Translations under genes and position numbers: made by a program
DNA from: a virus
Length of the DNA: 64,000 nucleotides
Virus record (IMG/VR): IMGVR_UViG_3300030108_004017
Span: 1-64,000 of that record
Strand: one strand, 5' to 3'
The notes under the pieces: model-generated
What the model saw: only the letters and a program-made list of their open reading frames with translations
What the model was told of the DNA's origin: nothing
The model's database searches: none
Shown here: positions 1-64,000 of the stretch, one piece after another
Layout of the letters: each line of letters begins with the position of its first letter
How positions within the stretch are numbered: position 1 is the first letter of the stretch

Positions 1-83
1 CCATCAAACTCTTCCACGATTGGTATCGGTAACTTTACATCACACTCGATATCATCATAACCATAATCTAAGAATTTAGACAT
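1..83 (-). CDS. Partial unknown protein (N-terminus only)
   Basis: Only the first 27 codons lie in the window; the gene runs off the left edge. It starts MSKFLDYGYDD and is acidic. Its ATG overlaps the last codons and TAA of the DUF262-like gene, so translation is probably coupled. Too little is visible to assign a function. Confidence 0.6.
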   Translation of the reverse strand, partial: MSKFLDYGYDDIECDVKLPIPIVEEFD

Positions 84-1998
84 TTAGATATTTCCTTATG
101 TAATCCAAGTCAAATATTTTATCAGCCATAAATCTATGAAACTTATAAAATCTATTGTCATCATTTAACTTTGTAACTTCTACATTCCACTTTTCCAAAG
201 TATCTATATCAAAAGTTCCATTGAATTGTTTACAAATATTTTTGTAATCTTTTTGTATCTTCATCCCAACAGGCCCAAACTGAACTAATCGTAATACTGG
301 TGGTAAATCACTTTTCATATTCTCATAAGATTTTCTCTTATCAGAATAATCTTTATTACTCCACATTGAATTATCTCGTCTACCTGCAGAATATTGGTTA
401 CCACCCAAATCAACACATTCAGTTTTGATATCAGATTCAGCCTCTTGTGAAGCTATATGTTCAATACTATCCACAAACTTTCTTTGATTCTTTATCATAG
501 AGTCTGCATAAACTCTTATCTCATCATATTGTCCACCTAAGATATTTCCTTGAACGGTATCTATATAAACTAAAGAATTTCTATTTGCAGCTTTGACTTC
601 TTTTCTAACTCTTCTGTCAGCGTATAAATCACGGATATCATTCTTCTGTCCAAATGTATGTTCAACTAAATGTTTATGTATGGTTTTGATTGGTTTTGTA
701 AGTAAATCAATATCTTCCAATAAAGGATTCAACCAATCAGTATCCCAATTTGTCCATAATCCTGTTCCGATAAATTCTGAGTTTCGAGTTAGATTATATA
801 AGTATCTTTGCCTCTTCTCATCAAACAATCCGTTCCTCATTAGTTTCAAACATAGTGGCCAGATATTTGTACTGAAGTCCATACATACTAACTTGTATAT
901 GTTTTCAAAATCAGTAGTATAAGTTAGTTCTTCTAATTTTGCAATCATATGAGTTGGTACAATTTTTTTACCATCAATTATATATTGTTCTTTTAAACAA
1001 TTACTAACATCTTTTCTAAATAGTTTTCTTGTATGGTCTACTTCCCTCTTAGCTTTATTAGTGTCTACTGATATTTGAGATTTACATAAATACCTATACC
1101 AATACTTGTCAAACTTAGATGGTTTAATTCCAGTTTCCCTAATCCAATATCCTAATTCTTGTATATAATCATCAATGATTCCATACAGAGAATCATCAAT
1201 TGACTTTGGAAAATCAAACTTCTCTCTATCATTATATATCATAACAGCATCCTCACACTCAGGTGTAAGATTTACAGACTTGATATTCTTATTGTAGAAA
1301 GATTTAGAAGAATCTTCATCTTGGTATACAAACTTACTACAGAACTTCAATCCACCCAAAACATTGTGATATAAATTTTGTAATTTTTCAGGTGAAGATA
1401 TCTTCCATTTATTTTTTATTTTATTAAAACAAGTTTCAATATGTATACAAAATAAATTTATTTGATGTTGTCTCTTGTCTTTTGAATGTGTTTTTACAAC
1501 GGTAATATCTCGTTGTCCATTTACTAATAATGGTAATAAATAATTAACTTGTCTCTTCAACTCTATCTTTTTAGAGTCTTCTAAATATGTCCATTGGATT
1601 TCATCTCCAAGTTTAAATATATTCTCAAGTTCCATAGAAACAGAATCAGCATTCCATTTTTTAAAACGATGATATAATAAACAAGCTAAAAGAAAAGTAA
1701 GAATCATATCAACTCTACTCCAACCATCAATAATACTTTGTCTACTTCCCCCATCATACACAACTTCAGTTGATGTTAGTAAGTCCATATCAATCTGTAG
1801 TTTATTATTTCTAACATAGTCTTTAATCTGTAGATTTTCCTTACCACCAAACTCATCTTCAATTTCGTTCAAGAAATCAGCTATATTTGACTTCTCTCTA
1901 CGAAGTCTTGATTGTGTTGTGTAAGCGTCTATAAAAACATCTAAGTCTAAAAATATATCAGTACCCAAAAGGTATTCTAAATCTTTTAATGTATTCAT
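76..1998 (-). CDS. DUF262-like (ParB/GmrSD-N fold) protein
   Basis: A 640-residue soluble protein with no signal peptide. Near residue 80-100 it has IIDGWSRVDMILTFLL, which resembles the IIDGQQRLTTL signature of DUF262 (ParB-like nuclease fold, as in GmrSD type IV restriction enzymes). The core is DGWSR rather than DGQQR. The C-terminal half has no motif I can name; I do not see a clear DUF1524 HNH. A good ribosome binding site (AAGGAG) precedes the ATG, and a promoter sits just upstream after the methyltransferase gene. Next to a DNA methyltransferase, the gene may belong to a modification or restriction pair, but that is inference. It could instead be a nuclease-fold protein with another role. 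Confidence 0.45.
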   Translation of the reverse strand: MNTLKDLEYLLGTDIFLDLDVFIDAYTTQSRLRREKSNIADFLNEIEDEFGGKENLQIKDYVRNNKLQIDMDLLTSTEVVYDGGSRQSIIDGWSRVDMILTFLLACLLYHRFKKWNADSVSMELENIFKLGDEIQWTYLEDSKKIELKRQVNYLLPLLVNGQRDITVVKTHSKDKRQHQINLFCIHIETCFNKIKNKWKISSPEKLQNLYHNVLGGLKFCSKFVYQDEDSSKSFYNKNIKSVNLTPECEDAVMIYNDREKFDFPKSIDDSLYGIIDDYIQELGYWIRETGIKPSKFDKYWYRYLCKSQISVDTNKAKREVDHTRKLFRKDVSNCLKEQYIIDGKKIVPTHMIAKLEELTYTTDFENIYKLVCMDFSTNIWPLCLKLMRNGLFDEKRQRYLYNLTRNSEFIGTGLWTNWDTDWLNPLLEDIDLLTKPIKTIHKHLVEHTFGQKNDIRDLYADRRVRKEVKAANRNSLVYIDTVQGNILGGQYDEIRVYADSMIKNQRKFVDSIEHIASQEAESDIKTECVDLGGNQYSAGRRDNSMWSNKDYSDKRKSYENMKSDLPPVLRLVQFGPVGMKIQKDYKNICKQFNGTFDIDTLEKWNVEVTKLNDDNRFYKFHRFMADKIFDLDYIRKYLNV

Positions 1999-2010
1999 AT
2001 TTCTCCTTAT

Positions 2011-2040
2011 AAATTACTAATAAATTACCATACAAGTCAA
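2011..2040 (-). promoter_or_regulatory. Sigma-70-like promoter of the DUF262-like gene
   Basis: The minus strand reads TTGACT, an 18-bp spacer, then TAATTT. The -35 lies in the recurring context GCTTGAC(Y)YGTAT shared by other promoters of this window. The -10 is weaker than most of the family. Confidence 0.5.
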
Positions 2041-2041
2041 G

Positions 2042-3559
2042 CTATTTTTTGTAAAAAACTAAAATAGGTTCAAACTTGAAATGTTGGTCATCAACCTTTA
2101 CTGAGTTCTTCACAGAACTTGCATCAATACCAATCATACGAGTCATCAACATCTTGTATGTTCCAATGTACTCACCACCCAAACTCTCTATCACATCTAT
2201 AGAGTCTTGTTCGAGTGGAATGTATGTGTCACTACCTACTTTTATATCTGCAATATTCCAACAAATGTATCTGTTGTTTTTTAGATAACTAAAAGCAGTA
2301 GTCAATGTTGGTTTCAAAAAGTGGTCTCTCCAATCTTCGTAAGCACCGAACTTCTTGAAACTTTGGTTTTCGTCTTGTGAGTATTGTTCCCTATTGAAGT
2401 ATGGTGGTGAAGTAAATACAAAATCTAACTTACCCTCATACTTTTGGAAACTTGGATTGTCTCCAATCTCTTCACTACCATCGGTAAATAATTCAAATGT
2501 GTTAGGTTTGGCTTTTCCCCAAAATGGATTTGGTTCAAAACATTTATTGTTGTAGTAATTTGCAACAATTTCATATCTACCAGTTGTATCGGGATTTGGG
2601 TCTGTACCAATATAATGTAAGTTCCGTTGTGATGACATAGCTCCAAGAATACGACCACCCCAACCACTTGATGGGTCATAAACATATAATGTCTCATCAC
2701 CTTCAATGTGTTTTGTAAAGTGTTCGTATAAAAATTTAGCAGTCAATGGTGGGAAATTTACTGCAGGTTGTCCTAATCCCAATCTGAATATTTGTAGTGC
2801 AGTTGGAAATATTCTTTGTTTTCTATTGTATAACCTTACCCAATAATGATAGTATCTTTTCTCTCCGTTTTTTAGTTCGTAGAAACTTTCTATATCATTG
2901 TCTATTGTTCGTAAGTTTTGTTCAACAATATGTCCACTATTTATATAACCTTTCAATTCATCAGCCGTAAGTATAAGATATTTCTCATCACTATTTTCAT
3001 CCTTGTCTCTCATCTGTAAAATAGTAATACCTTTTTTCTCGTTGTTATTATAGTGTACAAAAAATTCTTCGATGGTCATTCCCATCTCATCTCGTATAAC
3101 AGATTTACCAAAACTATACATTGAGTCTTTGAACAATCCTCTCAACATAGCTTTTCTAAAATGGTCTCGTAAATAATCTTCTTTGAAGTGGTCGTATATA
3201 GAAGTGGCACCCTCACTACTTACACCACTACTAATCTTTGTCTTCAACATTGTAGGAAAGAATTGGTTCACACCACTTGCAAATTTATTGAAGTTTTTTA
3301 CAACTAAATTTTCTTCATCGAAAAATGAATCTACATCATATCCGAATAACTTTTTCCAATTCTTTATTATTGTGTCTTCGTCTTGTCCAATGACAGGAGG
3401 TTGGCCATTATCGTCCCATTGAGTGATAACATAATCACGGAGTTCATCAATCCAAGTATCTATATCAGTATTTGATTTATGTAATAACTCATCATAAGTG
3501 ATGTTTATCGGATTGTTCTCATCCGTAATATTTGACCTTTCGTAAAAGGGTTTTTTCAT
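2042..3559 (-). CDS. DNA methyltransferase (N4/N6 amino-type)
   Basis: A 505-residue protein. The C-terminal half has the SAM-binding motif DPSSGWGGRILGA (about residue 300) and the catalytic motif FTSPPYFNREQ (about 385), typical of amino-methyltransferases that modify adenine N6 or cytosine N4. A NFPP..A..LYEHF segment before motif I fits motif X. The N-terminal 240 residues have no recognised domain and may hold the target-recognition part. It is a single-polypeptide enzyme, longer than minimal phage methyltransferases. The gene sits immediately upstream of the DUF262-like gene. It probably modifies phage or host DNA; specificity cannot be read from the sequence. Confidence 0.8.
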   Translation of the reverse strand: MKKPFYERSNITDENNPINITYDELLHKSNTDIDTWIDELRDYVITQWDDNGQPPVIGQDEDTIIKNWKKLFGYDVDSFFDEENLVVKNFNKFASGVNQFFPTMLKTKISSGVSSEGATSIYDHFKEDYLRDHFRKAMLRGLFKDSMYSFGKSVIRDEMGMTIEEFFVHYNNNEKKGITILQMRDKDENSDEKYLILTADELKGYINSGHIVEQNLRTIDNDIESFYELKNGEKRYYHYWVRLYNRKQRIFPTALQIFRLGLGQPAVNFPPLTAKFLYEHFTKHIEGDETLYVYDPSSGWGGRILGAMSSQRNLHYIGTDPNPDTTGRYEIVANYYNNKCFEPNPFWGKAKPNTFELFTDGSEEIGDNPSFQKYEGKLDFVFTSPPYFNREQYSQDENQSFKKFGAYEDWRDHFLKPTLTTAFSYLKNNRYICWNIADIKVGSDTYIPLEQDSIDVIESLGGEYIGTYKMLMTRMIGIDASSVKNSVKVDDQHFKFEPILVFYKK

Positions 3560-3585
3560 TCGTAACCTATTTTATTTATTTTTTA

Positions 3586-4098
3586 TTATGTATTCTTTTC
3601 CATATCTGCAATGAGTATTTCTCCTACTAATCGATATGGTGGCGTGCCAGGTGTCTCCAAAATGTCTATACGATTTACCCATCTTGGATTCATTGTATCT
3701 CTTACTTGATACAATCCGTCTTTATGGCTTTGAGTATTTCTCAATATAACAAAGTCACCATAATCGAGAGGTCCACCCCATCGTTTCAAAAGATTTCTAC
3801 TAACCGCTATAAACCGATACTCTGAAGCTTTTTGAGTCCTTATGCGCGTACCATCCGCGAGAATGTTCGGTGTAGAATCAGTTTGATACGAAACTGGTTC
3901 ATACATAGTTACAGTTACCTGTAAACCTATGCTTTCTATCTCTTCAATTTTTTCATTGAGTTGTCTGTTATGAACAACCAACTTCTCAATAGTCATTTTA
4001 TAATTATCAGTTATCTCAACCAAAAAATATTTAGTCAAGATAAGATTCACTACTAAAGTGAATGAAAACATAAAACCAAATTTATGTCTCAATCTCAT
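3586..4098 (-). CDS. Membrane-anchored 3D-domain protein
   Basis: 170 residues from the ATG after GAGAGGAACG (an upstream ATG at 4134 adds 12 residues and lacks a ribosome site). One N-terminal membrane segment (GFMFSFTLVVNLILTKYFL) is followed by a coiled stretch and a 3D domain. The three conserved Asp-containing blocks are LDYGDFV, VRDTMN and NRIDI, with IAVSRNLLKRWG upstream. The 3D domain is the double-psi barrel core of MltA-type lytic transglycosylases and of other peptidoglycan-active proteins. It probably acts in the periplasm on peptidoglycan during entry or lysis. The Asp residues expected for the fold are present; activity is not proven. Confidence 0.7.
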   Translation of the reverse strand: MRLRHKFGFMFSFTLVVNLILTKYFLVEITDNYKMTIEKLVVHNRQLNEKIEEIESIGLQVTVTMYEPVSYQTDSTPNILADGTRIRTQKASEYRFIAVSRNLLKRWGGPLDYGDFVILRNTQSHKDGLYQVRDTMNPRWVNRIDILETPGTPPYRLVGEILIADMEKNT

Positions 4099-4160
4099 AG
4101 TTTCGTTCCTCTCGTTATTAGTTATAAATATCATCTAAAAAACTAAAAATCGAATTTTTG

Positions 4161-4563
4161 TGGAGGTGGCGGGAGTCGAACCCGCGTCCTGTTTATTTTC
4201 AATACAAAGTCATTCACAACTTAGTAAGATTTCAAATCGGTAGAAATCAACAAACCACCATATCCCATTTTACTCAGAATGGTCTAACTGATGAAATTTA
4301 TACTCTATCACACGAGTTGGTGTCTAACTTATTTTATGACCGAGTGTTAGACAACTCAGTAACTTATGCAGCGTATGCGTAAGTTGGTTGGTCATTACCG
4401 ATTGGTAACTCAACTGAGTAATCATACTCAGCCAAGTGCCAATCAATGTCCAACCCTTCTAGCGATAATTCGCCAATTTGGATTGTGAGTCTTTTGTAAC
4501 GAGACATACTCAATCTCTGTTGCACTTTATATCAAACAATACCAGTCGATACCAAGCACCCCC
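4161..4563 (-). ncRNA. ssrA: tmRNA
   Basis: A transfer-messenger RNA of about 403 nt. The 5' end GGGGGTGCTTGGTATCGACTGG-like start and the 3' end (GCGGGTTCGACTCCCGCC, then CACCTCC-A) form the tRNA-like acceptor and T arm: GGGGGTG pairs with CACCTCC, including one G-U pair. The tag reading frame begins at GCT (4432) and ends at TAA (4364-4366). It encodes 22 residues starting AEYDYSVELP and ending QPTYAYAA. The -AA end matches the ClpXP degron type. No complete CCA is encoded after the discriminator A. The tag is longer than the 10-residue E. coli tag. Confidence 0.92.
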
Positions 4564-4567
4564 ATAT

Positions 4568-4732
4568 CTAATCTATTTCGGGATGACCATCCTCATTTAT
4601 CCAATAAGAATTTCCATCATCCTCTTCAAATTGTTGTATCATTTCTAATACACGAATAACGGCATCCCAATCTTTATCATCATATGCCTGTTGTAATTCT
4701 TCAATTACTAATTCTACTTGACTTGGTGTCAT
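4568..4732 (-). CDS. Small acidic unknown protein (54 aa)
   Basis: Starts MTPSQVELVIEELQQ and ends GHPEID. Very acidic and probably helical. A GAGGACA ribosome site precedes the ATG. It ends 5 nt before the tmRNA 5' end, so the two may be cotranscribed. No family recognised. Confidence 0.65.
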   Translation of the reverse strand: MTPSQVELVIEELQQAYDDKDWDAVIRVLEMIQQFEEDDGNSYWINEDGHPEID

Positions 4733-4761
4733 AATTGTCCTCGTTTTATTATAGTAACTAT

Positions 4762-4881
4762 CTAAGAAAACAAGAAAAGTACGAATTTAATTAGTCCATA
4801 CCAAGATAAAATAGAAAAACCAGGAAGAACTATCAACCATACAAATATATTTAGTAATACTTTTTTATTTTGAGTTTCCAT
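4762..4881 (-). CDS. Single-pass membrane micro-protein (39 aa)
   Basis: Starts METQNKKVLLNIFVW; residues 9-39 are almost entirely hydrophobic (VWLIVLPGFSILSWYGLIKF). It overlaps the end of the preceding small gene by 17 nt. No family recognised; inferred inner-membrane protein. Confidence 0.55.
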   Translation of the reverse strand: METQNKKVLLNIFVWLIVLPGFSILSWYGLIKFVLFLFS

Positions 4882-4993
4882 TACTCTCTACATTTCTTAG
4901 CCAATTTATGTAATATCGTACTTTACGACCCAACTCTTTATCATCTGAATTTTCTTTTACCATTCTTTCTACTATGTGTATTGGTAATTTCAT
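4865..4993 (-). CDS. Small basic unknown protein (42 aa)
   Basis: Starts MKLPIHIVERMVKEN, with AGGAGAG 5 nt before the ATG. The ATG overlaps the stop of the nucleosidase gene (TAATG). Charged and helical; no recognised domain. Confidence 0.6.
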   Translation of the reverse strand: MKLPIHIVERMVKENSDDKELGRKVRYYINWLRNVESNGNSK

Positions 4994-5586
4994 TATAACT
5001 CTCCTAAGATTTCTTCTTTGAATATCTCCACACCATTCTTTACATTTGTTTCCCAATCAGAATCCGCCTCATCATCTGCTCCATCAGTAATATATTTGAA
5101 TGAGATAAATGGTACTTCAAAATTACGACATACTTTTGCCAAAGAATATGCCTCCATATCAACAACATCCCATTTGTCCCAATCACTTTCATCTATAGAA
5201 AAATTATCACCACTACCACAAGTTGTATTTTGACCTATTGGATTGAAATCCTCATTGTGGTAACATTCAATAATATGTGGTTCTTCTTCAAATGGAGTTT
5301 GACCCAATTCAAATCCAAGTGGAGTTACATTCATATCTCGTTGTATAAATTTGGTACAATCTACAAGACTACCTTTTACATATTTTCTCGAACCAGCAGT
5401 TCCATAATTTATAACAATATTTATTCTGGCTTCATAATTTATTGCTCTGTCCACCAACAATCTTCTTGTTAGATGGTATGTTGCATTTATTTTACCAACT
5501 CCTGTATGTATCAGATTATGTGGTAAATAACTATCTAATTTATTGTCTGTCTCCATCTCTAATGCAGAAACTAATAGTATGTTCAT
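4993..5586 (-). CDS. MTA/SAH nucleosidase-like nucleoside phosphorylase family protein
   Basis: A 197-residue protein of the PNP/UDP phosphorylase-1 superfamily. It shows the N-terminal beta strand MNILLVSALEME, the glycine turn NYGTAGS (about residue 60), CGSGDNF (about 122), the purine-site motif VDMEAYSLAKVC (about 140) with the ME pair that grips ribose, and a late Asp-rich loop (DGADDEADSDW). Enzymes of this type cut methylthioadenosine or S-adenosylhomocysteine to adenine plus the sugar. With the adenine phosphoribosyltransferase four genes upstream, it could feed adenine back to AMP. Another purine nucleoside cannot be excluded. Confidence 0.75.
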   Translation of the reverse strand: MNILLVSALEMETDNKLDSYLPHNLIHTGVGKINATYHLTRRLLVDRAINYEARINIVINYGTAGSRKYVKGSLVDCTKFIQRDMNVTPLGFELGQTPFEEEPHIIECYHNEDFNPIGQNTTCGSGDNFSIDESDWDKWDVVDMEAYSLAKVCRNFEVPFISFKYITDGADDEADSDWETNVKNGVEIFKEEILGEL

Positions 5587-5666
5587 TTGAAAATATCTCT
5601 CTCTAATTCTTTTGTTAGATTATAGAATACAAGACAAAACAATATATAAAATGGTACTTCTATCAT
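5583..5666 (-). CDS. Membrane micro-protein (27 aa)
   Basis: Starts MIEVPFYILFCLVFYNLT and ends RDIFK. It is ATGA-coupled to the preceding gene and its own stop overlaps the ATG of the nucleosidase. One hydrophobic helix. The tight coupling on both sides is the main support. Confidence 0.5.
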   Translation of the reverse strand: MIEVPFYILFCLVFYNLTKELERDIFK

Positions 5667-5773
5667 TTCTTGAACCTCTCTTCTATTTTATCTGCTAACC
5701 AATCTACTATATCAGTAGACCAAACTAAAAACATAAGTGCTAAAAATGCACCCCAACTTTCTAAATTACTCAT
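5663..5773 (-). CDS. Membrane micro-protein (36 aa)
   Basis: Starts MSNLESWGAFLALMFLVW and ends EERFKK. One membrane helix and a short charged tail. GAGGAAAAAG precedes the ATG, and the start overlaps the end of the 67-residue gene by 8 nt. Confidence 0.6.
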   Translation of the reverse strand: MSNLESWGAFLALMFLVWSTDIVDWLADKIEERFKK

Positions 5774-5969
5774 TTTCTTTTTCCTCTTTAGTTTTCTTTT
5801 TACCAAAAATTTTATCCCAATTGTCGGCATATGTTTGATTCCAACCACCTCTCCACTTGTCTCCTTTACCAGCATCTTTATATCTTTTTTTGTCCATTTT
5901 TTCTTTTTGTAATATATTGTGTTCTTCAAATCCGTGTTTTGCATCACGACCTTTACTAATGTTTGCCAT
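5766..5969 (-). CDS. Small Lys/Gly-rich unknown protein (67 aa)
   Basis: Starts MANISKGRDAKHGF. Very hydrophilic, with Lys/Glu-rich ends and a Trp/Gly centre (GDKWRGGWNQTY). A strong AAGGGG site precedes the ATG. It follows the adenine phosphoribosyltransferase gene by 2 nt. No family recognised. Confidence 0.65.
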   Translation of the reverse strand: MANISKGRDAKHGFEEHNILQKEKMDKKRYKDAGKGDKWRGGWNQTYADNWDKIFGKKKTKEEKENE

Positions 5970-5971
5970 TA

Positions 5972-6484
5972 TTACCCCTTATATTTTACAACACTCCTAA
6001 CTGATAAATCAAAATTTTCTACTCGTGGTACAAATTGTAAATCAACTAAAACTAAATTACCGACCACATTATATCCAGCAGTTTCTGCCAACTCATTTAC
6101 TGCCTTTAGTGTCCCACCAGTTGCCAATACATCATCCACAATTACAACTTCATTCGTACCTATTGGGCCACTCCAAGGTTGTATTTCTATTGTGGCACTT
6201 CCATATTCTAAATCATATGTTTTCTTTACAAAGTCACCTGGTGTCTTTCCTTCTTTTCTTGCACATACCACACCACCACCAAAGTAAGTTGCTAAACCTG
6301 AAGCAAACAAATACCCACGAGAATCAATACCCATCCAATAATTAGGTAACCTAACTTGTTTACCCATATCAACAAGTGATGACCTAAATGTTTGTTCGTC
6401 TGCCAACAATGGTGATATGTCTTTGAAATTTACTCCCTCAATAGGAAAGTCTTTTACTTCTTTTATGTAATCTTTATAACTCAT
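5972..6484 (-). CDS. apt: Adenine phosphoribosyltransferase
   Basis: A 170-residue type I phosphoribosyltransferase of normal APRT length. It converts adenine plus PRPP to AMP. The start IKEVKDFPIEGVNFKDISPLL matches the APRT N-terminus, IDSRGYLFA is the conserved substrate loop, ARKEGKTPG precedes the flexible loop, and VVIVDDVLATGGTLKA is the PRPP-binding motif. It is cytosolic. It probably works with the nucleosidase at 4993-5586 to salvage adenine, and with the IMP dehydrogenase-like gene upstream to balance purines. Confidence 0.92.
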   Translation of the reverse strand: MSYKDYIKEVKDFPIEGVNFKDISPLLADEQTFRSSLVDMGKQVRLPNYWMGIDSRGYLFASGLATYFGGGVVCARKEGKTPGDFVKKTYDLEYGSATIEIQPWSGPIGTNEVVIVDDVLATGGTLKAVNELAETAGYNVVGNLVLVDLQFVPRVENFDLSVRSVVKYKG

Positions 6485-6485
6485 T

Positions 6486-6866
6486 TTACTCCACTACATT
6501 TGTTATTTGAATCAAAATAATAGCTACTGCTAATAATAAACTTACTATTGTTTTTAGTGTAGGTATTTCACCAATCAATGTCCAAGTCATAATACCAAAT
6601 ATCAAAGTACCTATACCAAAACCTATCAATCTCATATTCCAAAAAAATCCAAAATGTTCAAACGACCATTTTGTAGCATACCAAAACAATGGTGCTATAA
6701 TCAGACTTGTACCAATTACAAATATCTGACTTGATAAAAATTTATATTTAGGCCAAACATAATGTGCCTGTAATTGAAAGAATGCACATATCGCACCAAG
6801 ACATTGAAATAGTATAGACCAAACTAATTTATTAGATGAAAGTGATTTTATCAGTATTTCTTTCAT
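6486..6866 (-). CDS. Four-helix membrane protein, SMR/DMT-like
   Basis: 126 residues with about four membrane helices, including GFGIGTLIFGIMTWTLIGE and a last helix SLLLAVAIILIQITNVV. Size and helix pattern resemble small drug/metabolite transporter proteins, but no signature residue (such as the EmrE Glu) is certain. The ATG overlaps the stop of the IMP dehydrogenase-like gene (ATGA), so this start was chosen over an upstream in-frame ATG inside that gene. Substrate unknown. Confidence 0.6.
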   Translation of the reverse strand: MKEILIKSLSSNKLVWSILFQCLGAICAFFQLQAHYVWPKYKFLSSQIFVIGTSLIIAPLFWYATKWSFEHFGFFWNMRLIGFGIGTLIFGIMTWTLIGEIPTLKTIVSLLLAVAIILIQITNVVE

Positions 6867-8068
6867 CTTGATAATAAGTGTGGTTTTGCTTCGATTGTTC
6901 CGTTTGATGTGACTCTGACGAATTCGCATTTCGATTGAAAATCCAATACATCACTCGCGCCAACATATGAAAAAGCTGAGCGAAGACCATCACGAATATC
7001 AGATATGATACGGATGACCTTACCTTTGTATTCAATGATTTTAGAGTTTCCTTCAACATTATTAGATTCTCCTCTGTCCAACTTACTATCAAGTGAGGCA
7101 CTTCCTCTATATTTCTTGTAAAGTCTTTCATTTGGCCATTCTCCTTGTTTTATAATTTCACCTGGTGTTTCTTTCGTTCCTGAGAATAACGAACCCACCA
7201 TAACCGAAGAGGCTCCAAGACCCAATGACTTAGCCACATCACCCACATACCGAATACCACCATCAGCGATGACAGGAACACTATGATTGTCAGCAACGGA
7301 ACAAACATCAATAAGAGCACTAACTTGAGGTACTCCGACACCAGTCCTGATTCTCGTCTCGCAGAGAGATCCATTTCCGATACCAACTCTAAGAGCGTCC
7401 GCTCCCCACTCAATAAGATCAACCGCGGCTCTTTTAGTGGCGATACTTCCCGCGACCACTTCCACATTTGTTTCATTTTTTATTCTCCTAATGGCTTCTT
7501 TGACTAATTGATGATGACCGTGGGCCACATCTATAAGTAGTACATTACAACCATTGTTTACTAATTCTTGAGCTCTCTCCATATAGTCACCAGTTACACC
7601 AACTGATGCACATAAAGGTCTCGTAGACCAAAAGTCTTCATCTCTTTGAGCCTCATCGGCAAACCAAAGATGGTCTTGTAAATCTTCAAAATCAGATTTG
7701 GTTGGTGGTGAGTTCCAATGTCTTATTTTTTTATACCATTCTTGATATATTCTGTCGTGGTCTGTCCTATCTTTATCTGCACCACCTATATTGTACCAAC
7801 TATCCCATTGAGTCCAGAGTCTCTTCATATCTTTTGCTTGTTTTTCAATACTACGAAATCTATGTAAAACACCAACACTACCTTGGTCTAATAGTTGATT
7901 TGCCATTTCATATTCACAAATAGTATCCATTGGTGCTGCAACTATTGGTGTTCTATGTAGAGTTGTTTTCTTTGTAAAGTTTGTATTTAGGTCTACATCT
8001 TGTCGAGATTTCAACTCTGAATATTTTGGTACGATATTTATATCGTCAAATGTAAGATTTTCTTTCAT
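6863..8068 (-). CDS. guaB: IMP dehydrogenase-like enzyme lacking CBS domains
   Basis: A 401-residue TIM-barrel protein of the IMPDH/GMPR family. Visible are the N-terminal [21 protein letters not shown], the cysteine loop [11 protein letters not shown] followed by TGVGVPQ, the phosphate site [15 protein letters not shown], the [15 protein letters not shown] block, YRGSAS in place of YRGMGS, and a C-terminal GGLRS-like [13 protein letters not shown]. These favour IMPDH (IMP to XMP) over GMP reductase. The CBS domains of cellular IMPDH are replaced by about 65 unrelated residues (about 80-145, Trp-rich). Shortening of the regulatory region suggests escape from nucleotide feedback; this is inference. 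Confidence 0.82.
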
Positions 8069-8083
8069 ATAACCTTTATATTT

Positions 8084-8227
8084 CTATACAAATAAATAGT
8101 AACAATAAACTCCTGCCAATAAAATATATATAAACATTTTAAAGTATTCCCAAAACTCATCTTGTTTTGTAAATTTTATAGGTCGTTTTTTTCTCTCGAC
8201 CTTATCCCAATCTCCTAATCTACCCAT
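8084..8227 (-). CDS. Small membrane protein (47 aa)
   Basis: Starts MGRLGDWDKVERKKRP, a basic head, then a C-terminal helix (FIYILLAGVYCYYLFV). GGAG precedes the ATG. It overlaps the stop of the next gene upstream. No family recognised. Confidence 0.6.
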   Translation of the reverse strand: MGRLGDWDKVERKKRPIKFTKQDEFWEYFKMFIYILLAGVYCYYLFV

Positions 8228-8339
8228 ACATCTCCAACGAAACTAACCACATTGCAATCATATATCCTAACCCTACACCGATACATATACCGATTATAAT
8301 GTATTGAACTTTTTCATCGTCTGGTAAGTTTCTAATCAT
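8220..8339 (-). CDS. Small membrane protein (39 aa)
   Basis: Starts MIRNLPDDEKVQYIIIGIC, followed by a Gly-containing membrane helix. Its ATG overlaps the stop of the beta-barrel-like gene (TAATG) and its end overlaps the next gene, so all three are coupled. Confidence 0.6.
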   Translation of the reverse strand: MIRNLPDDEKVQYIIIGICIGVGLGYMIAMWLVSLEMYG

Positions 8340-8929
8340 TATAATGTTACCTCAATACCAATTTTAGCTTTATAAAATTCTTTACCTTGTAGTTTGGAAA
8401 TCTCACCAGTATTATATAATCGTATTTTTTCTGTCAATGGATATGATGTTTTGAATTTGTTTTCAAACTCAAAAGTGTCTCTACCATCATCTTGACTTGG
8501 TGGAAAATATCCATCAAATGAAAATTCAACATCTACTTTATCCCAATACTTTTTCTTCGTACTACCACCAAATGATACGAATGTTTCAAAGTTTTTACTG
8601 AACACATTCTCGTCACTATTACGACTTGTGAATCCAAAAGAAAGTCCTTTCCAACTTCGTCTTGAGTCAATCTTTAGATATCTTACACCTTGACTTTCTT
8701 TATTCATATACTCTGGTTTAAAGTATATACCATTGTCAATTTTTACCCAAAACAAATCGTCTATATAAAACTCTCCAAGTTCTCTTTCCCATTGTCGGTT
8801 GAAATAAAAGTTATCTTTACTTATTCCAATACTAACTTCGTAGTCATCAGGATTTGGTTGTACATTTGGTGTACGAGCAGCAAATGAACTGAATAACATC
8901 ACACCAGCTAACAAACTATCTAAAATCAC
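8339..8929 (-). CDS. Predicted secreted beta-rich (outer-membrane barrel-like) protein
   Basis: 196 residues. It starts at a GTG 7 nt after AGGAG, inside the stop region of the upstream gene. The N-terminus (LLAGVMLFSSFAARTP) looks like a signal peptide. The mature part alternates hydrophobic and polar residues with many aromatics and ends in the strand KIGIEVTL. This pattern fits a small outer-membrane beta-barrel. A phage barrel could alter host surface access or block superinfection, but no family is recognised. Confidence 0.55.
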   Translation of the reverse strand: MILDSLLAGVMLFSSFAARTPNVQPNPDDYEVSIGISKDNFYFNRQWERELGEFYIDDLFWVKIDNGIYFKPEYMNKESQGVRYLKIDSRRSWKGLSFGFTSRNSDENVFSKNFETFVSFGGSTKKKYWDKVDVEFSFDGYFPPSQDDGRDTFEFENKFKTSYPLTEKIRLYNTGEISKLQGKEFYKAKIGIEVTL

Positions 8930-9048
8930 TTTAGTCTCCTATTGAAAAACTCATCAATAAAACCTTTACCAACATACATTACTGCTATCCACAATGATAT
9001 TTCCATCACCTCTCCATATCCAAGATAATTTAAAGTCTCAATATCCAT
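8926..9048 (-). CDS. Small membrane protein (40 aa)
   Basis: Starts MDIETLNYLGYGEVME and has one helix (ISLWIAVMYVGKGFI). GGAG precedes the ATG. Its TGA overlaps the GTG start of the barrel-like gene, so the two are probably coupled. Confidence 0.55.
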   Translation of the reverse strand: MDIETLNYLGYGEVMEISLWIAVMYVGKGFIDEFFNRRLK

Positions 9049-9049
9049 T

Positions 9050-9127
9050 TTATTCTCCTACTCCGAAGTATTCTAATATACCCCATATTACTACTAAACT
9101 AACCACAAAGAAAATTATAAAATTCAT
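9050..9127 (-). CDS. Membrane micro-protein (25 aa)
   Basis: Starts MNFIIFFVVSLVVIWG; nearly all hydrophobic. A GGAG is 5-6 nt before the ATG. Support is the ribosome site and the fit between flanking genes. Confidence 0.5.
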   Translation of the reverse strand: MNFIIFFVVSLVVIWGILEYFGVGE

Positions 9128-9128
9128 T

Positions 9129-9278
9129 TTACACTCCAGTAAATGGTGACTTCAAAAATTCAAGTAACCCATCTCTAACTTTTGTCATAAAAATATCTTC
9201 AGAACCTCTAAAGTTTCCAACTATATTTTTTCTACGAGTATACTTTCTTTTAGTAGTAGTTTTCTTTGGTCTACCCAT
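9129..9278 (-). CDS. Small basic protein (49 aa)
   Basis: Starts MGRPKKTTTKRKYTRR; the first 17 residues are strongly basic, suggesting nucleic-acid binding. GGAGTAAG precedes the ATG. The RPKK start looks AT-hook-like, but one copy only. Confidence 0.6.
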   Translation of the reverse strand: MGRPKKTTTKRKYTRRKNIVGNFRGSEDIFMTKVRDGLLEFLKSPFTGV

Positions 9279-9281
9279 AAC

Positions 9282-9557
9282 TTACTCCTCTCCATTTTTA
9301 TGCCAAGGGTACATTCCCTCATCATTTATTAAATATCTTTTGTCTTCTCCAGACTTCCTTTTATAAATAGTGTGTCCATTATCTGGACTCTCATAAATAT
9401 TATTTTTATCTTTTTCCCATTTTTTAGAATTTTTTTCTATATCATCATCTATAAATTTTAGTTCAATTCTATGTAGTACTTCAAAAATTTTATCAGTTGT
9501 TTCTTCCATATTTCTAAGTAATCTTAGTATCTTTCTTTCATTATCTTTTTTCATCAT
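9282..9557 (-). CDS. Unknown charged protein (91 aa)
   Basis: Starts MMKKDNERKILRLLRNME. The N-terminal half is a probable coiled coil; the end is Lys/Asp-rich (YKRKSGEDKRYLI). It overlaps the end of the VOC gene by 17 nt. No family recognised. Confidence 0.6.
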   Translation of the reverse strand: MMKKDNERKILRLLRNMEETTDKIFEVLHRIELKFIDDDIEKNSKKWEKDKNNIYESPDNGHTIYKRKSGEDKRYLINDEGMYPWHKNGEE

Positions 9558-9855
9558 TCACCTTTATTGGATATTTTATTAGTTCAATTTTATTACCACT
9601 TGGGTCATCAATATATCTACTGATACTGCCATCACGATGTAATACACCACCCAATGGTCCCAAGTCTTCAGTTTCAAAAGCAATGTGAAATGGATGTTCA
9701 TCATCAACCACAAGTGCTAATTTTATATTATCCCATTGTAACATAGCCCAAGTATCATCACAATATATAATCATACAATCATAATTGTCCATATACCAAG
9801 CAACAGATTCCTTTACATTATCAACTTGAATTGCTATATGGTCTATTCTTTGCAT
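9541..9855 (-). CDS. VOC (glyoxalase/dioxygenase-like) superfamily protein
   Basis: A 104-residue protein with the VOC start RIDHIAIQVDNVKESVAWY and the end strand YIDDPSGNKIELI. His in DHIAI, His in FHIAFE and Glu in IELI are the usual metal ligands of the fold. It has a single betaalphabetabetabeta pair, close to the minimal domain length. The family includes glyoxalase I, dioxygenases and fosfomycin-type resistance proteins; the substrate cannot be told. Confidence 0.75.
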   Translation of the reverse strand: MQRIDHIAIQVDNVKESVAWYMDNYDCMIIYCDDTWAMLQWDNIKLALVVDDEHPFHIAFETEDLGPLGGVLHRDGSISRYIDDPSGNKIELIKYPIKVNDEKR

Positions 9856-9856
9856 C

Positions 9857-10243
9857 TTACCACTCCCATCCTTGAAATGGTATACGAAGTAAATAATATG
9901 GTTTCTCGTCTATGTAAAACATATCATTTACAGCCCAAGGATTTATTTCTTCAAATACAATTCTATCTATAATAATTTCTTTTGTTTCTTCTCGTTGATA
10001 ATCTGGTATATCATTCCAACCAAAACCCTCTACGATTTGAATTTCAAAATGACAATAGTTATCTCGTCCTGGAACTAATTGATATGCTATAATTTCAGGT
10101 CGGTCTGTAGATTGATTGTGTTCCGATAATAGAATTGGTGTTTCGTATCTTCTACTATAACTGTCTTGTCCTTTTGTAAAAGTAAACATAAAAGTAACAA
10201 TTACTATTAGTAGATGTAGTATAGATAGATTTATTTTTTTCAT
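9857..10243 (-). CDS. Secreted unknown protein (128 aa)
   Basis: An N-terminal signal peptide (LSILHLLIVIVTFMFTF) probably ends near TKGQ. The mature part is about 100 residues, acidic and aromatic, ending FQGWEW. Probably periplasmic or surface exposed. It lies between the VOC gene and a small gene behind peptide deformylase. No family recognised. Confidence 0.6.
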   Translation of the reverse strand: MKKINLSILHLLIVIVTFMFTFTKGQDSYSRRYETPILLSEHNQSTDRPEIIAYQLVPGRDNYCHFEIQIVEGFGWNDIPDYQREETKEIIIDRIVFEEINPWAVNDMFYIDEKPYYLLRIPFQGWEW

Positions 10244-10422
10244 TAGGATTCTCCTACTATGTGTTCAGATGACATTATTTTTTTCCAATATTTATGTTCT
10301 GCAATTTCGACTATGGTCATAAATTCTTCTGCGGTTAGTATTTCTTTTTTACCTTTTAGTGATAACAGATTATAGTGTTCCAATATTAGGTCAATTATTA
10401 TGTGGTCTATTTTTGATTTCAT
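10243..10422 (-). CDS. Small unknown protein (59 aa)
   Basis: The start MKSKIDHIIIDLI overlaps the stop of peptide deformylase (ATGA). Helical, with no membrane segment. No family recognised. Confidence 0.6.
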   Translation of the reverse strand: MKSKIDHIIIDLILEHYNLLSLKGKKEILTAEEFMTIVEIAEHKYWKKIMSSEHIVGES

Positions 10423-11081
10423 ACCATAGTCCAACCATCATCCAAAAACTTTTGTATTTTTTTATATTTCATTATTTGAGTTTCATTTCCTTTTTGAATT
10501 GTTACCTTTTCATTACGACCTGGTTTTTTCTCAATTCTAATAGTGTTGTCAATTCTTCTATCGTGAATTGTTATACCATTCAAGTGGTCGATTTCGTGTT
10601 GTATACAAACAGATTCCAATATTCTATTCTCTTGGTCTTGTTGCATATTACCCTTGTCCCAACCACTCTTACCTTCTGAGTTTTCTTCAGCACCACTAAA
10701 GTACCATTGACTCTCTTCTTGTGCAGTAGAAACTACTATGTCCCTATACCTTTGTGTGGGTATTCCTTTGCCAGGATAAGATAAACAACCTTCATAATAA
10801 GTAATCGGAGTTTCCTTTGATACAATCTTCGGATTGATGAGTACCAAAGGTTCACGAACATTGACAATGGCCACTTGTGCATCAATTCCCACTTGATTAG
10901 CTGCCAACCCAATACCGTCTTTTCTTTTGTTATGTATCTGAAATAATTCCGTTGCGATAGCCAATCCCTCTTCAACTGACACCTCCCGTAGTTTCTTTTT
11001 TATTAATGGATTGTGATTTTTATTACAATCAATTACTGATTTCAACTTTACTCCTGTATAGTTCTGCATCGTGTTCGTCAC
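10419..11081 (-). CDS. def: Peptide deformylase
   Basis: Removes the formyl group from the N-terminal Met of new proteins. All three active-site motifs are present: GIGLAANQVGID (motif 1), EGCLSYPG (motif 2, metal Cys) and QHEIDHLNG (motif 3, HEXXH). At up to 220 residues it is longer than minimal phage deformylases. There is an extra segment between motifs 2 and 3 (about 120-150, Ser/Glu/Gly-rich) and a basic tail. The start is uncertain: GTG at 11081 or ATG at 11069; neither has a clear ribosome site, and both lie inside the upstream small gene. Phage deformylases are common in marine myoviruses and are thought to serve D1 or virion proteins. Confidence 0.92.
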   Translation of the reverse strand: MTNTMQNYTGVKLKSVIDCNKNHNPLIKKKLREVSVEEGLAIATELFQIHNKRKDGIGLAANQVGIDAQVAIVNVREPLVLINPKIVSKETPITYYEGCLSYPGKGIPTQRYRDIVVSTAQEESQWYFSGAEENSEGKSGWDKGNMQQDQENRILESVCIQHEIDHLNGITIHDRRIDNTIRIEKKPGRNEKVTIQKGNETQIMKYKKIQKFLDDGWTMV

Positions 11082-11166
11082 GAGCTAAAAACTTAGTACC
11101 ATCTTTCAAAGTGAATTGTTTGTATCCACCCCAAAACTCTTCTTTCTTACTTTTCTTTTTTGACAT
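11029..11166 (-). CDS. Small basic protein (45 aa)
   Basis: Starts MSKKKSKKEEFWGGYKQF. It overlaps the peptide deformylase start by about 50 nt in another frame, and the end of the next upstream gene. The composition and clean start favour a real gene. No family recognised. Confidence 0.5.
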   Translation of the reverse strand: MSKKKSKKEEFWGGYKQFTLKDGTKFLARDEHDAELYRSKVEISN

Positions 11167-11329
11167 TTTTACTTTTCTCCCATAGTTCGTTTATTGATTT
11201 AGTGTCCCCACCTTGTTTGATGAGAGCATCTTTTCTTGTCATTATTGTAAGTGGAACATCAGCTAATGATGGTGGTCTTCCCCACTCATCACACATAATC
11301 TGTTCTTCTAACCATTCTTTCTTTGTCAT
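11147..11329 (-). CDS. Small unknown protein (60 aa)
   Basis: Starts MTKKEWLEEQIMCDEWGRPP; charged, with a Lys-rich tail. The ATG lies 1-2 nt after the stop of the upstream gene. No family recognised. Confidence 0.6.
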   Translation of the reverse strand: MTKKEWLEEQIMCDEWGRPPSLADVPLTIMTRKDALIKQGGDTKSINELWEKSKNVKKEK

Positions 11330-11331
11330 TA

Positions 11332-11775
11332 CTAACCTGTATGTTTGTTTATAAAATCTTTTTGTTTTTGTACTGCCTTCCTCAAAGCCGCCTTTTTCTC
11401 TTTTTGTCTATCAAGAAGAATTTGTTGTTTGGTTCTTCTTTTAGTCTTTTTCTTTTTAGGTTCAACCTTTGTAGGTGGAAGTGTACCTTTCAACTTAGGT
11501 TGTTCTTTACCCTTATGAAAAACATTACCATCTTTATCAACAAACTCTGCCATCCAATGCCATCCTGCTGGTCTACCTGTAGGTTTGTATTTTGGTTTTT
11601 CTGTTACAGGAAATTGTTTGGCCATAATACCATTTAGTGCCCTACTACCAATAACAGACTTGATATCTGTTGCGACATTTGGTACAGGTTCACCTGTGAT
11701 TTTACAATCCATATAGGCTACTCCATCAATGAAGTATCCACCATTCTTTTCAAATGTTTCCTTTTCTTTTGACAT
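11332..11775 (-). CDS. Unknown basic protein (147 aa)
   Basis: The N-terminal two thirds contain paired Gly/Trp elements (PTGRPAGWHWMAEF); the last 45 residues are Lys/Arg-rich (KKKKTKRRTKQQILLDRQK) and probably bind nucleic acid. It has its own strong promoter 25 nt upstream. No family recognised. Confidence 0.65.
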   Translation of the reverse strand: MSKEKETFEKNGGYFIDGVAYMDCKITGEPVPNVATDIKSVIGSRALNGIMAKQFPVTEKPKYKPTGRPAGWHWMAEFVDKDGNVFHKGKEQPKLKGTLPPTKVEPKKKKTKRRTKQQILLDRQKEKKAALRKAVQKQKDFINKHTG

Positions 11776-11799
11776 AATATCTCCTAATTAATTTACTCT

Positions 11800-11828
11800 A
11801 ATATACGAAGAAAAACAACACGGGTCAA
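11800..11828 (-). promoter_or_regulatory. Strong sigma-70-like promoter
   Basis: Minus strand TTGACC, 17-bp spacer, TATATT, in the shared GCTTGACCCGT context. Drives the 147-residue basic protein and probably the peptide deformylase group. Confidence 0.75.
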
Positions 11829-11841
11829 GCACTTTTTTCAT

Positions 11842-12363
11842 TTATTTTATTTTTCTTACCCATTTTCTCAATCTTTTTGGTAACATCTGTTGTTGAGTCA
11901 CCATATTGGCAAGTTCAGTTTTCATAGTGAATGAGATTTTGTCTTGTCTATATAACTCCATACAATAATCCAAAGTTGGTTGATAACCATTATTATCATA
12001 ATAGGATTGTACTAACTTTGTACGCTCCTCTTCTGATAAATAGTGTACTACAGGTGCTTTCCATACTATTTTTCTTTTTGGTTTAGGATTGTTTTTTTGT
12101 TCTTCATAATTTTTCAACCACCTATCCCAACTTTGGTCTGAGAAAATACCTTTGGCAGTACGACCACCACCAGTACTTCGTCTATCCATTCTCTGTAAAT
12201 TCTTCTTAGTATCAGACTTTACTGGTTGTACATATCCACCTGTTTTATGTGGATACACTTGGTGTGCAGAATATTTCTCTTCATCAGAACATTCTATACA
12301 CTCATTGTATCCAAGATGTAATCGGTGGTCATCCACCATACTATCACAAGAAATACACTTCAT
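11842..12363 (-). CDS. Zinc-finger-like unknown protein (173 aa)
   Basis: The N-terminus has CISC (residues 3-6) and CIEC about 18 residues later, a probable zinc ribbon. The middle is basic with GGGRTAKGIFSDQSWDRWL, and the C-terminus is basic (RLRKWVRKIK). Probably binds nucleic acid. The ATG directly follows the stop of the HAD phosphatase gene. No family recognised. Confidence 0.6.
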   Translation of the reverse strand: MKCISCDSMVDDHRLHLGYNECIECSDEEKYSAHQVYPHKTGGYVQPVKSDTKKNLQRMDRRSTGGGRTAKGIFSDQSWDRWLKNYEEQKNNPKPKRKIVWKAPVVHYLSEEERTKLVQSYYDNNGYQPTLDYCMELYRQDKISFTMKTELANMVTQQQMLPKRLRKWVRKIK

Positions 12364-12870
12364 TTAGAAATCACCTGGTGCTACTTGAAAGGTATTTAGT
12401 CCTAAGTCTCTCCACATCTTGACAACTTTGTCTCTGTCATCTACCACAAGAAATACATCATCAATATCTACGAAAGTATCTAACATCTTTTTCTTGAGAA
12501 TCTCATCAGGCATAAATCTCATATCGAATGTGGCAGGGTTACCATCAGCAACAGGCCACGAATCGTCCTTGAACTTATCAGGTCTCATAACTAATAAATC
12601 AAATGGTACATTGTGTATTTTCAACCAATCTCGTGTAGCGTGAAACGACCTATCATTCCTACCACTAAAGATAACAATTCTAAAACCATCATTGTGAAAC
12701 AATTGTGCCATCTTCACAACTGGTTTGTTGGGTGTGTCCCAATCCATAACAGATGTTGGAGAAGCAAATATATCCCAATCTAATTTACCATTAGGTTTTA
12801 GTGACTTGTCTCTTCTAACATCAATGTTAGCAAGAGTACCATCTAAATCAAATATAACTGTGTTTTTCAT
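12364..12870 (-). CDS. HAD-superfamily phosphatase (PNK 3'-phosphatase-like)
   Basis: 168 residues. Motif I is FDLDGTLANI, motif II is IFSGRNDR, and motif IV is VVDDRDKVVKMWRDLGL. The arrangement (SGRN plus a Trp-rich insert and terminal DDR) matches the phosphatase half of T4 PseT polynucleotide kinase, which removes 3'-phosphates in RNA repair. There is no kinase P-loop, so it is a stand-alone phosphatase. Alternatives are 5'-nucleotidase-type HADs. It has its own promoter 7 nt upstream. Confidence 0.75.
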   Translation of the reverse strand: MKNTVIFDLDGTLANIDVRRDKSLKPNGKLDWDIFASPTSVMDWDTPNKPVVKMAQLFHNDGFRIVIFSGRNDRSFHATRDWLKIHNVPFDLLVMRPDKFKDDSWPVADGNPATFDMRFMPDEILKKKMLDTFVDIDDVFLVVDDRDKVVKMWRDLGLNTFQVAPGDF

Positions 12871-12876
12871 ATTTTA

Positions 12877-12906
12877 AATATACAAAGAAATTTGTATACG
12901 AGTCAA
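12877..12906 (-). promoter_or_regulatory. Sigma-70-like promoter of the HAD gene
   Basis: Minus strand TTGACT, 18-bp spacer, TATATT. The -10 is only 7 nt from the HAD start codon, so the 5' leader would be nearly absent, or a downstream start is used. Confidence 0.65.
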
Positions 12907-12914
12907 GCATTATT

Positions 12915-13442
12915 TTATAAAAATATTGGTTTTTTATATCGATAACCTATTTCTTGATTTCTTATATGTTTATCGTAAGGAAGTTTCTGAACTCTTCTGT
13001 ACAATCCATCTACTAATTCTCTATCACTCAAATCTCTATAGTTACCATCTCGTGACCATTCATTGCTCAACTCATACGAATAAAATTCCATTTTCCATTC
13101 ATCAGGTTTATGTATAGGCCAAAGTTTTTCTGCCCATACAGCATCAATATAAAGATGTTCTTCAAATCCTATACGAACCATTGTGTCAAGTGATTCTCTT
13201 ATTTTTTTAGGTTCATAAGGGCCAAATAAAAATAAATCAACATCCCAAGTAAACCAATCTTCTAAGATACCACCTGATACACATATGTCAAATATATCTT
13301 GATTTGGTGTTTCTTTTTTGATTCTTTGAATTACCCATTTATATATTGGATTATCAATACTATACAAACCATACCAATATGAGTTTATGTATTTCCCATA
13401 TGTAATTACACCAGGAAAAGATTGTATTGCATATTTATTCAT
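12915..13442 (-). CDS. Nucleotidyltransferase-like protein
   Basis: 175 residues. SGGILEDWFTWDVDLFLFG resembles the Pol-beta superfamily signature (G[GS] followed by DxD), and YIDAVW could supply the third Asp. The rest is not recognised. The fold suggestion rests on one short motif. It follows the PhoH terminator and has no obvious promoter of its own. Confidence 0.4.
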   Translation of the reverse strand: MNKYAIQSFPGVITYGKYINSYWYGLYSIDNPIYKWVIQRIKKETPNQDIFDICVSGGILEDWFTWDVDLFLFGPYEPKKIRESLDTMVRIGFEEHLYIDAVWAEKLWPIHKPDEWKMEFYSYELSNEWSRDGNYRDLSDRELVDGLYRRVQKLPYDKHIRNQEIGYRYKKPIFL

Positions 13443-13460
13443 TTATCTAAATGGATTAAA

Positions 13461-13530
13461 AAATAAAGGCTCATCTTGTTTTTTAAGTTTGGAACGAAGT
13501 GGAAACTAAAAATCGTGTGAGCCTCTATTT
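13461..13530 (-). terminator. Terminator after phoH
   Basis: Minus strand: arms AAATAGAGGCTCA and TGAGCCTTTATTT pair over 13 bp (one G-U), followed by TTT. The loop is about 44 nt and contains a smaller AGTTT/AAACT hairpin. It lies between phoH and the nucleotidyltransferase-like gene. Confidence 0.65.
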
Positions 13531-13613
13531 TATATTTGAAAATGTTTTTCAAAACTTCTTACATTTATATATATGTATGTAAATTCTGAAAATCGATTTT
13601 TTCTTTATCTTTT

Positions 13614-14369
13614 TTATGCCAAGTATCTTGATAATGTGATTTCAGCAGATGTGTTAGGTAATACCCAAGTTGGTTTGTATCTTGAGAGTAAACCTTGTAC
13701 GATTGGGTGTCGTGTCACATCTTCTAAAGTGAATCGAGAGAATCCCACACCATCTAATCCAATGAATCTCTTGATAGAATCTTCGAGACCATTTTCTTTT
13801 ATAATATCGGTTTGTTCCAAATCACCAGTTATCACATACTTTGAACCCATTCCAATTCTCGTTAGAAATGCTTTCAATTGTAGTGGTGTGGCATTTTGGG
13901 CCTCATCTAATATTACAAGTTTATTAGCCAAGGTCAAACCTCTCATATATGCAAATGGTATTACTTGAATCACACCTGTTTGTCTCAAAACATCTAACCT
14001 TTGTTTACCGATAATCTGTTCCATATTATAATAGATTGACATCATAAAAGGTTCTGTCTTTTCGTCAATATCACCAGGTAAGAAACCAAGTTTTTCACCA
14101 CCAAGTTCCACAAGAGGTTTGGTAATAATGATACTATCTACTTTTTTGGTTGCCAGTGCAGTCAATGCATAATATGATGCAATATATGTTTTACCACATC
14201 CTGCTGGGCCTATTGAAAAAGTAATATCATTTTTGGTAATTTCCTCATAAAACAATTTTTGGTTATTACCACGAAACTCCAAAGACTCGTCTAACTTTAA
14301 TCTTTTGATTTGAGTTAGAGCTTGTCGTTTGTTTTTACACTCTTGTTGTTTTTGGATTTTATCAGACAT
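13614..14369 (-). CDS. phoH: PhoH-like ATPase
   Basis: A 251-residue P-loop protein. Walker A is GPAGCGKTYIAS (about residue 58), Walker B is LVILDEAQNAT (about 150), and ITGDLEQTDI is the sensor block. The length and KLDESLEFRGNNQKLFYEE start match phage PhoH proteins, which lack the PIN domain of PhoH2. PhoH is among the most common genes of marine phages; its role (phosphate stress, RNA metabolism) is debated. GGAGAG precedes the ATG. A terminator follows. Confidence 0.9.
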   Translation of the reverse strand: MSDKIQKQQECKNKRQALTQIKRLKLDESLEFRGNNQKLFYEEITKNDITFSIGPAGCGKTYIASYYALTALATKKVDSIIITKPLVELGGEKLGFLPGDIDEKTEPFMMSIYYNMEQIIGKQRLDVLRQTGVIQVIPFAYMRGLTLANKLVILDEAQNATPLQLKAFLTRIGMGSKYVITGDLEQTDIIKENGLEDSIKRFIGLDGVGFSRFTLEDVTRHPIVQGLLSRYKPTWVLPNTSAEITLSRYLA

Positions 14370-14462
14370 AGAACTCTCCGTTTTTGATTTAGTAACATTT
14401 CCTTTTCTGATAATAAATAAGATATATATCTTGGATTTTTACAAAGTATATATCGTTTTTTA

Positions 14463-17400
14463 TTATTTTTTTCCTATGTGAGCATAGTAACCATCACTCT
14501 CAATTACCAACCACTCATATCCACTCAATATTTCTATGTCTAATTTTTCGTTTTCGGAAGTCACTATAATGGTATGTGGTTGTTGATGGTATTTATTTTT
14601 ACGATATATATCTAAGAATTTATCAATATCTTTTTCATCTATTTTTACAAATGTATTTTCTTGTATCTCAACATCATCAATATCGATAATAAATTTATCT
14701 GGTAAAGATGGATTATTACTCAACAAACATCTTTGAAAAATTTTATTATCTTGTATTGCCTTTATACTTTTATGTTTGTTATCTCTATAAATTTTCTTTA
14801 TCCATATACCTTCGTGTGGACTAAAGTCTATAAAGTCATCACACTCTATTGTCTCAAGATTATTCTCATATAAGAACTTGTGTTCTTTGTACCATCTATC
14901 ATTTGAACCACCCCTTGAGTGTATAGTATGAAAGGTACAATGTCTCACACCACCATCATCACATATTGCCATATATTCATCGTGTCCCTCATATGTCAAA
15001 TGTAGTGATTGAAGTGTGTCCACTTTACAATTGATTGTACAGGCACCATTTAGGTGAATAAAATTTTCAGAATCATATTGTCTTTCTACTACAACTTTTC
15101 CATCCTTACCTATAAGTTGTACTTTATGTATTTCGTTTTCGTTAGGTACTTTTAGTCGTAAACAATATGTGTAAAGTAATCTCGGTACTTGAGTTCTACT
15201 TTGTTTACTTATCCAATCTTCTGTATAAATAATTTCATCATTGATAGTATAGATTGTTTGGAATTCATATTCTGCAGTACCAAAATTTATAAACCAAAAG
15301 TAAGGGTCACCAACTACATTGTGGTCAGCTTCAGACCTACATATAACAGCACCTAATCGTGGGTCTTCTTTCATATCAATCTGTTGATTCAATATTGTGT
15401 TTGGTAAAACTTTTGAAATACACTTATCAGTATCTTCTGGTATGACATCAAATATAAATTTATCCAAATCGTCTTTTAGGTAATGTAAAAATACTTCTTC
15501 GAGATATGCAGATGGTAGTCCATTTTTATGTGCCTTTTCAAAGTACTCATCAACACCAAATGCCCAATCTACTTTATCAAGAAACAAACTTGGTTCAACT
15601 ACAGCCCACTCCATACCGATTCCCCAAATTCCTTCTTTCCTACCACCAGGAAATTTTTGGTCTGTAAAAGATTGTACATACCCACTTTTACCTTGTAGTC
15701 TCATTTGGTCTTTCATCCAATCAAACTGACCTAAATCTCTATCGTCTAACTTTATATCAGATTCTATAATGTATGCCAAATCTTTACCCAACTCTCTTGC
15801 GAGTGCCAATCCGTTATGGATATTTGACATACATACAACTTGATGTCTACCAAGTGGTATTGGTATTTTTACAGATGCCCATTGGTCGTGTCTATCGTTA
15901 TATCCAGTAGTCCAATACACTGCATAATAAGAACCATATCGTCTGTCATATATTGTGTATCCATCCAAAACTCTTTCTTGGTCAATCAACTCATTTCTTT
16001 TATCGTATATAGAACCATCAATCATTTCTTGAATCTCTATTGGTATTGGACAATGTGATGCAACATATATTTCTTTACCAGTTTTCTTTAGTTGTTTTAT
16101 AGTTTCTATCATATAGTTTATTCGTTCTTCACCTTTTGGATAACCCGTAACTATAAAAACATCATTGTTGAATTTATCTTCAAGTTCTAAATTAGTCTTA
16201 TCGTATTTTTCTTCTTTCCAATTCCAATATGGTATGGAGTATATTTTACCATTATGTGTTAGTGGCCATTTTACTTCAGGTGGTAGTTCATCTTGTTTCT
16301 CTTCTACCTTATCATCTGGTAAGTATTGAGTATCGTGTGTATCACTAAAAGACACAACCTTATAACCATACTTTTGAAATGTATTGGTGAATGGTATCTC
16401 ACCCACAACGACATGCGACATATCCATATGGTCGGTATGTACATCACCAGATGCATATGGAAAAGTTCCACCAAACCATTCTAACAATTTATCTAAGTAA
16501 AATGTATTGGATAAAATAGCACCATCGTGTGAATGTGTAGTATGTAAATCCCAATACCCTTTCCACTCTTGACCATTACCCAATAAAGAAACTACAGCGG
16601 TATTTTCCTTTTCTTCAAATTTATCTATAGTGGCTTGATACCAACCATTAGATAAATAAACATAATCATCTGGTGTAAACATCCACCAATCATAATCATC
16701 TCTAAAATATTTATATGCATCATTGAATGATTTGTAATTCTTACCTTCGTTGTCTAATAAATTCAATACTCTAAATTTACCATTCTTTGTCTCAACACCA
16801 TTTATATAATTTAGATACTTGTACATCTCAGTATTTTCTGAATATGAGTTTACAATTATCGTGTCATATTTTCTACCACCATCAATTGAATGTTCCAATG
16901 TCATAATCTCTTTGAATGAATCGAAAATTTTATCTTTCTCCCAATACTGACCGTGGTCTGGCCAATCGTATCTGTATCCACTATTTTTTAGTCCATCTCG
17001 TCTTTGTCTATCACCACCCATCCAAGTACATATAACTTTACAAGAATCTACACCTTTACTTTTTGGAAATAATATTTTACTGATTTCATTCAACACTTCA
17101 TATGGATGAATTTCTTTAGAACACTCAAACATTCTATCAGTATCTTTATGTCGTGGACACCAATTCCAATCACCAGCATCAAACTCTTCATCTTTAAAAC
17201 AAGAATTACATACATTCTCATTGAACACTCTACCACAATCCATTTCAAAATTTGGGTCTGTAAATCCACTAACCATAACAACGGGTACATCCAATGACCA
17301 AGCCAACCAAGAAAGTCCTGAACTAATACCAATGAAACACTCACTATCTTTTATTATCTGTGCAGTTTCTGGTAAGGGTAGATGAGTCTTATCAACAATT

Positions 17401-17579
17401 CCTTTAGGTGGATGATTACCCATATACTCACCACTATCCCAATCTACTTGATGAACCTCATAACCTTTGTCAATCATAAAATCAACAACTGTTTGCCATC
17501 CATCTTCCCTATTCCAATACTTTGCCTGTGCAGTAGAATGAATTGCTAAAGTAACATATTTTTTATTTGTATTCGACAT
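14463..17579 (-). CDS. Giant glycosyltransferase carrying the C-terminal half of a BAHT-type heptosyltransferase
   Basis: 1038 residues. Residues 1-190 match the C-terminal Rossmann half of autotransporter heptosyltransferase-type (GT-B, GT9-like) proteins: TLAIHSTAQAKYWN, FIGISSGLSWLAWSLDVP and a Cys pair (NVCNSCF). About 200-450 is a GT-A-like domain with DWWMFTPDDYVYLS. About 480-750 is a second GT-A-like region (IESDIKLDD). The C-terminal 290 residues resemble the linker and FkbM-adjacent segments of the neighbouring giant protein. The start ATG (17579) follows AAAAGGA inside the end of the DUF6165 gene. The missing N-terminal half of the heptosyltransferase lies at the C-terminus of the protein at 17937-21929. 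Probably modifies a phage or host glycan. Confidence 0.75.
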   Translation of the reverse strand: MSNTNKKYVTLAIHSTAQAKYWNREDGWQTVVDFMIDKGYEVHQVDWDSGEYMGNHPPKGIVDKTHLPLPETAQIIKDSECFIGISSGLSWLAWSLDVPVVMVSGFTDPNFEMDCGRVFNENVCNSCFKDEEFDAGDWNWCPRHKDTDRMFECSKEIHPYEVLNEISKILFPKSKGVDSCKVICTWMGGDRQRRDGLKNSGYRYDWPDHGQYWEKDKIFDSFKEIMTLEHSIDGGRKYDTIIVNSYSENTEMYKYLNYINGVETKNGKFRVLNLLDNEGKNYKSFNDAYKYFRDDYDWWMFTPDDYVYLSNGWYQATIDKFEEKENTAVVSLLGNGQEWKGYWDLHTTHSHDGAILSNTFYLDKLLEWFGGTFPYASGDVHTDHMDMSHVVVGEIPFTNTFQKYGYKVVSFSDTHDTQYLPDDKVEEKQDELPPEVKWPLTHNGKIYSIPYWNWKEEKYDKTNLELEDKFNNDVFIVTGYPKGEERINYMIETIKQLKKTGKEIYVASHCPIPIEIQEMIDGSIYDKRNELIDQERVLDGYTIYDRRYGSYYAVYWTTGYNDRHDQWASVKIPIPLGRHQVVCMSNIHNGLALARELGKDLAYIIESDIKLDDRDLGQFDWMKDQMRLQGKSGYVQSFTDQKFPGGRKEGIWGIGMEWAVVEPSLFLDKVDWAFGVDEYFEKAHKNGLPSAYLEEVFLHYLKDDLDKFIFDVIPEDTDKCISKVLPNTILNQQIDMKEDPRLGAVICRSEADHNVVGDPYFWFINFGTAEYEFQTIYTINDEIIYTEDWISKQSRTQVPRLLYTYCLRLKVPNENEIHKVQLIGKDGKVVVERQYDSENFIHLNGACTINCKVDTLQSLHLTYEGHDEYMAICDDGGVRHCTFHTIHSRGGSNDRWYKEHKFLYENNLETIECDDFIDFSPHEGIWIKKIYRDNKHKSIKAIQDNKIFQRCLLSNNPSLPDKFIIDIDDVEIQENTFVKIDEKDIDKFLDIYRKNKYHQQPHTIIVTSENEKLDIEILSGYEWLVIESDGYYAHIGKK

Positions 17580-17940
17580 AATCCTTTTCTTCAACAAGTT
17601 TAGATCCTGTTTTCAGATTTATCTTCTTTTTGATTTCGGCTCTTTCATCATTTGTAAAATATACTGCTCTTGCTAAATTTACAAATGTATCACCAAATTC
17701 TTTATCTTTTTCCAACACTCTAAGGTCATCTTCTATTCTCCACAACTTTTCATTTACATCTAACAAGTCTGTAAATAATCTATCATTTTCACTCATACCT
17801 ATTTCTTCCAATAATGGTTTTAGAGTTTGATATTCTAATTTGATGTTCTGTAATTTTTCTTCATTCATAACATTGAGTTGTTTTATTTTTAGTATAGTAA
17901 TTTTATCTACTAAATCACCATTTGGAATTTCTACTTTCAT
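17563..17940 (-). CDS. DUF6165-like protein
   Basis: 125 residues. Starts MKVEIPNGDLVDKITILKIK; the tail has ARAVYFTNDERAEIKKKINLKTGS, characteristic of the small DUF6165 family, mostly helical. It overlaps both neighbours: its start overlaps the stop of the 1330-residue glycosyltransferase and its end overlaps the start of the 1038-residue one. It sits exactly where the heptosyltransferase is split, so a scaffold or partner role is likely. Function unknown. Confidence 0.7.
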   Translation of the reverse strand: MKVEIPNGDLVDKITILKIKQLNVMNEEKLQNIKLEYQTLKPLLEEIGMSENDRLFTDLLDVNEKLWRIEDDLRVLEKDKEFGDTFVNLARAVYFTNDERAEIKKKINLKTGSKLVEEKDYVEYK

Positions 17941-20900
17941 AATTTTACCTTTGGTTTTATCTCTACAAAATCTAAACCTAATATTTCGGTTGCTGATTTT
18001 TGTAAAGGAATTTTTCTAAAATCTTGTTTATTTCTTGTAAGGTCTATTTCACCTTTATCATTTTTGTACCAACCAATATGATAACTTGCATAAGTATTAT
18101 CACCATATTGTCCTGGCTCTAAATAATTAATATCTTTATAATTGTTCTGAAACAGAAAGTTTTTGAATGTAGAAACATAGACATTACATTTATGTTTTTT
18201 TCTAAACTCTTCCACATACGGAAACCACGCAATAGTATCTCCAAGTGACTTTGAATCAAATTGTATAGTTACATTTTTTCCATTCAAATCTAAATCTTCA
18301 GTATGTATCAATTCTTTATTTCTATAAACTACAACTCTCCAATTTATAAAATAGTGACGACCAGGTTTGTACCAATGATTAGTTTTCATTCTTATTTTTT
18401 CGGTTGGTACTTTATTATCTTTGTCAATAAAATGAATTAGGTAATCATCTTTTGAGTCACCATCTAATATTTCTACTTTACATCCATCTATAAAATCAAC
18501 AATCACTTTTTCTTTTTTCTCTTTATATTTTTTTGCAAATAAAATACCAGAACTATTATTTAGATAACCATCTTCAGTTGATGATGTTTGATTTAGTTTT
18601 ACATCATAACCAAGTTCTTGTAGTCTATAATAAATTTTATCAATCTTATCACCATCATAATTGAAGTGCCATTCTATTACCCATTGATTTACTTTTTGTA
18701 TATTCTCATCTGATAAATTTTCAAAAATAGAATACTCGTGTCCCTCAACATCAAATTTTACAACATCCACATTTCTAAATTTTTTCAAATACTCATCAAA
18801 ATTACAACCATCAACCGTAATAGTTTCATAGTCATCAAAAAAGTTTTGACTCAAATTATCAACTGACTCGTGATGTTTTGCATCATCTAATTCTATTGTG
18901 GATACTGATGTTGCACTTCTTGGTATGTTTATATCCACCTTGTAATCGTGAGTAGTTACCGCCTCATTTATTATTGTAACATTCGGTTCGTCCTCAAAAG
19001 TTTTCAATAAGTCTTCGTATGTATCTGGTACTGGTTCAAAACAAAATACTTGAGTTGCACCTTTGTTCAAAACATAGTCTGTAAAAACTCCACAACTACC
19101 ACCAACATCAATCACAACACTTTCATCATTTACAAATAATTCTTTTTCATAAATTTTCATATGATTCATTTCATAAAAATTATACCAATTATTATCTGTT
19201 GGTGAATTATGAAAATATCTATGTTGTTTATCAGAACCATATCCAATTTTTTTAGAAGTATAAAGTTCACCATTTGAATAAACTTCAATTTCAAAATCCA
19301 TTTTTATTTCTTCAAAATCTACATATGAATTTGGTACAACCCAATAAGTTACATTAGAGTCTACCTTATCATACTTACAATGATATATTGTTAGATTAGT
19401 TGATGAGTCTTTTATTGATACAACAACATCATTCAATTCAGTACCAAAACTATATTCTATCTTATCAAGGTTATCTTCATTCTTACTCAACTCAACCTTG
19501 AACATATTAGAGTCAAATGTATTTATCAAATTTTGCATAACATCCAATGATTTATTAGCAACTCTTTTCCATTGAAATTCATTTCTCAATAATACAGAAT
19601 CGTGTATAGCCTTTTCTTTATACTCTGTATAATTTTCATAGACATCTCTCATAACTTTACCTAAGTGGTCAAAGTCTGGTTCACAATAATTACCAGGTGC
19701 TTTATAGTTGAAAGTTTCTTCACCTTCAACTGCTGGTCTTTCATCTATAATATCAACTAAGTGTGCATAGTCTTTTGCAAATTGTAATTGTGCACCCCAA
19801 TTACTACAAATTGACGGAGTACCACAAGCAAGTGCCTCTATCAATGGTAAGTTCCAACCCTCACTTCTTGCACAAGATAAAAATACATTTCCTTGTTGTA
19901 TGTAATTTATATATTCTTCTCTACTCGGAAAATGTAATACTTTTATTCGGTCATCCTCTAAACCAAAATGTTTTAGTCTTTCTTCTGTAGATTCCAATCC
20001 ATCAATAGAAAAGGGATTGTCTACTGATATAATCAAATCTACTTTTTCATCCATACCAAAAGTATTTAGAAATGTTTGTATAAGTTCTTTGGTACATTTT
20101 CTATAATCCCATCTACCAAAAATAATAAATTTGAATCTATCACTTTCTTCAACTTTCTTTGGATAGAATGTTTGACCATCAACTCCCTCAGTTACAATTT
20201 GTACCTTTTCTTCAGGATATCCTTGTTCTATAACACATTGTTTTGCCCACTCACTTGGTAACCATAGTTGGTCAAACTCTAAAAGTTTCTTGAAAAAACT
20301 ATCTTCATATCTTGTAGTTTCCCAAACATTGAATGCAATTTTAGGAATGTTATTTGGATGGTCTTGATAAAATAAATGATGATTTGCCTCATTCAAAACA
20401 ATGTAAACTTCATCTTCATTCTTATCCCATCTACCATCTTGTAGATGTTTATCTTGATACATTGGTTCTTTTATGAGTTGTTTATCTTTATTCCACAAGT
20501 ATTGTTGGTCTAACATCGTAGATATTTGATGTGTCATATAAGGTTCACTTTTATGTGGGTCGTTACTCATACCTTTCCAACCCTTACCGATAGTAAAGTT
20601 ACCAATCTTTACTGGTACTCTTTCGTCTACTTTTGTAAAATGGTCTCTTGCGTGATTATTATATCCTGTTGTACCTATAAAACTTGTTTCCAATCTAACA
20701 TTGAAATTATATTTTTTAGATTCTTTTACAGACATTATCCAATAATATTTGTAAAGGTATGTAGTCCATAAACATTTTTCAAAATGAGATTTTACCATTT
20801 TTATATGGGTGAGTTTTTCTTCACCCTCATCACAAGTTTCGTGAGTAAAATTTTCATCTTCACAAAAGACTATTATACTATAGTCATCTTTCAAATCATC

Positions 20901-21929
20901 TATTTCAAATTTTACATTTGCATAATCATCAATATTATTTACTCTAAAAACTACGAGGTCTGTATCTTTTTTTACATATGTTTCAAATACCAAATCAGGA
21001 TAAGTACATCTAAGTGATTCCATAGTATCAAAATCATCTGGAAAATTCTTCAATGCAACTACATTTATATTATCAAATTCTTCTAACACCACAAGTGAAT
21101 TAGTAATCGAATCACATAATGTCAATCCTTTTTCAAATCCATATTTAGGTTTAGGTGCATTATCTCTAATTACAGAAAATTTATTATCATCGTAATTCTC
21201 ATTATTTTCCCAAACATAATTTCCTGTAGTTTGTTTATCGTGTCTTCGTAATTTATAAATTGGTCTGTTTACATAAAGTGATTTACCAAGAGTTTGTAAT
21301 ACAGATAACTTTACAAAGTCTTCGTGTTTACCATAATCTTTTATTTCTTGTGGAAAATATTTTAGGAAATCAAAGTCTTTACCAGGATTTTTATAACATC
21401 TCAACCCACCCCAAACATATCCAACTCGTGGTTCTTTATCTCTAAAAGGTCCACCAGCAATTGATTTATTTAGTTCATAGTCTTTATGATATTCAACAAA
21501 ACTTTCATAATCTTTATAATCTACCATAGATGTATTATGATAGTTATTCCATTCAAAACTATCCTTGTAGAATTTAGTAGAGAAGTGTAAGTTATGGACA
21601 TCAGGAAATCTTGTATAAATATGATTTATATACCACAATGCATCAGGCATCAAAACATCATCTGCATCCAAACCAACTATAATATCACCATCACAAAATT
21701 TATGTGGATTCCAATATAGTTCTTGTTTGTGATTTTGTGTTATAACTTTTGTATGGTAGTTTGTTAGTTGATATTTTTTTAGAGTTATCCCAATATCACT
21801 TTTGTCAAAATCATCAGTAACTACCCATTCTGTATTTGGATATAACTTTATTGCCTCTTCTACAGATTTACTAATCTCGTCAAAGTATTGTGAGTTATTA
21901 TAAAATGATGTAACTAAATTTATTTTCAT
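17937..21929 (-). CDS. Four-module glycosyltransferase/methyltransferase fusion
   Basis: 1330 residues. About 1-260 is a GT2 domain (VTSFYNNSQYF, then GLDADDVLMP). About 410-830 is a GT4 GT-B domain (IIFGRWDYRKCT; SCARSEGWNLPLIEALACG). About 935-1160 is an FkbM-type methyltransferase (VVIDVGGSCGVFTDYVL; VDVVKFDVEGHE). About 1170-1330 is the N-terminal half of a heptosyltransferase-like GT-B (DSKSLGDTIAWFPYVEEF). It ends at KPKVKL, just before the second Rossmann domain would begin. It is likely a multistep glycan assembly enzyme. No signal peptide or membrane helix. Confidence 0.82.
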   Translation of the reverse strand: MKINLVTSFYNNSQYFDEISKSVEEAIKLYPNTEWVVTDDFDKSDIGITLKKYQLTNYHTKVITQNHKQELYWNPHKFCDGDIIVGLDADDVLMPDALWYINHIYTRFPDVHNLHFSTKFYKDSFEWNNYHNTSMVDYKDYESFVEYHKDYELNKSIAGGPFRDKEPRVGYVWGGLRCYKNPGKDFDFLKYFPQEIKDYGKHEDFVKLSVLQTLGKSLYVNRPIYKLRRHDKQTTGNYVWENNENYDDNKFSVIRDNAPKPKYGFEKGLTLCDSITNSLVVLEEFDNINVVALKNFPDDFDTMESLRCTYPDLVFETYVKKDTDLVVFRVNNIDDYANVKFEIDDLKDDYSIIVFCEDENFTHETCDEGEEKLTHIKMVKSHFEKCLWTTYLYKYYWIMSVKESKKYNFNVRLETSFIGTTGYNNHARDHFTKVDERVPVKIGNFTIGKGWKGMSNDPHKSEPYMTHQISTMLDQQYLWNKDKQLIKEPMYQDKHLQDGRWDKNEDEVYIVLNEANHHLFYQDHPNNIPKIAFNVWETTRYEDSFFKKLLEFDQLWLPSEWAKQCVIEQGYPEEKVQIVTEGVDGQTFYPKKVEESDRFKFIIFGRWDYRKCTKELIQTFLNTFGMDEKVDLIISVDNPFSIDGLESTEERLKHFGLEDDRIKVLHFPSREEYINYIQQGNVFLSCARSEGWNLPLIEALACGTPSICSNWGAQLQFAKDYAHLVDIIDERPAVEGEETFNYKAPGNYCEPDFDHLGKVMRDVYENYTEYKEKAIHDSVLLRNEFQWKRVANKSLDVMQNLINTFDSNMFKVELSKNEDNLDKIEYSFGTELNDVVVSIKDSSTNLTIYHCKYDKVDSNVTYWVVPNSYVDFEEIKMDFEIEVYSNGELYTSKKIGYGSDKQHRYFHNSPTDNNWYNFYEMNHMKIYEKELFVNDESVVIDVGGSCGVFTDYVLNKGATQVFCFEPVPDTYEDLLKTFEDEPNVTIINEAVTTHDYKVDINIPRSATSVSTIELDDAKHHESVDNLSQNFFDDYETITVDGCNFDEYLKKFRNVDVVKFDVEGHEYSIFENLSDENIQKVNQWVIEWHFNYDGDKIDKIYYRLQELGYDVKLNQTSSTEDGYLNNSSGILFAKKYKEKKEKVIVDFIDGCKVEILDGDSKDDYLIHFIDKDNKVPTEKIRMKTNHWYKPGRHYFINWRVVVYRNKELIHTEDLDLNGKNVTIQFDSKSLGDTIAWFPYVEEFRKKHKCNVYVSTFKNFLFQNNYKDINYLEPGQYGDNTYASYHIGWYKNDKGEIDLTRNKQDFRKIPLQKSATEILGLDFVEIKPKVKL

Positions 21930-21931
21930 AA

Positions 21932-22867
21932 CTAATTAGGTGATGGTTTACGAGCATCTCTCCCAAATTTATGTGGTTTCTTTTCTTCTTCAATAATATC
22001 TTTTTTTATTTCTTCGATTTTTTTGCTTGACTTTTTCGATTTTTCTTCGTAAGTTACAGGTTCGTCTTTTTTGAATATTTTACCTTTTAGTGAACTCAAA
22101 AATCCCTCACCATAAACACTCCAAGTTTTCTCTTTTTCTGTTTTTCTGGGCCCCGAATTTTGATATAATCGATTGGTAAGCGCTACATTATATGCGATAA
22201 CTAATACAACCGCCATTGGGTCAAACACAAAGATAAGAACAAATATAAAATACTTCACCACAGTATCTACATCAGTATCAAATATCTTTGCCAAATAAAT
22301 TGCAGGTCCTACATCAATACCTGTATCAATTAATTTCAATTCTAAATTTGATATCTGTTCCTTTATCTCCAATACCTCTTGATTGACTTCTTGTATTTGT
22401 GGATTATAATCAGTACGAAGTTTTCTTTTTGCAGTACGATAGTTATCAGGTAGTTCACTAAGTTGAAATTCTAAATCATCTTTTAGTGACCTTTTCTCTT
22501 CTTGTAAATTATCGAGTCGTTCCTCTAATGCTAATAACTTAGTAGATTCTTTTTGGAATCCAATTGTTGCACCTTGATATGCATTAGATAGAAATCCAAA
22601 GATACCAGCACTCGTTATAATTACTAATGTTACCACACCAACTAACATATAGTTTCTCATAACAATATTTATCTTATCCCAAAATCTATATAGGAATGAT
22701 GCAGTTACTAACTTAGCAAATTCCAATGAACCTGCCATAACAATTACGGCAAAAGTTGCACCACTAAATAATTTTGAAAGTCCGTATACTGAATAAAAAG
22801 CTGCTGAACCAGCAACCATAAGTGCGGAAAGTCCTACTAAGTATGGAAATAGTTTTTCATTACCCAA
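21932..22867 (-). CDS. Membrane protein with central coiled coil (311 aa)
   Basis: Three N-terminal membrane helices (PYLVGLSALMVAGSAAFY; ATFAVIVMAGSLEFAKLV; VGVVTLVIITSAGIFGFLS) are followed by a long coiled coil (about 115-185), another helix (KYFIFVLIFVFDPMAVVLV) and a charged Lys/Glu tail. The VFDPMAVVL block is typical of membrane proteins found in marine T4-like phages. Function unknown; a link to host-membrane takeover is inference. It ends 2 nt before the giant glycosyltransferase. Confidence 0.65.
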   Translation of the reverse strand: MGNEKLFPYLVGLSALMVAGSAAFYSVYGLSKLFSGATFAVIVMAGSLEFAKLVTASFLYRFWDKINIVMRNYMLVGVVTLVIITSAGIFGFLSNAYQGATIGFQKESTKLLALEERLDNLQEEKRSLKDDLEFQLSELPDNYRTAKRKLRTDYNPQIQEVNQEVLEIKEQISNLELKLIDTGIDVGPAIYLAKIFDTDVDTVVKYFIFVLIFVFDPMAVVLVIAYNVALTNRLYQNSGPRKTEKEKTWSVYGEGFLSSLKGKIFKKDEPVTYEEKSKKSSKKIEEIKKDIIEEEKKPHKFGRDARKPSPN

Positions 22868-22876
22868 CTGATTCTC

Positions 22877-23086
22877 CTATAATACATCAGAACCAAAAGC
22901 AGATATTGTGGAGTCCTCTTGTATTTCAATTAGGTTTTCTAATTGTTCCATTACATCAAGAGCTCGTTCCAAATTCTTAATGGCTTCGTTTGGGGATATC
23001 GACGCACTCTGAATCCCTTGTTTTGTTCTATCAATAGAAATCTGTATTTGACCGATTCTATTCAAAATCAAATCTTTATTTTTCAT
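22877..23086 (-). CDS. Small coiled-coil protein (69 aa)
   Basis: Starts MKNKDLILNRIGQIQISID. Two amphipathic helices with a turn (SASISPNEAIKNLERAL). No family recognised. Probably a structural or adaptor protein of the same operon. Confidence 0.6.
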   Translation of the reverse strand: MKNKDLILNRIGQIQISIDRTKQGIQSASISPNEAIKNLERALDVMEQLENLIEIQEDSTISAFGSDVL

Positions 23087-23131
23087 AGTTTACCTTATGT
23101 TATTTAGTAGTAATAAATAGTAAAAAATTAT

Positions 23132-23320
23132 TTATGAGTCTGAAAATTCTGCATCGATAATTTTATTACAGAAGTAGTACATATCACCACTTCTGAGGAC
23201 CGAGTCTACGGCCCATTTGTCCTTCCAATACTCTGCACCTTTGTCATCGACATTCTGTACTAACATCTTACCTTTGATAAGATACAGAGTATCGTGGACA
23301 TTTATAACTCGGTTATTCAA
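23132..23320 (-). CDS. Small unknown protein (62 aa)
   Basis: Uses a TTG start directly after the Hsp20 stop (TAA TTG), so it is probably coupled. Contains DTLYLIKGKMLVQ and a SGDMYYFCNKIID segment. No family recognised. Confidence 0.5.
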   Translation of the reverse strand: MNNRVINVHDTLYLIKGKMLVQNVDDKGAEYWKDKWAVDSVLRSGDMYYFCNKIIDAEFSDS

Positions 23321-23794
23321 TTATGAGATTTTAACCACATTCTTCTTTGGAAGAGTTGGTTCTATTTTAGGAATCTCAACGGATAGAATACCGTCTTTGA
23401 AGTTAGCAGAGATGTTATCACCATCCAATAACTCACCTAACTCGAAAGAACGCCTGAACGAGGATTGTTTGAGTTCTCTACGAATTACTTTTGCACCAGT
23501 ATCTTCAGGTACACTATGTTTGTCACCTGAGATAGTTAGTTTACCATCTTCAACTTCTACATTCAAGTCTTTCTTATCAAGACCAGGAATTTCTGCAATT
23601 ACACCAACTTTGTCATCGTATTCATATACATTGACCTTTGGATATGCAGTACCTTGAAATGGATTGACTCCAACTTGTTTGTTGATTTCAGGAAATGAAT
23701 GTTGAACGAGTTCATCAAACATTTTATCAAAAGGTGTTAAAAAGGAATCCCTATCGATTATAGGGAATGGATTGCGGACAACTACTTTAGTCAT
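23321..23794 (-). CDS. hsp20: Small heat shock protein Hsp20
   Basis: 157 residues from the ATG that follows TAGGAGAAAACAA (an upstream in-frame start adds 20 residues without support). It has the alpha-crystallin domain: VNVYEYDDKVGVIAEIPGLDKKDLNVEVEDG, the G-x-L strand LTISGDK, and RRSFELGELLDGDNISANFKDGILSVEIPK with a C-terminal IEP-type tail. A holdase chaperone common in marine T4-like phages, probably protecting virion proteins. The upstream 60 nt hold a TGTCA-repeat motif. Confidence 0.93.
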   Translation of the reverse strand: MTKVVVRNPFPIIDRDSFLTPFDKMFDELVQHSFPEINKQVGVNPFQGTAYPKVNVYEYDDKVGVIAEIPGLDKKDLNVEVEDGKLTISGDKHSVPEDTGAKVIRRELKQSSFRRSFELGELLDGDNISANFKDGILSVEIPKIEPTLPKKNVVKIS

Positions 23795-23891
23795 TTGTTT
23801 TCTCCTATGTTGTTTACTTTTAGCCAAACTTGTATCCTCCTGTGAGCGATACAATTATTATTGTACAATATCTATACCACTTTTGTGCGTA

Positions 23892-23904
23892 TGTCATATT
23901 GTCT
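23892..23904. promoter_or_regulatory. TGTCA-repeat site upstream of hsp20
   Basis: TGTCATATTGTC: one full TGTCA half-site and one TGTC after 3 nt, the same layout as sites at 47690, 47738 and 48007. A possible protein-binding site. Confidence 0.35.
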
Positions 23905-23923
23905 TTCATTATATAAATATATG

Positions 23924-24097
23924 TCAAATCTTAAAAACCTTCAAAATTTTTTTAGGTACAAACCATATACGACCCATAGAATCTTTTACCCTAATTTTAG
24001 ATTCATCTTTTGTGTTACTAACTTCTTCAGTAACTAAGTCACCACTATACAATGTACCATCAATTGTTGTATAATCTGTAATTACTCTATACCTCAT
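23924..24097 (-). CDS. Small unknown protein (57 aa)
   Basis: Starts MRYRVITDYTTIDGTLYSGD; a predicted small beta-rich protein (SRIRVKD-like middle, GRIWFVPKK near the end). It overlaps the end of the next upstream gene by 11 nt. No family recognised. Confidence 0.6.
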   Translation of the reverse strand: MRYRVITDYTTIDGTLYSGDLVTEEVSNTKDESKIRVKDSMGRIWFVPKKILKVFKI

Positions 24098-24191
24098 AAT
24101 CTAATTCCCAACAATAATATTTTGCTGTTACTGATGTTGTTTCAGTTGCATAAGGTACTATAATTTTATAACATTCTAATACTTCTTTCAT
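24087..24191 (-). CDS. Micro-protein (34 aa)
   Basis: Starts MKEVLECYKIIVPYAT. AAGGATA precedes the ATG. It overlaps the start of the next gene by 11 nt. Short and predicted beta-stranded; no family recognised. Confidence 0.5.
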   Translation of the reverse strand: MKEVLECYKIIVPYATETTSVTAKYYCWELDYEV

Positions 24192-24201
24192 CAGTTTATC
24201 C

Positions 24202-24297
24202 TTATTCAAAAAAATCTTTATATTCATTATAATATAAAGCGTATACTAAATAAAAAGCAAATACAACAGTTCCACCTATTGTTAATACTTCTACCAT
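24202..24297 (-). CDS. Membrane micro-protein (31 aa)
   Basis: Starts MVEVLTIGGTVVFAFYLVYAL, one membrane helix, then a short charged tail. GGAGAAAG precedes the ATG. Single-pass protein of unknown role. Confidence 0.55.
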   Translation of the reverse strand: MVEVLTIGGTVVFAFYLVYALYYNEYKDFFE

Positions 24298-24306
24298 AAC
24301 TTTCTC

Positions 24307-24627
24307 CTATTTTATTTGTAAATCTTGTAACCACTTCGGTACATTTTTTTCCATATAATGTTGTATCACAAATGCTTCACATAGATGGGAAAAGAACCAA
24401 ACGAATGTAAGTATCGGAACATAGATTCTATAATCTAATCCAATTACTTCTATACCTAACCAAGTAAAGAATATCATACCCATTGATTTGGTTAGAAAAC
24501 TTATTCCACTAAATCCTAAACTAAGTATGTTACCTCGTGCTACAACTATGTAAAGATTCATTACCAAATGAACCAAATTTAAAAATGATGGTGCGAGAAC
24601 ACCCATCAAAAAATATTCTGCTATCAT
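24307..24627 (-). CDS. Multi-pass membrane protein (106 aa)
   Basis: Three to four helices (LAPSFLNLVHLVMNLYIVVA; SLGFSGISFLTKSMGMIFF; VPILTFVWFFSHLCEAFV). No signature recognised. Next to several single-pass micro-proteins. Confidence 0.6.
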   Translation of the reverse strand: MIAEYFLMGVLAPSFLNLVHLVMNLYIVVARGNILSLGFSGISFLTKSMGMIFFTWLGIEVIGLDYRIYVPILTFVWFFSHLCEAFVIQHYMEKNVPKWLQDLQIK

Positions 24628-24640
24628 AACCTATTTTATT

Positions 24641-24763
24641 TTATTTATTATTCAATCTTTTATGCTCGTACTTTACAAACTCCATAAATATCCAACATCC
24701 AATTACCATTAGTGAAATTGGTATCCAATTGAATACAATTATCTGTGCAATAAAATCTAACAT
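24641..24763 (-). CDS. Membrane micro-protein (40 aa)
   Basis: Starts MLDFIAQIIVFNWIPIS, one membrane helix, then a basic end (EHKRLNNK). The ATG overlaps the stop of the basic protein at 24757, so they are coupled. Confidence 0.55.
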   Translation of the reverse strand: MLDFIAQIIVFNWIPISLMVIGCWIFMEFVKYEHKRLNNK

Positions 24764-24900
24764 TTACCTTGACCTCTATATTTTTTCTTGAATCGTTTTG
24801 AATTCCGAGTACTGAATTTAGTTCCACGACCATTTCCTTGACGAGTCTTCTTTCGTTTCTTTTGTGGTCGTGTATCTATAATACCTTTTGCTCTAGCCAT
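24757..24900 (-). CDS. Small very basic protein (47 aa)
   Basis: Starts MARAKGIIDTRPQKKRKKTR and ends RGQGKC. Over a third of residues are Lys or Arg, with no acidic cluster. The KKTRQG and YRGQG blocks recall small basic proteins seen in marine T4-like phages; I do not know their role. Probably binds nucleic acid. The ATG overlaps the stop of thioredoxin. Confidence 0.65.
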   Translation of the reverse strand: MARAKGIIDTRPQKKRKKTRQGNGRGTKFSTRNSKRFKKKYRGQGKC

Positions 24901-25138
24901 TTAGTGATTCCAATACCCTTTCCTTAGTCTGTACACCAACTAATGTTTCTTTTATATTGTTATTAGAATCCAACACTATACAAGTTGGTACAGAACGAAC
25001 TCCATATTGTTGTGCTTCTTGTTGATTTGCATCAACATCTAATATCTGAATTGGGTGACCCTCTGATTTCAATTGTTCCATTACTGGTTTGAATACCTGA
25101 CAAGGCCCACACCAACCTGCCGTAAAATATTTTATCAT
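24893..25138 (-). CDS. Thioredoxin-like protein
   Basis: 81 residues, a short thioredoxin. It has the WCGPC active site (residues 9-13), the cis-Pro block SVPTCIVLD, and the final GV.T. Disulfide reductant for ribonucleotide reductase or other phage enzymes. Shorter than host thioredoxins because the first helix is missing. Confidence 0.9.
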   Translation of the reverse strand: MIKYFTAGWCGPCQVFKPVMEQLKSEGHPIQILDVDANQQEAQQYGVRSVPTCIVLDSNNNIKETLVGVQTKERVLESLNG

Positions 25139-25139
25139 C

Positions 25140-25289
25140 TCAATTATCCTTTTTAGTAGCCTGTACTGGTCTACCTTTTAGATATTGTTTGACCAACATT
25201 TTTTCAGCCTTACGCCTTATTTTGAATTGGTCATATGTTTCAGTTTCCAACCTCTTGTCGCCTTTTAGCAAATGTGATACTTTATCCAT
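25140..25289 (-). CDS. Small basic protein (49 aa)
   Basis: Starts MDKVSHLLKGDKRLETETYDQF and has KAEKMLVKQYLKG. Basic and helical. The ATG lies 7 nt inside the end of the MazG-like gene. No family name recalled with certainty. Confidence 0.55.
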   Translation of the reverse strand: MDKVSHLLKGDKRLETETYDQFKIRRKAEKMLVKQYLKGRPVQATKKDN

Positions 25290-25533
25290 TTAGTAAATTA
25301 CTCCATTTCTTTAGTTTGTTTCGTTTCTCTATTACTCTCTCATCTATTTCTTGATAAGAGACTAAATCATATTCCTGTAATAATTCAATCATACACATAA
25401 CATCACCAATCTCTTCAATGAGTTTTTCATTCATATGGTAGTCATCACATCTTATAGCTTTACTACAAGCTTGTATCAACTCTCCACATTCTTCCATAGT
25501 GATTGTTAGTAATTCTTGTAACTGATTTTCCAA
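25282..25533 (-). CDS. MazG-like nucleotide pyrophosphohydrolase
   Basis: 83 residues. The EECGELIQACSKA helix and EEIGDVMCMIELL helix give the EExxE...ExxD metal site of MazG enzymes. MazG hydrolyses NTP/dNTP to NMP; in marine phages it has been proposed to lower (p)ppGpp or recycle nucleotides. Single half-domain, so it likely works as a dimer or tetramer. Confidence 0.8.
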   Translation of the reverse strand: MENQLQELLTITMEECGELIQACSKAIRCDDYHMNEKLIEEIGDVMCMIELLQEYDLVSYQEIDERVIEKRNKLKKWSNLLNG

Positions 25534-25537
25534 ATTA

Positions 25538-26035
25538 TTATTCCTCTGAGGGTTTGTCTACTAAGTCTGCTGACTTTCCTTTCTTCTCCGCCTCAATTTC
25601 TTTCTTGGCCTCTGCCTTGAAATCTTTCTTCTTACCACCGTGGTAATCGTAGGCATGTCCCTCTTCTATAAGTATGTCATTGATACTCACTAACCCGTCT
25701 TTATTTCTATCGACATTCTCAGAAACTTCGTGACCAACTGCTGATGGGTCTACAAAGATTTCTCCAAGTACCCTACCAAATTTACCTGTTCCATAAGAAA
25801 CAATCTTGAAAACACCAGCCTCTAATAACTCTTTATTACGAGCTTTAGCTGCGAGTCCTTTGACTTTTTCTTCTTTATCACGAGTTCTACTTTCCCAAGT
25901 ATCTATACCCATATATCTAATTCGTTTTTTTATTTTCAAATCGAAACCCAAGTCGATATAACAATCGATTGTATCTCCATCTAAAACTTTCACGAGCGTA
26001 CCATTATACTCAAATGATGCTGGTCTTTTAGCCAC
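25538..26035 (-). CDS. Staphylococcal-nuclease-like protein with EF-hand-like loop
   Basis: 165 residues. The SNase domain is seen in VKVLDGDTIDCYIDLG, RIRYMGIDTWESRTRD (catalytic Arg and Asp/Glu area) and FGRVLGEIF. Between that and the last helix ILIEEGHAYDYHGG is an inserted DRNKDGLVSIND, which matches a calcium-binding loop (DxNxDGxxxxxD, as in dockerin/EF-hand). The C-terminus is Lys/Glu-rich. No signal peptide, so it probably acts in the cytoplasm on host DNA. Confidence 0.8.
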   Translation of the reverse strand: MAKRPASFEYNGTLVKVLDGDTIDCYIDLGFDLKIKKRIRYMGIDTWESRTRDKEEKVKGLAAKARNKELLEAGVFKIVSYGTGKFGRVLGEIFVDPSAVGHEVSENVDRNKDGLVSINDILIEEGHAYDYHGGKKKDFKAEAKKEIEAEKKGKSADLVDKPSEE

Positions 26036-26049
26036 AACTCTCTCCTAAT

Positions 26050-26373
26050 TTAGCAACAATCTTTAACTTTCTCTGCAACTGGTAATACCATCCACCAAGC
26101 AGCTCCTACTTCCACAACAATATCTGATGCAGTATTCCAAGCCCACTTTTCAACAGTACCATAAGTCTCTTCAGTTCCTTCGATTATATATTCAAAAATT
26201 TCCCAAGCTATTCCGATAATCAGAACCCATAGAACTGCCCATAAGTCACTAGCACCTAACCATTGAGCCACCTTTGCAATAAACAAACCAGCAGCAATAT
26301 GGTATGCCGTCCAATGGTCTAATGCACCTTTTTCTATAGTCCAACTAACAAATTTAGTAAAGGGATTATTCAT
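26050..26373 (-). CDS. Membrane protein (107 aa)
   Basis: At least two helices (AYHIAAGLFIAKVAQWLGAS; LWAVLWVLIIGIAWEIFEY), with a Glu-rich loop (IIEGTEETYG). Resembles small VanZ/holin-like membrane proteins only in shape. A holin is possible, but nothing proves it. It overlaps the next gene at the start/stop. Confidence 0.5.
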   Translation of the reverse strand: MNNPFTKFVSWTIEKGALDHWTAYHIAAGLFIAKVAQWLGASDLWAVLWVLIIGIAWEIFEYIIEGTEETYGTVEKWAWNTASDIVVEVGAAWWMVLPVAEKVKDCC

Positions 26374-26570
26374 TACTTACTTCCAAAGACTTTTGAGAAG
26401 AAACCTTTTTTCTTCTTTTTACCTTTTTCAGATAGTTTCTTTTTCTTACCTTTTTTCTTCTTCTTGATTTCTTCCATTCCTGCCATATTCATATCCATAG
26501 CATTTACTTGTGGAACTGCACCAAAGAAAATAAAAAGTGATAGTATTCCTGTTAGTATTGATTTCATCAT
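26373..26570 (-). CDS. Secreted lysine-rich small protein (65 aa)
   Basis: Residues 1-24 form a signal peptide (ILTGILSLFIFFGAVPQVNA). The mature part is about 41 residues, nearly half Lys (KKKKKGKKKKLSEKGKKKKKG), after a Met-rich MDMNMAGMEE start. A secreted polycation could disturb outer-membrane LPS or bind periplasmic nucleic acid; that is speculation. No family recognised. Confidence 0.55.
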   Translation of the reverse strand: MMKSILTGILSLFIFFGAVPQVNAMDMNMAGMEEIKKKKKGKKKKLSEKGKKKKKGFFSKVFGSK

Positions 26571-26591
26571 ACTTCTCCAATTCGGTTACAA

Positions 26592-26885
26592 CTAAAATCT
26601 CAAACCATGCTGTGTTGCAACTCGTTTCATAATATCGAGTCCTTGAGTAGAATTCAATTCGTTAGATTGAATTGCCTTACTGGCCTCGGCTGATGTGACT
26701 ATTTTTTTATAATCACTTCCATTATATAAATAGGTAGAAAAATTATTTGAGGTATTAGAAATTATTGATAAAATTTTCAATGTCTCTTGATAATCCAAAA
26801 AATAATGATAACCTAATTTTACTTTATTCGTTCTATCAGCCATAAGAAGATAATTATCATATGCTGAGTATTTCGACTTTTCCAT
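26592..26885 (-). CDS. Unknown protein (97 aa)
   Basis: Starts MEKSKYSAYDNYLLMADRTN. Predicted alpha/beta, with GYHYFLDYQETLKIL and GLDIMKRVATQHGLRF at the end. No family recognised. It lies before the AAA+ terminators. Confidence 0.55.
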   Translation of the reverse strand: MEKSKYSAYDNYLLMADRTNKVKLGYHYFLDYQETLKILSIISNTSNNFSTYLYNGSDYKKIVTSAEASKAIQSNELNSTQGLDIMKRVATQHGLRF

Positions 26886-26935
26886 TGTTTCTCCGTTATT
26901 ATATTATAAAAGTTTTTTCATTCCTTTGACAAATA

Positions 26936-26999
26936 GGTGGGGCGGAAAAAGGAATGAAAACCACCCCACCCAAAGATGTGAGACTACATTCTCACATCT
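26936..26999 (-). terminator. Tandem hairpins at the end of the AAA+ gene
   Basis: 26974-26999: perfect 10-bp inverted repeat AGATGTGAGA/TCTCACATCT with a 6-nt loop that includes the AAA+ stop codon. 26936-26970: GGTGGGGCGG/CCACCCCACC, 10 bp with one mismatch. The second is followed (minus strand) by a short T-rich stretch. Probably terminates or attenuates the AAA+ message. Confidence 0.55.
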
Positions 27000-28153
27000 G
27001 AATTTTCTTCTTCAATCTCTTCTGAGTTGAATAAGTCTTCATCAGTTCCATCATTTACATACTTCTGAACTAATTGTCTGATGTAAGTTCTTTCAGACTC
27101 TACACCACCATCATCAGAGTATTGTGGATAGATAGTAACTTCAGCAGCCTCATCAAGTGTGAACCCATCAAAGAGTAGTCCAGCCAACTCAACAGAAGTT
27201 CTTGTAGATACTCCATTTGATAATTTACCAGCCTCTGACATTGACTCAGTACGAGTTACTGAAGAAATCTCAGAAACAGATTGTAGTAAAGTATCATCAA
27301 CATGCGGGAACATATACTGAAGTAAACCAAATTCTTCTTCTTGTCCAAGAACATCCATCTCAATAGTGATGAACCTATCCATAAGTGCCTTATCCATAAC
27401 TCTTGTAGAAGTATACTCATTACCAATGTTAGCGGTCGCGACGAAAGTAACACCCTCTGCGACAGGTATAGTTTCTTGAGTAGTAGACTCGTCAAGTCTA
27501 AGGTATCTTTGACCTTGGTCAAGAACGGTCATTAGAATATTCCAAGCATCTGGATGAGCCCTTGATAACTCATCAAGAAGAATCACAGCGTTTGGAGTCT
27601 GAATCGCCTTGACGAAAAGTGCCTCAGAAAAGTAAGTACCCTTCTTCTTATCGAAGTGAGTATTACCAATTAGTGAAGACCTCGGGTCTTGAGTCGCACC
27701 TAAGTTGAAGTAGAAGTCAGGTCGGTCAAGTGAATTTACAAGTGACTTAGCCGCCATTGTTTTACCACATCCAGCGGGACCTGTCATCAAAATATTTTTA
27801 CCACGAACTGCCGAACGAACCAAGTATTTCCACTTGAGTTCTTTCATTACCAAACCTTTAGGTTTGAGGTCATAAGAAGAATGGATGAAGTTCAACACTT
27901 CAGCGTGTTCTGTAGGAACATCGATAACTGATGTATCAATTACAGGAGCCATAGTAGACTCGAATTCACTCATAGGGACTTTCCACCAATATACACGACC
28001 ACCTTTACCCTCTCTCTGTTCAAGAGCCATATTCTTTTCGTAAGCCGACTTACGAGTTGAAGTGATAATTTGAGAAGTGAATTTGTTTCCATTTGCATCA
28101 AATGCATTGAAACGATTTCCACTCTTTTCAATTTTTACGATTGTTTTGTTCAT
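26984..28153 (-). CDS. AAA+ ATPase, MoxR/CobS-like
   Basis: 389 residues from the ATG after AAAGGAAATAAAGTT. In-frame starts further upstream fall on the promoter -10 or +1 and were rejected. Walker A is GPAGCGKTMAA, Walker B is VILLDELSRAHP, sensor 1 is FVATANIGNEY, and the arginine finger is in DRF. The sequence is close to the CobS-like AAA+ ATPases of T4-like cyanophages. The N-terminal 90 residues are a separate domain (YWWKVPMSEFE). It most likely partners the VWA/HExxH protein at 29037-31154, in the manner of MoxR-VWA or CobS-CobT pairs. In phages its target is unknown. Confidence 0.85.
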   Translation of the reverse strand: MNKTIVKIEKSGNRFNAFDANGNKFTSQIITSTRKSAYEKNMALEQREGKGGRVYWWKVPMSEFESTMAPVIDTSVIDVPTEHAEVLNFIHSSYDLKPKGLVMKELKWKYLVRSAVRGKNILMTGPAGCGKTMAAKSLVNSLDRPDFYFNLGATQDPRSSLIGNTHFDKKKGTYFSEALFVKAIQTPNAVILLDELSRAHPDAWNILMTVLDQGQRYLRLDESTTQETIPVAEGVTFVATANIGNEYTSTRVMDKALMDRFITIEMDVLGQEEEFGLLQYMFPHVDDTLLQSVSEISSVTRTESMSEAGKLSNGVSTRTSVELAGLLFDGFTLDEAAEVTIYPQYSDDGGVESERTYIRQLVQKYVNDGTDEDLFNSEEIEEENSDVRM

Positions 28154-28198
28154 AACTTTATTTCCTTTTGTTTGTTTATTTGTCATTTTCGATACCCT

Positions 28199-28228
28199 AA
28201 TATACTGATAAAAGCCTATACAAGTCAA
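28199..28228 (-). promoter_or_regulatory. Sigma-70-like promoter of the AAA+ gene
   Basis: Minus strand TTGACT, 18-bp spacer, TATATT. The predicted start of transcription is about 28192, giving a leader of about 40 nt with GGAAA before the ATG. Confidence 0.75.
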
Positions 28229-28692
28229 GCACTTTTTTCAACTTTTTTCAGAAATTGTTGGTAAAATTTATTCAATACTAATTTTTGTTTCTTTGAGAGA
28301 TAACCATTTCTACTGGCCTGTTTTCTAAATGAAACTAACATTTCTAATTTACCACCCTCATATTCAGGACTATAATCACATTTAGTTAGTAGGTCAATAA
28401 CCTTATCAACCTTTGCAACTAACTTATCTCTTTTTTCTATGAAGTCTGAATCAGTAGTGTTCTTCAAATGTTTTGCATATCTTTGTACGATACCAGTAAT
28501 TGCATCGTCCATCTTAGGTGTGATGGTTCTGTTTTCACTCTGTAGTGCGAAATACATATCATCCACGAATGGACGAAAACTATTATCTTTTGGTAGATAA
28601 GCTTCGTCCTTGAGAATTACTTCAAGTTGAGCAGTTCTCTTTTCTCTAAGTGTCATAAGTTTGACAGGTTTCAAATTCAAATGTTTATACAT
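28225..28692 (-). CDS. Unknown helical basic protein (155 aa)
   Basis: Starts MYKHLNLKPVKLMTLREKR. Mostly helical, with a C-terminal KKQKLVLNKFYQQFLKKVE. It lies between the AAA+ and VWA genes, and its stop overlaps the AAA+ promoter. Located within the AAA/VWA module, it may be an adaptor, but no family is recognised. Confidence 0.6.
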   Translation of the reverse strand: MYKHLNLKPVKLMTLREKRTAQLEVILKDEAYLPKDNSFRPFVDDMYFALQSENRTITPKMDDAITGIVQRYAKHLKNTTDSDFIEKRDKLVAKVDKVIDLLTKCDYSPEYEGGKLEMLVSFRKQASRNGYLSKKQKLVLNKFYQQFLKKVEKSA

Positions 28693-28783
28693 TTACTAAT
28701 ACCATCCAAAAGTAAAATGTTCCAAACATCAATAAACAAGTTAGAAATTCTGCGATTCTATAACCGATTAGTTTCCAATTCAT
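28685..28783 (-). CDS. Membrane micro-protein (32 aa)
   Basis: Starts MNWKLIGYRIAEFLTCLLMFG; one membrane helix. AGGAGAAAT precedes the ATG, and a strong promoter lies 27 nt further up. Confidence 0.6.
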   Translation of the reverse strand: MNWKLIGYRIAEFLTCLLMFGTFYFWMVLVNV

Positions 28784-28809
28784 AATATTTCTCCTAAAAT
28801 TCATACCAT

Positions 28810-28839
28810 AATATAAGGTAAAAAACCTATACGGGTCAA
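28810..28839 (-). promoter_or_regulatory. Sigma-70-like promoter
   Basis: Minus strand TTGACC, 18-bp spacer, TATATT. Directly follows the stop of the zinc-ribbon gene and drives the 32- and 155-residue genes. Confidence 0.75.
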
Positions 28840-28857
28840 GCACTTTTTTTATTTTTT

Positions 28858-29037
28858 TTACGATTTCCAAAATTTTACCCTATAAGTTTCATTGGTAAAT
28901 GCTTCCCAAGTACACTGTGTGAACTTACATATCCAATAACTTTCAAAATGTTTCCGAGTGGATGGAATCATTCTCCACCCACAAGGACACATCGGTTGGT
29001 CTTTATACTTTCTATTATGTAACCATTTGAATATCAT
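28858..29037 (-). CDS. Small zinc-ribbon-like protein (59 aa)
   Basis: Starts MIFKWLHNRKYKDQP; CPC and later C...C (CKFTQC) give a possible zinc ribbon. The ATG overlaps the stop of the VWA gene (TAATG). No family recognised. Confidence 0.6.
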   Translation of the reverse strand: MIFKWLHNRKYKDQPMCPCGWRMIPSTRKHFESYWICKFTQCTWEAFTNETYRVKFWKS

Positions 29038-31154
29038 TACTTCTGTAGGAATCTTTTGTTCATTGTTCTAGCCAAAGAAGTAACATTTGTGGTATCAATA
29101 AATTGTGAGTCATTACCATACATTGTTTTGAAATTACTCATAACTCTATCTCCACTATAATCGTATCTATCTCCAATAAAGTAACTCATAACTTTGATAC
29201 CTCTTTCACGAAGTACTTTTACCATTTTACGAGTATGATTCAAAGCCTGTTCACCATTGTAGTCAATATTTTGACCATTGAACATTGGCATTCCATCTGA
29301 AAGATTTAGAAAGAAAGAATCTCTATCATTAGTAGTAGCGTCAATTTCTTTCATAATCGCCTCAAAACATAAACCCTCTGGTGTAGTACCACCTGGTCTG
29401 ATGTAGTTGAAGTATCTTTTTACTTTGTTGAATTTATCTTTTCTTGAATCATATCCAATAAGAATCATTGGTACATACATACCATTTCTACCATATCTAC
29501 CTGAAGTATTTTGAGTTGAACGAAAAGAAACAACCACATCCAATCCTTGAATCATTGAAGCCGCCTTAGTGATAGCCACAACAGAAGTCATTGTTTTAGT
29601 CCACTTTTCACCACCCATTGAACCACTCGCATCTACTGAGATGTGAATGATAGCATCTGAGTAAGACTCAGTATAAGAAGTTTGGAAAACTCTATCATTA
29701 CCAAAACCAAGTTCTGCAATCAATCTCTTATCGATTCTACCACTATCAAGTCTTGTCCACTTAGTAGTACGAGAATCATTTCTAACTTGTAATTTCTTAC
29801 CTAAGATAGTACCAAGTCTGATACCCTCAGTTACATAATTCTCATCTGTATTTCTGTAGTAGTCTTGTCTATCTCTATTCTTGTACCAATAAGAATCAAT
29901 TATACTAACCATATCTGAGTCCATTAGAGATTCAGTAAGATTTCTATAAACAAGAACTTTAGGGTAGTATTTTTTACCATTCCAATCTGTTGAATGATAC
30001 TCAGTAACATCAACCATCTCAGCGCCCGATTCTTCAACTGCCGTTAGTTCATTTTGAGTAGCCTTAGAAACTTTCTTTTTAGTGATATCACCATCTTGAA
30101 ATTTCTTTTGTTTCTTTACAGCGTTTTCTAATTGTCTCTTTTGTCTATCAGAAAGTTCGTTAGATGGTTGGAAAGTACTTTGGTCACCACCATTAGATTC
30201 TTGTCCATCATTCAAGTCAAAATTACCATCACTCATTCCATCTTCATTTCCGTTAGATGGTTGTGGAGTACCCTCTTGTGAGTCATCTCCATCACCATTC
30301 TCAGAACCATCTGAATCTTCTTCTGTAGTAAGTGGTTGAAGATTATTTAGGATGATGTCATAAATCTTGTATGCAATTTTACCAGCATCTTCAGTAGATT
30401 TTAGTCTACCAATATTTTTGAAATCAATAAGATTGTAAATCTCACGAAGTCCTTTCAATGCATCTAACTGAGTATTCTTATTAGTAAGATTGATAAGTCT
30501 GAACTCATAAGACTCCCAAGTCTCATCAGTATACTCAGAAGAGTCAAGTGCCTTATCAACAATTTTAGAGTTGAAATACTTGTCATACATTGAATGATAG
30601 TATGCCTTGTAACCAGGTGAAGTCTTGAAAACATAGTAGTCAATTCTTCTATCCTCAACATAATTCAAGATATTTTTTAGGTGAGTCTTTACTACATAAT
30701 CATCAATTCCAAATTCTTTAGCACGATTGATGTACTCTTGTGGAATTGAAAATAAGAAATCTTTTACATACTCAAAATCAGTTAGTTTACAATGTGAACC
30801 CTCGTGAAGAGCCAAACCAACAGTTGGGTTGAAAAGTTTATCATCAGTATTTGATGAGATAACTACAACTTTACCATCAGTATAAGAATCTTTACCAGAG
30901 TTGAATTTTACTTTGATTGTTGGGTCTTGAGTTACAATAGAAACGAAGTTACTAACTGCCTTCTTCATAGAAGAAAGTTTCATAACATCTACTTTAGGTT
31001 TGACAAAATCTTCATCGTCATTATCAAAGAAAGAAGTCCTACGACTATCCCACTCATCAGACAACCAAAAGTTTTGTCCAACCTTATCTTTTTTAGAACC
31101 AGCAGAATATAATTCTCTGAGTCTATTAGGGTTGAATTTTGTCTCGAAGTTCAT
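29037..31154 (-). CDS. VWA-domain protein with HExxH (CobT/MoxR-partner-like)
   Basis: 705 residues, with the start chosen at ATG after AAAGGAAAAATA (a 15-residue longer form begins inside the promoter). Near residue 118 is HEGSHCKLTD, a HExxH metallopeptidase-type site. About 285-360 is a low-complexity Asp/Gly/Asn/Gln linker. About 500-640 is a VWA domain with the MIDAS VDASGSMGG and later metal residues (SDGMP). The combination recalls CobT-like partners of MoxR/CobS ATPases. It likely forms a two-component AAA/VWA machine with the gene at 26984-28153. Confidence 0.8.
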   Translation of the reverse strand: MNFETKFNPNRLRELYSAGSKKDKVGQNFWLSDEWDSRRTSFFDNDDEDFVKPKVDVMKLSSMKKAVSNFVSIVTQDPTIKVKFNSGKDSYTDGKVVVISSNTDDKLFNPTVGLALHEGSHCKLTDFEYVKDFLFSIPQEYINRAKEFGIDDYVVKTHLKNILNYVEDRRIDYYVFKTSPGYKAYYHSMYDKYFNSKIVDKALDSSEYTDETWESYEFRLINLTNKNTQLDALKGLREIYNLIDFKNIGRLKSTEDAGKIAYKIYDIILNNLQPLTTEEDSDGSENGDGDDSQEGTPQPSNGNEDGMSDGNFDLNDGQESNGGDQSTFQPSNELSDRQKRQLENAVKKQKKFQDGDITKKKVSKATQNELTAVEESGAEMVDVTEYHSTDWNGKKYYPKVLVYRNLTESLMDSDMVSIIDSYWYKNRDRQDYYRNTDENYVTEGIRLGTILGKKLQVRNDSRTTKWTRLDSGRIDKRLIAELGFGNDRVFQTSYTESYSDAIIHISVDASGSMGGEKWTKTMTSVVAITKAASMIQGLDVVVSFRSTQNTSGRYGRNGMYVPMILIGYDSRKDKFNKVKRYFNYIRPGGTTPEGLCFEAIMKEIDATTNDRDSFFLNLSDGMPMFNGQNIDYNGEQALNHTRKMVKVLRERGIKVMSYFIGDRYDYSGDRVMSNFKTMYGNDSQFIDTTNVTSLARTMNKRFLQK

Positions 31155-31180
31155 TATTTTTCCTTTATTTTTCATACCTA

Positions 31181-31209
31181 AATATACGAAGAAAAGCAAT
31201 ACGGGTCAA
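31181..31209 (-). promoter_or_regulatory. Sigma-70-like promoter of the VWA gene
   Basis: Minus strand TTGACC, 17-bp spacer, TATATT; one of the closest copies of the shared promoter. Confidence 0.8.
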
Positions 31210-31218
31210 GCACTATTT

Positions 31219-31443
31219 TCACTTTTTTTTATATTTTTTGTAATTTTTATGATTGATGTCTAACTCAAATAAACAATCAAAACAGATAACATAACCACCT
31301 GCTATTTCTTTATTTTTTTCACATAACTTACAATGTTGTGCAACATCTGTATTGTTCTTTATATGTTTTGGTTCATACGGACACATAAGACATCCGTGAC
31401 CACAACAATAACCTCGTTCTAATAAAAACTCTCTTGATAACAT
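31219..31443 (-). CDS. DUF5522-like cysteine-rich protein (74 aa)
   Basis: The N-terminus RGYCCGHGCLMCPYEP is the DUF5522 motif (RGYCCGxGCxHCPY). A second cluster CKLCEK and CFDC adds a possible zinc site. The tail is basic. It has its own promoter. Function unknown. Confidence 0.7.
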   Translation of the reverse strand: MLSREFLLERGYCCGHGCLMCPYEPKHIKNNTDVAQHCKLCEKNKEIAGGYVICFDCLFELDINHKNYKKYKKK

Positions 31444-31452
31444 TGATCCTTA

Positions 31453-31481
31453 AACTTACGAAAAAAAGCAATACGGGTCAA
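31453..31481 (-). promoter_or_regulatory. Sigma-70-like promoter
   Basis: Minus strand TTGACC, 17-bp spacer, TAAGTT (weak -10). Overlaps the stop of the next gene. Confidence 0.55.
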
Positions 31482-31762
31482 GCATTATTTTGACCTTTAT
31501 TCAAAATATCTACCAATTCTAATGTTAGTCTATTATATTCAGGATACTTGGTTAGTACATTGAATAAGTTCTCAACATACTCTGGTGGTATAGAATCAAT
31601 CTCAGGAAATTCTCTAATCATATTAGCTGCATCTAAAAATGTTTTTATTGCATCTTCTATTTCTTTTGGATGGCCTGGTTGAACTCCTCGTTTACCAGAC
31701 TTGTAATCATCCATAAGTTTACTAAAGTATTTCCATTGTTCCGTTTCTTTATCTCTACTCAT
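31478..31762 (-). CDS. Unknown protein (94 aa)
   Basis: Starts MSRDKETEQWKYFSKLMDDY. Acidic and helical. Coupled with the next gene by ATG overlap. No family recognised. Confidence 0.6.
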   Translation of the reverse strand: MSRDKETEQWKYFSKLMDDYKSGKRGVQPGHPKEIEDAIKTFLDAANMIREFPEIDSIPPEYVENLFNVLTKYPEYNRLTLELVDILNKGQNNA

Positions 31763-31995
31763 TATTCATCACCATATAAAGAAAATGTTTTTGGTGGTGG
31801 TGGAGCTTTTGGTGGGTCGGGTTTGACCACAAAAACAACACCAGCTCTTGCATCAATGTGGAATTCTGTTTGACCTTGTGTTTCAAAAACATATTGTAGT
31901 CCATCAGTTAGTGATGGAAATACTTCTTCATTTTGGTCATTATAGTCCATCCATTTATCACCTGGTGGAACTCTCCTCAATACTGGTTCTTTCAT
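31762..31995 (-). CDS. Unknown Pro-rich-tailed protein (77 aa)
   Basis: Starts MKEPVLRRVPPGDKWM; the end has PDPPKAPPPPKTFSL. The central part is beta-like (GQTEFHIDARAGVVFVV). No family recognised. Confidence 0.6.
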   Translation of the reverse strand: MKEPVLRRVPPGDKWMDYNDQNEEVFPSLTDGLQYVFETQGQTEFHIDARAGVVFVVKPDPPKAPPPPKTFSLYGDE

Positions 31996-32585
31996 TATAT
32001 GAACTCCCTACTTATTACTCCGAAACTTTTTATTCCCACACTATATACTTTATATGGTATGTCTTTCATTTCAGAAAATTTCTTTCTACCTTTATACGCT
32101 TCTTTATTGAATCTACCATCTGTACCACCTTCAAAAAATATCACCTTACCCTCATCAAGTACTTTATCTTTTAGTACATCATATATTTTTTCAATCTTCT
32201 CACCATCATTATTCAAATCTAAATAAATCATATCCCAATCAGTATCAGGATTATCCAACCATTTTCTATAATCCAACTTTTCATATTCGATTATGTTCTG
32301 TAATTCTTTTGGTTGATTACGATATGAAAATTCAAAATCATCCATACTAAAAATATGAAACCCATCACTTGAATCATCCCACCAATCATAAGCTTTTATT
32401 TTACCATTTGGGTTTGTATCATATAAATATTGTGCCATAAGGAATGTGATTACTCCACTACCTGTACCAAGTTGTATAATTTTATTTGGTGAATTATCTC
32501 TTATCCACTTCATTATTCCCAACATACTTTCTTGATAACCAGTATGTATAGAGCCTCTTATGGCCCATTTATTCATTTGTATCAT
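31995..32585 (-). CDS. SAM-dependent methyltransferase-like protein
   Basis: 196 residues with motif I IIQLGTGSGVITFLMAQ, YDWWDDS, an MIYLDLNNDGEKIE acidic motif, and GKVIFFEGGT. Resembles class I methyltransferases that act on sugars or small molecules (CmcI/cephalosporin hydroxylase-like). Start ATG overlaps the HNH stop (ATGA). Confidence 0.65.
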   Translation of the reverse strand: MIQMNKWAIRGSIHTGYQESMLGIMKWIRDNSPNKIIQLGTGSGVITFLMAQYLYDTNPNGKIKAYDWWDDSSDGFHIFSMDDFEFSYRNQPKELQNIIEYEKLDYRKWLDNPDTDWDMIYLDLNNDGEKIEKIYDVLKDKVLDEGKVIFFEGGTDGRFNKEAYKGRKKFSEMKDIPYKVYSVGIKSFGVISREFI

Positions 32586-33088
32586 TTGAACTTCTCTATT
32601 CTTTTGTAAATAACTTTTTTAGATTTTCTTGCATTTGCAGTATCTGTCTTTGTTTTCTCTTTATGACATTTTCTACATAATGTTTGTAAGTTATCTAATG
32701 ACCAATAACTCCAATCTAAATCTTTTTCCTTTACTCCTTTTTGTTCCCATAAAGGTCTGATATGGTCTAAGTCCCATCTTCGTCTACCACAATTTTTTCC
32801 ACAATAATTACATTCACCCTTATCTCTTTTGTAAACATGCTTTCTTGCTTCTCTTGTATGGTAAATAATCATATACTCATCAACACATTGTTCGTGCCAA
32901 CTTTTCCTCATATTGATTGTACCATCTTCCTTTGTAATTACATTACCACACCAACGACATTGACCTTTTGTACTCGTGTAATAAGATTCTGGTTTGGGTG
33001 GTGTTCTATAACTTTTATTCTGTGGGTCATCTTTTCTTTTACGACCAAGAGTAGTTCTATGTTTACTTGTCCAACGACTTAGAGGCAT
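32582..33088 (-). CDS. HNH endonuclease
   Basis: 168 residues. CRWCG followed by CNYCGKNCGRRRWDLDHIRPL and LDNLQTLCRKCHKEK give the HNH nuclease core (DH...N...H) with zinc Cys pairs. An extra Cys pair lies N-terminal. Could be a homing endonuclease or act on host DNA. A basic tail follows. Confidence 0.85.
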   Translation of the reverse strand: MPLSRWTSKHRTTLGRKRKDDPQNKSYRTPPKPESYYTSTKGQCRWCGNVITKEDGTINMRKSWHEQCVDEYMIIYHTREARKHVYKRDKGECNYCGKNCGRRRWDLDHIRPLWEQKGVKEKDLDWSYWSLDNLQTLCRKCHKEKTKTDTANARKSKKVIYKRIEKFK

Positions 33089-33160
33089 ATATTATTTTTC
33101 TTTTTTATAAATAGTATTACACTTTCTCTAACTTCGATTTTATTTGTTTTATGTAAGAAT

Positions 33161-33655
33161 CTAAAAGTTTTTATATGTTATAAAAACAGAACTATAACTT
33201 ACAGATTTCCCATAATGAGTAAAACCATAATCAGGTAAATTAATACAATCAATTATCTTGTAATTGGAACGAACTGCTTCTTCAGGTAATTTTGCTTTTG
33301 GGTCAAAATAAATTGGCAGTATAAATGCAACCGTATCAGAAAATTTAAAAGAATGATTTATAAATTCTAAAGCTAATTTACCTCTTATACCCCACGGAGG
33401 ACCTCCTATAGTTAAAATTTTATTATTAGTATCAGGAGTCCATTTTAAAAAGTCCTGTTCTATAAGACCTTCGCACTCAGGCTTTATATCAATACCAATT
33501 TTGTTCTTGTGATTAATTTGATTATAAAATGAACCATCACCTGCACTTGGTTCTACAATAGTATCGTATTCAGAAATATCAATTCTATCAATACAAAGTT
33601 TTACTACTTCAGGTGTTGCATAAAATTTGTCATACCTGTTATCACCATATCTCAT
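33161..33655 (-). CDS. DNA N6-methyltransferase-like protein with altered motif
   Basis: 164 residues. Motif I is IVEPSAGDGSFYNQI, the acidic motif is IGIDIKPECEG, and motif IV is GGPPWGIRGKLALEF. Where active enzymes have NPPY/NPPF, here the first residue is Gly. A substitution at the catalytic Asn suggests a changed or lost activity. Motif V area (VAFILPIYF) is intact. Close to the HNH gene. Confidence 0.65.
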   Translation of the reverse strand: MRYGDNRYDKFYATPEVVKLCIDRIDISEYDTIVEPSAGDGSFYNQINHKNKIGIDIKPECEGLIEQDFLKWTPDTNNKILTIGGPPWGIRGKLALEFINHSFKFSDTVAFILPIYFDPKAKLPEEAVRSNYKIIDCINLPDYGFTHYGKSVSYSSVFITYKNF

Positions 33656-34251
33656 TATGTATTTTTCATCTTTACTTCTAATTGAGACATCAGATTATTT
33701 ATCTTTTCTAACTTAGGATGTTTTGGGTCTATCTCAATAAGTTTATCTTTTGTATTCATCAACTTACCATAGGCTTTCTGTAAATCAATTAAGGCCAATC
33801 CTTTCATACTTCGTCTGTAATATAAATGGTCAAGTGCTTCATCTTCTGCCTCTGCTCCACGAACACCAGCAACTGCAGTTATTTGTTCTACTTCTGCATA
33901 CACCGTAGTGACATCTTGTATTTCTTCCCATACGGTATTTTCCCACATAGCATCTAAATCAAAATCCATATTGTCATATTCCAATGATTCTAAACTATCT
34001 TTGGTGGCTTGTTCTCTTTGTTGTTTCTTTCGTCTTTCAGAAAATTCTATATCTAAAGTTACTGTTTGGATTGAATCACATTCGGATAACCATTGTCCAT
34101 AATTTTTCCAATTGGGTGTTCCATTAGAATTTCTATATTCCGTATCGTCACAATCTTGTCCGTATACACTACTTCTTTTTGTTTCCGATACTTGATTGAC
34201 ATCTTGAGAATATGTAACACTTAGTAATAATAAAAGTGCTAGATACTTCAT
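33655..34251 (-). CDS. Secreted unknown protein (198 aa)
   Basis: Signal peptide MKYLALLLLLSVTYSQ, then an Asp/Glu-rich mature protein with helical repeats at the end (KAYGKLMNTKDKLIEID). It is directly upstream-coupled (ATGA) to a membrane-anchored gene and precedes the pilin cluster. Periplasmic. No family recognised. Confidence 0.6.
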   Translation of the reverse strand: MKYLALLLLLSVTYSQDVNQVSETKRSSVYGQDCDDTEYRNSNGTPNWKNYGQWLSECDSIQTVTLDIEFSERRKKQQREQATKDSLESLEYDNMDFDLDAMWENTVWEEIQDVTTVYAEVEQITAVAGVRGAEAEDEALDHLYYRRSMKGLALIDLQKAYGKLMNTKDKLIEIDPKHPKLEKINNLMSQLEVKMKNT

Positions 34252-34673
34252 AATACTTCTATCTCTGTACCTATGCCTCTTTTGTCGTGGTCTGTTCCAA
34301 CTACGATTGTGTAGTATCCAGGATTTATATCAGATGTCCATTCAGTTCTGTAAAGTTTCCAAACATATGTTTCTGTTCGTTCTCTACCATCTTTGAATCT
34401 ATCTAATGCTAATGGTGTTTGATGTACCAACTTTCCATTTTCAGCAAACATATACAATCTTGTTTTATCTCGTTGTACCTTGTACCTAACCTTTATACAA
34501 GGTCCACCTTTTCTATCATATGCTCTCCAAGCAACAATTGGTGTTTCATCAAAGTATTCCATTGATGGTGGTTTTACTTTTGGTATTGCATCTGGATCTG
34601 GTCTTAGTAATACAAACATTACACACCCAAATATACCAAAGTATAATAGTAGTTCTTTTATTTTATCATCCAT
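34248..34673 (-). CDS. Membrane-anchored unknown protein (141 aa)
   Basis: One N-terminal helix (LLLYFGIFGCVMFVLL), then a periplasmic beta-rich domain (VRYKVQRDKTRLYMFAENG; YYTIVVGTDHD). Coupled to the pilin-like gene just upstream. Possibly part of the pilus-related system; inference by position only. Confidence 0.6.
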   Translation of the reverse strand: MDDKIKELLLYFGIFGCVMFVLLRPDPDAIPKVKPPSMEYFDETPIVAWRAYDRKGGPCIKVRYKVQRDKTRLYMFAENGKLVHQTPLALDRFKDGRERTETYVWKLYRTEWTSDINPGYYTIVVGTDHDKRGIGTEIEVL

Positions 34674-35116
34674 TATTGTGCTATATACCTCACTGGTTCT
34701 TCTGCTAATTCAAATGATGTAGAGTCATATGTGTAATACCATATCTCATCGTCAATTCTAAAATGGTATACTCTACCCTCACCATCACTTTCGATGTTAT
34801 ACTGCCATTCGTCATCCTCGTCAGGTATACCTAATACTAAATTTATATTCATATTACGAGTTCTACCAAATGTTGATAGAGGATTATAAGGCCAAGATTC
34901 TGTTCCTACTTCTAAAAGTTTGTCACCAGCATATTGTTCGGCACCTGCCCATACTTGGTCTACCACTGCCTTTTCAGCTCTAACAGTTGCTCTGTTTAGA
35001 ACGGCGGACATCTTAGGTACTGCAACTGCAGATAATATTCCTAAGATGACCATAACCATTACTAATTCTACCAACGAAAAACCTTCATTCATTTTTTCTT
35101 TCAGTAGTTTTTTCAT
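34673..35116 (-). CDS. Type IV pilin-like protein (147 aa)
   Basis: Prepilin signature: basic leader, cleavage after Gly, then FSLVELVMVMVILGILSAVA with Glu at +5, followed by AVPKMSAVLNRATVRAEK. The C-terminal domain is predicted beta-rich. Mature size fits a type II secretion pseudopilin or type IV pilin. Third to fourth member of the tandem array. Confidence 0.85.
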   Translation of the reverse strand: MKKLLKEKMNEGFSLVELVMVMVILGILSAVAVPKMSAVLNRATVRAEKAVVDQVWAGAEQYAGDKLLEVGTESWPYNPLSTFGRTRNMNINLVLGIPDEDDEWQYNIESDGEGRVYHFRIDDEIWYYTYDSTSFELAEEPVRYIAQ

Positions 35117-35123
35117 TCGATTT

Positions 35124-35594
35124 TTATTGTCCTTGTAAATCAGGTCTGTATACGACTTGATTTGGTTTGTAAGGTGGATTGGAATATCCTATCTCACCTG
35201 TTGTTTTATCATAAGTCCAAATTGCTAAACTATCTTCTTTTCGTCTGTGTACGATTGAATTTTTATAATCATTACTTGCCTGACCTGTATAAATCCAATC
35301 ACTATCTTTCATCTGAGTCATCAAAGTAGATTGTGTTTTATCATATGATGGTGGTACTTTATTCAAGGCATCAAATGGATTGTCTGGCCAACTAACCACA
35401 CCCTCTTCAATGAATTGTTCTTGACTATAAGTATCTAAGGCCGCGACTAAATTCACAAGGATTCCTTGTTCTGCTGCGGCCTCGGATTGTCTTACAATAT
35501 CAGCAAATCGTGGTATAGATACTGCTGCGAGTATTCCCACAATTACCATCACCATAATGAGTTCCACTAAAGTAAACCCGTTCCTATTATTCAC
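35124..35594 (-). CDS. Type IV pilin-like protein (156 aa)
   Basis: Prepilin start RNG|FTLVELIMVMVIVGILAAVS with Glu at +5 and SIPRFADIVRQ. The globular part has VSWPDNPFDALNK, shared with the next gene upstream. Overlaps that gene by 8 nt. Processing needs a host prepilin peptidase, as none is seen here. Confidence 0.88.
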   Translation of the reverse strand: MNNRNGFTLVELIMVMVIVGILAAVSIPRFADIVRQSEAAAEQGILVNLVAALDTYSQEQFIEEGVVSWPDNPFDALNKVPPSYDKTQSTLMTQMKDSDWIYTGQASNDYKNSIVHRRKEDSLAIWTYDKTTGEIGYSNPPYKPNQVVYRPDLQGQ

Positions 35595-36036
35595 TTGACA
35601 GACTTTCTCTACTGCCTAATGTACCAGTAGTATCTGAATCTGTTCCTGTGTTTATTCCTGCATCATACTCCCACTTCCATCTGGTGTTATCAGACCTTTG
35701 ATGGGTAATGTATGCTGGGTCACCATCTACAAATGTCCACTCATTATCTGTGTCGGCATTTGTACCGTCAGTAGTATAAGTTTGTGGTTTATCTTTTAGT
35801 GCATCAAATGGATTGTCTGGCCATATTCCTCTACCACTATCTACCAACTTATGGATAGCATAGTTGTCAAGAGCGACACCGATATTACTTATAACTGCAT
35901 CTTCAGCAGCTTCTTCTGCCTTTTCGATGGTATCCAAGTATCTCGGTATGGCAACTGCTGATAATACTCCTAATATTATCATAACCATTATCAACTCAAT
36001 AAGAGTGAATCCGTTTTTGTTTTTTAGTTTCTTCAT
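35587..36036 (-). CDS. Type IV pilin-like protein (149 aa)
   Basis: Prepilin start KNG|FTLIELIMVMIILGVLSAVA with Glu at +5 and AIPRYLDTIEK. Contains RGIWPDNPFDALKDKP, nearly the same block as its downstream neighbour, so the two are paralogues. A Thr/Gly/Ser-rich C-terminus follows. Confidence 0.88.
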   Translation of the reverse strand: MKKLKNKNGFTLIELIMVMIILGVLSAVAIPRYLDTIEKAEEAAEDAVISNIGVALDNYAIHKLVDSGRGIWPDNPFDALKDKPQTYTTDGTNADTDNEWTFVDGDPAYITHQRSDNTRWKWEYDAGINTGTDSDTTGTLGSRESLSSE

Positions 36037-36078
36037 TTTGTTCTCTTTCTGAACGAGTCTTTCGTTCTGTTTTTTTAT

Positions 36079-36717
36079 TTATGGTACTAAAGTTTTATTT
36101 AGTTCTGCAGGGTTCTCAGTATCTATTACGATAAGTGCAGGTGCTTGAGCATCTGTACCTGAACCACTACCTGGTATTACCAAGTAAGCATATGAACCAT
36201 CCTGAAATGGGGATGATATACCATTGTTACCAAAGTCTGATTTGAAGTCTAATGCACCATCTACATCAAATACTACAGATGTTTCATCATTCATCCAATT
36301 ACCTTGTAAAGCATCATCGTCATCAGATGCAGTTGAAAATACATAAACAAACTCACCTAAGTCTGATTCGTAATTATCTTTAGCATCAAGAATAGTTTCA
36401 ACATATATCTCTAAGGCTTCATCAGTAAGTTGTCCTTCGGATAAATCAACACCACCAACTGGTTGGTCGTATTTAGATTGTCCAGGAAATCTTCCCTTAC
36501 CCTCTTCGGATAATGTTTGGTTATAAAAATTATTAGCAACCGTTACAATTTTATCGATATTAGCGATAGTCTTTTTCTCTTTTGCACCTGCACCAATTTG
36601 CCCAAACTTGGGAGCTGCAGTTGTGGCTAATGTAGCCATCATAGCGGTTGTAACTGCGAATTCAGCAAGTGAGTTTCCTCTCCTACTCTTCAGTTTTTTC
36701 ATTATGTTTTTGAACAT
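36079..36717 (-). CDS. Divergent pilin-like protein (212 aa)
   Basis: Start ATG at 36717 follows GGAGATAAT. Leader KSRRG, then NSLAEFAVTTAMMATLATTA (Glu at +5, less hydrophobic than the other three). The C-terminal domain is larger and Asp-rich (DASDDDDALQGN-like area). First gene of the array. Its pattern recalls major pilins/pseudopilins with a processing Gly, but it is atypical. Confidence 0.7.
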   Translation of the reverse strand: MFKNIMKKLKSRRGNSLAEFAVTTAMMATLATTAAPKFGQIGAGAKEKKTIANIDKIVTVANNFYNQTLSEEGKGRFPGQSKYDQPVGGVDLSEGQLTDEALEIYVETILDAKDNYESDLGEFVYVFSTASDDDDALQGNWMNDETSVVFDVDGALDFKSDFGNNGISSPFQDGSYAYLVIPGSGSGTDAQAPALIVIDTENPAELNKTLVP

Positions 36718-36749
36718 TATTATCTCCATATTAGTTGTTCAACAAGTAT

Positions 36750-36757
36750 TATTTATA
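36750..36757 (-). promoter_or_regulatory. TATAAATA, T4-type late promoter candidate
   Basis: The minus strand reads TATAAATA 33 nt before the start of the first pilin-like gene. T4 late promoters have this octamer and need no -35. Upstream is the inverted repeat GTACA-AAAAC-TGTAC (36766-36780) and the palindrome TTGTTATAACAA (36879-36890). Confidence 0.35.
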
Positions 36758-36911
36758 CTTATATAGTACAAAAACTGTACCACAATTTTGGAGATTCTCT
36801 ATAACTCTATGTATAGTAATAAAATAAAATTTGTTGGGTATAATTTACTTTAGGTGTGGGAGATAAATGTGTCTCAGATTGTTATAACAAATTGATACAG
36901 TGTTCAGAATG

Positions 36912-37136
36912 TTACAATCCGAGTTCTTCTGCACCTGTTATGATGTGCTCTACTATCTGAGGTATTGTTTTTGGGGATAGTGAAATACCTTTACTACTCG
37001 GTTTCCACTCTTGTGTTGTCTCGTCTTTCCAATATACACGAACATCAATGAATTCATATCCACGATAGTTCTTTCGTGTAACTCTTATTTGTTCTCGTGT
37101 ATTCTTCTCAACGATTCCTATAACTTTGTCTTCCAT
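36912..37136 (-). CDS. PC4/YdbC-like single-stranded-DNA-binding protein
   Basis: 74 residues. REQIRVTRKNYRGYEFIDVRVYW and WKPSSKGISLSP match the PC4 (p15) beta-hairpin fold: IRV...G...D.RVYY and PS.KGISL. Bacterial/phage members bind ssDNA as dimers; they are used in transcription and replication. Unrelated to the pilin array in function. Confidence 0.85.
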   Translation of the reverse strand: MEDKVIGIVEKNTREQIRVTRKNYRGYEFIDVRVYWKDETTQEWKPSSKGISLSPKTIPQIVEHIITGAEELGL

Positions 37137-37156
37137 ACATATAATTATGAAAGACT

Positions 37157-37363
37157 TTATTTTTCATCACTTTTAGACATCATCACTTCGTGTCTCAAAT
37201 TCTCAAGAGTTTCTATCCAATAAGTTAGCCGATTCAATAGATAGTTTTTATCTATATCTTTTCTTGAGATATCAACCTGAAATCTTTTCATTAGATTAGA
37301 TATACTAAATAATGTATCATCGAAAGATTTCTTTTTATCAGAAAAGTAATTAGATTTTGTCAT
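37157..37363 (-). CDS. Small unknown protein (68 aa)
   Basis: Starts MTKSNYFSDKKKSFDDTLFS. Helical, with a LTYWIETLENLRHEVM segment. It precedes the PC4-like gene. No family recognised. Confidence 0.6.
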   Translation of the reverse strand: MTKSNYFSDKKKSFDDTLFSISNLMKRFQVDISRKDIDKNYLLNRLTYWIETLENLRHEVMMSKSDEK

Positions 37364-37396
37364 TGTATGTCTCCCTATTGGGAAATAAATTATATA

Positions 37397-37690
37397 CTAT
37401 ATTCCTAATGAGCCACTATCAGGATGTGTAATTCTCTTTACCTGAATTTCCCACATACCTTTCCAATGTCCATCTGTATGTTCGGCCACTTCATAGTCAT
37501 CAAGTGTCCAACCATCACCATACTCAGTTGATAATAGTTTTTCATTTGTGACATCCACAATCCATTGTGAAAACTTATCTTCATCTATATTTACAAAGTC
37601 AGATGTTCTTGGCAAACCACCACCACCGCCGTAAAAATCCGACCATTCATCTGTTGTATGTTTGAAGACATGCAGCCATTTTTTAGCCAT
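37397..37690 (-). CDS. Unknown protein (97 aa)
   Basis: Starts MAKKWLHVFKHTTDEW, with a FYGGGGGLPRTSDF glycine loop and ATWEIQVKRI-like end. Compact alpha/beta. No family recognised. Confidence 0.55.
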   Translation of the reverse strand: MAKKWLHVFKHTTDEWSDFYGGGGGLPRTSDFVNIDEDKFSQWIVDVTNEKLLSTEYGDGWTLDDYEVAEHTDGHWKGMWEIQVKRITHPDSGSLGI

Positions 37691-37727
37691 AATTTATTTC
37701 CTGTTTGTACGGGAGTACAATTTCGAG

Positions 37728-38948
37728 TTATAAATAAATATCAATCAACTTATCAATTCCATCAAAAACATCTTGAGTATCTATGGTCTCAATATCATTC
37801 CAATCTGATAAGTCTTTACATTCTATATAAGGATTATAATTCCATTCTTTGTTTTGTATGTCTATAGATGTATCATTATATATTCCAGTATATGGGCCTT
37901 CCTTATATACTCTAACAACATTATCTTGAAATTCAGAATATGGTTTAGAATAATTACCAACCATAAGTACAGGTTTATTTAGTGCCCAAGCCAACCAAGA
38001 TAATCCAGATGGTAATCCAATAAAAAATTTACAATGATGTAGGTCGTTTACTCTATCTGATATTGGTATGTAACCTGTTTTATTTATATCTGTCTTTGGA
38101 GTTTTGTTACCACAATAAATACCAGACTCTAAAGATATACTTACTACTTTATATCCTTTTAGATTTAGATAAGGTACGACATAATCCCAACCACCAATTT
38201 TATTCCAATACTTTGCCTGTAAGGTAGAGTGTGTTGCAATACAAACATAGTCTCCATCTATTGTTGGTTCTTTTATCCAACTTGGATTTATTTCTGGTCT
38301 ATCAAAATTAGTTTCTATTCCTAATATACTACTTGGTACTTCTTGTAAAGTTATCTCTCGTGGATGTGGGTTTTCAGGCCTTCTTTTATTTTCGACCAAC
38401 CATTTATTATCTTCGTATTGACCAACTCCAAATATAAAATCATATTTTTCCCATCTACCCTTTCGTTCAGGTCCACCCCAAACATCCCTTTCACTTACTA
38501 CATTTTTTATCTCATTTTTTCCGTTCTTGAACAACGAACAAATAAATTCAGTAGCAAAGATATCTACTTGGCAGCCCTTTTCTTCGACCCACTTTTGGAT
38601 AGTGTTTACCCAAGCTATGGCATCTCCCATTGCATTAGAATTGAAGTAACATAATACTTTACTATCTTTAGTGAGTTCAAGTTTGTAGTGTTTCTCTATA
38701 CCAGAAAATGCTTCTGTAATCCAAATATCTACATCTTTGGGATAACATAGATTGACATCAACCCACATATTATTTTGTATGATTGTGCTATGTAACAATT
38801 CACCATCAGACTCAAACCTTATATTGTAACTCGTTTCAAAATCACCAGTTACTTCTACAAATGGTTTTGAGACTTCATCGTGGAATGGTTTATTATCCAT
38901 CATCGAGTGATTCCATTTCACTTCTATTTTATTCTTGAATTGTATCAT
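37728..38948 (-). CDS. Intact BAHT-type heptosyltransferase-like glycosyltransferase
   Basis: 406 residues; the ATG after AAGGAAAAGTT was chosen because a longer frame runs through the tRNA-Cys gene. N-terminal half: CYFNSNAMGDAIAWVNTIQ. C-terminal half: IATHSTLQAKYWNKIGGWD and FIGLPSGLSWLAWALNKP. This is a complete copy of the enzyme found split between the proteins at 17937-21929 and 14463-17579, and serves as an internal reference for that split. Family members (GT9-like) transfer ADP-heptose to autotransporters or LPS. Confidence 0.78.
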   Translation of the reverse strand: MIQFKNKIEVKWNHSMMDNKPFHDEVSKPFVEVTGDFETSYNIRFESDGELLHSTIIQNNMWVDVNLCYPKDVDIWITEAFSGIEKHYKLELTKDSKVLCYFNSNAMGDAIAWVNTIQKWVEEKGCQVDIFATEFICSLFKNGKNEIKNVVSERDVWGGPERKGRWEKYDFIFGVGQYEDNKWLVENKRRPENPHPREITLQEVPSSILGIETNFDRPEINPSWIKEPTIDGDYVCIATHSTLQAKYWNKIGGWDYVVPYLNLKGYKVVSISLESGIYCGNKTPKTDINKTGYIPISDRVNDLHHCKFFIGLPSGLSWLAWALNKPVLMVGNYSKPYSEFQDNVVRVYKEGPYTGIYNDTSIDIQNKEWNYNPYIECKDLSDWNDIETIDTQDVFDGIDKLIDIYL

Positions 38949-38960
38949 AACTTTTCCTTG

Positions 38961-39031
38961 AGTCGTGGGTGAGATTCGCACTCACATAAACGGATTTGCA
39001 GTCCGCCACCTATCTCTTCGGTCACCACGAC
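38961..39031 (-). tRNA. tRNA-Cys (GCA)
   Basis: 71 nt. Acceptor arms GTCGTGG/CCACGAC pair perfectly, anticodon loop GGACTGCAAATCC reads GCA, and the T arm is GTGAG/CTCAC. No CCA is encoded. It lies 5 nt after tRNA-Ala. Confidence 0.9.
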
Positions 39032-39036
39032 ATATG

Positions 39037-39109
39037 TGGAGCTGACAGGAATCGAACCTGCGACCTCTTCAGTGCAAGTGAAGCGCTCTCCCAACTGAGC
39101 TACAGCCCC
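39037..39109 (-). tRNA. tRNA-Ala (TGC)
   Basis: 73 nt. Starts GGGGCTGTAGCTCAGTTGGG; anticodon loop CTTGCAC between CTTCA/TGAAG. The acceptor contains the G3-U70 pair, the identity element for alanine. Discriminator A at 39037; no CCA encoded. Confidence 0.95.
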
Positions 39110-39116
39110 ATATTTT

Positions 39117-39725
39117 TTATACTCCTATTGTACCACTCCAACCTTCATTTACATAATTCCAATGAGTCTTATCATCTGTATACCAACTTGCCATAGTATA
39201 CCTATCACCTTTAGTTACCGTATTTACTCTATGTACCCAATCCAAATCGGCTGGAAATGCTATCATCATACCTTTTTCTGGTTTTATCTTACCATACTTT
39301 TCATTCATAAATTCAAATTCACCACCCTCGTAATCATCATTCAAATAAGTAACAGAACCATATGTACGATAACTAACATAGTTAGGTTCTCCTGATGGAT
39401 AGTAATTTGCATCTGCATGCCAATTCAATCCTTCACCTACTTTCCATCTAACTAAATCACAATAATCATTATAAATAAATCTATCATCCATATAAAACTT
39501 TCGGAGTTCATTTACTATTCCCCATCTAATTCTATCCATCAAATATCTGGCATAACTTTTCTGATATTCGTTTGCAATAACTTCATATTGAAATGACTTG
39601 TTATTGAATACATCAGTATGTTGATTTGTATGATGTTGTACACTAAAATATGTATCATAAAATTTTATCAAATCATTACATTCATCATCAGTAATAAAAT
39701 TCTTTACTTGTACAAAATCACTCAT
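39117..39725 (-). CDS. 2OG-Fe(II) oxygenase (prolyl-hydroxylase-like)
   Basis: 202 residues. Iron ligands: WHADANYYP (HxD) and VHRVNTVTKGDRYTMASWY (distal His and the 2OG-binding Arg). The double-stranded beta-helix is supported by VTYLNDDYEGGEFEF. Phage members of this family are common in cyanophages; substrate unknown. Confidence 0.88.
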   Translation of the reverse strand: MSDFVQVKNFITDDECNDLIKFYDTYFSVQHHTNQHTDVFNNKSFQYEVIANEYQKSYARYLMDRIRWGIVNELRKFYMDDRFIYNDYCDLVRWKVGEGLNWHADANYYPSGEPNYVSYRTYGSVTYLNDDYEGGEFEFMNEKYGKIKPEKGMMIAFPADLDWVHRVNTVTKGDRYTMASWYTDDKTHWNYVNEGWSGTIGV

Positions 39726-39964
39726 TGTAATTTCCCATCACTTTCATCCCAATACTTTGGGATAGGTTCAAAATCTATGTCATCTATATTTGTTACATCT
39801 TCACCTTGATAATCAAATCCATATGTAACAAAATCCTCTATATACTTTTGTATATGTTTTGGTGATACATACAACCCACTCATATGCATTGGTTTTGTTT
39901 GTTTCAAAACTTCTTGGTCTTTATTTATTCTCAACCAAATGTAATGACCTAATTTATCTATCAC
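39722..39964 (-). CDS. Unknown protein (80 aa)
   Basis: Starts MIDKLGHYIWLRINKDQEV; acidic end (DIDDIDFEPIPKYW). Overlaps the oxygenase start by 4 nt (ATGA). No family recognised. Confidence 0.6.
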   Translation of the reverse strand: MIDKLGHYIWLRINKDQEVLKQTKPMHMSGLYVSPKHIQKYIEDFVTYGFDYQGEDVTNIDDIDFEPIPKYWDESDGKLQ

Positions 39965-40611
39965 TTTGTTGTACTATAACCCACCAGTTGGTTACTCAAT
40001 AAACTTTGTATCGTGTAGTATAGTGATGGATTTCTTTTCAGTAGTTCTTTGAACTCTGGTTGTTTCCACACTAAACATTCAGTATCGTGTTCTACCTTAC
40101 AAGTAGCAGTCGCAGGTTTCTCTGTAAGGAATGACATCTCACCTACGAACTGGCCATCCTTTAGATTTGCAACTCCTTCTCCATCCACGATTACATTTAC
40201 CGTACCATTATAAATCAATATCAAATCATCAACAGGCATTCCTTGTACTATTAGTGATTGACCAGACTTATACTTTTTCCACTCTGCAACTTTACTTATC
40301 TTTAGATACTCTACAGGACTCAAGTCCTTGAACATAGTTTCATATAATTCTTTATCTTTTGGTTGCATCTTTATTGGTCGTTTCTCATATATAATTACCG
40401 CAATATGATATACATTTACTGCAACAAAAATAAAATTCCAATTTATGGCTAACCACATTGGAGTTTCTGGTATTGTGTAATTATAAAATACTGAAAATAA
40501 ACTTGCAAGTATTGATACTACTCTCAACCATAAAATATCCTTTACTAAAAAAGAAAAGGCTATCAACCCAAATGCAAGATGACCAGCTAACGATGCTATA
40601 TCCATTACCAT
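39961..40611 (-). CDS. Membrane protein with cyclic-nucleotide-binding-like domain
   Basis: 216 residues. Three N-terminal helices (AGHLAFGLIAFSFLVKDI; RVVSILASLFSVFYN; IFVAVNVYHIAVIIYE) are followed by a cNMP-binding fold (about 95-205) with GQSLIVQGMPVDDLILIYNG and VGEMSFLTEKPATATC. The layout recalls Popeye-domain proteins. The Arg that holds the cyclic phosphate in CRP-type sites (before the SAT/AT) is Ala here, so binding is doubtful. Membrane sensor or scaffold; role unknown. Confidence 0.72.
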   Translation of the reverse strand: MVMDIASLAGHLAFGLIAFSFLVKDILWLRVVSILASLFSVFYNYTIPETPMWLAINWNFIFVAVNVYHIAVIIYEKRPIKMQPKDKELYETMFKDLSPVEYLKISKVAEWKKYKSGQSLIVQGMPVDDLILIYNGTVNVIVDGEGVANLKDGQFVGEMSFLTEKPATATCKVEHDTECLVWKQPEFKELLKRNPSLYYTIQSLLSNQLVGYSTTK

Positions 40612-40724
40612 TCTTCCCTACGACCAAAATTATTCTTCTCTATTCTCTTCTTCAGATGTCGTTTGTATTGATATAAAAAAATTATCTTCTTCAACATCTC
40701 TATAAAATCTCTAATGATTCCCAT
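40605..40724 (-). CDS. Small basic protein (39 aa)
   Basis: Starts MGIIRDFIEMLKKIIF; very basic end (KRHLKKRIEKNNF). It overlaps both neighbours by a few nt. No family recognised. Confidence 0.5.
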   Translation of the reverse strand: MGIIRDFIEMLKKIIFLYQYKRHLKKRIEKNNFGRREEW

Positions 40725-41613
40725 TGGTATATCCAAGTTTTATCTTTATATAATTAACTATCTGTTCAGCAACTTTTATGTCAGTATATTTTTCCATACC
40801 TTGAAATCCTGGTGATGAGTTTATTTCACATATCTTATATCCACCATTATCATAAAGTAAATCAACTCCACTAATATCTAATCCCAACAAGTTAGTAGTT
40901 TCTAATGCAAGATATTCCATTTGTTCATCTATCTCTATTGGTTTTGCCCCACCACCTCGTGTAATGTTTGCTCTAAAATCTCCATCATTAGATTCTCTTT
41001 TCATACCACCAACTACCTTACCACCAACAACCACTATCCTAATATCTTTTCCGTGAGAATCAGAAACATATTCTTGTAGTATAATATTGAATCTATCATT
41101 TATCTGTTCCATCATATCTACAAGTTGGATAAAGTTTCTCTTATTCTCTGCAAGATATACTCCCTTTCCGTGTGTACCACTTAGTGATTTTACCACGATA
41201 GGAAACCCAATGTTCTTCTCTACATATGTTGGATTTATTGGATTCCTAACTAACATAGTTTTTGGGTGAGGAATATTATTTTGTGCGAGTATCTGCATCG
41301 TATATAATTTATCCTTTACATTATCTATGGCATCACTACCATTGATAAACATAACACCCATTCTTTCCAAATGCCTGAAGACTGCCTTCTGGTAATATGT
41401 AGTTGAGCTTCCTACTCGTGGGATTACAAAATCAGGTATTGATGCGTACTCGTTTGCTACCTGTACCGATTTTCTGTTTTCTCTACTAACAAAGATATCA
41501 ACCTCGTTAGGATGTACCATATATGCATCAATGCCTTCACTTTCAAAGCATTCTATCAATCGTGTGGTCTCGTATGATGGATTACTTTGTGTAGAAAATA
41601 TCCACCCTTTCAT
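40711..41613 (-). CDS. RimK-like ATP-grasp ligase
   Basis: 300 residues; ATG follows the upstream TGA by 1 nt. ATP-grasp features: KTMLVRNPIN, FPIVVKSLSGTHGKGVYLAENK (phosphate loop), IILQEYV, DIRIVVVGGKVVGGMKR, and the metal triad ...SGVDLLYDNGGYKICEINSSPGFQG. RimK adds glutamate to ribosomal protein S6, so a phage copy might modify host or phage proteins or make small peptides. Target cannot be inferred. Confidence 0.88.
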   Translation of the reverse strand: MKGWIFSTQSNPSYETTRLIECFESEGIDAYMVHPNEVDIFVSRENRKSVQVANEYASIPDFVIPRVGSSTTYYQKAVFRHLERMGVMFINGSDAIDNVKDKLYTMQILAQNNIPHPKTMLVRNPINPTYVEKNIGFPIVVKSLSGTHGKGVYLAENKRNFIQLVDMMEQINDRFNIILQEYVSDSHGKDIRIVVVGGKVVGGMKRESNDGDFRANITRGGGAKPIEIDEQMEYLALETTNLLGLDISGVDLLYDNGGYKICEINSSPGFQGMEKYTDIKVAEQIVNYIKIKLGYTNGNH

Positions 41614-41614
41614 C

Positions 41615-42088
41615 TCAGAAGTATACCCTTTCACCTGTACCTACATATTGTCTGTACCACTTCTTCTCAACATCTCTCCATACATACGGGTCTTCTGAAT
41701 TTTCTTTCCACTTGAATTGTGAATAGTATTCTCTATCTTTACGAAGTAAGTTAGCTCTATGTGATGAATGAAATGGTTCGTAACCTAACCACTCTGGTAA
41801 GTCAATTGGCCACTTCACATCATAGAACTTCATATTATTGTTGTATCCTCTATCAATCCACTCTTGTATTATTATATTGGTATAGTGTTTCAACAAATCA
41901 ACATGCGGTCTCCACATAACTGTCGCAGGATGATTCAACCAACCCTTATATGGTTTACCATCCTTACGAGGTTTCTGTTCAATCGCATTTATGATTTGCA
42001 TTCCCTCGACTCTTTGTTTACCGAGTCTACGCCAATCTAATACTTTTGCAGATTCTTCAAATGATTTATACGGGAGAAATGTTTGCAT
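41615..42088 (-). CDS. DenV-like / MSMEG_6728-family protein
   Basis: 157 residues. Starts MQTFLPYKSFEESAKVLDWR, then RLGKQRVEGMQI, NHPATVMWRPH and FHSSHRANLLRKDREYY. Matches the family often annotated as pyrimidine dimer DNA glycosylase (T4 endonuclease V-like). Likely in repair of UV damage, sensible in marine phages. The assignment of catalytic residues is not certain. Confidence 0.75.
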   Translation of the reverse strand: MQTFLPYKSFEESAKVLDWRRLGKQRVEGMQIINAIEQKPRKDGKPYKGWLNHPATVMWRPHVDLLKHYTNIIIQEWIDRGYNNNMKFYDVKWPIDLPEWLGYEPFHSSHRANLLRKDREYYSQFKWKENSEDPYVWRDVEKKWYRQYVGTGERVYF

Positions 42089-42302
42089 CTACCGAATCCA
42101 TATAACATTCTGTATTACAATAATGTTTTTCCACAACACCATTGAACCTTTCAGCTCGTGGGTTCTTTCTACCCTTATCTTGTTTTACATAGTTGGGTAC
42201 ATCCATTGCCATACGAAAACCTGGTACTTTCGTAACCTTGTATGGAGTGGTTGTAAACTTCCCACAATGCTGACATTTCTTCTTTGGTAATTTCTTAGCC
42301 AT
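42066..42302 (-). CDS. Zinc-binding unknown protein (78 aa)
   Basis: Starts MAKKLPKKKCQHCGKF after GAGGAAAAGA; CQHC and CNTEC give a probable four-Cys zinc site. Basic. Overlaps the glycosylase-like gene by 23 nt. No family recognised. Confidence 0.6.
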   Translation of the reverse strand: MAKKLPKKKCQHCGKFTTTPYKVTKVPGFRMAMDVPNYVKQDKGRKNPRAERFNGVVEKHYCNTECYMDSVDANISPV

Positions 42303-42326
42303 TCTTTTCCTCATATTATTATAACC

Positions 42327-42869
42327 TTACTTTCCTTGTCTAATTATTGTATGTACTGCATCAACATACTCTTTTGCTTCTTTGAGAGAAACTTCTTTAC
42401 CATATACTTCTCTCATCGATTTCCTATAATGTTTTATTGCATTTATTTTTTCATTGTTATTTATAAAGTTTCTTGTTTCCATTTCTAACAGACCATTTTC
42501 ATCTTCTTGTACTTCACCTGATTCTATCTTCTTTCTAACAGCCCATATATTATTAGCCTGTTTCATCATCTCTACTCGTTCACTTGCCAAATCCATCCAA
42601 CCACTATTCAATCTATCTAACCAGTTTTCTGTTAGTATCTGATGTGTATGAAATAAATTTGCATTATCATCTTTATAAGTTGTTGTTTTGAGAATCAACT
42701 CAAGTAGTTTCTCAAGTCTCTCTCCAAACATTTTAGTATTTAGTTTTTTTATATTTTCTGCTCTTTTATTCATAGTCAATCTTGAGATATCATTAGGTAA
42801 ATCATTGATACAAGTAGAGTAATAATCAGACCCATCAATGCCCAAATCATCTCGAACTCCTATATGCAA
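42327..42869 (-). CDS. Unknown helical protein (180 aa)
   Basis: Starts MHIGVRDDLGIDGSDYY. Mostly helical, with a RFNKRAENIKKLNTKMFG-type segment, acidic loop (ESGEVQEDENG) and SLKEAKEYVDAVHTI near the end. No family recognised. Confidence 0.6.
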   Translation of the reverse strand: MHIGVRDDLGIDGSDYYSTCINDLPNDISRLTMNKRAENIKKLNTKMFGERLEKLLELILKTTTYKDDNANLFHTHQILTENWLDRLNSGWMDLASERVEMMKQANNIWAVRKKIESGEVQEDENGLLEMETRNFINNNEKINAIKHYRKSMREVYGKEVSLKEAKEYVDAVHTIIRQGK

Positions 42870-43101
42870 TTATATCTTCTACCTTATGTTCATTACCATC
42901 TGTATCGGTAAATGTCTCTGGTAGTTCATCATAATTGTATGTTGGAAACTTACCGTGTGCTGTCATACTACCTGGTAATCTATATGGTGGACACTCACTC
43001 AAATCACTCTCATCCCATTGTACCATATCTTCACTTCCAAGTATTTGTACAAATGGTTTTGACTCATTGAATAAATGTCTTTGTGCTAATGTAATTTTCA
43101 A
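42847..43101 (-). CDS. Unknown protein (84 aa)
   Basis: Starts MKITLAQRHLFNESKPFV; acidic, with CPPYRLPGSMTAHG. Overlaps the next gene by 23 nt. No family recognised. Confidence 0.6.
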   Translation of the reverse strand: MKITLAQRHLFNESKPFVQILGSEDMVQWDESDLSECPPYRLPGSMTAHGKFPTYNYDELPETFTDTDGNEHKVEDIIAYRSSR

Positions 43102-43283
43102 AATAACTCCAATTGTTTAGGGTTAGGTTTATTCCAATATTTGAACCACTTACCATCTTCATCAATCCAATCATCCCAACTATATTCGGCCATTTGTATT
43201 TGTATGGCCTTCAACATATCAGGTGTTAGGTGGTCTGCTGATTCTAAGGTTATTGGTAATTTATGATGTCTTATCTTTTTCAT
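43098..43283 (-). CDS. Unknown protein (61 aa)
   Basis: Starts MKKIRHHKLPITLESADH; contains MAEYSWDDWIDEDGKWF. Its ATG overlaps the TGA of the small gene upstream. No family recognised. Confidence 0.6.
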   Translation of the reverse strand: MKKIRHHKLPITLESADHLTPDMLKAIQIQMAEYSWDDWIDEDGKWFKYWNKPNPKQLELF

Positions 43284-43417
43284 TTCCAAATTCCTACATC
43301 CCAAGGTTTTCTTGGTTTGTATTTTTTATCTTGTAATTCTTTCGCAAACTTTTCAGATTGTTTTACGATTCTCCATTCTTTATATCTTTGCCACAAATTT
43401 CTAATCCCACTTATCAT
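43280..43417 (-). CDS. Small basic protein (45 aa)
   Basis: Starts MISGIRNLWQRYKEWRIV and ends WDVGIWK. Overlaps the gene on each side. No family recognised. Confidence 0.55.
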   Translation of the reverse strand: MISGIRNLWQRYKEWRIVKQSEKFAKELQDKKYKPRKPWDVGIWK

Positions 43418-43664
43418 CTTTTGATACCTCATATCTGTATGGCATATTGGGTCTCCAATGAATCAATATTCTTTCAGGATAATCGTGTTCGTAACAATAC
43501 TGATAACCCTCTTTCACTTGTGGTGGAATAGGATATCTATGTACGACACTATCTATATCTGTAATGTAAGTTCCTTTCACTGGTTCTGGTTTCTTTTCCA
43601 TATACAAATTTATACAATGAGCAAGAAATATAAATACCAAGATTCCTAATAACTTATGTTTCAT
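43401..43664 (-). CDS. Membrane-anchored/secreted unknown protein (87 aa)
   Basis: Hydrophobic N-terminus (LLGILVFIFLAHCINLY), with a Cys that could be a lipobox (LAHC). The mature part is short (RYPIPPQVKEGYQYCYEHD). Outer or inner membrane location uncertain. Confidence 0.55.
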   Translation of the reverse strand: MKHKLLGILVFIFLAHCINLYMEKKPEPVKGTYITDIDSVVHRYPIPPQVKEGYQYCYEHDYPERILIHWRPNMPYRYEVSKDDKWD

Positions 43665-43837
43665 TACTTTTTACTTTTCTTATTCAAGTTTCTTGGATTT
43701 CCATTTGAGAATAAACTCAATATTGTTGGTGGTAAAAACTTATCAGCATAGTTTCTAACTATTATAAGTTCGTAAAACAATATTGCAGGAATCATAATTA
43801 TTATGGCTATGATTATTGCTAATACTTCATTACTCAT
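43664..43837 (-). CDS. Small membrane protein (57 aa)
   Basis: Starts MSNEVLAIIIAIIIMIPAIL; one helix, then a basic Asn/Lys tail (NLNKKSKK). Overlaps the coiled-coil gene by 4 nt. Unknown role. Confidence 0.6.
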   Translation of the reverse strand: MSNEVLAIIIAIIIMIPAILFYELIIVRNYADKFLPPTILSLFSNGNPRNLNKKSKK

Positions 43838-44025
43838 TTCTTACTCTCTTGAATCTGTAAGACTCGTACCATCTCATCCCATCTGGCATCTCGTTCAGCT
43901 CTTTTCTGTTGAACATCAGGACCCCATTGTTCCATAAACTTTTCTAATATCTTTTCAAGTTTCTCAACTCTTCTCTCAAGTTGTTTTATCTCGAAGTATG
44001 TACCTCGTTTTGCCATTTCACTCAT
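43834..44025 (-). CDS. Coiled-coil protein (63 aa)
   Basis: Starts MSEMAKRGTYFEIKQLERR; heptads EKLEKILEKFMEQ. Overlaps the dUTPase end by 4 nt. No family recognised. Confidence 0.55.
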   Translation of the reverse strand: MSEMAKRGTYFEIKQLERRVEKLEKILEKFMEQWGPDVQQKRAERDARWDEMVRVLQIQESKK

Positions 44026-44489
44026 TTGCCAGTACTCCCAAATCCACCTGTTCCTCTCTTGGTATCAGTAGTCAATTTAGTAAACTGAACCATAGTCTCT
44101 CCAAGTGTTGGAGATACAATCTGAAATAATCTCTCTCCTCGTTTTACCTCGTAAGATTGATTACTCATATTATCTACAGGAACCATAATGTGTCCACGAT
44201 AACCACTATCAATTATACCAACTCCATTTGATTGTCGTAGTGGAGTTCTCCATATACTACTTCTTGGTACTAACATATAACTACACTCTTCCATCTCTAA
44301 AGTCTTTGGGTCAAGTATATGTTTCATTCTTGTACGAATCTCAAAGTCAATCAGTAATGTATCTCCAGCACCTATCCTCACATTGTGAGGAAAATACAAA
44401 TCAATACCAGCATCACCTGTACCTTGTATATGTTTTGTGTATTGGTTTACTTCGGATAATACATCTATATCTAATAAATATTTTGTCAT
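44022..44489 (-). CDS. dut: dUTPase-family protein
   Basis: 155 residues. Motifs in order: DAGIDLYFP (I), VPRSSI (II), NGVGIIDSGYRGHIMVPVDN (III), GERLFQIVSP (IV), RGTGGFGSTGK (V). Converts dUTP to dUMP, keeping uracil out of phage DNA. ATG overlaps the upstream stop (ATGA), so a six-residue longer start was rejected. Motif I normally has DAGxDL; here DAGIDL fits. Confidence 0.9.
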   Translation of the reverse strand: MTKYLLDIDVLSEVNQYTKHIQGTGDAGIDLYFPHNVRIGAGDTLLIDFEIRTRMKHILDPKTLEMEECSYMLVPRSSIWRTPLRQSNGVGIIDSGYRGHIMVPVDNMSNQSYEVKRGERLFQIVSPTLGETMVQFTKLTTDTKRGTGGFGSTGK

Positions 44490-44728
44490 GCTCGTGCCAA
44501 CTCCCACTTAGTTCTTTCTTGTATTTGTTTTATCATACCACCACCTTCGGTCATCATCATAGTTACAAACCATTCCATTACTTCCAATTCATCTTCGAGT
44601 CGGTTGGTTACAAAATCTTCTTCTGGTATACCCATTTCGTGAAACTTCTGTTCCACCCTTTCCAAATGTAAACCTAATAGTTCACAATCCAATATGGTCT
44701 TCTGTTTTTTATTTTTAGTTGTCTCCAT
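44486..44728 (-). CDS. Unknown helical protein (80 aa)
   Basis: Starts METTKNKKQKTILDCELLG; contains RVEQKFHEMGIPEEDF. Acidic and helical. Coupled to dUTPase. Confidence 0.6.
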   Translation of the reverse strand: METTKNKKQKTILDCELLGLHLERVEQKFHEMGIPEEDFVTNRLEDELEVMEWFVTMMMTEGGGMIKQIQERTKWELARA

Positions 44729-44900
44729 CTACATCTATCCTATTTTGTACTTGTTCTTTCAAATAATAAATATCACATCGTGCACCATCAATATAACTTT
44801 TTCCATCTGAATTTGCATCATACTCAGGTAAGTTATAATAGGCATCATCTAATTGACCCTCAATCGATTCTAACATTTCTAAGATTTTTTTCAAAGTCAC
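44715..44900 (-). CDS. Small acidic protein (61 aa)
   Basis: Starts MTLKKILEMLESIEGQLDD; helix then acidic end. Overlaps both neighbours. No family recognised. Confidence 0.6.
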   Translation of the reverse strand: MTLKKILEMLESIEGQLDDAYYNLPEYDANSDGKSYIDGARCDIYYLKEQVQNRIDVDGDN

Positions 44901-45012
44901 GAATAGCCTCCTTTGTATCCATTTTGTTATTGAGTATATTTATCTCAGTTTGAAAGTATGCCCACATTATAAATTGAGAACATACTAATATTCCTATAAT
45001 TATTTCTAACAT
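44860..45012 (-). CDS. Membrane-anchored coiled coil (50 aa)
   Basis: Starts MLEIIIGILVCSQFIMW, one membrane helix, then a coiled coil (INILNNKMDTKEAIRDFE). ATG overlaps the stop of the 104-residue gene. It overlaps the next gene by 41 nt. Confidence 0.55.
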   Translation of the reverse strand: MLEIIIGILVCSQFIMWAYFQTEINILNNKMDTKEAIRDFEKNLRNVRID

Positions 45013-45320
45013 TCTAAGTCTCCACTCATTAGTAAACTACATAATAAAACTTCATCATACTCAGACCAATTTTCTTCGTGGTCTACCCAATACACTTCAC
45101 CACTATCAGTATCATAAATCTCATCTATCATTACATCGTCACCATCATAATGCCAAACAACTGATAAGTTTCTTATTTCGTTTATGTTTATATCTTTCAT
45201 CCTAAGACAACCTGTATTACTCAACATACCCAAAAGAGTCATTTCTCTTGTAGTACCTATATCGTCTACGGTTATCATATGACTTGATTTGAAATTAGTC
45301 TCAAACATCCTATCGTTCAT
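45006..45320 (-). CDS. Unknown acidic protein (104 aa)
   Basis: Starts MNDRMFETNFKSSHMITVDD. Beta-rich, acidic (WVDHEENWSEYDEV). ATG lies inside the 47-residue gene upstream. No family recognised. Confidence 0.6.
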   Translation of the reverse strand: MNDRMFETNFKSSHMITVDDIGTTREMTLLGMLSNTGCLRMKDININEIRNLSVVWHYDGDDVMIDEIYDTDSGEVYWVDHEENWSEYDEVLLCSLLMSGDLEC

Positions 45321-45453
45321 TATGTAACTCCGCCTTCATTTCCCAATACTCACATTCCTCATCACTCATAGTTTTTTCTCCAGCGATGATTGCATCTATT
45401 TCCTCGAAAAAATCGTCCATATCTTTTTTGATGTCTTCAAATATTTCTTTCAT
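45310..45453 (-). CDS. Small acidic helical protein (47 aa)
   Basis: Starts MKEIFEDIKKDMDDFFEE and ends WEMKAELHNER. AAAGGATTTGAA precedes the ATG, and a strong promoter lies about 40 nt upstream. Confidence 0.65.
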   Translation of the reverse strand: MKEIFEDIKKDMDDFFEEIDAIIAGEKTMSDEECEYWEMKAELHNER

Positions 45454-45490
45454 TTCAAATCCTTTATTTTTTAGTTATTTAGTATGGTGT

Positions 45491-45520
45491 AATATACGAA
45501 TAAAACACCATACAAGTCAA
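45491..45520 (-). promoter_or_regulatory. Sigma-70-like promoter
   Basis: Minus strand TTGACT, 18-bp spacer, TATATT; shared family. Likely drives the genes from 45453 down. Confidence 0.75.
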
Positions 45521-45534
45521 GCACTATTTTCAAT

Positions 45535-45906
45535 TTATTTCAAATAATTTGGGCCTGTCCAACTATAGAAGTTAGCGTCCATCAAATCGTCAGTAAAGAT
45601 AGTTCCTCTTTTATGTTTAGCGGGAGCTCTCCAACCAGCGGGTTTGAACACATCACCTTTTTTCATAGGCATGTTTTTGAACATTCCATCGTCCTTAGCG
45701 ACAAATCCCCAAACAGAAGTACCAGTTACAATCTTGTCGAATTTACGACCATTGTCAATACGGATAGTAGAGTTGAATCTCTCAATCATATTGAGTCTAA
45801 CTTCATCTTTAGAATCAACAGGATTACCATTCCAATCAGCGTAAGATTTTCTGATTCCGTCCATTAGGACATTCATTTGATTTTTATAATTCATTTTGTT
45901 TTTCAT
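45535..45906 (-). CDS. Unknown protein (123 aa)
   Basis: Starts MKNKMNYKNQMNVLMDG after AAAGGAAATAAATA. Beta-rich middle (IVTGTSVWGFVAKDDG) and basic PAGWRAPAKHKRGT. Own promoter. No family recognised. Confidence 0.6.
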   Translation of the reverse strand: MKNKMNYKNQMNVLMDGIRKSYADWNGNPVDSKDEVRLNMIERFNSTIRIDNGRKFDKIVTGTSVWGFVAKDDGMFKNMPMKKGDVFKPAGWRAPAKHKRGTIFTDDLMDANFYSWTGPNYLK

Positions 45907-45932
45907 TATTTATTTCCTTTTTATTATACCTA

Positions 45933-45962
45933 AATATACTAATAAAATACTATACAAGTCAA
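45933..45962 (-). promoter_or_regulatory. Sigma-70-like promoter
   Basis: Minus strand TTGACT, 18-bp spacer, TATATT. Confidence 0.75.
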
Positions 45963-45975
45963 GCACTTTCTTCAA

Positions 45976-46275
45976 TTATTTTGAAGAAAGATATGGATTG
46001 ACTTTGGTCAAGTCGCCTTCCATCCAACCTTTGGACTCAGAGTAAACCTGTTTGAACCTACGACCCAAACCACTAATGTCTTTAGATACTCTAACGACTT
46101 CCATACCATTAGTCAAACCAAAGTATTTATTCATTACCTTAGTAATGTACCAAGACTTAGATTTATCATCTAAACACAGATGGTCTGTAAAGCTGAAAGT
46201 TTTACCTTTAGGTGTACGAAGTACAAATCTAAAAGAGTTCATAGTAAGTGGTTTATAGTTAGATACGATTCCCAT
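45976..46275 (-). CDS. Unknown basic protein (99 aa)
   Basis: Starts MGIVSNYKPLTMNSFRFVL; contains RTPKGKTFSFTDHL and SGLGRRFKQVYSESKGW. Basic and predicted alpha/beta. Own promoter. No family recognised. Like its neighbour it is a single-gene unit. Confidence 0.6.
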   Translation of the reverse strand: MGIVSNYKPLTMNSFRFVLRTPKGKTFSFTDHLCLDDKSKSWYITKVMNKYFGLTNGMEVVRVSKDISGLGRRFKQVYSESKGWMEGDLTKVNPYLSSK

Positions 46276-46320
46276 AATGTTATTTCCTTTTGTTTATTAT
46301 TTGGTTATTTATCATACCCT

Positions 46321-46349
46321 AATATACAAAGAAAATCAATACGGGTCAA
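46321..46349 (-). promoter_or_regulatory. Sigma-70-like promoter
   Basis: Minus strand TTGACC, 17-bp spacer, TATATT; one of the best copies of the shared promoter. Confidence 0.8.
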
Positions 46350-46396
46350 GCATTATTTTAAAAAAAGTTAAGATTTTATTTCGTGTTAAATACGCC

Positions 46397-46418
46397 GAGG
46401 GGGGACATAGCCCCCCTC
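46397..46418 (-). terminator. GC-rich hairpin behind the TonB-like gene
   Basis: Perfect 8-bp inverted repeat GAGGGGGG-ACATAG-CCCCCCTC. It lies between the TonB-like stop and the promoter of the next gene. The minus-strand tail is not T-rich, so it may be a weak terminator or a mRNA-end barrier. Confidence 0.5.
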
Positions 46419-46431
46419 TTTGAAAAATGGT

Positions 46432-46770
46432 TTATTTGAAAACGATAGGGAGTGTCATCCTTACGCGTACAGGTCTTCCATTTTGTATGGCTGGTTGGTA
46501 TTTGGTTTGTTTTAGTTTATCTACGATTATGTGATTTAGTTGGATGTTGAAGGTATCTTGAACATATGGGTCTAATACATTACCGTGTTCGTCTATTTCA
46601 AACACTGCTACAACCTTACCTATGAGATTAGTTACTCCATCAGGAATGTCGTGGTATTCCAAACGAAAGTCCTTCACAGGTATTGGTTCTTGACTTTTAC
46701 GAGCACCAAACTCGTAATTTCGGGCCGTCAAGGAGCCCACAAGTAATAAACACAATATTGCCTTTATCAT
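46432..46770 (-). CDS. TonB C-terminal-domain-like secreted protein
   Basis: 112 residues. A short signal peptide (MIKAILCLLLVGSLTARN) is followed by a TonB C-terminal fold: VVAVFEIDEHGNVLDPYV, VDKLKQTKYQPAIQNGRPVRVRMTLPIVF. This resembles the TonB C-terminal consensus (G.V.V.FvvdenG.v.d..v, W.F.PA..nG.PV...v.ipi.F). It has no TM anchor or Pro-rich spacer, unlike full TonB. It would be periplasmic and could compete for outer-membrane receptor TonB boxes. Confidence 0.75.
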   Translation of the reverse strand: MIKAILCLLLVGSLTARNYEFGARKSQEPIPVKDFRLEYHDIPDGVTNLIGKVVAVFEIDEHGNVLDPYVQDTFNIQLNHIIVDKLKQTKYQPAIQNGRPVRVRMTLPIVFK

Positions 46771-46932
46771 TGTATTCTCCTATTTAGTTTGATAGTATGA
46801 CCGACCACCGCAGGTGTTTTATCCTTTCCTACAATGAGTTGCTCTCATCATAGAATCCGATTCGGGTTCCAATGATAAATATAAAATAGTGATTTTAAAA
46901 ACTAAGGTATTTTGTTAGAAATGTGTTAGATT
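46771..46932. other. Gene-free stretch with inverted repeat
   Basis: Between the TonB-like gene and the end of the possible 46-residue gene. It contains an imperfect palindrome GAATCCGATTCGGGTTC near 46857 and a small hairpin (ATGAG/CTCAT) beside it. No promoter or tRNA could be recognised. Confidence 0.4.
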
Positions 46933-47073
46933 CTAATGTTTCTTATTATATTGTTTGATTCGGTATCTCAAGGATGGTCGAGAGTTCAACCACTTTAGAA
47001 TGCGTGTACGATTAGTAGTAATACTGAATAGATTGGATAGGTCATAAAATAATATACTATAAATAAATCTCAT
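46933..47073 (-). CDS. Possible small basic protein (46 aa)
   Basis: Starts MRFIYSILFYDLSNLF and has many Arg/Lys at the end (RPSLRYRIKQYNKKH). The ATG directly follows the MscS-like stop (TAA ATG). No ribosome site, so it depends on coupling. Weak support. Confidence 0.3.
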   Translation of the reverse strand: MRFIYSILFYDLSNLFSITTNRTRILKWLNSRPSLRYRIKQYNKKH

Positions 47074-47418
47074 TTACTTTGGTTTCTGATATTTAGATAA
47101 ATCCAAGTTAGGTAAGGGTTTCTCTATCTTCAAGTCCTTTAGTTTAGAGTTCTGTACCACGAGTTTAGAACCACCAACAATCTTACCATCTATTATGTGG
47201 TATATGAAGAATACTGTTTTCCATATCCCTACTCGTATGATACGACCAGGACTACCATCCACCTCAACAACATCGTCCTCGTTGTAGTCGTTACCTAAGA
47301 ACAACATAATACCATCTACTGCCTCAGAGATAGTATTGTTGAATAATAATAATAGTATGCCAGTAAAGAATAGCCAAGAGTATTCATTTACCAATTCTTG
47401 AATAAAATTCGTTTCCAC
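47074..47418 (-). CDS. Truncated MscS-like beta-domain membrane protein
   Basis: 114 residues, GTG start after AAGGAAACGAAG. One N-terminal helix (WLFFTGILLLLFNNTI) is followed by NDYNEDDVVEVDGSPGRIIRVGIWKTVFF and IVGGSKLVVQNSKLKDL. This matches the beta-domain of MscS channels (FxxGDxVxVxGxxGxVxxIGxxxTxl...xIPNSxl). The full MscS sensor helices and C-terminal cage are absent, so it is at most a pore-lining remnant or an interfering subunit. Confidence 0.7.
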   Translation of the reverse strand: METNFIQELVNEYSWLFFTGILLLLFNNTISEAVDGIMLFLGNDYNEDDVVEVDGSPGRIIRVGIWKTVFFIYHIIDGKIVGGSKLVVQNSKLKDLKIEKPLPNLDLSKYQKPK

Positions 47419-47689
47419 TTCGTTTCCTTATATGATAAGAAACCTAATATGTAATGTCGAGAAGTCTCGTGAGAACACACGATTGATACAATAATAAATA
47501 TTATGTGATATAAGATTATACTACACAAAACGAGCAAAAGTTTCGATATTTGATGATGAACACAATTGACCATCTGCGATGGATACCACAAGTTACATTC
47601 GATAAAAAATATATCACGAAGTGATACGAAAAAAGTAATAAAGCTATAGGTAAAAAAATTGTGCTCGATATGAAAACGAGTCCGAGCCG

Positions 47690-47702
47690 TGTCATTATGT
47701 CA
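47690..47702. promoter_or_regulatory. TGTCA direct-repeat site
   Basis: TGTCA-TTA-TGTCA, two half-sites 8 bp apart. A near-copy lies 48 bp further at 47738-47750 (GGTCA-TTA-TGTCA). Confidence 0.45.
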
Positions 47703-47737
47703 TACTTGCATGAGTTCACGATAAACCTATGGGGGTA

Positions 47738-47750
47738 GGTCATTATGTCA
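47738..47750. promoter_or_regulatory. TGTCA direct-repeat site
   Basis: GGTCA-TTA-TGTCA, part of a 15-bp direct repeat (TCATTATGTCATACT) shared with 47692-47706. Confidence 0.45.
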
Positions 47751-47753
47751 TAC

Positions 47754-47978
47754 TCAGGCACTCGGTAGGTTTAGGTACTCCTCGTACACCCATAGGTCGA
47801 TAAAGAAGTGCTGATAGTCCTCTTCGTACCAATATGGCTTGTTGTTGTGTACCATATAGTGGTTATACATCTCCTCTATGTGGTGAGCCTGTTGTAATAG
47901 ATAGTAGTAGTTGTGATTTACCTTCATACTAATAAGTAGAGAGTTCGGTAAATATTTTTTTGTAAGTATACCGCCCAT
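47754..47978 (-). CDS. Possible unknown protein (74 aa)
   Basis: Acidic and aromatic (YWYEEDYQHFFIDLWVYEEY). Start may be ATG at 47978 or 47927; neither has a good ribosome site. A TGTCA-repeat site is just upstream. No family recognised. Confidence 0.4.
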   Translation of the reverse strand: MGGILTKKYLPNSLLISMKVNHNYYYLLQQAHHIEEMYNHYMVHNNKPYWYEEDYQHFFIDLWVYEEYLNLPSA

Positions 47979-48006
47979 ATCAAATATCGTACCAAACTCG
48001 TGTATA

Positions 48007-48019
48007 TGTCATATTGTCA
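48007..48019. promoter_or_regulatory. TGTCA direct-repeat site
   Basis: TGTCA-TAT-TGTCA, upstream of the possible 74-residue gene. Same layout as the sites at 47690 and 47738. Confidence 0.45.
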
Positions 48020-48081
48020 TAAGTACCGCTTGGATTACCTACCCGACCCACAAAATAATTTACGATTTTTGAAAATAATGC

Positions 48082-48110
48082 TTGACCCGTATATGTTTTT
48101 AATGTTAAAT
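48082..48110 (+). promoter_or_regulatory. Plus-strand sigma-70-like promoter
   Basis: TTGACC, 17-bp spacer, TTAAAT on the plus strand, with the same GCTTGACCCGTAT core as minus-strand promoters. One of only two plus-strand copies. It points towards the small RNA unit. Confidence 0.5.
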
Positions 48111-48147
48111 TAGGATAAGGGTACGAGCTCTTTTATGGGGAGTTGGT

Positions 48148-48219
48148 ATGACAATATGTCAGTATGAGGGGCAAAAAAATAGGGAAGCCAAATCGACTCC
48201 CCTATTTGTGGTGTGGTAA
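48148..48219 (+). CDS. Possible 23-residue peptide, antisense to the small RNA end
   Basis: ATG follows GGGGAG by 6 nt and lies downstream of the plus-strand promoter. Starts MTICQYEGQKN. It overlaps the terminator hairpin of the opposite strand. A plain open frame with weak support. A TGACA-ATA-TGTCA inverted repeat spans 48149-48161. Confidence 0.2.
   Translation: MTICQYEGQKNREAKSTPLFVVW
48173..48207 (-). terminator. Strong rho-independent terminator of the small RNA
   Basis: Minus strand AAATAGGGGAGTC-GATTT-GGCTTCCCTATTT, 13 bp with two or three G-U or T-T-adjusted pairs, then TTTT. A second hairpin (GTGTGGT/ACCACAC) is just before it. Confidence 0.8.
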
Positions 48220-48417
48220 AGGAGGTAAAACCACACTCTTCTAACCTAACTAACCAATCAAATTTTAGGTGTTGGACTGGTTCCCCTCTCTATTCGCGAG
48301 TTCAAGGGTATTCCGAGCTGTCCGTAGACTTTCATTTTAAGGTTCTCACACCACTCAATCCCTACTCCTCTTTCGTGAACTGAGCCAACAAATTCTTTAT
48401 TTTATATCTTTATATCA
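48173..48417 (-). ncRNA. Candidate phage small RNA (about 245 nt)
   Basis: A promoter (-35 at 48447-48452, -10 at 48424-48429) sits upstream and a strong terminator downstream. The terminator has a 13-bp stem between 48177 and 48207, with a 5-nt loop and T run. In between there is only a 25-codon open frame without a ribosome site. It holds internal complementary segments (GTGTGGT/ACCACAC; AGTTCA/TGAACT; GGTGT/ACACC). No known RNA family recognised. Confidence 0.55.
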
Positions 48418-48423
48418 TATCTT

Positions 48424-48452
48424 AATATACGAAGAATAAATGATAAAGTCAA
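48424..48452 (-). promoter_or_regulatory. Sigma-70-like promoter of the small RNA
   Basis: Minus strand TTGACT, 17-bp spacer, TATATT; shared family. Confidence 0.75.
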
Positions 48453-48461
48453 GCACTTTTT

Positions 48462-48767
48462 TTAGAAAGTATCCCAATTATCAAACCCATCTACGAAGTC
48501 AGGATTCTCCTCACAATAGGTTTCCAAGTAATTGTTATCCATCATAGCCCGTATATCTAATTCCTCGTCAGTAAAATACTTTTCTACTATGGTGAAATCT
48601 TTCGGAGAAAGGGCTCTAAACCACTCACAATCCGTGACCATCACATCAACACCACCATCCCAATCAATCGTGTCATCCGTCATTATAGGATAGGTAATAC
48701 CTTGTTTTGTATCAAATATACAGCCCACACTCTTGAGGACTACTTTATCTTCGGTAACTAAATTCAT
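48462..48767 (-). CDS. Unknown acidic protein (101 aa)
   Basis: ATG follows AAGGAATATAAT; the longer frame starts in the promoter. Starts MNLVTEDKVVLKSVG; acidic end (NPDFVDGFDNWDTF). Own promoter. No family recognised. Confidence 0.6.
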   Translation of the reverse strand: MNLVTEDKVVLKSVGCIFDTKQGITYPIMTDDTIDWDGGVDVMVTDCEWFRALSPKDFTIVEKYFTDEELDIRAMMDNNYLETYCEENPDFVDGFDNWDTF

Positions 48768-48793
48768 ATTATATTCCTTGTTTATCATACCCT

Positions 48794-48823
48794 AATATAC
48801 ACATAATATAGTATATAAGTCAA
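48794..48823 (-). promoter_or_regulatory. Sigma-70-like promoter
   Basis: Minus strand TTGACT, 18-bp spacer, TATATT. Confidence 0.75.
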
Positions 48824-48840
48824 GCACTTTTTGTAAAAAA

Positions 48841-49020
48841 TTAATAAATAACCTGTACTTCAAACCCACCAGGCATCCTTGATTCCATCATCTCAGCCTG
48901 TTTACGAGTGTAGTCGAACTGATACATAAGATAAGATATCAGTTGGTTACCCTTGAGGACTTTCATTTGTCTTATTACGCCTGTCTTGGGTCTTGTGGTT
49001 TGATTGTCTAAGTTGTTCAT
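48841..49020 (-). CDS. Small basic protein (59 aa)
   Basis: Starts MNNLDNQTTRPKTGVIRQMK after AAAAGGAGATATA. Ends with GGFEVQVIY, alpha-helical middle (KQAEMMESRM). Own promoter with a perfect TTGACA. No family recognised. Confidence 0.65.
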   Translation of the reverse strand: MNNLDNQTTRPKTGVIRQMKVLKGNQLISYLMYQFDYTRKQAEMMESRMPGGFEVQVIY

Positions 49021-49043
49021 TATATCTCCTTTTGTTATAGTAT

Positions 49044-49073
49044 AATATACGAATAAAACCCTATATGTGTCAA
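49044..49073 (-). promoter_or_regulatory. Near-consensus sigma-70 promoter
   Basis: Minus strand TTGACA, 18-bp spacer, TATATT. Confidence 0.78.
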
Positions 49074-49137
49074 GCGTTTTTTTCATTTTTTTTTACTTTA
49101 TTACTTAAAAAAGTGTGAAAAAGTTCTCAGAAAATGC

Positions 49138-49166
49138 TTGACATTCGGGCGAGATGGATGTATTAT
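49138..49166 (+). promoter_or_regulatory. Plus-strand near-consensus sigma-70 promoter
   Basis: TTGACA, 17-bp spacer, TATTAT. A hairpin ACCCAAGAT/ATCTTGGGGT follows at about 49182-49211. Transcription would run antisense into the minus-strand gene at 49257-49544. No plus-strand gene is visible downstream. Confidence 0.55.
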
Positions 49167-49256
49167 ATTTGATAATGTGACACCCAAGATATGAGTGTGA
49201 ATCTTGGGGTAAAGTATATAAAGTGGGTAAAAATGGGTTATTATGTGTAATATAAA

Positions 49257-49544
49257 CTAAGGTGTGTTATCGTTATCGTGTTTATTCTCTCGACCATTGG
49301 AACGAAGATTCAACCTATCTGTATTGGATAATAGATTCAAATGGTCTTTTATTTTTAGTAATTCTTGTTGTAAATCCTTGACCTTTTGGTCAAGTTTATC
49401 ATACTCTTTTCGCGGGACGAGTCCGTGTCCATACACCATTTCAGGTCTTTGTATAATCTTTTTTATCTCTTTTATTTTCTTTGATAACTTACTTGTATTC
49501 TCAGTATCAGAGTTTATCAAATAGTTTAGTTCTTCAAGTCCCAT
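49257..49544 (-). CDS. Coiled-coil protein (95 aa)
   Basis: Starts MGLEELNYLINSDTENTS; long coiled coil (KEIKKIIQ; YDKLDQKVKDLQQELLKIK). It ends in an Asn/Asp tail. Possibly a virion scaffold-type protein. No family recognised. Confidence 0.6.
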   Translation of the reverse strand: MGLEELNYLINSDTENTSKLSKKIKEIKKIIQRPEMVYGHGLVPRKEYDKLDQKVKDLQQELLKIKDHLNLLSNTDRLNLRSNGRENKHDNDNTP

Positions 49545-50044
49545 AGTTCCGTATTCCCTTCCATCTCATCTATCTCGTCCATTACCTGAAAAACCAATAG
49601 ACTTCTCTTCTCCATACCTCTCTCAGAACTCCATTCCTTATACTCTGATAATATACAAGTCTTAGTACTCATACGCTCTATAACTTGTTGTTCCTTTGAT
49701 TCCTTACATATGATATAAATCTTATTACCGAAACTCTTTATCATCACCTGATTGTAGTCCTTATTATACACAATTTCCTCTTGGTAATTTTCTTCCATAA
49801 AATCTTCCTCATATTTTGTGACTTGGTGATGAAAGGAACTGGCAGGAATCTCATTCAATTCCTCATCATCCATTATTGAATCCTCAATATCGTGTGGCCT
49901 AAATCGTTTATTCTTTACTTGTGTGTTCGTATATAGTGAAAACACTTTATCACGACCACGACACAAAAGATTATAAACAAGGCTTCCCACTCGTTCATAT
50001 ACAATAAATATACCGATAGAAATATTCCTCAATCTATTCATCAT
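49526..50044 (-). CDS. Unknown protein (172 aa)
   Basis: The ATG overlaps the end of the gene at 50034 (MMNRLRNISIGIFI). Beta-rich with acidic runs; contains NQVMIKSFGNKIYIICKESK. Longer frames upstream only read through that neighbour. No family recognised. Confidence 0.55.
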   Translation of the reverse strand: MMNRLRNISIGIFIVYERVGSLVYNLLCRGRDKVFSLYTNTQVKNKRFRPHDIEDSIMDDEELNEIPASSFHHQVTKYEEDFMEENYQEEIVYNKDYNQVMIKSFGNKIYIICKESKEQQVIERMSTKTCILSEYKEWSSERGMEKRSLLVFQVMDEIDEMEGNTELWDLKN

Positions 50045-50717
50045 CCGTACCGCCCTCATCACGACTCGGCACCACACCCATATCCAATAGGAAGTCAATG
50101 AACTCATCTTCCTCGATAGGTTTGGGTTTGAGTTTTTCTTTCTTGGTATTTTTATTTTTTGAATTGTTTTTATTCTTACGAGCCTCTTCCTTGGCCTTAT
50201 TGTCTTGGATGATTTCTCGTCCCAATTGATTCAACCATTGTTGAAGTTTCTCAAAGTCCGATAGTATTTGATTGCCTTCCTTTGGTGATATTCCGAGGAT
50301 TTTCTCTCGTATATCGTCTAAGGATTTCTTCTTATTCAATGCATCATCCATCTCATCCCTAAATAGATTTTGAGCTCTTTTCTTCCTTGAATATATCCAC
50401 CTCAACTCATCCTCACTATAGGAGTTGATTGGGTTTTCCATCAAGTCTATTATCTCGACTATCAAGGCATTGAAGAAATAATTCACACTCTCATAATCCT
50501 TTTCCGTCCACCTACTTCTATCACGATTTATCACATCATCCTTGCCATCATCAATGCCTCTTACCTTTCTATCTACTCCACGCTTCAACTCCTCGATGCA
50601 ATTCAACACGGTTCTCAAGGTGTGTCCTCTCATCATATAAAATTTATTCGGGTCAAACTTATCATTGTTATCACGGAATCGACCACCCGCCCAATTCCTA
50701 TTATCATTTGAATCCAT
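50034..50717 (-). CDS. Unknown protein with Lys-rich tail (227 aa)
   Basis: Starts MDSNDNRNWAGGRFRDN. Helical, with a Lys/Asn-rich stretch (KNKNNSKNKNTKKEKLK) and an acidic end (DEFIDFLLDMGVV). A possible virion assembly protein by context. No family recognised. Confidence 0.55.
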   Translation of the reverse strand: MDSNDNRNWAGGRFRDNNDKFDPNKFYMMRGHTLRTVLNCIEELKRGVDRKVRGIDDGKDDVINRDRSRWTEKDYESVNYFFNALIVEIIDLMENPINSYSEDELRWIYSRKKRAQNLFRDEMDDALNKKKSLDDIREKILGISPKEGNQILSDFEKLQQWLNQLGREIIQDNKAKEEARKNKNNSKNKNTKKEKLKPKPIEEDEFIDFLLDMGVVPSRDEGGTDDE

Positions 50718-50776
50718 ATGGAACTCCTTTCGTCTTTTGGAGAAATCTTTGATTTCGTCCTATCGTGAGATGTGGT

Positions 50777-50824
50777 GATAGGCGTATTTACTCGTTCCGA
50801 TAACCACCTCGATAGGCGTATTTA
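50777..50824. repeat. Direct repeat GATAGGCGTATTTA x2
   Basis: Two 14-bp copies (50777-50790 and 50811-50824) 34 bp apart in the gap before the 227-residue gene. Read on the minus strand they give TAAATACGCCTATC. The core TAAATACGCC also occurs at 46387. A possible binding site or recombination relic. Confidence 0.4.
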
Positions 50825-50870
50825 ATCTTCGATTATAAATATGTTGTTGTGATTGTAGAATAGATTTTTT

Positions 50871-51152
50871 CTACTGAAATAACTTCCAAACTTTGTCTAT
50901 TACAAGACCTACGAAACCAATTCCTATAACACTTCTCCACTTCTGAGAGTTCTGTCTGAATTGGGTATTCTGTTTGGTTTCTGCCCATAATCCTTCGTGT
51001 GGATTGAATAGGTTTTCTTTTAGGAATGATAGACCTGCGTCTGTCTTTCCGTGAGCCATAGACATATCGTGTTTCATATCATCTATACTCTTTTTTATGG
51101 TGTCTATCTTTTCGTGAATAAGGTCAAACTCTTTTCTATCAGCTTGATTCAT
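50871..51152 (-). CDS. Small membrane-ended helical protein (93 aa)
   Basis: Starts MNQADRKEFDLIHEKIDTIK. Coiled coil, then GIGFVGLVIDKVWKLF as a possible C-terminal helix. No family recognised. Confidence 0.55.
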   Translation of the reverse strand: MNQADRKEFDLIHEKIDTIKKSIDDMKHDMSMAHGKTDAGLSFLKENLFNPHEGLWAETKQNTQFRQNSQKWRSVIGIGFVGLVIDKVWKLFQ

Positions 51153-51153
51153 T

Positions 51154-51384
51154 TTATTTCACTCCTGCCAATGGTGATTTCTTTACAATAGAAACAGGAG
51201 ATTCTTTATGTCTTCCCATTGGACTACCCATTGGAACGACATCTTTTGCCCCACCTATGATTCTTGATGAAAGTGGAACTTGGTTGATTCCTGCACCATT
51301 TGGTGAATTTAGTGGAATATTACCTTGTGGTCCTTTATTAGGTTTTGGTACTTCTCTTCCTTTGATTGAATCTATTAGTGCCAT
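51154..51384 (-). CDS. Pro/Gly-rich low-complexity protein (76 aa)
   Basis: Starts MALIDSIKGREVPKPNKG; rich in Pro, Gly, Ser (GSPMGRHKESPVSIVKK). Probably disordered. Coupled with the next gene upstream. No family recognised. Confidence 0.5.
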   Translation of the reverse strand: MALIDSIKGREVPKPNKGPQGNIPLNSPNGAGINQVPLSSRIIGGAKDVVPMGSPMGRHKESPVSIVKKSPLAGVK

Positions 51385-51385
51385 T

Positions 51386-52324
51386 TTATTTCCTCTTTAT
51401 TCTATTGAATTGTTCTTTTATTGTCCGATAACTTTCTTTTGGGTCACGACCTGGTACCGATTGGAATACATCAGAATTGTATCTTTGTAACTCTAATTCT
51501 AAATTATCAAGTACTTTTTTCAACATCTCTTCCGTGTTTTCTATACCTTGACTGGCTATATCGTAAGATATATATCGTAAATCCTCAACACTCTTTATAC
51601 CAGCCTCTTCTCCATATTCGTCTTCAACATCTTGTGCCAGTTGTCTAAAGACCTCACCATTTTTAATTTGTTTATCTCCTCGTACCTTGATTTTATCTCT
51701 GAGTTGGTCTAAGTCATTCTTGATACCTTCTTCTGAACTCATAGACATACCATCATCTGAGTCCTTCTCTTTTTCTGCATCGTCCTTATACTTCATCATT
51801 ATTCTTCTAATATCTGCCTTGGTAATATCTAACTCATCCTTTATCATATCCATTTGATATTCTGCATCTCCATCTTCGTCATCACCCATTTCAAATTCCA
51901 TTTCTGCTTGTTGTAAGTCACCATCCAAGTCATACCAATTAGACATCAAGTCCATAATTTTTTGGTCATCGTCTTTACTCAATTTTATATCACTATCTTC
52001 CAACCAAGTATCAAAATCATCTGGAGAAAACATTCTGTCTTCCATATCATCCCATTTACCATATGAAGGATCACTATCATCCGAATCCTTATCTTTTCCT
52101 AATCTTTTATCAATGTCGAAGTCTGAAGCTGTTGCAGTAGAACCTTTCTCATCATCTTTACCACCAAGTGAATCATCACCTTTGTTTATTGGGTCTATAT
52201 ACTCACCAGACTTTAGGGCCTTTTCATAATTGTCTTTATTCTTGAATACAACAATATTCCCGCCGTCTTTTTTCTTGAGTTTGAATGTTTCTTCTTCGTT
52301 GATTAAATTTTTTAGTTTTACCAT
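51386..52324 (-). CDS. Very acidic protein (312 aa)
   Basis: Starts MVKLKNLINEEETFKLKKKDG. Asp/Glu-rich centre (ASDFDIDKRLGKDKDSDDSD; EKEKDSDDGMSMSSEEGIK), then coiled coils. Looks like a disordered or scaffold-type protein. No family recognised. Confidence 0.55.
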   Translation of the reverse strand: MVKLKNLINEEETFKLKKKDGGNIVVFKNKDNYEKALKSGEYIDPINKGDDSLGGKDDEKGSTATASDFDIDKRLGKDKDSDDSDPSYGKWDDMEDRMFSPDDFDTWLEDSDIKLSKDDDQKIMDLMSNWYDLDGDLQQAEMEFEMGDDEDGDAEYQMDMIKDELDITKADIRRIMMKYKDDAEKEKDSDDGMSMSSEEGIKNDLDQLRDKIKVRGDKQIKNGEVFRQLAQDVEDEYGEEAGIKSVEDLRYISYDIASQGIENTEEMLKKVLDNLELELQRYNSDVFQSVPGRDPKESYRTIKEQFNRIKRK

Positions 52325-52334
52325 TTTAGTTCAC

Positions 52335-52622
52335 CTACTTTTTTAGTAATATAATCTTACCATTGGTTGTTGCAACTCTTTTTATTCCTATTGGATAGAT
52401 AACTCCAGCAGATAGGTCTGAAGCTGCGATACTACCATTATGTGTATGTAATACTGCATTACCTGCAGTCTTGACCACCAATGCACTCCAACCTAAGTCG
52501 TTAGAACCTGTGGCCTCATAGTTTCCTTCTACTGTTACGGTTTGATTGAATTCACCTGCTGGGTCTCCAAAAGTTCTTCTACCTCTTCCTACGATTCCGC
52601 CTGTATTTGTTGGTGTGGACAT
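52335..52622 (-). CDS. Small Gly/Thr-rich beta protein (95 aa)
   Basis: Starts MSTPTNTGGIVGRGRRTFG; Thr/Gly/Asn-rich, no charge clusters (NAVLHTHNGSIAASDLSAG). The compact beta style suits a virion or decoration protein. No family recognised. Confidence 0.5.
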   Translation of the reverse strand: MSTPTNTGGIVGRGRRTFGDPAGEFNQTVTVEGNYEATGSNDLGWSALVVKTAGNAVLHTHNGSIAASDLSAGVIYPIGIKRVATTNGKIILLKK

Positions 52623-52666
52623 TATTTTCTCCTAAATAAGTTGTTGTATTCTTATATAAATATAAC

Positions 52667-53236
52667 CTAATTAGAATCTTCGTCAAAAGCCTTCATCAAT
52701 TTATTTCGTAAGTGGACAATATTTTTTGGTGTGGACAATACCTTACCTGCGGGTTTCATTAGAAAGAAACAATTATAACATAATAATGATAGGTTCTCTA
52801 ATTTATGATTCTTTCCATCACCATCAAGAAAATTCAATAGATATGGCCCTTGATAGTCTTGTTGTCTTACCTCATCATACCCACAATTACTACAACACTG
52901 TTTTATATATCCCTCTTTGATAAGTCTTTCTTGTAGTTTCCAATGTGGATAATTTGGATGTTTACCACCCAATAAATCTTCTAATTTAGCCCCACCAGCA
53001 TTCCATCCACTATTTCCTGTCGAGGGTATTCCACTTCTATCTGGTTTTGGATTGAACACATCATATAATTTGGCATACTTTTTGAATGTATTATAATTTA
53101 CACCCAACAATCGAGCAGCAGATTTCATCGACACAGAATTCTCTATCGCCCATTCTATCCTACCTTTTGGTATTGGTTTACTTCTGAACGGATTCTTCGG
53201 AGTTCCCAGACTCGATATGTTTATCTTCTTTCCCAT
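52667..53236 (-). CDS. HTH plus HNH-like (homing endonuclease-like) protein
   Basis: 189 residues. ARLLGVNYNTFKKYAKLYDV is a probable helix-turn-helix. CCSNCGYDE and YLLNFLDGDGKNHKLENLS with CYNC recall an HNH-like zinc fold (LDGDxxNxxxxN). It overlaps the gene upstream by 59 nt. Could be a homing endonuclease or a regulator. Confidence 0.6.
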   Translation of the reverse strand: MGKKINISSLGTPKNPFRSKPIPKGRIEWAIENSVSMKSAARLLGVNYNTFKKYAKLYDVFNPKPDRSGIPSTGNSGWNAGGAKLEDLLGGKHPNYPHWKLQERLIKEGYIKQCCSNCGYDEVRQQDYQGPYLLNFLDGDGKNHKLENLSLLCYNCFFLMKPAGKVLSTPKNIVHLRNKLMKAFDEDSN

Positions 53237-53507
53237 CTTCTTCCAATATAGGTGAATCTTGATGTACTTGTACTATTACATCAGAGTTATCATTCTCTTC
53301 ATCGATACCAAAATCTTCTACAATTTCTTTACCGAGACTACTCATCTCATCCACCAAATCATTCAACTCTTCTGCGAGTTCTGGTATAGTATCGAGTAGT
53401 TCTTTTAGTTCTTCTTTATCTAAATAGTCTTGTCCGATATCCTCAGGTGCCTCTAAAACTTTTTTCAAGACCTTTGATGTATCCAACTTACTCTTTTTAT
53501 TTGCCAT
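53178..53507 (-). CDS. Acidic unknown protein (109 aa)
   Basis: Starts MANKKSKLDTSKVLKKVLE; Asp/Glu-rich and helical. No family recognised. Confidence 0.55.
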   Translation of the reverse strand: MANKKSKLDTSKVLKKVLEAPEDIGQDYLDKEELKELLDTIPELAEELNDLVDEMSSLGKEIVEDFGIDEENDNSDVIVQVHQDSPILEEDGKEDKHIESGNSEESVQK

Positions 53508-53516
53508 AATTTTACC

Positions 53517-53780
53517 CTAATAATCTATCCCATCATCGGGACCTTTTGGTTCATCTTTCCACCATTCGTATTGTTTATTTTGCCTGTTTTGTAAATTACT
53601 TTTGAAGTTCGTATCATATTGTTCTTCTGTCATAACTCGCCATAACTTATCAAAATCTTCATCTTTAGGCATTAGTTTTGTACCTTTGAAATAAGTTTTC
53701 GCTCCATTCAATCCAACATTACTCGCAAGATTTACTGATGTCACTATATTATCATACTTGTCTACAAGTAGAAACTTCAT
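53517..53780 (-). CDS. Unknown protein (87 aa)
   Basis: Starts MKFLLVDKYDNIVTSVNLA; contains QNKQYEWWKDEPKGPDDG. No family recognised. Confidence 0.55.
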   Translation of the reverse strand: MKFLLVDKYDNIVTSVNLASNVGLNGAKTYFKGTKLMPKDEDFDKLWRVMTEEQYDTNFKSNLQNRQNKQYEWWKDEPKGPDDGIDY

Positions 53781-53790
53781 TATTAGACTC

Positions 53791-54396
53791 CTATTCTAAA
53801 ACATAATTGATTTCTTTTCTTTGTACCTCACCTTTACCATCTCTATAATACACACTAACATTCATAGTGTCACCAACCATACTTTGTACAGGTGCCAACA
53901 TATTACTTGTCACTCCCTCATCATCTGTTATAGATTTTTGATTTGATGTAGGTACAACATTATCACCTGGTAATATAATATAACTTGTATCAACAGAAAC
54001 ATATACCATATCATCTGTCAATCCTATTGTATGTATATATCCAAGTGTGTCACCTAACTCCCAAAATAAATTGGAACGAAAGGCTAAATTTTTGTATTGA
54101 GCGGGTTCTCCATCATATAACAATGTCATTTCCATTCTATGTAGAGTTTGCCAGTTTGTACGACTCAATGTCAAATGGTAATACCCATTATCATCAATAG
54201 GTGCTCTACCATCAATAAATAGTTCAACTTCAAAATCAGAGTTTTTTTCGTACTCTGATATATGGACTTCACATTGGCAGTCCTCATCCCAAACATAATA
54301 ACCACCGACAGGATCTAATTCACATCCAATCAGAAGTAGTAGTGATAAACTAAATCCGTTTACGATTACCTTTTTTATTATACTGAGGTTTCTCAT
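53791..54396 (-). CDS. Predicted lipoprotein (201 aa)
   Basis: A signal peptide with lipobox LLIGC (residues 22-26); Cys becomes the lipid-anchored residue. Mature domain is beta-rich, with DWECECQ-like Cys pairs (DEDCQCEVHIS). Phage lipoproteins often block superinfection by the same receptor (as T5 Llp and P22-type). No family recognised. Confidence 0.7.
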   Translation of the reverse strand: MRNLSIIKKVIVNGFSLSLLLLIGCELDPVGGYYVWDEDCQCEVHISEYEKNSDFEVELFIDGRAPIDDNGYYHLTLSRTNWQTLHRMEMTLLYDGEPAQYKNLAFRSNLFWELGDTLGYIHTIGLTDDMVYVSVDTSYIILPGDNVVPTSNQKSITDDEGVTSNMLAPVQSMVGDTMNVSVYYRDGKGEVQRKEINYVLE

Positions 54397-54535
54397 TTTT
54401 CGTTCCTTTACTTTTTACCCAAGATTTTTTCTTTTTCTTTGGGTGTTTCTTTGTGTTGGTTTTTATACTGAAACTCTCTTCTTCAAGTCGTTCTGCGAGT
54501 TCTTCGTAATTCATAAAACCATCATTATTACTCAT
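54350..54535 (-). CDS. Small basic protein (61 aa)
   Basis: Starts MSNNDGFMNYEELAERLEE, then a Lys-rich tail (KKHPKKKKKSWVKSKGTK). TAGGAGTAAAAA precedes the ATG; its own promoter is just upstream. Overlaps the lipoprotein start. Confidence 0.6.
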   Translation of the reverse strand: MSNNDGFMNYEELAERLEEESFSIKTNTKKHPKKKKKSWVKSKGTKNEKPQYNKKGNRKRI

Positions 54536-54548
54536 TTTTTACTCCTAT

Positions 54549-54577
54549 AAGTTACGAATAATATTATATAAAGTCAA
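54549..54577 (-). promoter_or_regulatory. Weak sigma-70-like promoter
   Basis: Minus strand TTGACT, 17-bp spacer, TAACTT; same GCTTGACT core. Confidence 0.5.
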
Positions 54578-54816
54578 GCCCTTTTTATTTTTAATTTTTC
54601 TACCACATCAAGAAACTCTGTCATAGTATATTTCTTACCCTTTTCATCGAGTATAATGTAGTTCTCCAACATTTCGGCGTGGTTATTCATCATATTATGT
54701 AGTGCCACCCATCCTTGTTCAGGATAAAAAGTACCCAAACTCTCTTCTCCTAATATGTTACTACTATACATCAGATTTTCTTTTGACTCAAATTTGTGCA
54801 TCAAAAAGTATGTCAT
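54574..54816 (-). CDS. Unknown protein (80 aa)
   Basis: Starts MTYFLMHKFESKENLMYSS. Mostly helical. Overlaps the DUF962 end by 4 nt (ATGA). No family recognised. Confidence 0.6.
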   Translation of the reverse strand: MTYFLMHKFESKENLMYSSNILGEESLGTFYPEQGWVALHNMMNNHAEMLENYIILDEKGKKYTMTEFLDVVEKLKIKRA

Positions 54817-55106
54817 ATTTTTATCTTACCCTTTAGTATATCCCAAAACATAATCCAATCTGATATTTTAGCCTTTATTGGATTATGAAAAGCTGCTGGT
54901 TCGTTCTTCTCATACAAATAATGTCCTGTCCAAGCAAATGGATAGATTATAAATGGTATGATTGGTAGTAACCAATAAAATCCACTATAAAACATATAAC
55001 TAACAACAAATAGTGTGACCCATTGACCGATAAAATGTAGTCTACGATTCTTTCTATTTTTATGTAGTGATAGATAATCTTTGTAATAAGATTTTCTTAT
55101 TGACAT
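54813..55106 (-). CDS. DUF962 / Mpo1-like membrane protein
   Basis: 97 residues. LHKNRKNRRLHFIGQWV, WTGHYLYEKNEPAAFHNPIK and SDWIMFWDILK match DUF962 (Mpo1-like), including the histidines H(KN)...HF and GHYLYEKN. Fungal Mpo1 is a dioxygenase in 2-hydroxy fatty acid breakdown. Two membrane helices sit between. A phage copy would act at the host membrane; substrate unknown. Confidence 0.75.
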   Translation of the reverse strand: MSIRKSYYKDYLSLHKNRKNRRLHFIGQWVTLFVVSYMFYSGFYWLLPIIPFIIYPFAWTGHYLYEKNEPAAFHNPIKAKISDWIMFWDILKGKIKI

Positions 55107-56344
55107 ACAATCAAATCCTTTTCATATGTCTTCAAAGACTTTATTTCAAAGTTGAATATGTCTAATTCCATAGTACCTAACTCTGCACTTTCTTGTAGTA
55201 TCTCTGATAAATTTACAATTATATCGAAACTCTGTTGTGTAACTTTACTACAATCGAATCTAATCACGATGTTATTTGTTGGATTAGTATGTTGTGTTCT
55301 AATTCTTTTACTCAAATCAAACTGAGTATTTTGTTGTTCATCCTCAATGTATTTGTTTACATAAATACCTTTATGTCCAACCCAATCACCATATATGTTA
55401 TCACACCACGGCTCTAATTCTCTTAGAAATTCATAGTTACAATTCTCTACCACAAAACCAATATTATATTTTGGTGGAATGATAGGATGTAATTTTTCAT
55501 CGTGTTTTACTAAGTGTCCCCATTTACGAACAAAATTTCTTGTACTTCTTTCATTCTGTTTCAACCACTCATCCGATTCTCTATTTCTCATAAAAACTTG
55601 TCCGTTGGGATTTCGTATGGCCCCATCTTTGAATCGTGAACCTCTACAAGTCATATGATATACAAATCCTTTCCAAGTTTGTATAAACTCGTAACCATTT
55701 AGTTTGAAACGATTGAATATATCAGAGTCTTCTTTTGATTGAGGAGCGTAGAGTGGGTCGTGTCCACCGATAGATTGAAAGTCCTCTTTATATATAGCCC
55801 AAGGTGCGAATATACCATTGGTTCTATCGTGATTCAATAAGAGAGGACCATACTTGATTCCATCCCTTCCTGTCTGTAAATCTTCCACCGTTTTTAATAA
55901 TTCCTCTTCTTTGAACTCTTCAGGTTCTATACCAAAGTCTAATAATATTTTCTCTGGCCCATCAGGATGTAGTGGTGGTTCTATTCTTGTGAATGATACT
56001 ACTTTTCCCTTTTCTAATAGTCTATCAATTTCTTTATCTGAATTGGGTGTTAGATACATATCCGCGTGAAATATCATAACAATATCATTTGTTGCATATT
56101 CATTTATTAGTGTATCGTATAATATAGTATGTCCAAGTCTTTCAGGACCTTCGTTGATATGAAGTTTTACATTCTCATCTTCTTTCATTATACTTTGAAC
56201 CCATTCAACCGTACCATCCGTACTTGCATCACTCGCGATACAAATTTCATATGGTAGTGAAGAGTTCTTTCGTATACTTTCGTATGCCTGTTTTAGATAT
56301 TTTAGATTATTTCTACTTGGTAGTATGTAACTTATTGATTTCAT
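55097..56344 (-). CDS. GT2 family glycosyltransferase (415 aa)
   Basis: The GT-A domain covers about 1-260: ISYILPSRNNLKYLKQAYESI, SDASTDGT, MIFHADMYL (DxD-like) and HDPLYAPQSKEDSDIF (acceptor-side acid). The C-terminal 130 residues are a separate domain (RTQHTNPTNNIVIRFDCSK). First gene of the sugar cluster. Sugar donor unknown. Confidence 0.85.
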   Translation of the reverse strand: MKSISYILPSRNNLKYLKQAYESIRKNSSLPYEICIASDASTDGTVEWVQSIMKEDENVKLHINEGPERLGHTILYDTLINEYATNDIVMIFHADMYLTPNSDKEIDRLLEKGKVVSFTRIEPPLHPDGPEKILLDFGIEPEEFKEEELLKTVEDLQTGRDGIKYGPLLLNHDRTNGIFAPWAIYKEDFQSIGGHDPLYAPQSKEDSDIFNRFKLNGYEFIQTWKGFVYHMTCRGSRFKDGAIRNPNGQVFMRNRESDEWLKQNERSTRNFVRKWGHLVKHDEKLHPIIPPKYNIGFVVENCNYEFLRELEPWCDNIYGDWVGHKGIYVNKYIEDEQQNTQFDLSKRIRTQHTNPTNNIVIRFDCSKVTQQSFDIIVNLSEILQESAELGTMELDIFNFEIKSLKTYEKDLIVCQ

Positions 56345-57305
56345 CGAATCTCCTATTCATTATATAAATATATACTTCTTCCCCAAAATGTTTATTAAAA
56401 TTATATTTTGCCTGTTTTGATACAGAATTATAGAAGTGTTTATTGTCTCGTAACTTCTTTACAAGTTTCTTTGCTCCTAATAAGTCATCTGGCTCTACTG
56501 ATGTTTCTGGAAAACATTTCCATTGTGTATTGGTATGTTTATTTCCAACACAAGGTATTCCCCAATACGCACAATTCAAATAAAATGTACCACCTATTGT
56601 ATTTGGATTCAAATGAACTGCATACTTGAAGTCTCGTATTGATTTCATCCAACCAAACCAATCCATATAAGGTAAATGATTGACCTCTTCAAAATATTTT
56701 TCTTGTTCGTTCATTTTACCCATACTTGGTAACCAAATTGGTACTCCTAAATCTCTTGCAACTATAAAAGAATTCCAACCACCATACCATCTAACAAAAT
56801 TACCACCTACCAATACTTTATCGTCTTTATCTTTATGTGGCAAGTCATCTAGCAAATCTGTTATCATAAGTGTTGGGTTTATGAAAGTTGGTTTACCTAA
56901 AAGACCTTCATAGTATTTTGCATCTCTATCATTATGTGCAAATATAAAATCTGCAGAAGTCATATTATTTACCATATGAATTTGTTCTGCAAATGGTAGG
57001 TCTTGAAAATACCAACTTGGACCTTCTTGCATAAATCCAACTTTTTTACACATCTTTTTTATGTTATCCATTTTGAATGGTATGTAATTCTTTGGTATGA
57101 TTACTATTCCAAAATCATATTCACCCATACCATCTTTATTCCAGCCCTCTCCAACATCTTCTGATAATGGATAATGGTCGGCATCAAGTGCACAAAACCA
57201 TGCAAATTCTGTTCTCATATTAGCGTGTTCACGAGTGACTTTACTCGTGAATCCCATCTCACTAAAAAATGCTACTTTATGTTTTGGTTTTTCTAAAGTC
57301 TTCAT
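56313..57305 (-). CDS. GT-B-like glycosyltransferase (330 aa)
   Basis: Starts MKTLEKPKHKVAFFSEMG. The C-terminal half has KVLVGGNFVRWYGGWN, PNTIGGTFYLNCAYWGIPCVG and a coil of basic residues, consistent with a GT4/CgeB-style GT-B fold. No clear E-x7-E. Overlaps GT2 stop. Confidence 0.65.
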   Translation of the reverse strand: MKTLEKPKHKVAFFSEMGFTSKVTREHANMRTEFAWFCALDADHYPLSEDVGEGWNKDGMGEYDFGIVIIPKNYIPFKMDNIKKMCKKVGFMQEGPSWYFQDLPFAEQIHMVNNMTSADFIFAHNDRDAKYYEGLLGKPTFINPTLMITDLLDDLPHKDKDDKVLVGGNFVRWYGGWNSFIVARDLGVPIWLPSMGKMNEQEKYFEEVNHLPYMDWFGWMKSIRDFKYAVHLNPNTIGGTFYLNCAYWGIPCVGNKHTNTQWKCFPETSVEPDDLLGAKKLVKKLRDNKHFYNSVSKQAKYNFNKHFGEEVYIYIMNRRFDEINKLHTTK

Positions 57306-58281
57306 ATGTTAGAAACCTCTTTTGATTGTGATATAAATTATTCAAATTACCCTTTGATAACACATTGAATTCTTTATACCAATTTGTTTGTCTTTTGAAA
57401 TGTGATTGTTTGGTATCGTCCTCACCCTTTACATAAAATCGTTTGTTTGGATGATTTCTATTGTGAACCTTTAGAATATTCTTCACAACATATTGTTTAT
57501 ACTGATTACCCATATGTAATCTCACACTCTCCAAGAATGCAGTATCATCACCATTCATAAAAACAGACTTTGGTATATTACAACCTGTCATCAATAATTG
57601 ATTGGTCATTACCAATCCACTACCATCAAACTTTGGAAAATTCAAATCGTATACTGATAAATCACCATCTGTCTCTGAATTTATCTCATTCATTCTTTCG
57701 AGACTCATAGTATTTCTGATTGACGAATCTTCTGTAAGTGCCTTTGGGTCAGCCATTTCATAAAATGGACTATCAGTAAACTTTGGATGTTCTAATACTC
57801 TCCAACTATCATCCCACATCTTTCTTATGGCAAATGTCACAATGTATCTTGGTACTGGTGAGTTATCCATTATGTGGTCAAGTGTTGGTAACATTTCTTT
57901 TGGTAGTAAACAATCACTTTCACCCCATATTGTATAATCATATTTGAGTGAGTTTACAGACTTATAATTTAGGTCTCTACGATAGTCTGACATTGTGTAT
58001 GGTGTTTCATCATCATCATAAACCTCATACTCAACAAGAAATCCTAATGATTCAAGTCTCGCAACTTGTCGTTTGAACCTAATTAAAAATTCGTGTTTCT
58101 TTACTTTATCAGTATCCATCTTTTCAAAATACTGACTCATATTATAAAATAAATCTATAGTTATATTTTCTTTATTGGTTATATAGTCCCATTGTACAAG
58201 AGAATCTATATACTCGGTTATCATATCAATTTCATAAAACATTATGTGACAACCTACAATGTATCTATATTTTATCTCCAT
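57277..58281 (-). CDS. Possible glycosyltransferase (334 aa)
   Basis: KYDYTIWGESDCLLPKEML is a possible GT-A DxD-type region (ESD). RYIVTFAIRKMWDDSW follows, then SGLVMTNQLLMTG. Context in the glycosyltransferase cluster supports the call; the family is not certain. Confidence 0.55.
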   Translation of the reverse strand: MEIKYRYIVGCHIMFYEIDMITEYIDSLVQWDYITNKENITIDLFYNMSQYFEKMDTDKVKKHEFLIRFKRQVARLESLGFLVEYEVYDDDETPYTMSDYRRDLNYKSVNSLKYDYTIWGESDCLLPKEMLPTLDHIMDNSPVPRYIVTFAIRKMWDDSWRVLEHPKFTDSPFYEMADPKALTEDSSIRNTMSLERMNEINSETDGDLSVYDLNFPKFDGSGLVMTNQLLMTGCNIPKSVFMNGDDTAFLESVRLHMGNQYKQYVVKNILKVHNRNHPNKRFYVKGEDDTKQSHFKRQTNWYKEFNVLSKGNLNNLYHNQKRFLTYEDFRKTKT

Positions 58282-59003
58282 AAGTAATTTGCCTTTGTTT
58301 GCATCAATATATTAGTATGATGTTTTTGTGGGTCATTGGGTATGGCATTGAAATGCCATATGTATCCTGGCCAATCGTCTGGTACTTCAAATCTTATTAG
58401 GTCTTGCATATTATATTCATATGGTAACCACATCATATCTACATTATGTTTTCTTGTCAAAAAGTTCAACATAGTTTGGTCTATACCACACCCAAGTCTT
58501 ACCAACCCCATAATTTTTGCAAAGTTTTCTGTAAAACATTCTTGTGCCTTTTCAAAAAATTCAGTATGGTGTTTTGAAAATACCATCATACCAGAATTGA
58601 AATACCTTGAGTAATTTAGTATTGGTTCTTCAGGAAATAAATTGTTTCTCCAATTCAATATTGACCTCACTACCCATTCACACGAACCAAAGTTTCTAAC
58701 CACACCAAATTTATCACCAACCACATCAAATATATTTGGTAAGTCTGGTGAGGGAATTGTATCTGAATCTACATACAAACATTTGTCCCATTCTTGTCCT
58801 GTAGCCTCCATCAACTGAGGAAAATACATTTTGTAAAAATTAGGTCTTATGTTTGGGTCATCAAATAGTGGTTCATTCAATACAAATAATTCTGTATCAG
58901 GTTTATCTTCTATCCAAGCCTTCCACACTTCTTGACTCAATTTGTAAGGTGTGTTTTTTGACCTATCGTCATTTTGTATATCAATCATAAAAACTACATT
59001 CAT
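58272..59003 (-). CDS. GT8-like glycosyltransferase (243 aa)
   Basis: LYVDSDTIPSPDL is the DxD motif, YFNSGMMVFSKHH is the GT8 FNSG block, GCGIDQTMLNFL matches the DQ block, and YIWHFN an end His. Fits GT8/glycogenin-type GT-A enzymes. Uses a nucleotide sugar; acceptor unknown. Confidence 0.75.
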   Translation of the reverse strand: MNVVFMIDIQNDDRSKNTPYKLSQEVWKAWIEDKPDTELFVLNEPLFDDPNIRPNFYKMYFPQLMEATGQEWDKCLYVDSDTIPSPDLPNIFDVVGDKFGVVRNFGSCEWVVRSILNWRNNLFPEEPILNYSRYFNSGMMVFSKHHTEFFEKAQECFTENFAKIMGLVRLGCGIDQTMLNFLTRKHNVDMMWLPYEYNMQDLIRFEVPDDWPGYIWHFNAIPNDPQKHHTNILMQTKANYLWR

Positions 59004-59845
59004 TTTACAGCTCCTATATAGTCTGGATAAAGATTTAGTAGTAACTCGTGTAACTCTTTCATCAAAACACCTCTTTCGTCTTTCTTTGACATACCTGAAA
59101 TAGATAATATATAATTTTGTCTCAAGTATCCATCTGCTGCCTTATCCCATTCATATCGTTTGAAATGTGTTGCCTGATACCTAACATCCAATAAAGATAA
59201 GTCATATTTGATTCCCTCTGATTGAACCAACCAATTGAATACTACTTGGTCTGTACCTTTTCTAACAGAGTGATTTTGTTTTTCAAGTATTACTTCCATA
59301 TTATCGTTGTAAAACTTCTCTAATTTTTTCAACATAGGTAACATTTTCTTCACATCATACAAGACATGCCCAGCAGCAAAGTATCTCGTGTGGTCATATT
59401 TTATATTATTGTAATTACATATGTCTTCGTAACCAACAATACCATCATATGTCCACCCAAGATTTGCAAAGTCACGAGTACCCCAAAAGTCATTGTCGGG
59501 TTCTCTTTCGGTTCGTGTAAATATATTAGGACATTCTTTCAAATTTATCAATGTACTTGCATCAACTGAGTACACTTTTTCGTAATGAGAGTTCTCTGGC
59601 TTTTCAAGAAATTTTATTTGGTCAAACCATCGTGTCCAAGGTACTCTATGTTTATTTGTATTCGTATATGGTGGACTAACTTTTTCATAATGATATAAAT
59701 CTATACCATCGTGTATCTCACAATACTTACTCCAATAATACTTTGATAATTCAATCCAATCTATGTTATCAAACCCATATTTTTTTCTAATCATAGGGTC
59801 TGTTGGTACTATACCATTCAACCATATAAGATTTTTATTCTGCAT
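59000..59845 (-). CDS. Unknown sugar-cluster protein (281 aa)
   Basis: Starts MQNKNLIWLNGIVPTDPMI. KVYSVDASTLINLKECPN could be a DxS-type donor site, and QVVFNWLVQ a GT8-like DQ block. Resembles a glycosyltransferase by context and these two weak motifs. Confidence 0.5.
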   Translation of the reverse strand: MQNKNLIWLNGIVPTDPMIRKKYGFDNIDWIELSKYYWSKYCEIHDGIDLYHYEKVSPPYTNTNKHRVPWTRWFDQIKFLEKPENSHYEKVYSVDASTLINLKECPNIFTRTEREPDNDFWGTRDFANLGWTYDGIVGYEDICNYNNIKYDHTRYFAAGHVLYDVKKMLPMLKKLEKFYNDNMEVILEKQNHSVRKGTDQVVFNWLVQSEGIKYDLSLLDVRYQATHFKRYEWDKAADGYLRQNYILSISGMSKKDERGVLMKELHELLLNLYPDYIGAVK

Positions 59846-60590
59846 ATTGTCTATCCTCTACTAAATCCATCATCACATAAGTAAAAATTTTATCGTTATC
59901 TGTCTCACACCATTTAGTCCACAACTTACCTCTGTTTGCAAACTGATTGATATGTGTTTCTGAATATTCATATTTCTTTTCTTCTGATATTGTGTCGTGA
60001 GTGTGTTCAACATAAACATACCAATTTTCCCAACCGTGGTCTATGAGTGTTACACAATAATCTGGTACTTCTGAGTTTCCCCAAAATTGTTCATCTAATT
60101 TATGGTCCCAAGTAATTTCTGGCCTTAGAAAGTTTACCCCATCTGTCCAAAAAACTTCAAACGATTGAGGTGACTCAAATTGTAAACTTGGTACTCTCAT
60201 CTTACTTTGTTTTCCGTGAACTCGTGAACCAATACAACCACATTTATCTTTCGACTCCATAACTTTTATATAAGTATCAATCCAATTCTCCTTATGTATT
60301 AAAAAATCGTCCTCAAGTATAACTACCCAATCGTGGTCATCTCTTTGATATGAAAGTCCCTTGTTTATTGCCACTGCAATATTTGCTGCAGGTTCTGACC
60401 TTTCTTTGATTACTTCTGGTTGTAATTCAAATTCATCATATACATCTTCAGGAAAATTACCATTTTTTACCACAATAAATTCACACTCGTGGTTTTTATT
60501 TTTATCCAATACCTCTTGTACTACATTAGATAACAACTTCAATCTTCTTGCAGTAGTGGGTATTACAAATAATACTTTACTCATATCCAA
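59835..60590 (-). CDS. GT2-like glycosyltransferase (251 aa)
   Basis: VLFVIPTTARRLKLLSNVV start, AANIAVAINKGLSY donor block and WVVILEDDFLIHKENW (EDD metal site). A short single-domain GT-A. Overlaps both neighbours by a few nt. Confidence 0.75.
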   Translation of the reverse strand: MDMSKVLFVIPTTARRLKLLSNVVQEVLDKNKNHECEFIVVKNGNFPEDVYDEFELQPEVIKERSEPAANIAVAINKGLSYQRDDHDWVVILEDDFLIHKENWIDTYIKVMESKDKCGCIGSRVHGKQSKMRVPSLQFESPQSFEVFWTDGVNFLRPEITWDHKLDEQFWGNSEVPDYCVTLIDHGWENWYVYVEHTHDTISEEKKYEYSETHINQFANRGKLWTKWCETDNDKIFTYVMMDLVEDRQYAE

Positions 60591-61317
60591 AATACTCCTG
60601 TAACTCTTGAGAGTATTCCCAAAAGTCTAATTTTTCTTTTTCATTCCATCTTTGGTGGTTTTCTATTTTCTTATTATACCTTCCACTTCCAATGTTTGTA
60701 TTCTCATTACCTTTCAAAATCTGATTGGAATCAACTAAAGGTTGTTCACACCATACTGATAACTCTTTCAAACTCTCCTCTGTTGAATCCTCGATCCTGT
60801 GTACTTTCCAACTATCTTCTGGTATCTCTGCCAAATAATTTAGTGCCCTTCTATTTCTTTCATTCCACATCCAAGATGCCTTTCCAATCAAAGACATATT
60901 GTCCCATCTGTCTCTAACCAAATCACCCTCTAATGGATAATGGTCTAACTCTACTCTCTCTGCCCATCCTCTATTTACGGCTGATGTAACAAAATCTCTA
61001 CCATCTCTTACTAATAAAATAAACTTCACATCACCCTCAAAGAATTTATAGATTCCATCTACCAACCAAGTCATAGAATTATCTACATTCATAAATGATT
61101 CTTTATGTGGATGTAATTGTTCTAAGTCGTGATACATCAACTTTGAACTATAAAGTCTGTCTTCAAATCTTGGAAATGGATTACGAACTGCAGTGTTCAT
61201 CCTAACATATAATGGATGAAATCTCTCGAATGTTTTATACTCGTGAACTCCACCAAAGGCTTTTGCAAACCCTCGTGTACCACATCTTCCTGTTCCAACT
61301 ACTATAGTTTTTTTCAT
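60577..61317 (-). CDS. Sulfotransferase-like protein (246 aa)
   Basis: The start TIVVGTGRCGTRGFAKA is the PAPS 5'-phosphosulfate loop, and VKFILLVRDGRDFVTSAVNRGW is the 3'-phosphate-binding block of sulfotransferases. ATG overlaps the upstream stop (ATGA). It would transfer sulfate to a glycan or lipid; a PAPS source must come from the host. Confidence 0.82.
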   Translation of the reverse strand: MKKTIVVGTGRCGTRGFAKAFGGVHEYKTFERFHPLYVRMNTAVRNPFPRFEDRLYSSKLMYHDLEQLHPHKESFMNVDNSMTWLVDGIYKFFEGDVKFILLVRDGRDFVTSAVNRGWAERVELDHYPLEGDLVRDRWDNMSLIGKASWMWNERNRRALNYLAEIPEDSWKVHRIEDSTEESLKELSVWCEQPLVDSNQILKGNENTNIGSGRYNKKIENHQRWNEKEKLDFWEYSQELQEYFGYE

Positions 61318-62162
61318 TTTGCTGTCCTCCAATGTAAAACTCCCTTACCACCTGGTCCACCTTTTTCTTCATAGATTCCATAACCCAACTTACAAATACT
61401 ATCAGTAAAATCCACCTCACTAAATGCGGCTTGAACTTTTCTATTGTATGATGAAGTTACATCCTCAGTATATTGTGGTAAAAACTCAAGGGCTCTTTCT
61501 ACCATTTGTGGTCTGGTCAATCCTGTTACTTGAATTTTATCACCATACCCATTGTGAATAAATCCACCCTCAACTTTTGACCAATTCAATTGTCCCCACT
61601 TATCACAAACCTCACCCAAGATTTTAGTTGAAGACATTCCTGTACCATTATGTGCAGAACAAGTACCTATTCTTTTGAATGGGTCTCTTTTATTCACTCC
61701 AATTGATGCAAAAAATCCTATTTCATTATTTTTTTCCATTGTCATAATCGAATTTGATATTACATTTTCATCCCACCCATACTTTGAAACCTGGTCATCT
61801 TCGTAGAATATAAAATAATCATATCCATTATCTCTTTCTTGTCTAAATACATAATCAAACAATCCATACGACCAACCACCTAAATTATTATTTCTTCGTA
61901 CAAAGGTGATAAATTGATTTCTATCAGATTCTTTTTCCAAATAATCCAAACATTTCTTATCAGAATCCTCTGTATAGTTTACTCCCAAGAACACTTGTAT
62001 GTTTTTATTTGATATAGAATTGGCATACTTCATAACATTTTGACACATATCAAATAATTTAGTATCATTATTTGGATTGTCTCGTGAACCACCTACAACT
62101 GCTCTTGTTTTCAAGAAAAGTGAAATAACAATTGATACTTTCCTATCTCCTAACTGACTCAT
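61314..62162 (-). CDS. GT2-like glycosyltransferase (282 aa)
   Basis: VSIVISLFLKTRAVVGGSRDN start, NNNLGGWSYGLFDYVF donor block, and YFIFYEDDQVSKYGW as the EDD metal site. Family fits GT-A; the C-terminal half is less clear. Confidence 0.7.
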   Translation of the reverse strand: MSQLGDRKVSIVISLFLKTRAVVGGSRDNPNNDTKLFDMCQNVMKYANSISNKNIQVFLGVNYTEDSDKKCLDYLEKESDRNQFITFVRRNNNLGGWSYGLFDYVFRQERDNGYDYFIFYEDDQVSKYGWDENVISNSIMTMEKNNEIGFFASIGVNKRDPFKRIGTCSAHNGTGMSSTKILGEVCDKWGQLNWSKVEGGFIHNGYGDKIQVTGLTRPQMVERALEFLPQYTEDVTSSYNRKVQAAFSEVDFTDSICKLGYGIYEEKGGPGGKGVLHWRTAK

Positions 62163-63457
62163 ATTTTTCTCACTACATCCTCTATGTACTGAAACACATC
62201 ATCGTTGTAATGTGGTGCAGCCCCTACAAAAAATATTCTATCCAAGACCTCATTTGAATTTGGATATAATTTGTAATCATCCAAATGTGAGTAACCAGAA
62301 TGTATCAAAATATTACCCGCAAAATAGTTACGAGTCTGTATTTTATGTTCTTCAAGGTGACTAACAATCTTATCTTTTTGTTCCTTGTCCTTACAAATTA
62401 TTGGTGTACCAAACCACGAAGTATCGGCTTGGTCTAACTGAATTGGTACTTTTATATCAAGATTATCTTCAAATATTTTAGAAACTCTTTCTCTTGACTC
62501 TCTTCTTTTCTCTTCAATGAAATCAAACTTCTTCAATTGTTCGAGTCCAAGTGCACCTTGTAAGTCTAATGGTTTTAGATTGTATCCCATATTGGTAAAA
62601 ATATATTTGTGGTCTACTATACCATCATACATTGGTTCTAACCACTTATCAAATCTATTACCACAAGTTCCACAAGCAAGTAAATTAGCACTACCAACAC
62701 AATAACAATCTCTTCCCCACCAAGAAAAACTTCTCACCATAGAAATCAAATCCTCATCTGTTGATGAAATCATACCACCCTCACCACAAGTAATGTGATG
62801 TGCTGGATAGAAAGAACAAGAAGATACTTTTGCCATTTCTGTTAGATATTTACCATTCCATAATGTACCAAGTGAATCACATCCATCTAAAATCAATTCC
62901 AAGTTATATTTCTTACATAAGTAATCTAAGAAATCCATATTACAAGGATTACCTAATACTGGTGATAAAAATATACCTCGTGTTTTACTTGTTATCTTTT
63001 TCTCTATTAGTTTTACATCAAAATTCAATGTGTCGAATTCGATGTCCACAAATATTGGTGTCATATTATTCTGAACAATAGGTGCAATGGTAGTTGGAAA
63101 TCCAACTGGTGATACAATTATCTCATCACCATCATTCCATTTCAAATGTTTCTTTATTCCTGCAATCATAACAAGATTTGCAGAACTACCACTATTGACC
63201 ATAACTGAGTTTCCACACTTGAATCTGTTTGAGAATTTCTTTTCAAATTTATATACATTTTCACCTGAACTCAACCACTTACCAGTCAAAAATGAAACAA
63301 CACCAGCCTTCAACTCATCAGAATCCCAATAAGGACCTGAATAGTATATTGGAGTCTCACCAGGAACTATATCTGAGGTATTGTACGAGTACCTCAATAC
63401 ACTCTTATCTGATTCAATCTCATCAATGAGATTCTTTATTTTGTCTACTACACTCAT
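62159..63457 (-). CDS. RfbH-type CDP-4-keto-6-deoxyglucose 3-dehydrase
   Basis: 432 residues; ATG overlaps the upstream stop (ATGA). PLP-fold features: MVNSGSSANLVMIAG, GFPTTIAPIVQNNMTPIFVD, LDGCDSLGTLWNGK, and SFYPAHHITCGEGG with His in place of the usual PLP-lysine. WWGRDCYCVGSANLLACGTCGNRF and CNMDFLDYLCKK give the Cys cluster that binds [2Fe-2S] in the E1 enzyme; spacing differs slightly from Salmonella RfbH. Makes 3,6-dideoxyhexoses for LPS or capsule. Full pathway is not in the window. Confidence 0.85.
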   Translation of the reverse strand: MSVVDKIKNLIDEIESDKSVLRYSYNTSDIVPGETPIYYSGPYWDSDELKAGVVSFLTGKWLSSGENVYKFEKKFSNRFKCGNSVMVNSGSSANLVMIAGIKKHLKWNDGDEIIVSPVGFPTTIAPIVQNNMTPIFVDIEFDTLNFDVKLIEKKITSKTRGIFLSPVLGNPCNMDFLDYLCKKYNLELILDGCDSLGTLWNGKYLTEMAKVSSCSFYPAHHITCGEGGMISSTDEDLISMVRSFSWWGRDCYCVGSANLLACGTCGNRFDKWLEPMYDGIVDHKYIFTNMGYNLKPLDLQGALGLEQLKKFDFIEEKRRESRERVSKIFEDNLDIKVPIQLDQADTSWFGTPIICKDKEQKDKIVSHLEEHKIQTRNYFAGNILIHSGYSHLDDYKLYPNSNEVLDRIFFVGAAPHYNDDVFQYIEDVVRKI

Positions 63458-63669
63458 TCTATATCCTCTGAAAATACTTCTACACATAATACATTTGTAT
63501 CATTTATCATTACTATTCTACCATCCTTTAGTTCTAATTTAGTCATTTGACCTTGTTTTATTTTGGATGTCGATACACCCTCAAATGTTCTTTTCACTCC
63601 GCCAACAAAGTGAATTATCTGTGTTACATACTCACCTTTTGATTTTAGTGATGATTGTAAATCCCTCAT
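63454..63669 (-). CDS. Small beta-rich unknown protein (71 aa)
   Basis: Starts MRDLQSSLKSKGEYVTQII; contains SKIKQGQMTKLELKDGRIV. Coupled at both ends. No family recognised. Confidence 0.55.
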   Translation of the reverse strand: MRDLQSSLKSKGEYVTQIIHFVGGVKRTFEGVSTSKIKQGQMTKLELKDGRIVMINDTNVLCVEVFSEDIE

Positions 63670-64000
63670 TCTTTTTCTGCTTTCTTTACAAATTCTTCAT
63701 TAGAAACATACTTGAAATCAGACTTGAGCCATTCTTTAAATTCATCTATCATTTCATCTACAGGAATATTTTCCATCTCATTTCTTTTATACTTATCAAA
63801 AAAATGTATCTGATGTAAGTCTTGTGTTATATCTCTCATCCACTCGAATTGTTGTCTCCAAACATCGTTTTTATTGTGTTGAACAAACATAGGTTTTCTA
63901 TACTTCATAAAATAATTTAGAGTACAAGCACCAGTTGAACCCCAAATTGACATATCTGTTAGTTCAAGAACTGCCATCTGATATCCTAAAATTGTTTTTT
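63666..64000 (-). CDS. Partial unknown protein running off the right edge
   Basis: The frame is open to the window end; an internal ATG at 63977 is not a good start, and residues KTILGYQ precede it. It contains LTDMSIWGSTGACTLNYFMKY and a helical EFKEWLKSDF. Probably part of the sugar cluster. No family recognised. Confidence 0.5.
   Translation of the reverse strand, partial: KTILGYQMAVLELTDMSIWGSTGACTLNYFMKYRKPMFVQHNKNDVWRQQFEWMRDITQDLHQIHFFDKYKRNEMENIPVDEMIDEFKEWLKSDFKYVSNEEFVKKAEKE

Follow-up and report, generated by a model that had tools for sequence, protein, structure and literature searches.

Two viral genes that flank a third carry complementary halves of a TibC/BAHT-like glycosyltransferase (GT-B fold, family GT9), and sequence comparison and structural modeling suggest that the halves probably come together as a single enzyme that links two multi-domain proteins. 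The genes were analyzed within a 64,000-nt stretch, here called the window, comprising positions 1 to 64,000 of IMG/VR virus record IMGVR_UViG_3300030108_004017.

The family profile TIGR04414 (hepto_Aah_TibC, NCBIfam) matches the last ~190 aa of a 1330-aa protein with its positions 7-194 of 374 (E 2.2e-32 for the whole protein); its positions 203-374 match the N-terminal ~170 aa of a 1038-aa protein (E 1.4e-51). The original prediction had named these termini the N- and C-terminal halves of a heptosyltransferase, and both assignments hold; we term them half A and half B. The two profile pieces are non-overlapping, almost gap-free and complementary. Scores are 112.4 and 175.6 bits for each half alone and 289.9 bits for both, so the curated cut-off of 200 bits is passed by the two halves together and by neither alone. 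TibC (PDB 4rap/4rb4) is the best solved structure for each, its residues 22-201 for half A and 216-385 for half B. Between the halves lies a DUF6165 gene (PF19662, 51.6 bits against a Pfam cut-off of 27 bits, profile 1-115 of 134, E 1e-13) that overlaps both neighbors as had been claimed, by a 4-nt ATGA on one side and, as read from the DNA, by 17 nt at the ATG of the 1038-aa gene on the other. Positions of all parts are collected in the table.

Features of the split glycosyltransferase locus and a related gene, in window coordinates
Feature	Position	Strand	Basis
1330-aa multi-domain protein: GT2, GT4, FkbM methyltransferase, then BAHT half A (C terminus)	17937..21929	-	Pfam + NCBIfam
BAHT half A: beta-barrel + N-lobe, residues 1137-1330, TibC 22-201 equivalent	17940..18521	-	profile, structure match, model
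Asp1231 codon (SLGD motif), equivalent of TibC candidate catalytic base Asp110	18237..18239	-	alignment; role from PMC4358343
ATGA (4 nt): DUF6165 start overlapping 1330-aa gene stop	17937..17940	-	read from DNA
DUF6165 gene, 125 aa, predicted four-helix bundle + disordered conserved C-terminal tail	17563..17940	-	Pfam, model
Purine-rich GAAGAAAAGG + ATG of 1038-aa protein, inside DUF6165 3' end, out of frame	17577..17592	-	sequence
1038-aa protein: BAHT half B at N terminus, further domains behind	14463..17579	-	Pfam + NCBIfam
BAHT half B: C-lobe, thumb region, putative iron finger, residues 1-176, TibC 216-385 equivalent	17052..17579	-	profile, structure match, model
Lys20 codon, equivalent of TibC Lys230 (sugar binding)	17520..17522	-	alignment; role from PMC4358343
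Iron-finger cysteines C124, C127, C141, C153 of 1038-aa protein	17121..17210	-	alignment
Divergent single-gene BAHT-like GT9 paralogue, no iron-finger Cys; outside split enzyme	37728..38948	-	profile, alignment

In TibC, residues 196-217 form a long loop between lobes at 98-195 and 218-406; the candidate for the catalytic base is Asp110, the K230A mutant is deficient in sugar binding, and a ferric ion is held by Cys339, 342, 358 and 370 (PMC4358343). Half A corresponds to TibC 22-201 and half B starts at the equivalent of TibC 216, and therefore the break falls inside the natural inter-lobe loop, in agreement with the claim that the enzyme is divided between its two lobes. The equivalents of the key residues are all kept, the catalytic Asp on the 1330-aa protein and the sugar-binding Lys together with all four iron-finger cysteines on the 1038-aa protein, and neither protein alone has the whole active site. 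Iron binding is putative; the cysteine spacing is C-x2-C-x13-C-x11-C in half B versus C-x2-C-x15-C-x11-C in TibC. The selectivity position occupied by Pro300 in TibC is a serine both in half B (Ser86) and in AAH (Ser294), which may allow a looser choice of heptose isomer.

Halves A and B share one reading frame. Many stops interrupt that frame across the DUF6165 stretch, so no fused or read-through product is possible, and read-through or frameshift fusion of the halves was ruled out; the joined stretch, once scored as a 2490-aa open frame with one TGA, is not an open fusion. Farther along the 1038-aa protein, residues ~480-760 resemble a recurrent domain of other phage glycan clusters.

The three-gene order, which the original prediction had suggested looking for in other phages, recurs with the same genes and layout in contig L004, which has 98.3% nt identity to the window. 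Between the two, half A shows 6 synonymous and 3 non-synonymous differences (pN/pS 0.11) and half B 3 synonymous and none non-synonymous (pN/pS 0.00); at this small divergence, so few amino-acid changes in the two halves have P = 3.5e-5 under neutrality. Amino-acid changes are strongly suppressed in both halves, and purifying selection has acted after the split. An artifact of assembly, sequencing or gene calling is very improbable, even though the contigs are metagenomic and relatives have a single ORF: the distinct contig L004 keeps the layout while carrying synonymous differences, the inserted gene is complete and conserved, the joining frame has many stops, and a second split lineage is present in two contigs. 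Relatives with both halves in one frame had been named as a sign of assembly or frameshift error. Most relatives are indeed intact, but because the inserted gene is complete and conserved and the L004 layout is identical, they do not point to an error here.

BAHTs were collected from viral-contig scans, a genome-contig scan and DUF6165 loci, which together form a sample rather than a census. Among the matches listed are ~218 other distinct full-length intact BAHT domains and two split lineages, the window/L004 lineage and a different phage pair, L176/L260 (L176:3555-7830 and L260:2-2447), split at the same hinge with no DUF6165 between the halves. In L176 the protein of the first gene (GT9-GT4-half A) closes with ...EIKPKIKGELYA, while that of the second (half B-methyltransferase-FkbM) opens with MRKSVCISIHSTCQCKYWN; the genes overlap by 8 nt, with a Shine-Dalgarno AAAGGAG before the ATG, within the hinge codons. 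L260 has 88.9% DNA identity to L176 and the same junction, with dN/dS values between the two of 0.31 (half A) and 0.17 (half B). Unlike TibC/BAHT, which is a single polypeptide, these enzymes occupy two ORFs in the window, L004, L176 and L260. DUF6165 was not found within the contig stretches examined of L176 and L260, and its absence between their halves shows that a split can exist without it. A tree joins the two split lineages with support of 17% only. Upstream domain order differs (GT2-GT4-FkbM in the window versus GT9-GT4 in L176/L260), a difference that leans towards two separate split events.

Uncultured phages commonly carry BAHT-type enzymes, a type described for bacterial autotransporters: each viral-contig scan gave at least ~570 stretches, against 4 records in the phages collection and 8 loci from one scan of genomes. 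The literature searched, with most subscription journals outside its scope, yielded no paper on BAHTs of phages. A 1288-aa ORF (L178:3238) has three stretches matching the BAHT profile, and is perhaps a tandem BAHT, or else combines a BAHT and a related GT9 domain.

The fold of the joined halves was predicted with AlphaFold2 as a single chain, half B following half A through an arbitrary, non-natural 119-residue linker (stops read as residues), from an alignment of 39 homologues, all intact. Most residues of the halves have pLDDT > 90 and most linker residues < 65, with pTM 0.79. Foldseek ranks TibC (4RAP) first among PDB matches to the full model, with a TM-score of 0.85 by target, and beta-barrel, N-lobe and C-lobe are present in the TibC arrangement, albeit across an artificial linker. 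Since the homologues are intact, a joined fold was likely beforehand, and the model shows compatibility rather than assembly.

We examined DUF6165 in other loci. Its phage neighbors are glycosyltransferases, sugar dehydratases/epimerases, sulfotransferases and methyltransferases, so that it sits among glycan genes elsewhere as in the window; what differs in the window is its place inside the hinge of the very glycosyltransferase type that it often neighbors or is fused to. A BAHT lies within ~4 kb in 24 of 80 DUF6165 loci, several of them divergent from DUF6165; this fraction does not count independent events, because some loci are near-duplicates. DUF6165 shares one 1585-aa chain (L293, 2343-7100) with an intact BAHT and with GT4-like and methyltransferase-like regions, and in L347, L350 and L358 a giant protein with an intact BAHT at its end has DUF6165 directly behind. 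From these associations, DUF6165 is probably a pathway partner of the BAHT enzyme, a small helical protein that probably helps the complex. DUF6165 is modeled as a bundle of four helices followed by a disordered tail, for which neither sequence nor fold gave a convincing relative among solved structures, nor did Pfam and the fold search give any endonuclease match; the literature searched held no mention of the family. The tail motif EEK-x-Y is conserved even where no gene overlaps the tail.

The tail also appears to provide starts for downstream genes. In 35 of 87 distinct unfused DUF6165 genes, the next ORF, if counted from 80 codons upward, starts within or at the DUF6165 3' end. For ~15 of these 35 the out-of-frame ATG is formed from the TAT codon of a tail tyrosine and the next G, just behind purine-rich Glu-Glu-Lys codons that we infer to act as a ribosome-binding site. 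Such loci, with different genes downstream, include L345-L424 and others. Otherwise unlike downstream proteins share similar starts: MSNTNKKYV (window), MSNTNCLVV, MSSTRAIVT, MSSTKKYNF and MKNTKCLIV. Because unrelated proteins begin alike, the start of half B very probably derives from the tail of DUF6165; supply of an out-of-frame start by the DUF6165 3' end would explain how half B has remained translatable.

The original prediction offered either a split enzyme, perhaps with DUF6165 as partner, or relics of a gene insertion. The former is favored, with the partner role a probable addition: key residues are kept, selection is purifying, a second lineage is split, and DUF6165 occurs fused to or beside BAHTs. 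Under this split-enzyme reading, halves A and B would associate non-covalently, with the active site arising where they meet, and the enzyme would tether both giant proteins into one glycan-building complex. The split would have been created or re-punctuated when the DUF6165 gene came into the hinge, its ATG overlapping the stop newly gained by half A, while a ribosome-binding region and ATG for half B came from its 3' end. A bolder version, which we think less likely than not, makes the split glycosyltransferase an assembly device, active only when the giants meet, and DUF6165 a portable partner gene that re-punctuates the gene behind it. If true, one catalytic fold would also lock a glycan-building complex together, and the ribosome-binding region and start at the DUF6165 3' end would let DUF6165 enter coding regions while the next gene survives.

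That an insertion broke the enzyme, leaving halves that persist only as tails of otherwise useful proteins, we consider unlikely. Such relics would suit the prevalence of intact relatives (~218 distinct, among the matches listed) and the presence of a second, divergent GT9 paralogue in the genome. Yet active-site and iron-finger residues are fully kept, both halves are under purifying selection in both lineages, and the paralogue, being remote and without the iron finger, is no like-for-like replacement. Quite unlikely, too, is a pure docking role in which the assembled halves join the giants and BAHT catalysis is secondary or lost: in both lineages the halves are fused to different glycosyltransferase/methyltransferase chains, which assembly would couple, but docking alone has no need of the catalytic residues that are kept.

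The history of the split may have taken either of two courses, entry of DUF6165 into a single BAHT gene at its hinge, or halving of two BAHTs that flanked it. The latter (BAHT-DUF6165-BAHT, each BAHT losing one half) we regard as possible though the lesser prospect; it bears on nothing but history and does not conflict with the split-enzyme reading. DUF6165 lies directly behind intact-BAHT proteins in L028, L347, L350 and L358, as it does behind half A here, but once selection bias is removed the halves show no unusual mismatch in relatives, in what is a weak test. A first identity-correlation signal for different origins of the halves vanished with sets not chosen by closeness; the negative correlation had been forced, because the comparison set was picked by closeness to each half separately. 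Different origins, which the original prediction had named as evidence against a split enzyme, thus left no sign in the unbiased sets, weak as this test is.

The window enzyme is like TibC/BAHT (TIGR04414, GT9; PDB 4RAP, 4RB4) in sequence, predicted fold, Asp, Lys and four-Cys finger; it differs in the serine noted above and in being divided over a pair of multi-domain phage proteins, TibC/BAHT being a single chain. TibC/BAHT forms a ring dodecamer and transfers heptose to an autotransporter. Split enzymes of phages are known mainly through homing-endonuclease insertions in replication and nucleotide genes. Examples in which, as in the window, one enzyme occupies two coding regions are NrdA of Aeh1 (mobE), a topoisomerase subunit of T4 (mobA) and the gene 43A/43B DNA polymerase of phage 25, and for two of these, NrdA and the DNA polymerase, the split enzyme has been shown to reassemble or be active, a precedent for the reading favored here (PMC2988022). 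The Aeh1 nrdA type has an intervening homing endonuclease, whereas the window has DUF6165, likely a partner gene of the same pathway, and L176/L260 have no intervening gene. Compared with these precedents, the class of enzyme is new, as are the repeated splitting at one hinge and the kind of gene that intervenes. A glycosyltransferase split in two lineages at one inter-lobe hinge, with different flanking domains, is a clean test case for whether GT-B lobes can work in trans, and the locus gives a first functional lead for DUF6165.

The single-gene copy in the window had been proposed as a direct intact reference for the halves. It is instead a remote paralogue, 36% identical to half B and 24% to half A by alignment, that lacks all four iron-finger cysteines; better intact references were found in other phages. 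Genes for tRNA-Cys and tRNA-Ala adjoin it (38960-39109).

Several other features of the window were recorded. A phage-encoded tmRNA (4160-4563) has the tag GNDQPTYAYAA. Three consecutive genes (34673-36036) have type IV pilin-like N-terminal methylation motifs (Pfam N_methyl), and a fourth (36079-36729) is similar by eye with no Pfam match. A RimK-like ATP-grasp ligase with its N-terminal domain is encoded at 40711-41634. The run of overlapping genes at 55097-63487, including an aminotransferase, a GT8 glycosyltransferase and several 240-415-aa proteins, is possibly a second glycan cluster.

Follow-up and report, generated by a model that had tools for sequence, protein, structure and literature searches.

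A pilus-subunit gene cassette with a host-type sigma54-like promoter element in T4-related phages and its possible role in reprogramming the host pilus

Gene layout of the cassette

The analysed DNA, hereafter called the window, covers bases 1-64000 of an IMG/VR virus record that is linear and 109,434 bases long and that also encodes a phage DNA polymerase, a ribonucleotide reductase and a DnaB-like helicase. Six closely spaced genes were found on its minus strand, running from 36717 down to 33655. Pilins A, B, C and D come first and are followed by two further genes, E and F. The features are as follows.

36757-36786, minus strand: sigma54-like promoter element upstream of pilA, TGGTAC-N5-TTGTA, predicted from sequence
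36079-36717, minus strand: pilin A (pilA), 212 aa; leader junction GNSLAEF; homologs in Marinimicrobia pilus operons; AlphaFold2 model and VIA rows obtained
35587-36036, minus strand: pilin B, 149 aa; WPDNPFDAL block; N_methyl above cut-off; AlphaFold2 model obtained
35124-35594, minus strand: pilin C, 156 aa; GTG start; WPDNPFDAL block; N_methyl above cut-off
34673-35116, minus strand: pilin D, 147 aa; N_methyl above cut-off; WPYNPL where B and C have WPDNPFDAL
34248-34673, minus strand: E, 141 aa; N-terminal membrane segment (read from sequence) and a further domain
33655-34251, minus strand: F, 198 aa; signal-peptide-like start (read from sequence); C-terminal half homologous to a host gene

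A first-pass annotation of this DNA had described four tandem prepilin-type genes, and all four open reading frames are indeed present on the minus strand between 36717 and 34673. The leader ascribed to them was also recognized by inspection, as each of A to D begins with a short basic leader that ends in Gly at -1, and the hydrophobic helix that follows has Glu at +5. The WPDNPFDAL block attributed to two of the genes is found in B and C. The start of pilin A was placed at the ATG-TTC at 36717, which is the start in its relatives; an additional in-frame ATG lies at 36729. Two envelope genes had been said to flank the array. E and F do appear to be of envelope type by sequence reading, but they are members of the cassette and not mere flanks.

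Pilin identity of the encoded proteins

In Pfam, proteins B, C and D matched N_methyl above the cut-off, and no family was matched by pilin A. Against NCBIfam, pilin A gave a weak match (E 0.021), and the A profile reached geopilin at E 0.0044. For B, C and D, the NCBIfam model with the lowest E value was the major pseudopilin GspG (TIGR01710). This likeness extends over the N-terminal part and amounts to 32 to 44 bits, which is below the cut-off of 88.85.

Structure models cover A and B. AlphaFold2 predicted a long N-terminal helix followed by a sheet for both proteins, in each case from 36 sequences, with a pLDDT of 78.9 for A (78.9 to 54.1 over five models) and 83.2 for B. In VIA, pilins or pseudopilins filled the first five rows for the A model, with Z from 5.6 down to 3.6 against 2.4 for the row that followed, and type IV pilins filled the first eleven for the B model, with Z from 5.8 down to 3.1, a value that the first unrelated row reached as well; values of Z below 8 can reflect a common arrangement. 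In Foldseek nothing was retrieved at E <= 0.001 with either model, and the top rows were unrelated proteins, for B mostly PAS/LOV domains. The lack of a structural match beyond the N-terminal helix had been named as a reason to give up the pilin assignment; for A and B, pilins or pseudopilins head the VIA lists, but the Z values, and with them the structural support, are modest.

Occurrence and genomic context in phages

A search based on pilin B yielded 13 viral contigs, in which the order of the pilins was the same over each fetched stretch, several of these beginning or ending within the array. Ten of these contigs gave a match to E and 11 a match to F, E being unmatched in L007 and L009 although its position was covered. 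When E was used as the query, 42 viral contigs were confirmed. The scan of IMG/VR with A confirmed 88 contigs, 80 of which were kept, so that the context survey comprised 81 loci including the window, 53 of them with flanks long enough to judge. Among these 53, the array consists of two pilins in 26 loci, four in 23 and three in 4. The next three same-strand genes include both E and F in 40 loci, only F in 10 and neither in 3. Conservation in related phages, which had been proposed as a check, is observed in the 80 kept contigs, with two, three or four pilins per array. The statement that pilin arrays are not normal for T4-like phages cannot be maintained for the present phage group, in which they are common (88 contigs confirmed).

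The genes preceding the cassette differ among the 81 loci: an f7/thioredoxin-like module (23 loci), an f8 module (22), f38/f51/f47 (11), f34/f30/f43/f35 (11), f69 (3), and other genes or none (11). Two names considered for these families were discarded. One tested member of f8 gave no match in PHROGs at E 0.001 that would justify 'gp55', and 'MshEN' for f7 failed likewise in PHROGs (one member, E 0.001), with no Pfam family over the cut-off. A weak resemblance of f7 to the start of the host ATPase was seen in one comparison (33% over 46 residues, E 2e-4).

The neighbouring genes that were tested match a UvsX-like recombinase, a single-strand binding protein, a DnaB-like helicase, an exonuclease and a baseplate wedge subunit, which supports the assignment of this group to T4-related, contractile-tailed phages. 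Since the cassette recurs in many metagenome contigs among such phage genes, an assembly chimera, which had been named as a second reason to give up the assignment, is unlikely.

Bacterial relatives and the host pilus operon

The A alignment was used to scan one genome for each of 84,980 species, and 22 bacterial loci were found. Eleven of them are titled Marinimicrobia or Neomarinimicrobiota (two represent one isolate); the titles of the other 11 include Alphaproteobacteria, Euryarchaeota, Balneolaceae and Crocinitomicaceae, some of which may be misnamed or misbinned. The genomes of loci L151 and L150 belong to the phylum of L137, and so, judged by matching coordinates, does that of L141.

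In L137 the gene order is a response regulator (by reading), a prepilin peptidase, an ATPase with an MshEN domain, a second regulator (by reading) and PilC, followed by a single pilA, a B-type pilin and minor pilins. L151 is organized similarly; an additional gene precedes its two pilA copies, and it has a number of B- and C-type pilins. Its contig also encodes, at a greater distance, an AAA/PilM protein, PilO and a secretin, the engine genes of L151 being read by eye. Locus L144 contains five pilA-type matches. Over the Pfam cut-offs, peptidase A24, T2SSE with MshEN and T2SSF were detected in L137, and PilM, PilO and the secretin in L166.

The phage cassette resembles the Marinimicrobia type IV pilus operon of L137 and L151 in the start of the pilA helix, the B- and C-related pilins, the F-like downstream gene and the sigma54-like element before pilA. 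It differs in that the host has the peptidase, ATPase, PilC, PilM, PilO, secretin and further minor pilins, whereas the phage has the subunits, F and its own E. Compared with the modest VIA values, this operon gives the stronger support for the pilin identity.

In a sample of the phylum, the A profile matched 18 of 148 genomes, mostly weakly and over the helix, with 5 matches below 1e-30, and F matched 10 of the 148. The closest host type is thus a subset of the Ca. Marinimicrobia phylum. The phages probably infect SAR406 (Ca. Marinimicrobia), a link that we infer from the cassette genes themselves.

Genes E and F

The C-terminal half of F matched a host protein in 11 of the 16 genomes tested, and F gave no confident match to a family or to a solved structure. 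The host homolog of F lies about 27 kb (G001) and about 20 kb (G002) downstream of pilA on the same strand, the G002 contig having been read in two stretches about 2.4 kb apart; in G002 it directly follows a large TPR-repeat protein. E matched none of 149 and none of 16 bacterial genomes, in overlapping sets searched without a positive control, which suggests that it is a phage-specific membrane protein. It gave no confident match to families or solved structures, and its Ig-like Pfam matches were only sub-threshold. Both E and F are assigned to the cassette, and the host relative of F is encoded downstream of the pilus operon.

Pilus machinery in the phage records

The search for machinery covered 44 of the 81 records (that of the window and 43 others, 25 to 132 kb in length, all of them possible fragments) and two families, PF00437 and PF01478. 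The assembly ATPase T2SSE (PF00437) was over the cut-off in 0/44 phage records, with 11 weaker matches, and the prepilin peptidase (PF01478, Peptidase_A24) also in 0/44, with one weaker match that contains stop codons. The weak T2SSE match in the window's own record is an AAA/MoxR-like gene at 26984-28228. The first-pass annotation had seen neither a prepilin peptidase nor an ATPase near the array and had concluded that the pilins depend on the host's machinery. The first point agrees with the present counts, and the dependence is likely.

These results also bear on the possibility that host DNA was misassembled or misbinned as phage. The similarity to host genes is what such an error would produce, but many contigs carry the cassette surrounded by phage genes for replication and tail, E was not found in the bacterial genomes searched, and no assembly ATPase or peptidase exceeded the cut-off. 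We regard this explanation as extremely improbable.

The promoter element upstream of pilA

The stretch immediately before pilA was found to be conserved across phage contexts. Promoters of the sigma54 type have the characteristic layout TGGYAY-N5-TTGYW, with the canonical form TGGCAY-N5-TTGCW, and we take the TGGTAC-N5-TTGTA before the pilA of the window to have this layout. A matrix was built from 36 distinct sites in the pilA upstream regions of the present phage group. When the 109-kb record was scanned with it, a single site reached at least 14 bits, at 36757-36786; a looser pattern gave 4 other matches in the same record.

The pattern TGGYAN-N5-TTGYW was then counted in the 200 nt upstream of pilA, after dropping 2 of 73 phage rows for short flanks. 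It was present in 61/71 phage and 33/35 host regions. The phage figure involves some circularity, since the phage sites were known when the pattern was loosened, and four host sites were likewise known before the host count. In random 200-nt stretches of the same loci, it occurred in 67/2920 (phage) and 68/1400 (host) cases. Before other phage open reading frames of at least 100 aa it was found in 4/908, and within 120 nt of other pilins in 0/142 (phage) and 0/52 (host). The spacing was 5 in 62/73 phage and 34/35 host regions, other spacings (2 to 9) being seen only in single host cases. The canonical form was observed in 20/35 host and 2/71 phage regions, and the site of the window is not canonical. 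RpoN was above the cut-off in 12 of 16 genomes. The phage pilA shares with the host pilA a promoter element of sigma54-like type.

This element, common to phage and host pilA, is absent from the first-pass annotation. With respect to an activator, PF00158 was above the cut-off in 17/44 phage records. The PF00158 match in the window's record was rejected as a sigma54 activator: it is the AAA/MoxR-like gene mentioned above, which is better matched by AAA_5 and phrog_249. A T4-type late promoter was likewise considered and rejected. The sequence TATAAATA lies upstream of the window pilA, and the motif was present in 2/71 pilA upstream regions against a background of 2%.

The pilins might instead be virion parts, or form a separate infection-specific fibre unrelated to host pili, and in 12/81 loci the cassette does lie between the f8 module and a baseplate-wedge-gene module. 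Against this stand the widely varying genomic contexts, the host-like promoter element and the lack of enrichment of the late motif, and this reading is considered very unlikely.

Origin of the subunits and sequence constraint

In a tree of 125 non-A rows (among them three A-type rows, and with many forks open), the pilins cluster mainly by array position and not by contig. C splits into two groups, and D goes together with the second pilin of those arrays that have two. The pilA tree, built from 60 rows, interleaves phage and host rows, and its starred branches are compatible with one origin; the window-type pilA group stands on a long branch of 1.05 changes per column. The B/C/D tree, with 58 rows, requires no fewer than two changes. 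The B of the window falls in a supported group (100/99) with host row L151:13002-13541, a paralog of MED-G177. The nearest host row to its C is L151:10108-10596, a different paralog of MED-G177, at an open fork. D forms a phage-only group.

As the copies fall among bacterial homologs for A and for B/C/D, the phage pilins appear to be a captured set of genes of host origin. Growth of the array by duplication had been proposed from the block shared by two genes. Such growth within the phage itself is improbable, because the subunits cluster by array position and B and C lie near different host paralogs of one genome.

Over mature residues 2-22, the window pilA agrees with four hosts at every position (21/21), and the same codons are used at only 5 to 9 of the 21 positions. 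Identical helix residues with mostly different codons argue for old descent and strong constraint, not for recent transfer. In four phages, whole-gene dN/dS of the pilin pairs with finite dS did not exceed 0.26, and the part of the pilins beyond residue 50 stayed at or below 0.27; for E and F (six loci) the ratio was no higher than 0.29. The ratios are rough, many dS values being large or infinite. The pilins, E and F are under purifying selection. Diversifying selection on the exposed parts of the pilins was not seen in the dN/dS of the four phages.

These observations bear on the main rival to the interpretation proposed below, namely that the cassette, in the manner of other phage genes derived from hosts, keeps a host pilus or secretion activity running during infection and so feeds virus production. 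Purifying selection over pilins, E and F, the maintenance of the subunits as position-specific groups and the host-type promoter element are all in its favour. The long branch of the window-type pilA group and the fact that no host counterpart of E was found in the two genome sets fit it less well, and we hold it to be a tentative and rather unlikely alternative.

Proposed role of the cassette

The best explanation is that the phage carries captured pilus subunits A-D of host type, together with F, whose host relative is encoded downstream of the pilus operon, and its own E. The host RNA polymerase with a sigma54-type factor would read the cassette from a promoter of host pilA type, and the host prepilin peptidase would trim A-D. 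The phage pilins would then be assembled by the host machine of ATPase, PilC, PilM, PilO and secretin, E and F helping at the envelope. Both processing and assembly by this machine are proposed because the N-terminal helix of the phage pilins is that of the host. The infected cell would then bear a pilus of hybrid or phage type. This pilus would most likely serve to present an altered outer face, and the cell would thereby escape recognition by pilus-binding phages or other partners.

That the subunits are competent for assembly and use host machinery is considered highly probable. For the whole interpretation, from captured subunits through a host-built hybrid pilus to a changed surface, the probability is estimated at about 0.5. 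The same even estimate applies to the broader statement that this T4-related phage group reprograms the host pilus, with a subunit-only cassette and a pilA-type sigma54 promoter through which the host machine would extrude a phage-specified filament. If the surface were changed in this way, the exposed part should evolve fast, and the purifying selection observed suits a kept function as well or better.

Host-derived auxiliary genes such as psbA are host homologs kept by phages. The pilin cassette is similar in this respect and differs in that it supplies a single surface structure with several subunits and has a promoter element of host type. Single pilins are already annotated in Synechococcus phages: phrog_3433 'pilin' (ACG-2014f, S-CAM7) is a phage-encoded protein with a prepilin leader, and matches to it extend over no more than the first 40 to 60 residues at the N-terminus. 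In the one stretch of ACG-2014f considered, a single gene annotated as pilin lies a few kb from psbA and psbD, and relatives of E and F are not annotated there.

Phage action on host type IV pili is also documented. PfsE acts on PilC, by which the phage disables type IV pili and excludes superinfection (PMC8764522), and Gp05 of D3112 and Aqs-1 of DMS3 act on PilB (PMC11436027). PfsE, pVII, Gp05 and Aqs-1 share with the present case an action on the host pilus and an effect on superinfection; they differ in being inhibitors of PilC or PilB and not pilins. This precedent, of known phages that exclude superinfection by disabling pili (PMC8764522, PMC11436027), would favour a dominant-negative role, in which the phage pilins jam or titrate the host machine, strip the cell of pili and exclude superinfecting phages. 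For poisoning, however, a single bad subunit would be needed, whereas the cassette has as many as four conserved ones together with E and F. Purifying selection acts on all of them, and the start of the pilA helix is identical to that of the host. A dominant-negative role is thus judged improbable.

Among the matches listed in the open PMC literature, which lacks most subscription journals, none dealt with phage-encoded pilin arrays or Marinimicrobia phage pilins, and a multi-subunit cassette with a host-type promoter was not reported. Pilus subunit genes are named for another bin in one paper (PMC5596340), and the word 'pilin' is absent from another (PMC12965618).

If the preferred interpretation of a host-built, phage-specified pilus is correct, the supply of replacement subunits would be a takeover of a host surface machine different from the known switching-off of pili by inhibitors. 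SAR406 bacteria would moreover be linked with an uncultured marine phage group that is common, and the combination of pilA, E and F would serve as a marker for finding infected cells. The cassette and its host-type promoter element suggest that the virus rebuilds the surface fibres of its host during infection.

Genes near the pilin cassette

In related phages, the following genes were found near the pilin cassette.

L034:11573-11902 and 29 other loci: small protein of family f3, with a TonB C-terminal domain in the one member tested
L008:3183-3860, L079:4502-5866 and L009:4733-5107: recurrent module preceding the pilins, formed by f7, a secreted-looking protein and a thioredoxin-like protein

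Family f3 was frequently located shortly after F, the secreted-type protein encoded last in the cassette. Within the pre-pilin module, f7 displayed a weak likeness to the first part of the host's pilus ATPase, the Pfam match of the thioredoxin-like protein was under the cut-off, and the secreted-looking protein gave no family match.

Other genes of the window

17937-21929: protein of 1330 aa that matches both a glycosyltransferase and a methyltransferase
62159-63487: DegT-type aminotransferase
37728-38981: sub-threshold glycosyltransferase-9 match
6863-8068: phage-encoded IMP dehydrogenase/GMP reductase-like gene
40711-41634: phage-encoded RimK-like gene
39961-40611: Popeye (POPDC1-3) and cyclic-nucleotide-binding domain protein
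26984-28228: AAA/MoxR-like ATPase, adjoining a large protein (29037-31199)

The first three were grouped as surface-sugar type genes. Both domains of the Popeye protein scored above the Pfam cut-offs, and such a protein was also observed near the pilins of a related phage (L008:4435-5085). The large protein, which had no Pfam match, is possibly the vWA partner of the adjoining ATPase; its relatives were found in a 484-kb uncultured phage and in a Microcystis phage.

pilA in bacterial genomes

L144:3546-8780: tandem pilA array of the host, five matches

An own sigma54-like site was present in 33 of the 35 host pilA copies counted. The pilA of another locus, L136, was 64% identical to that of the window. 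Its contig is titled Alphaproteobacteria, and is perhaps a misbinned phage contig.
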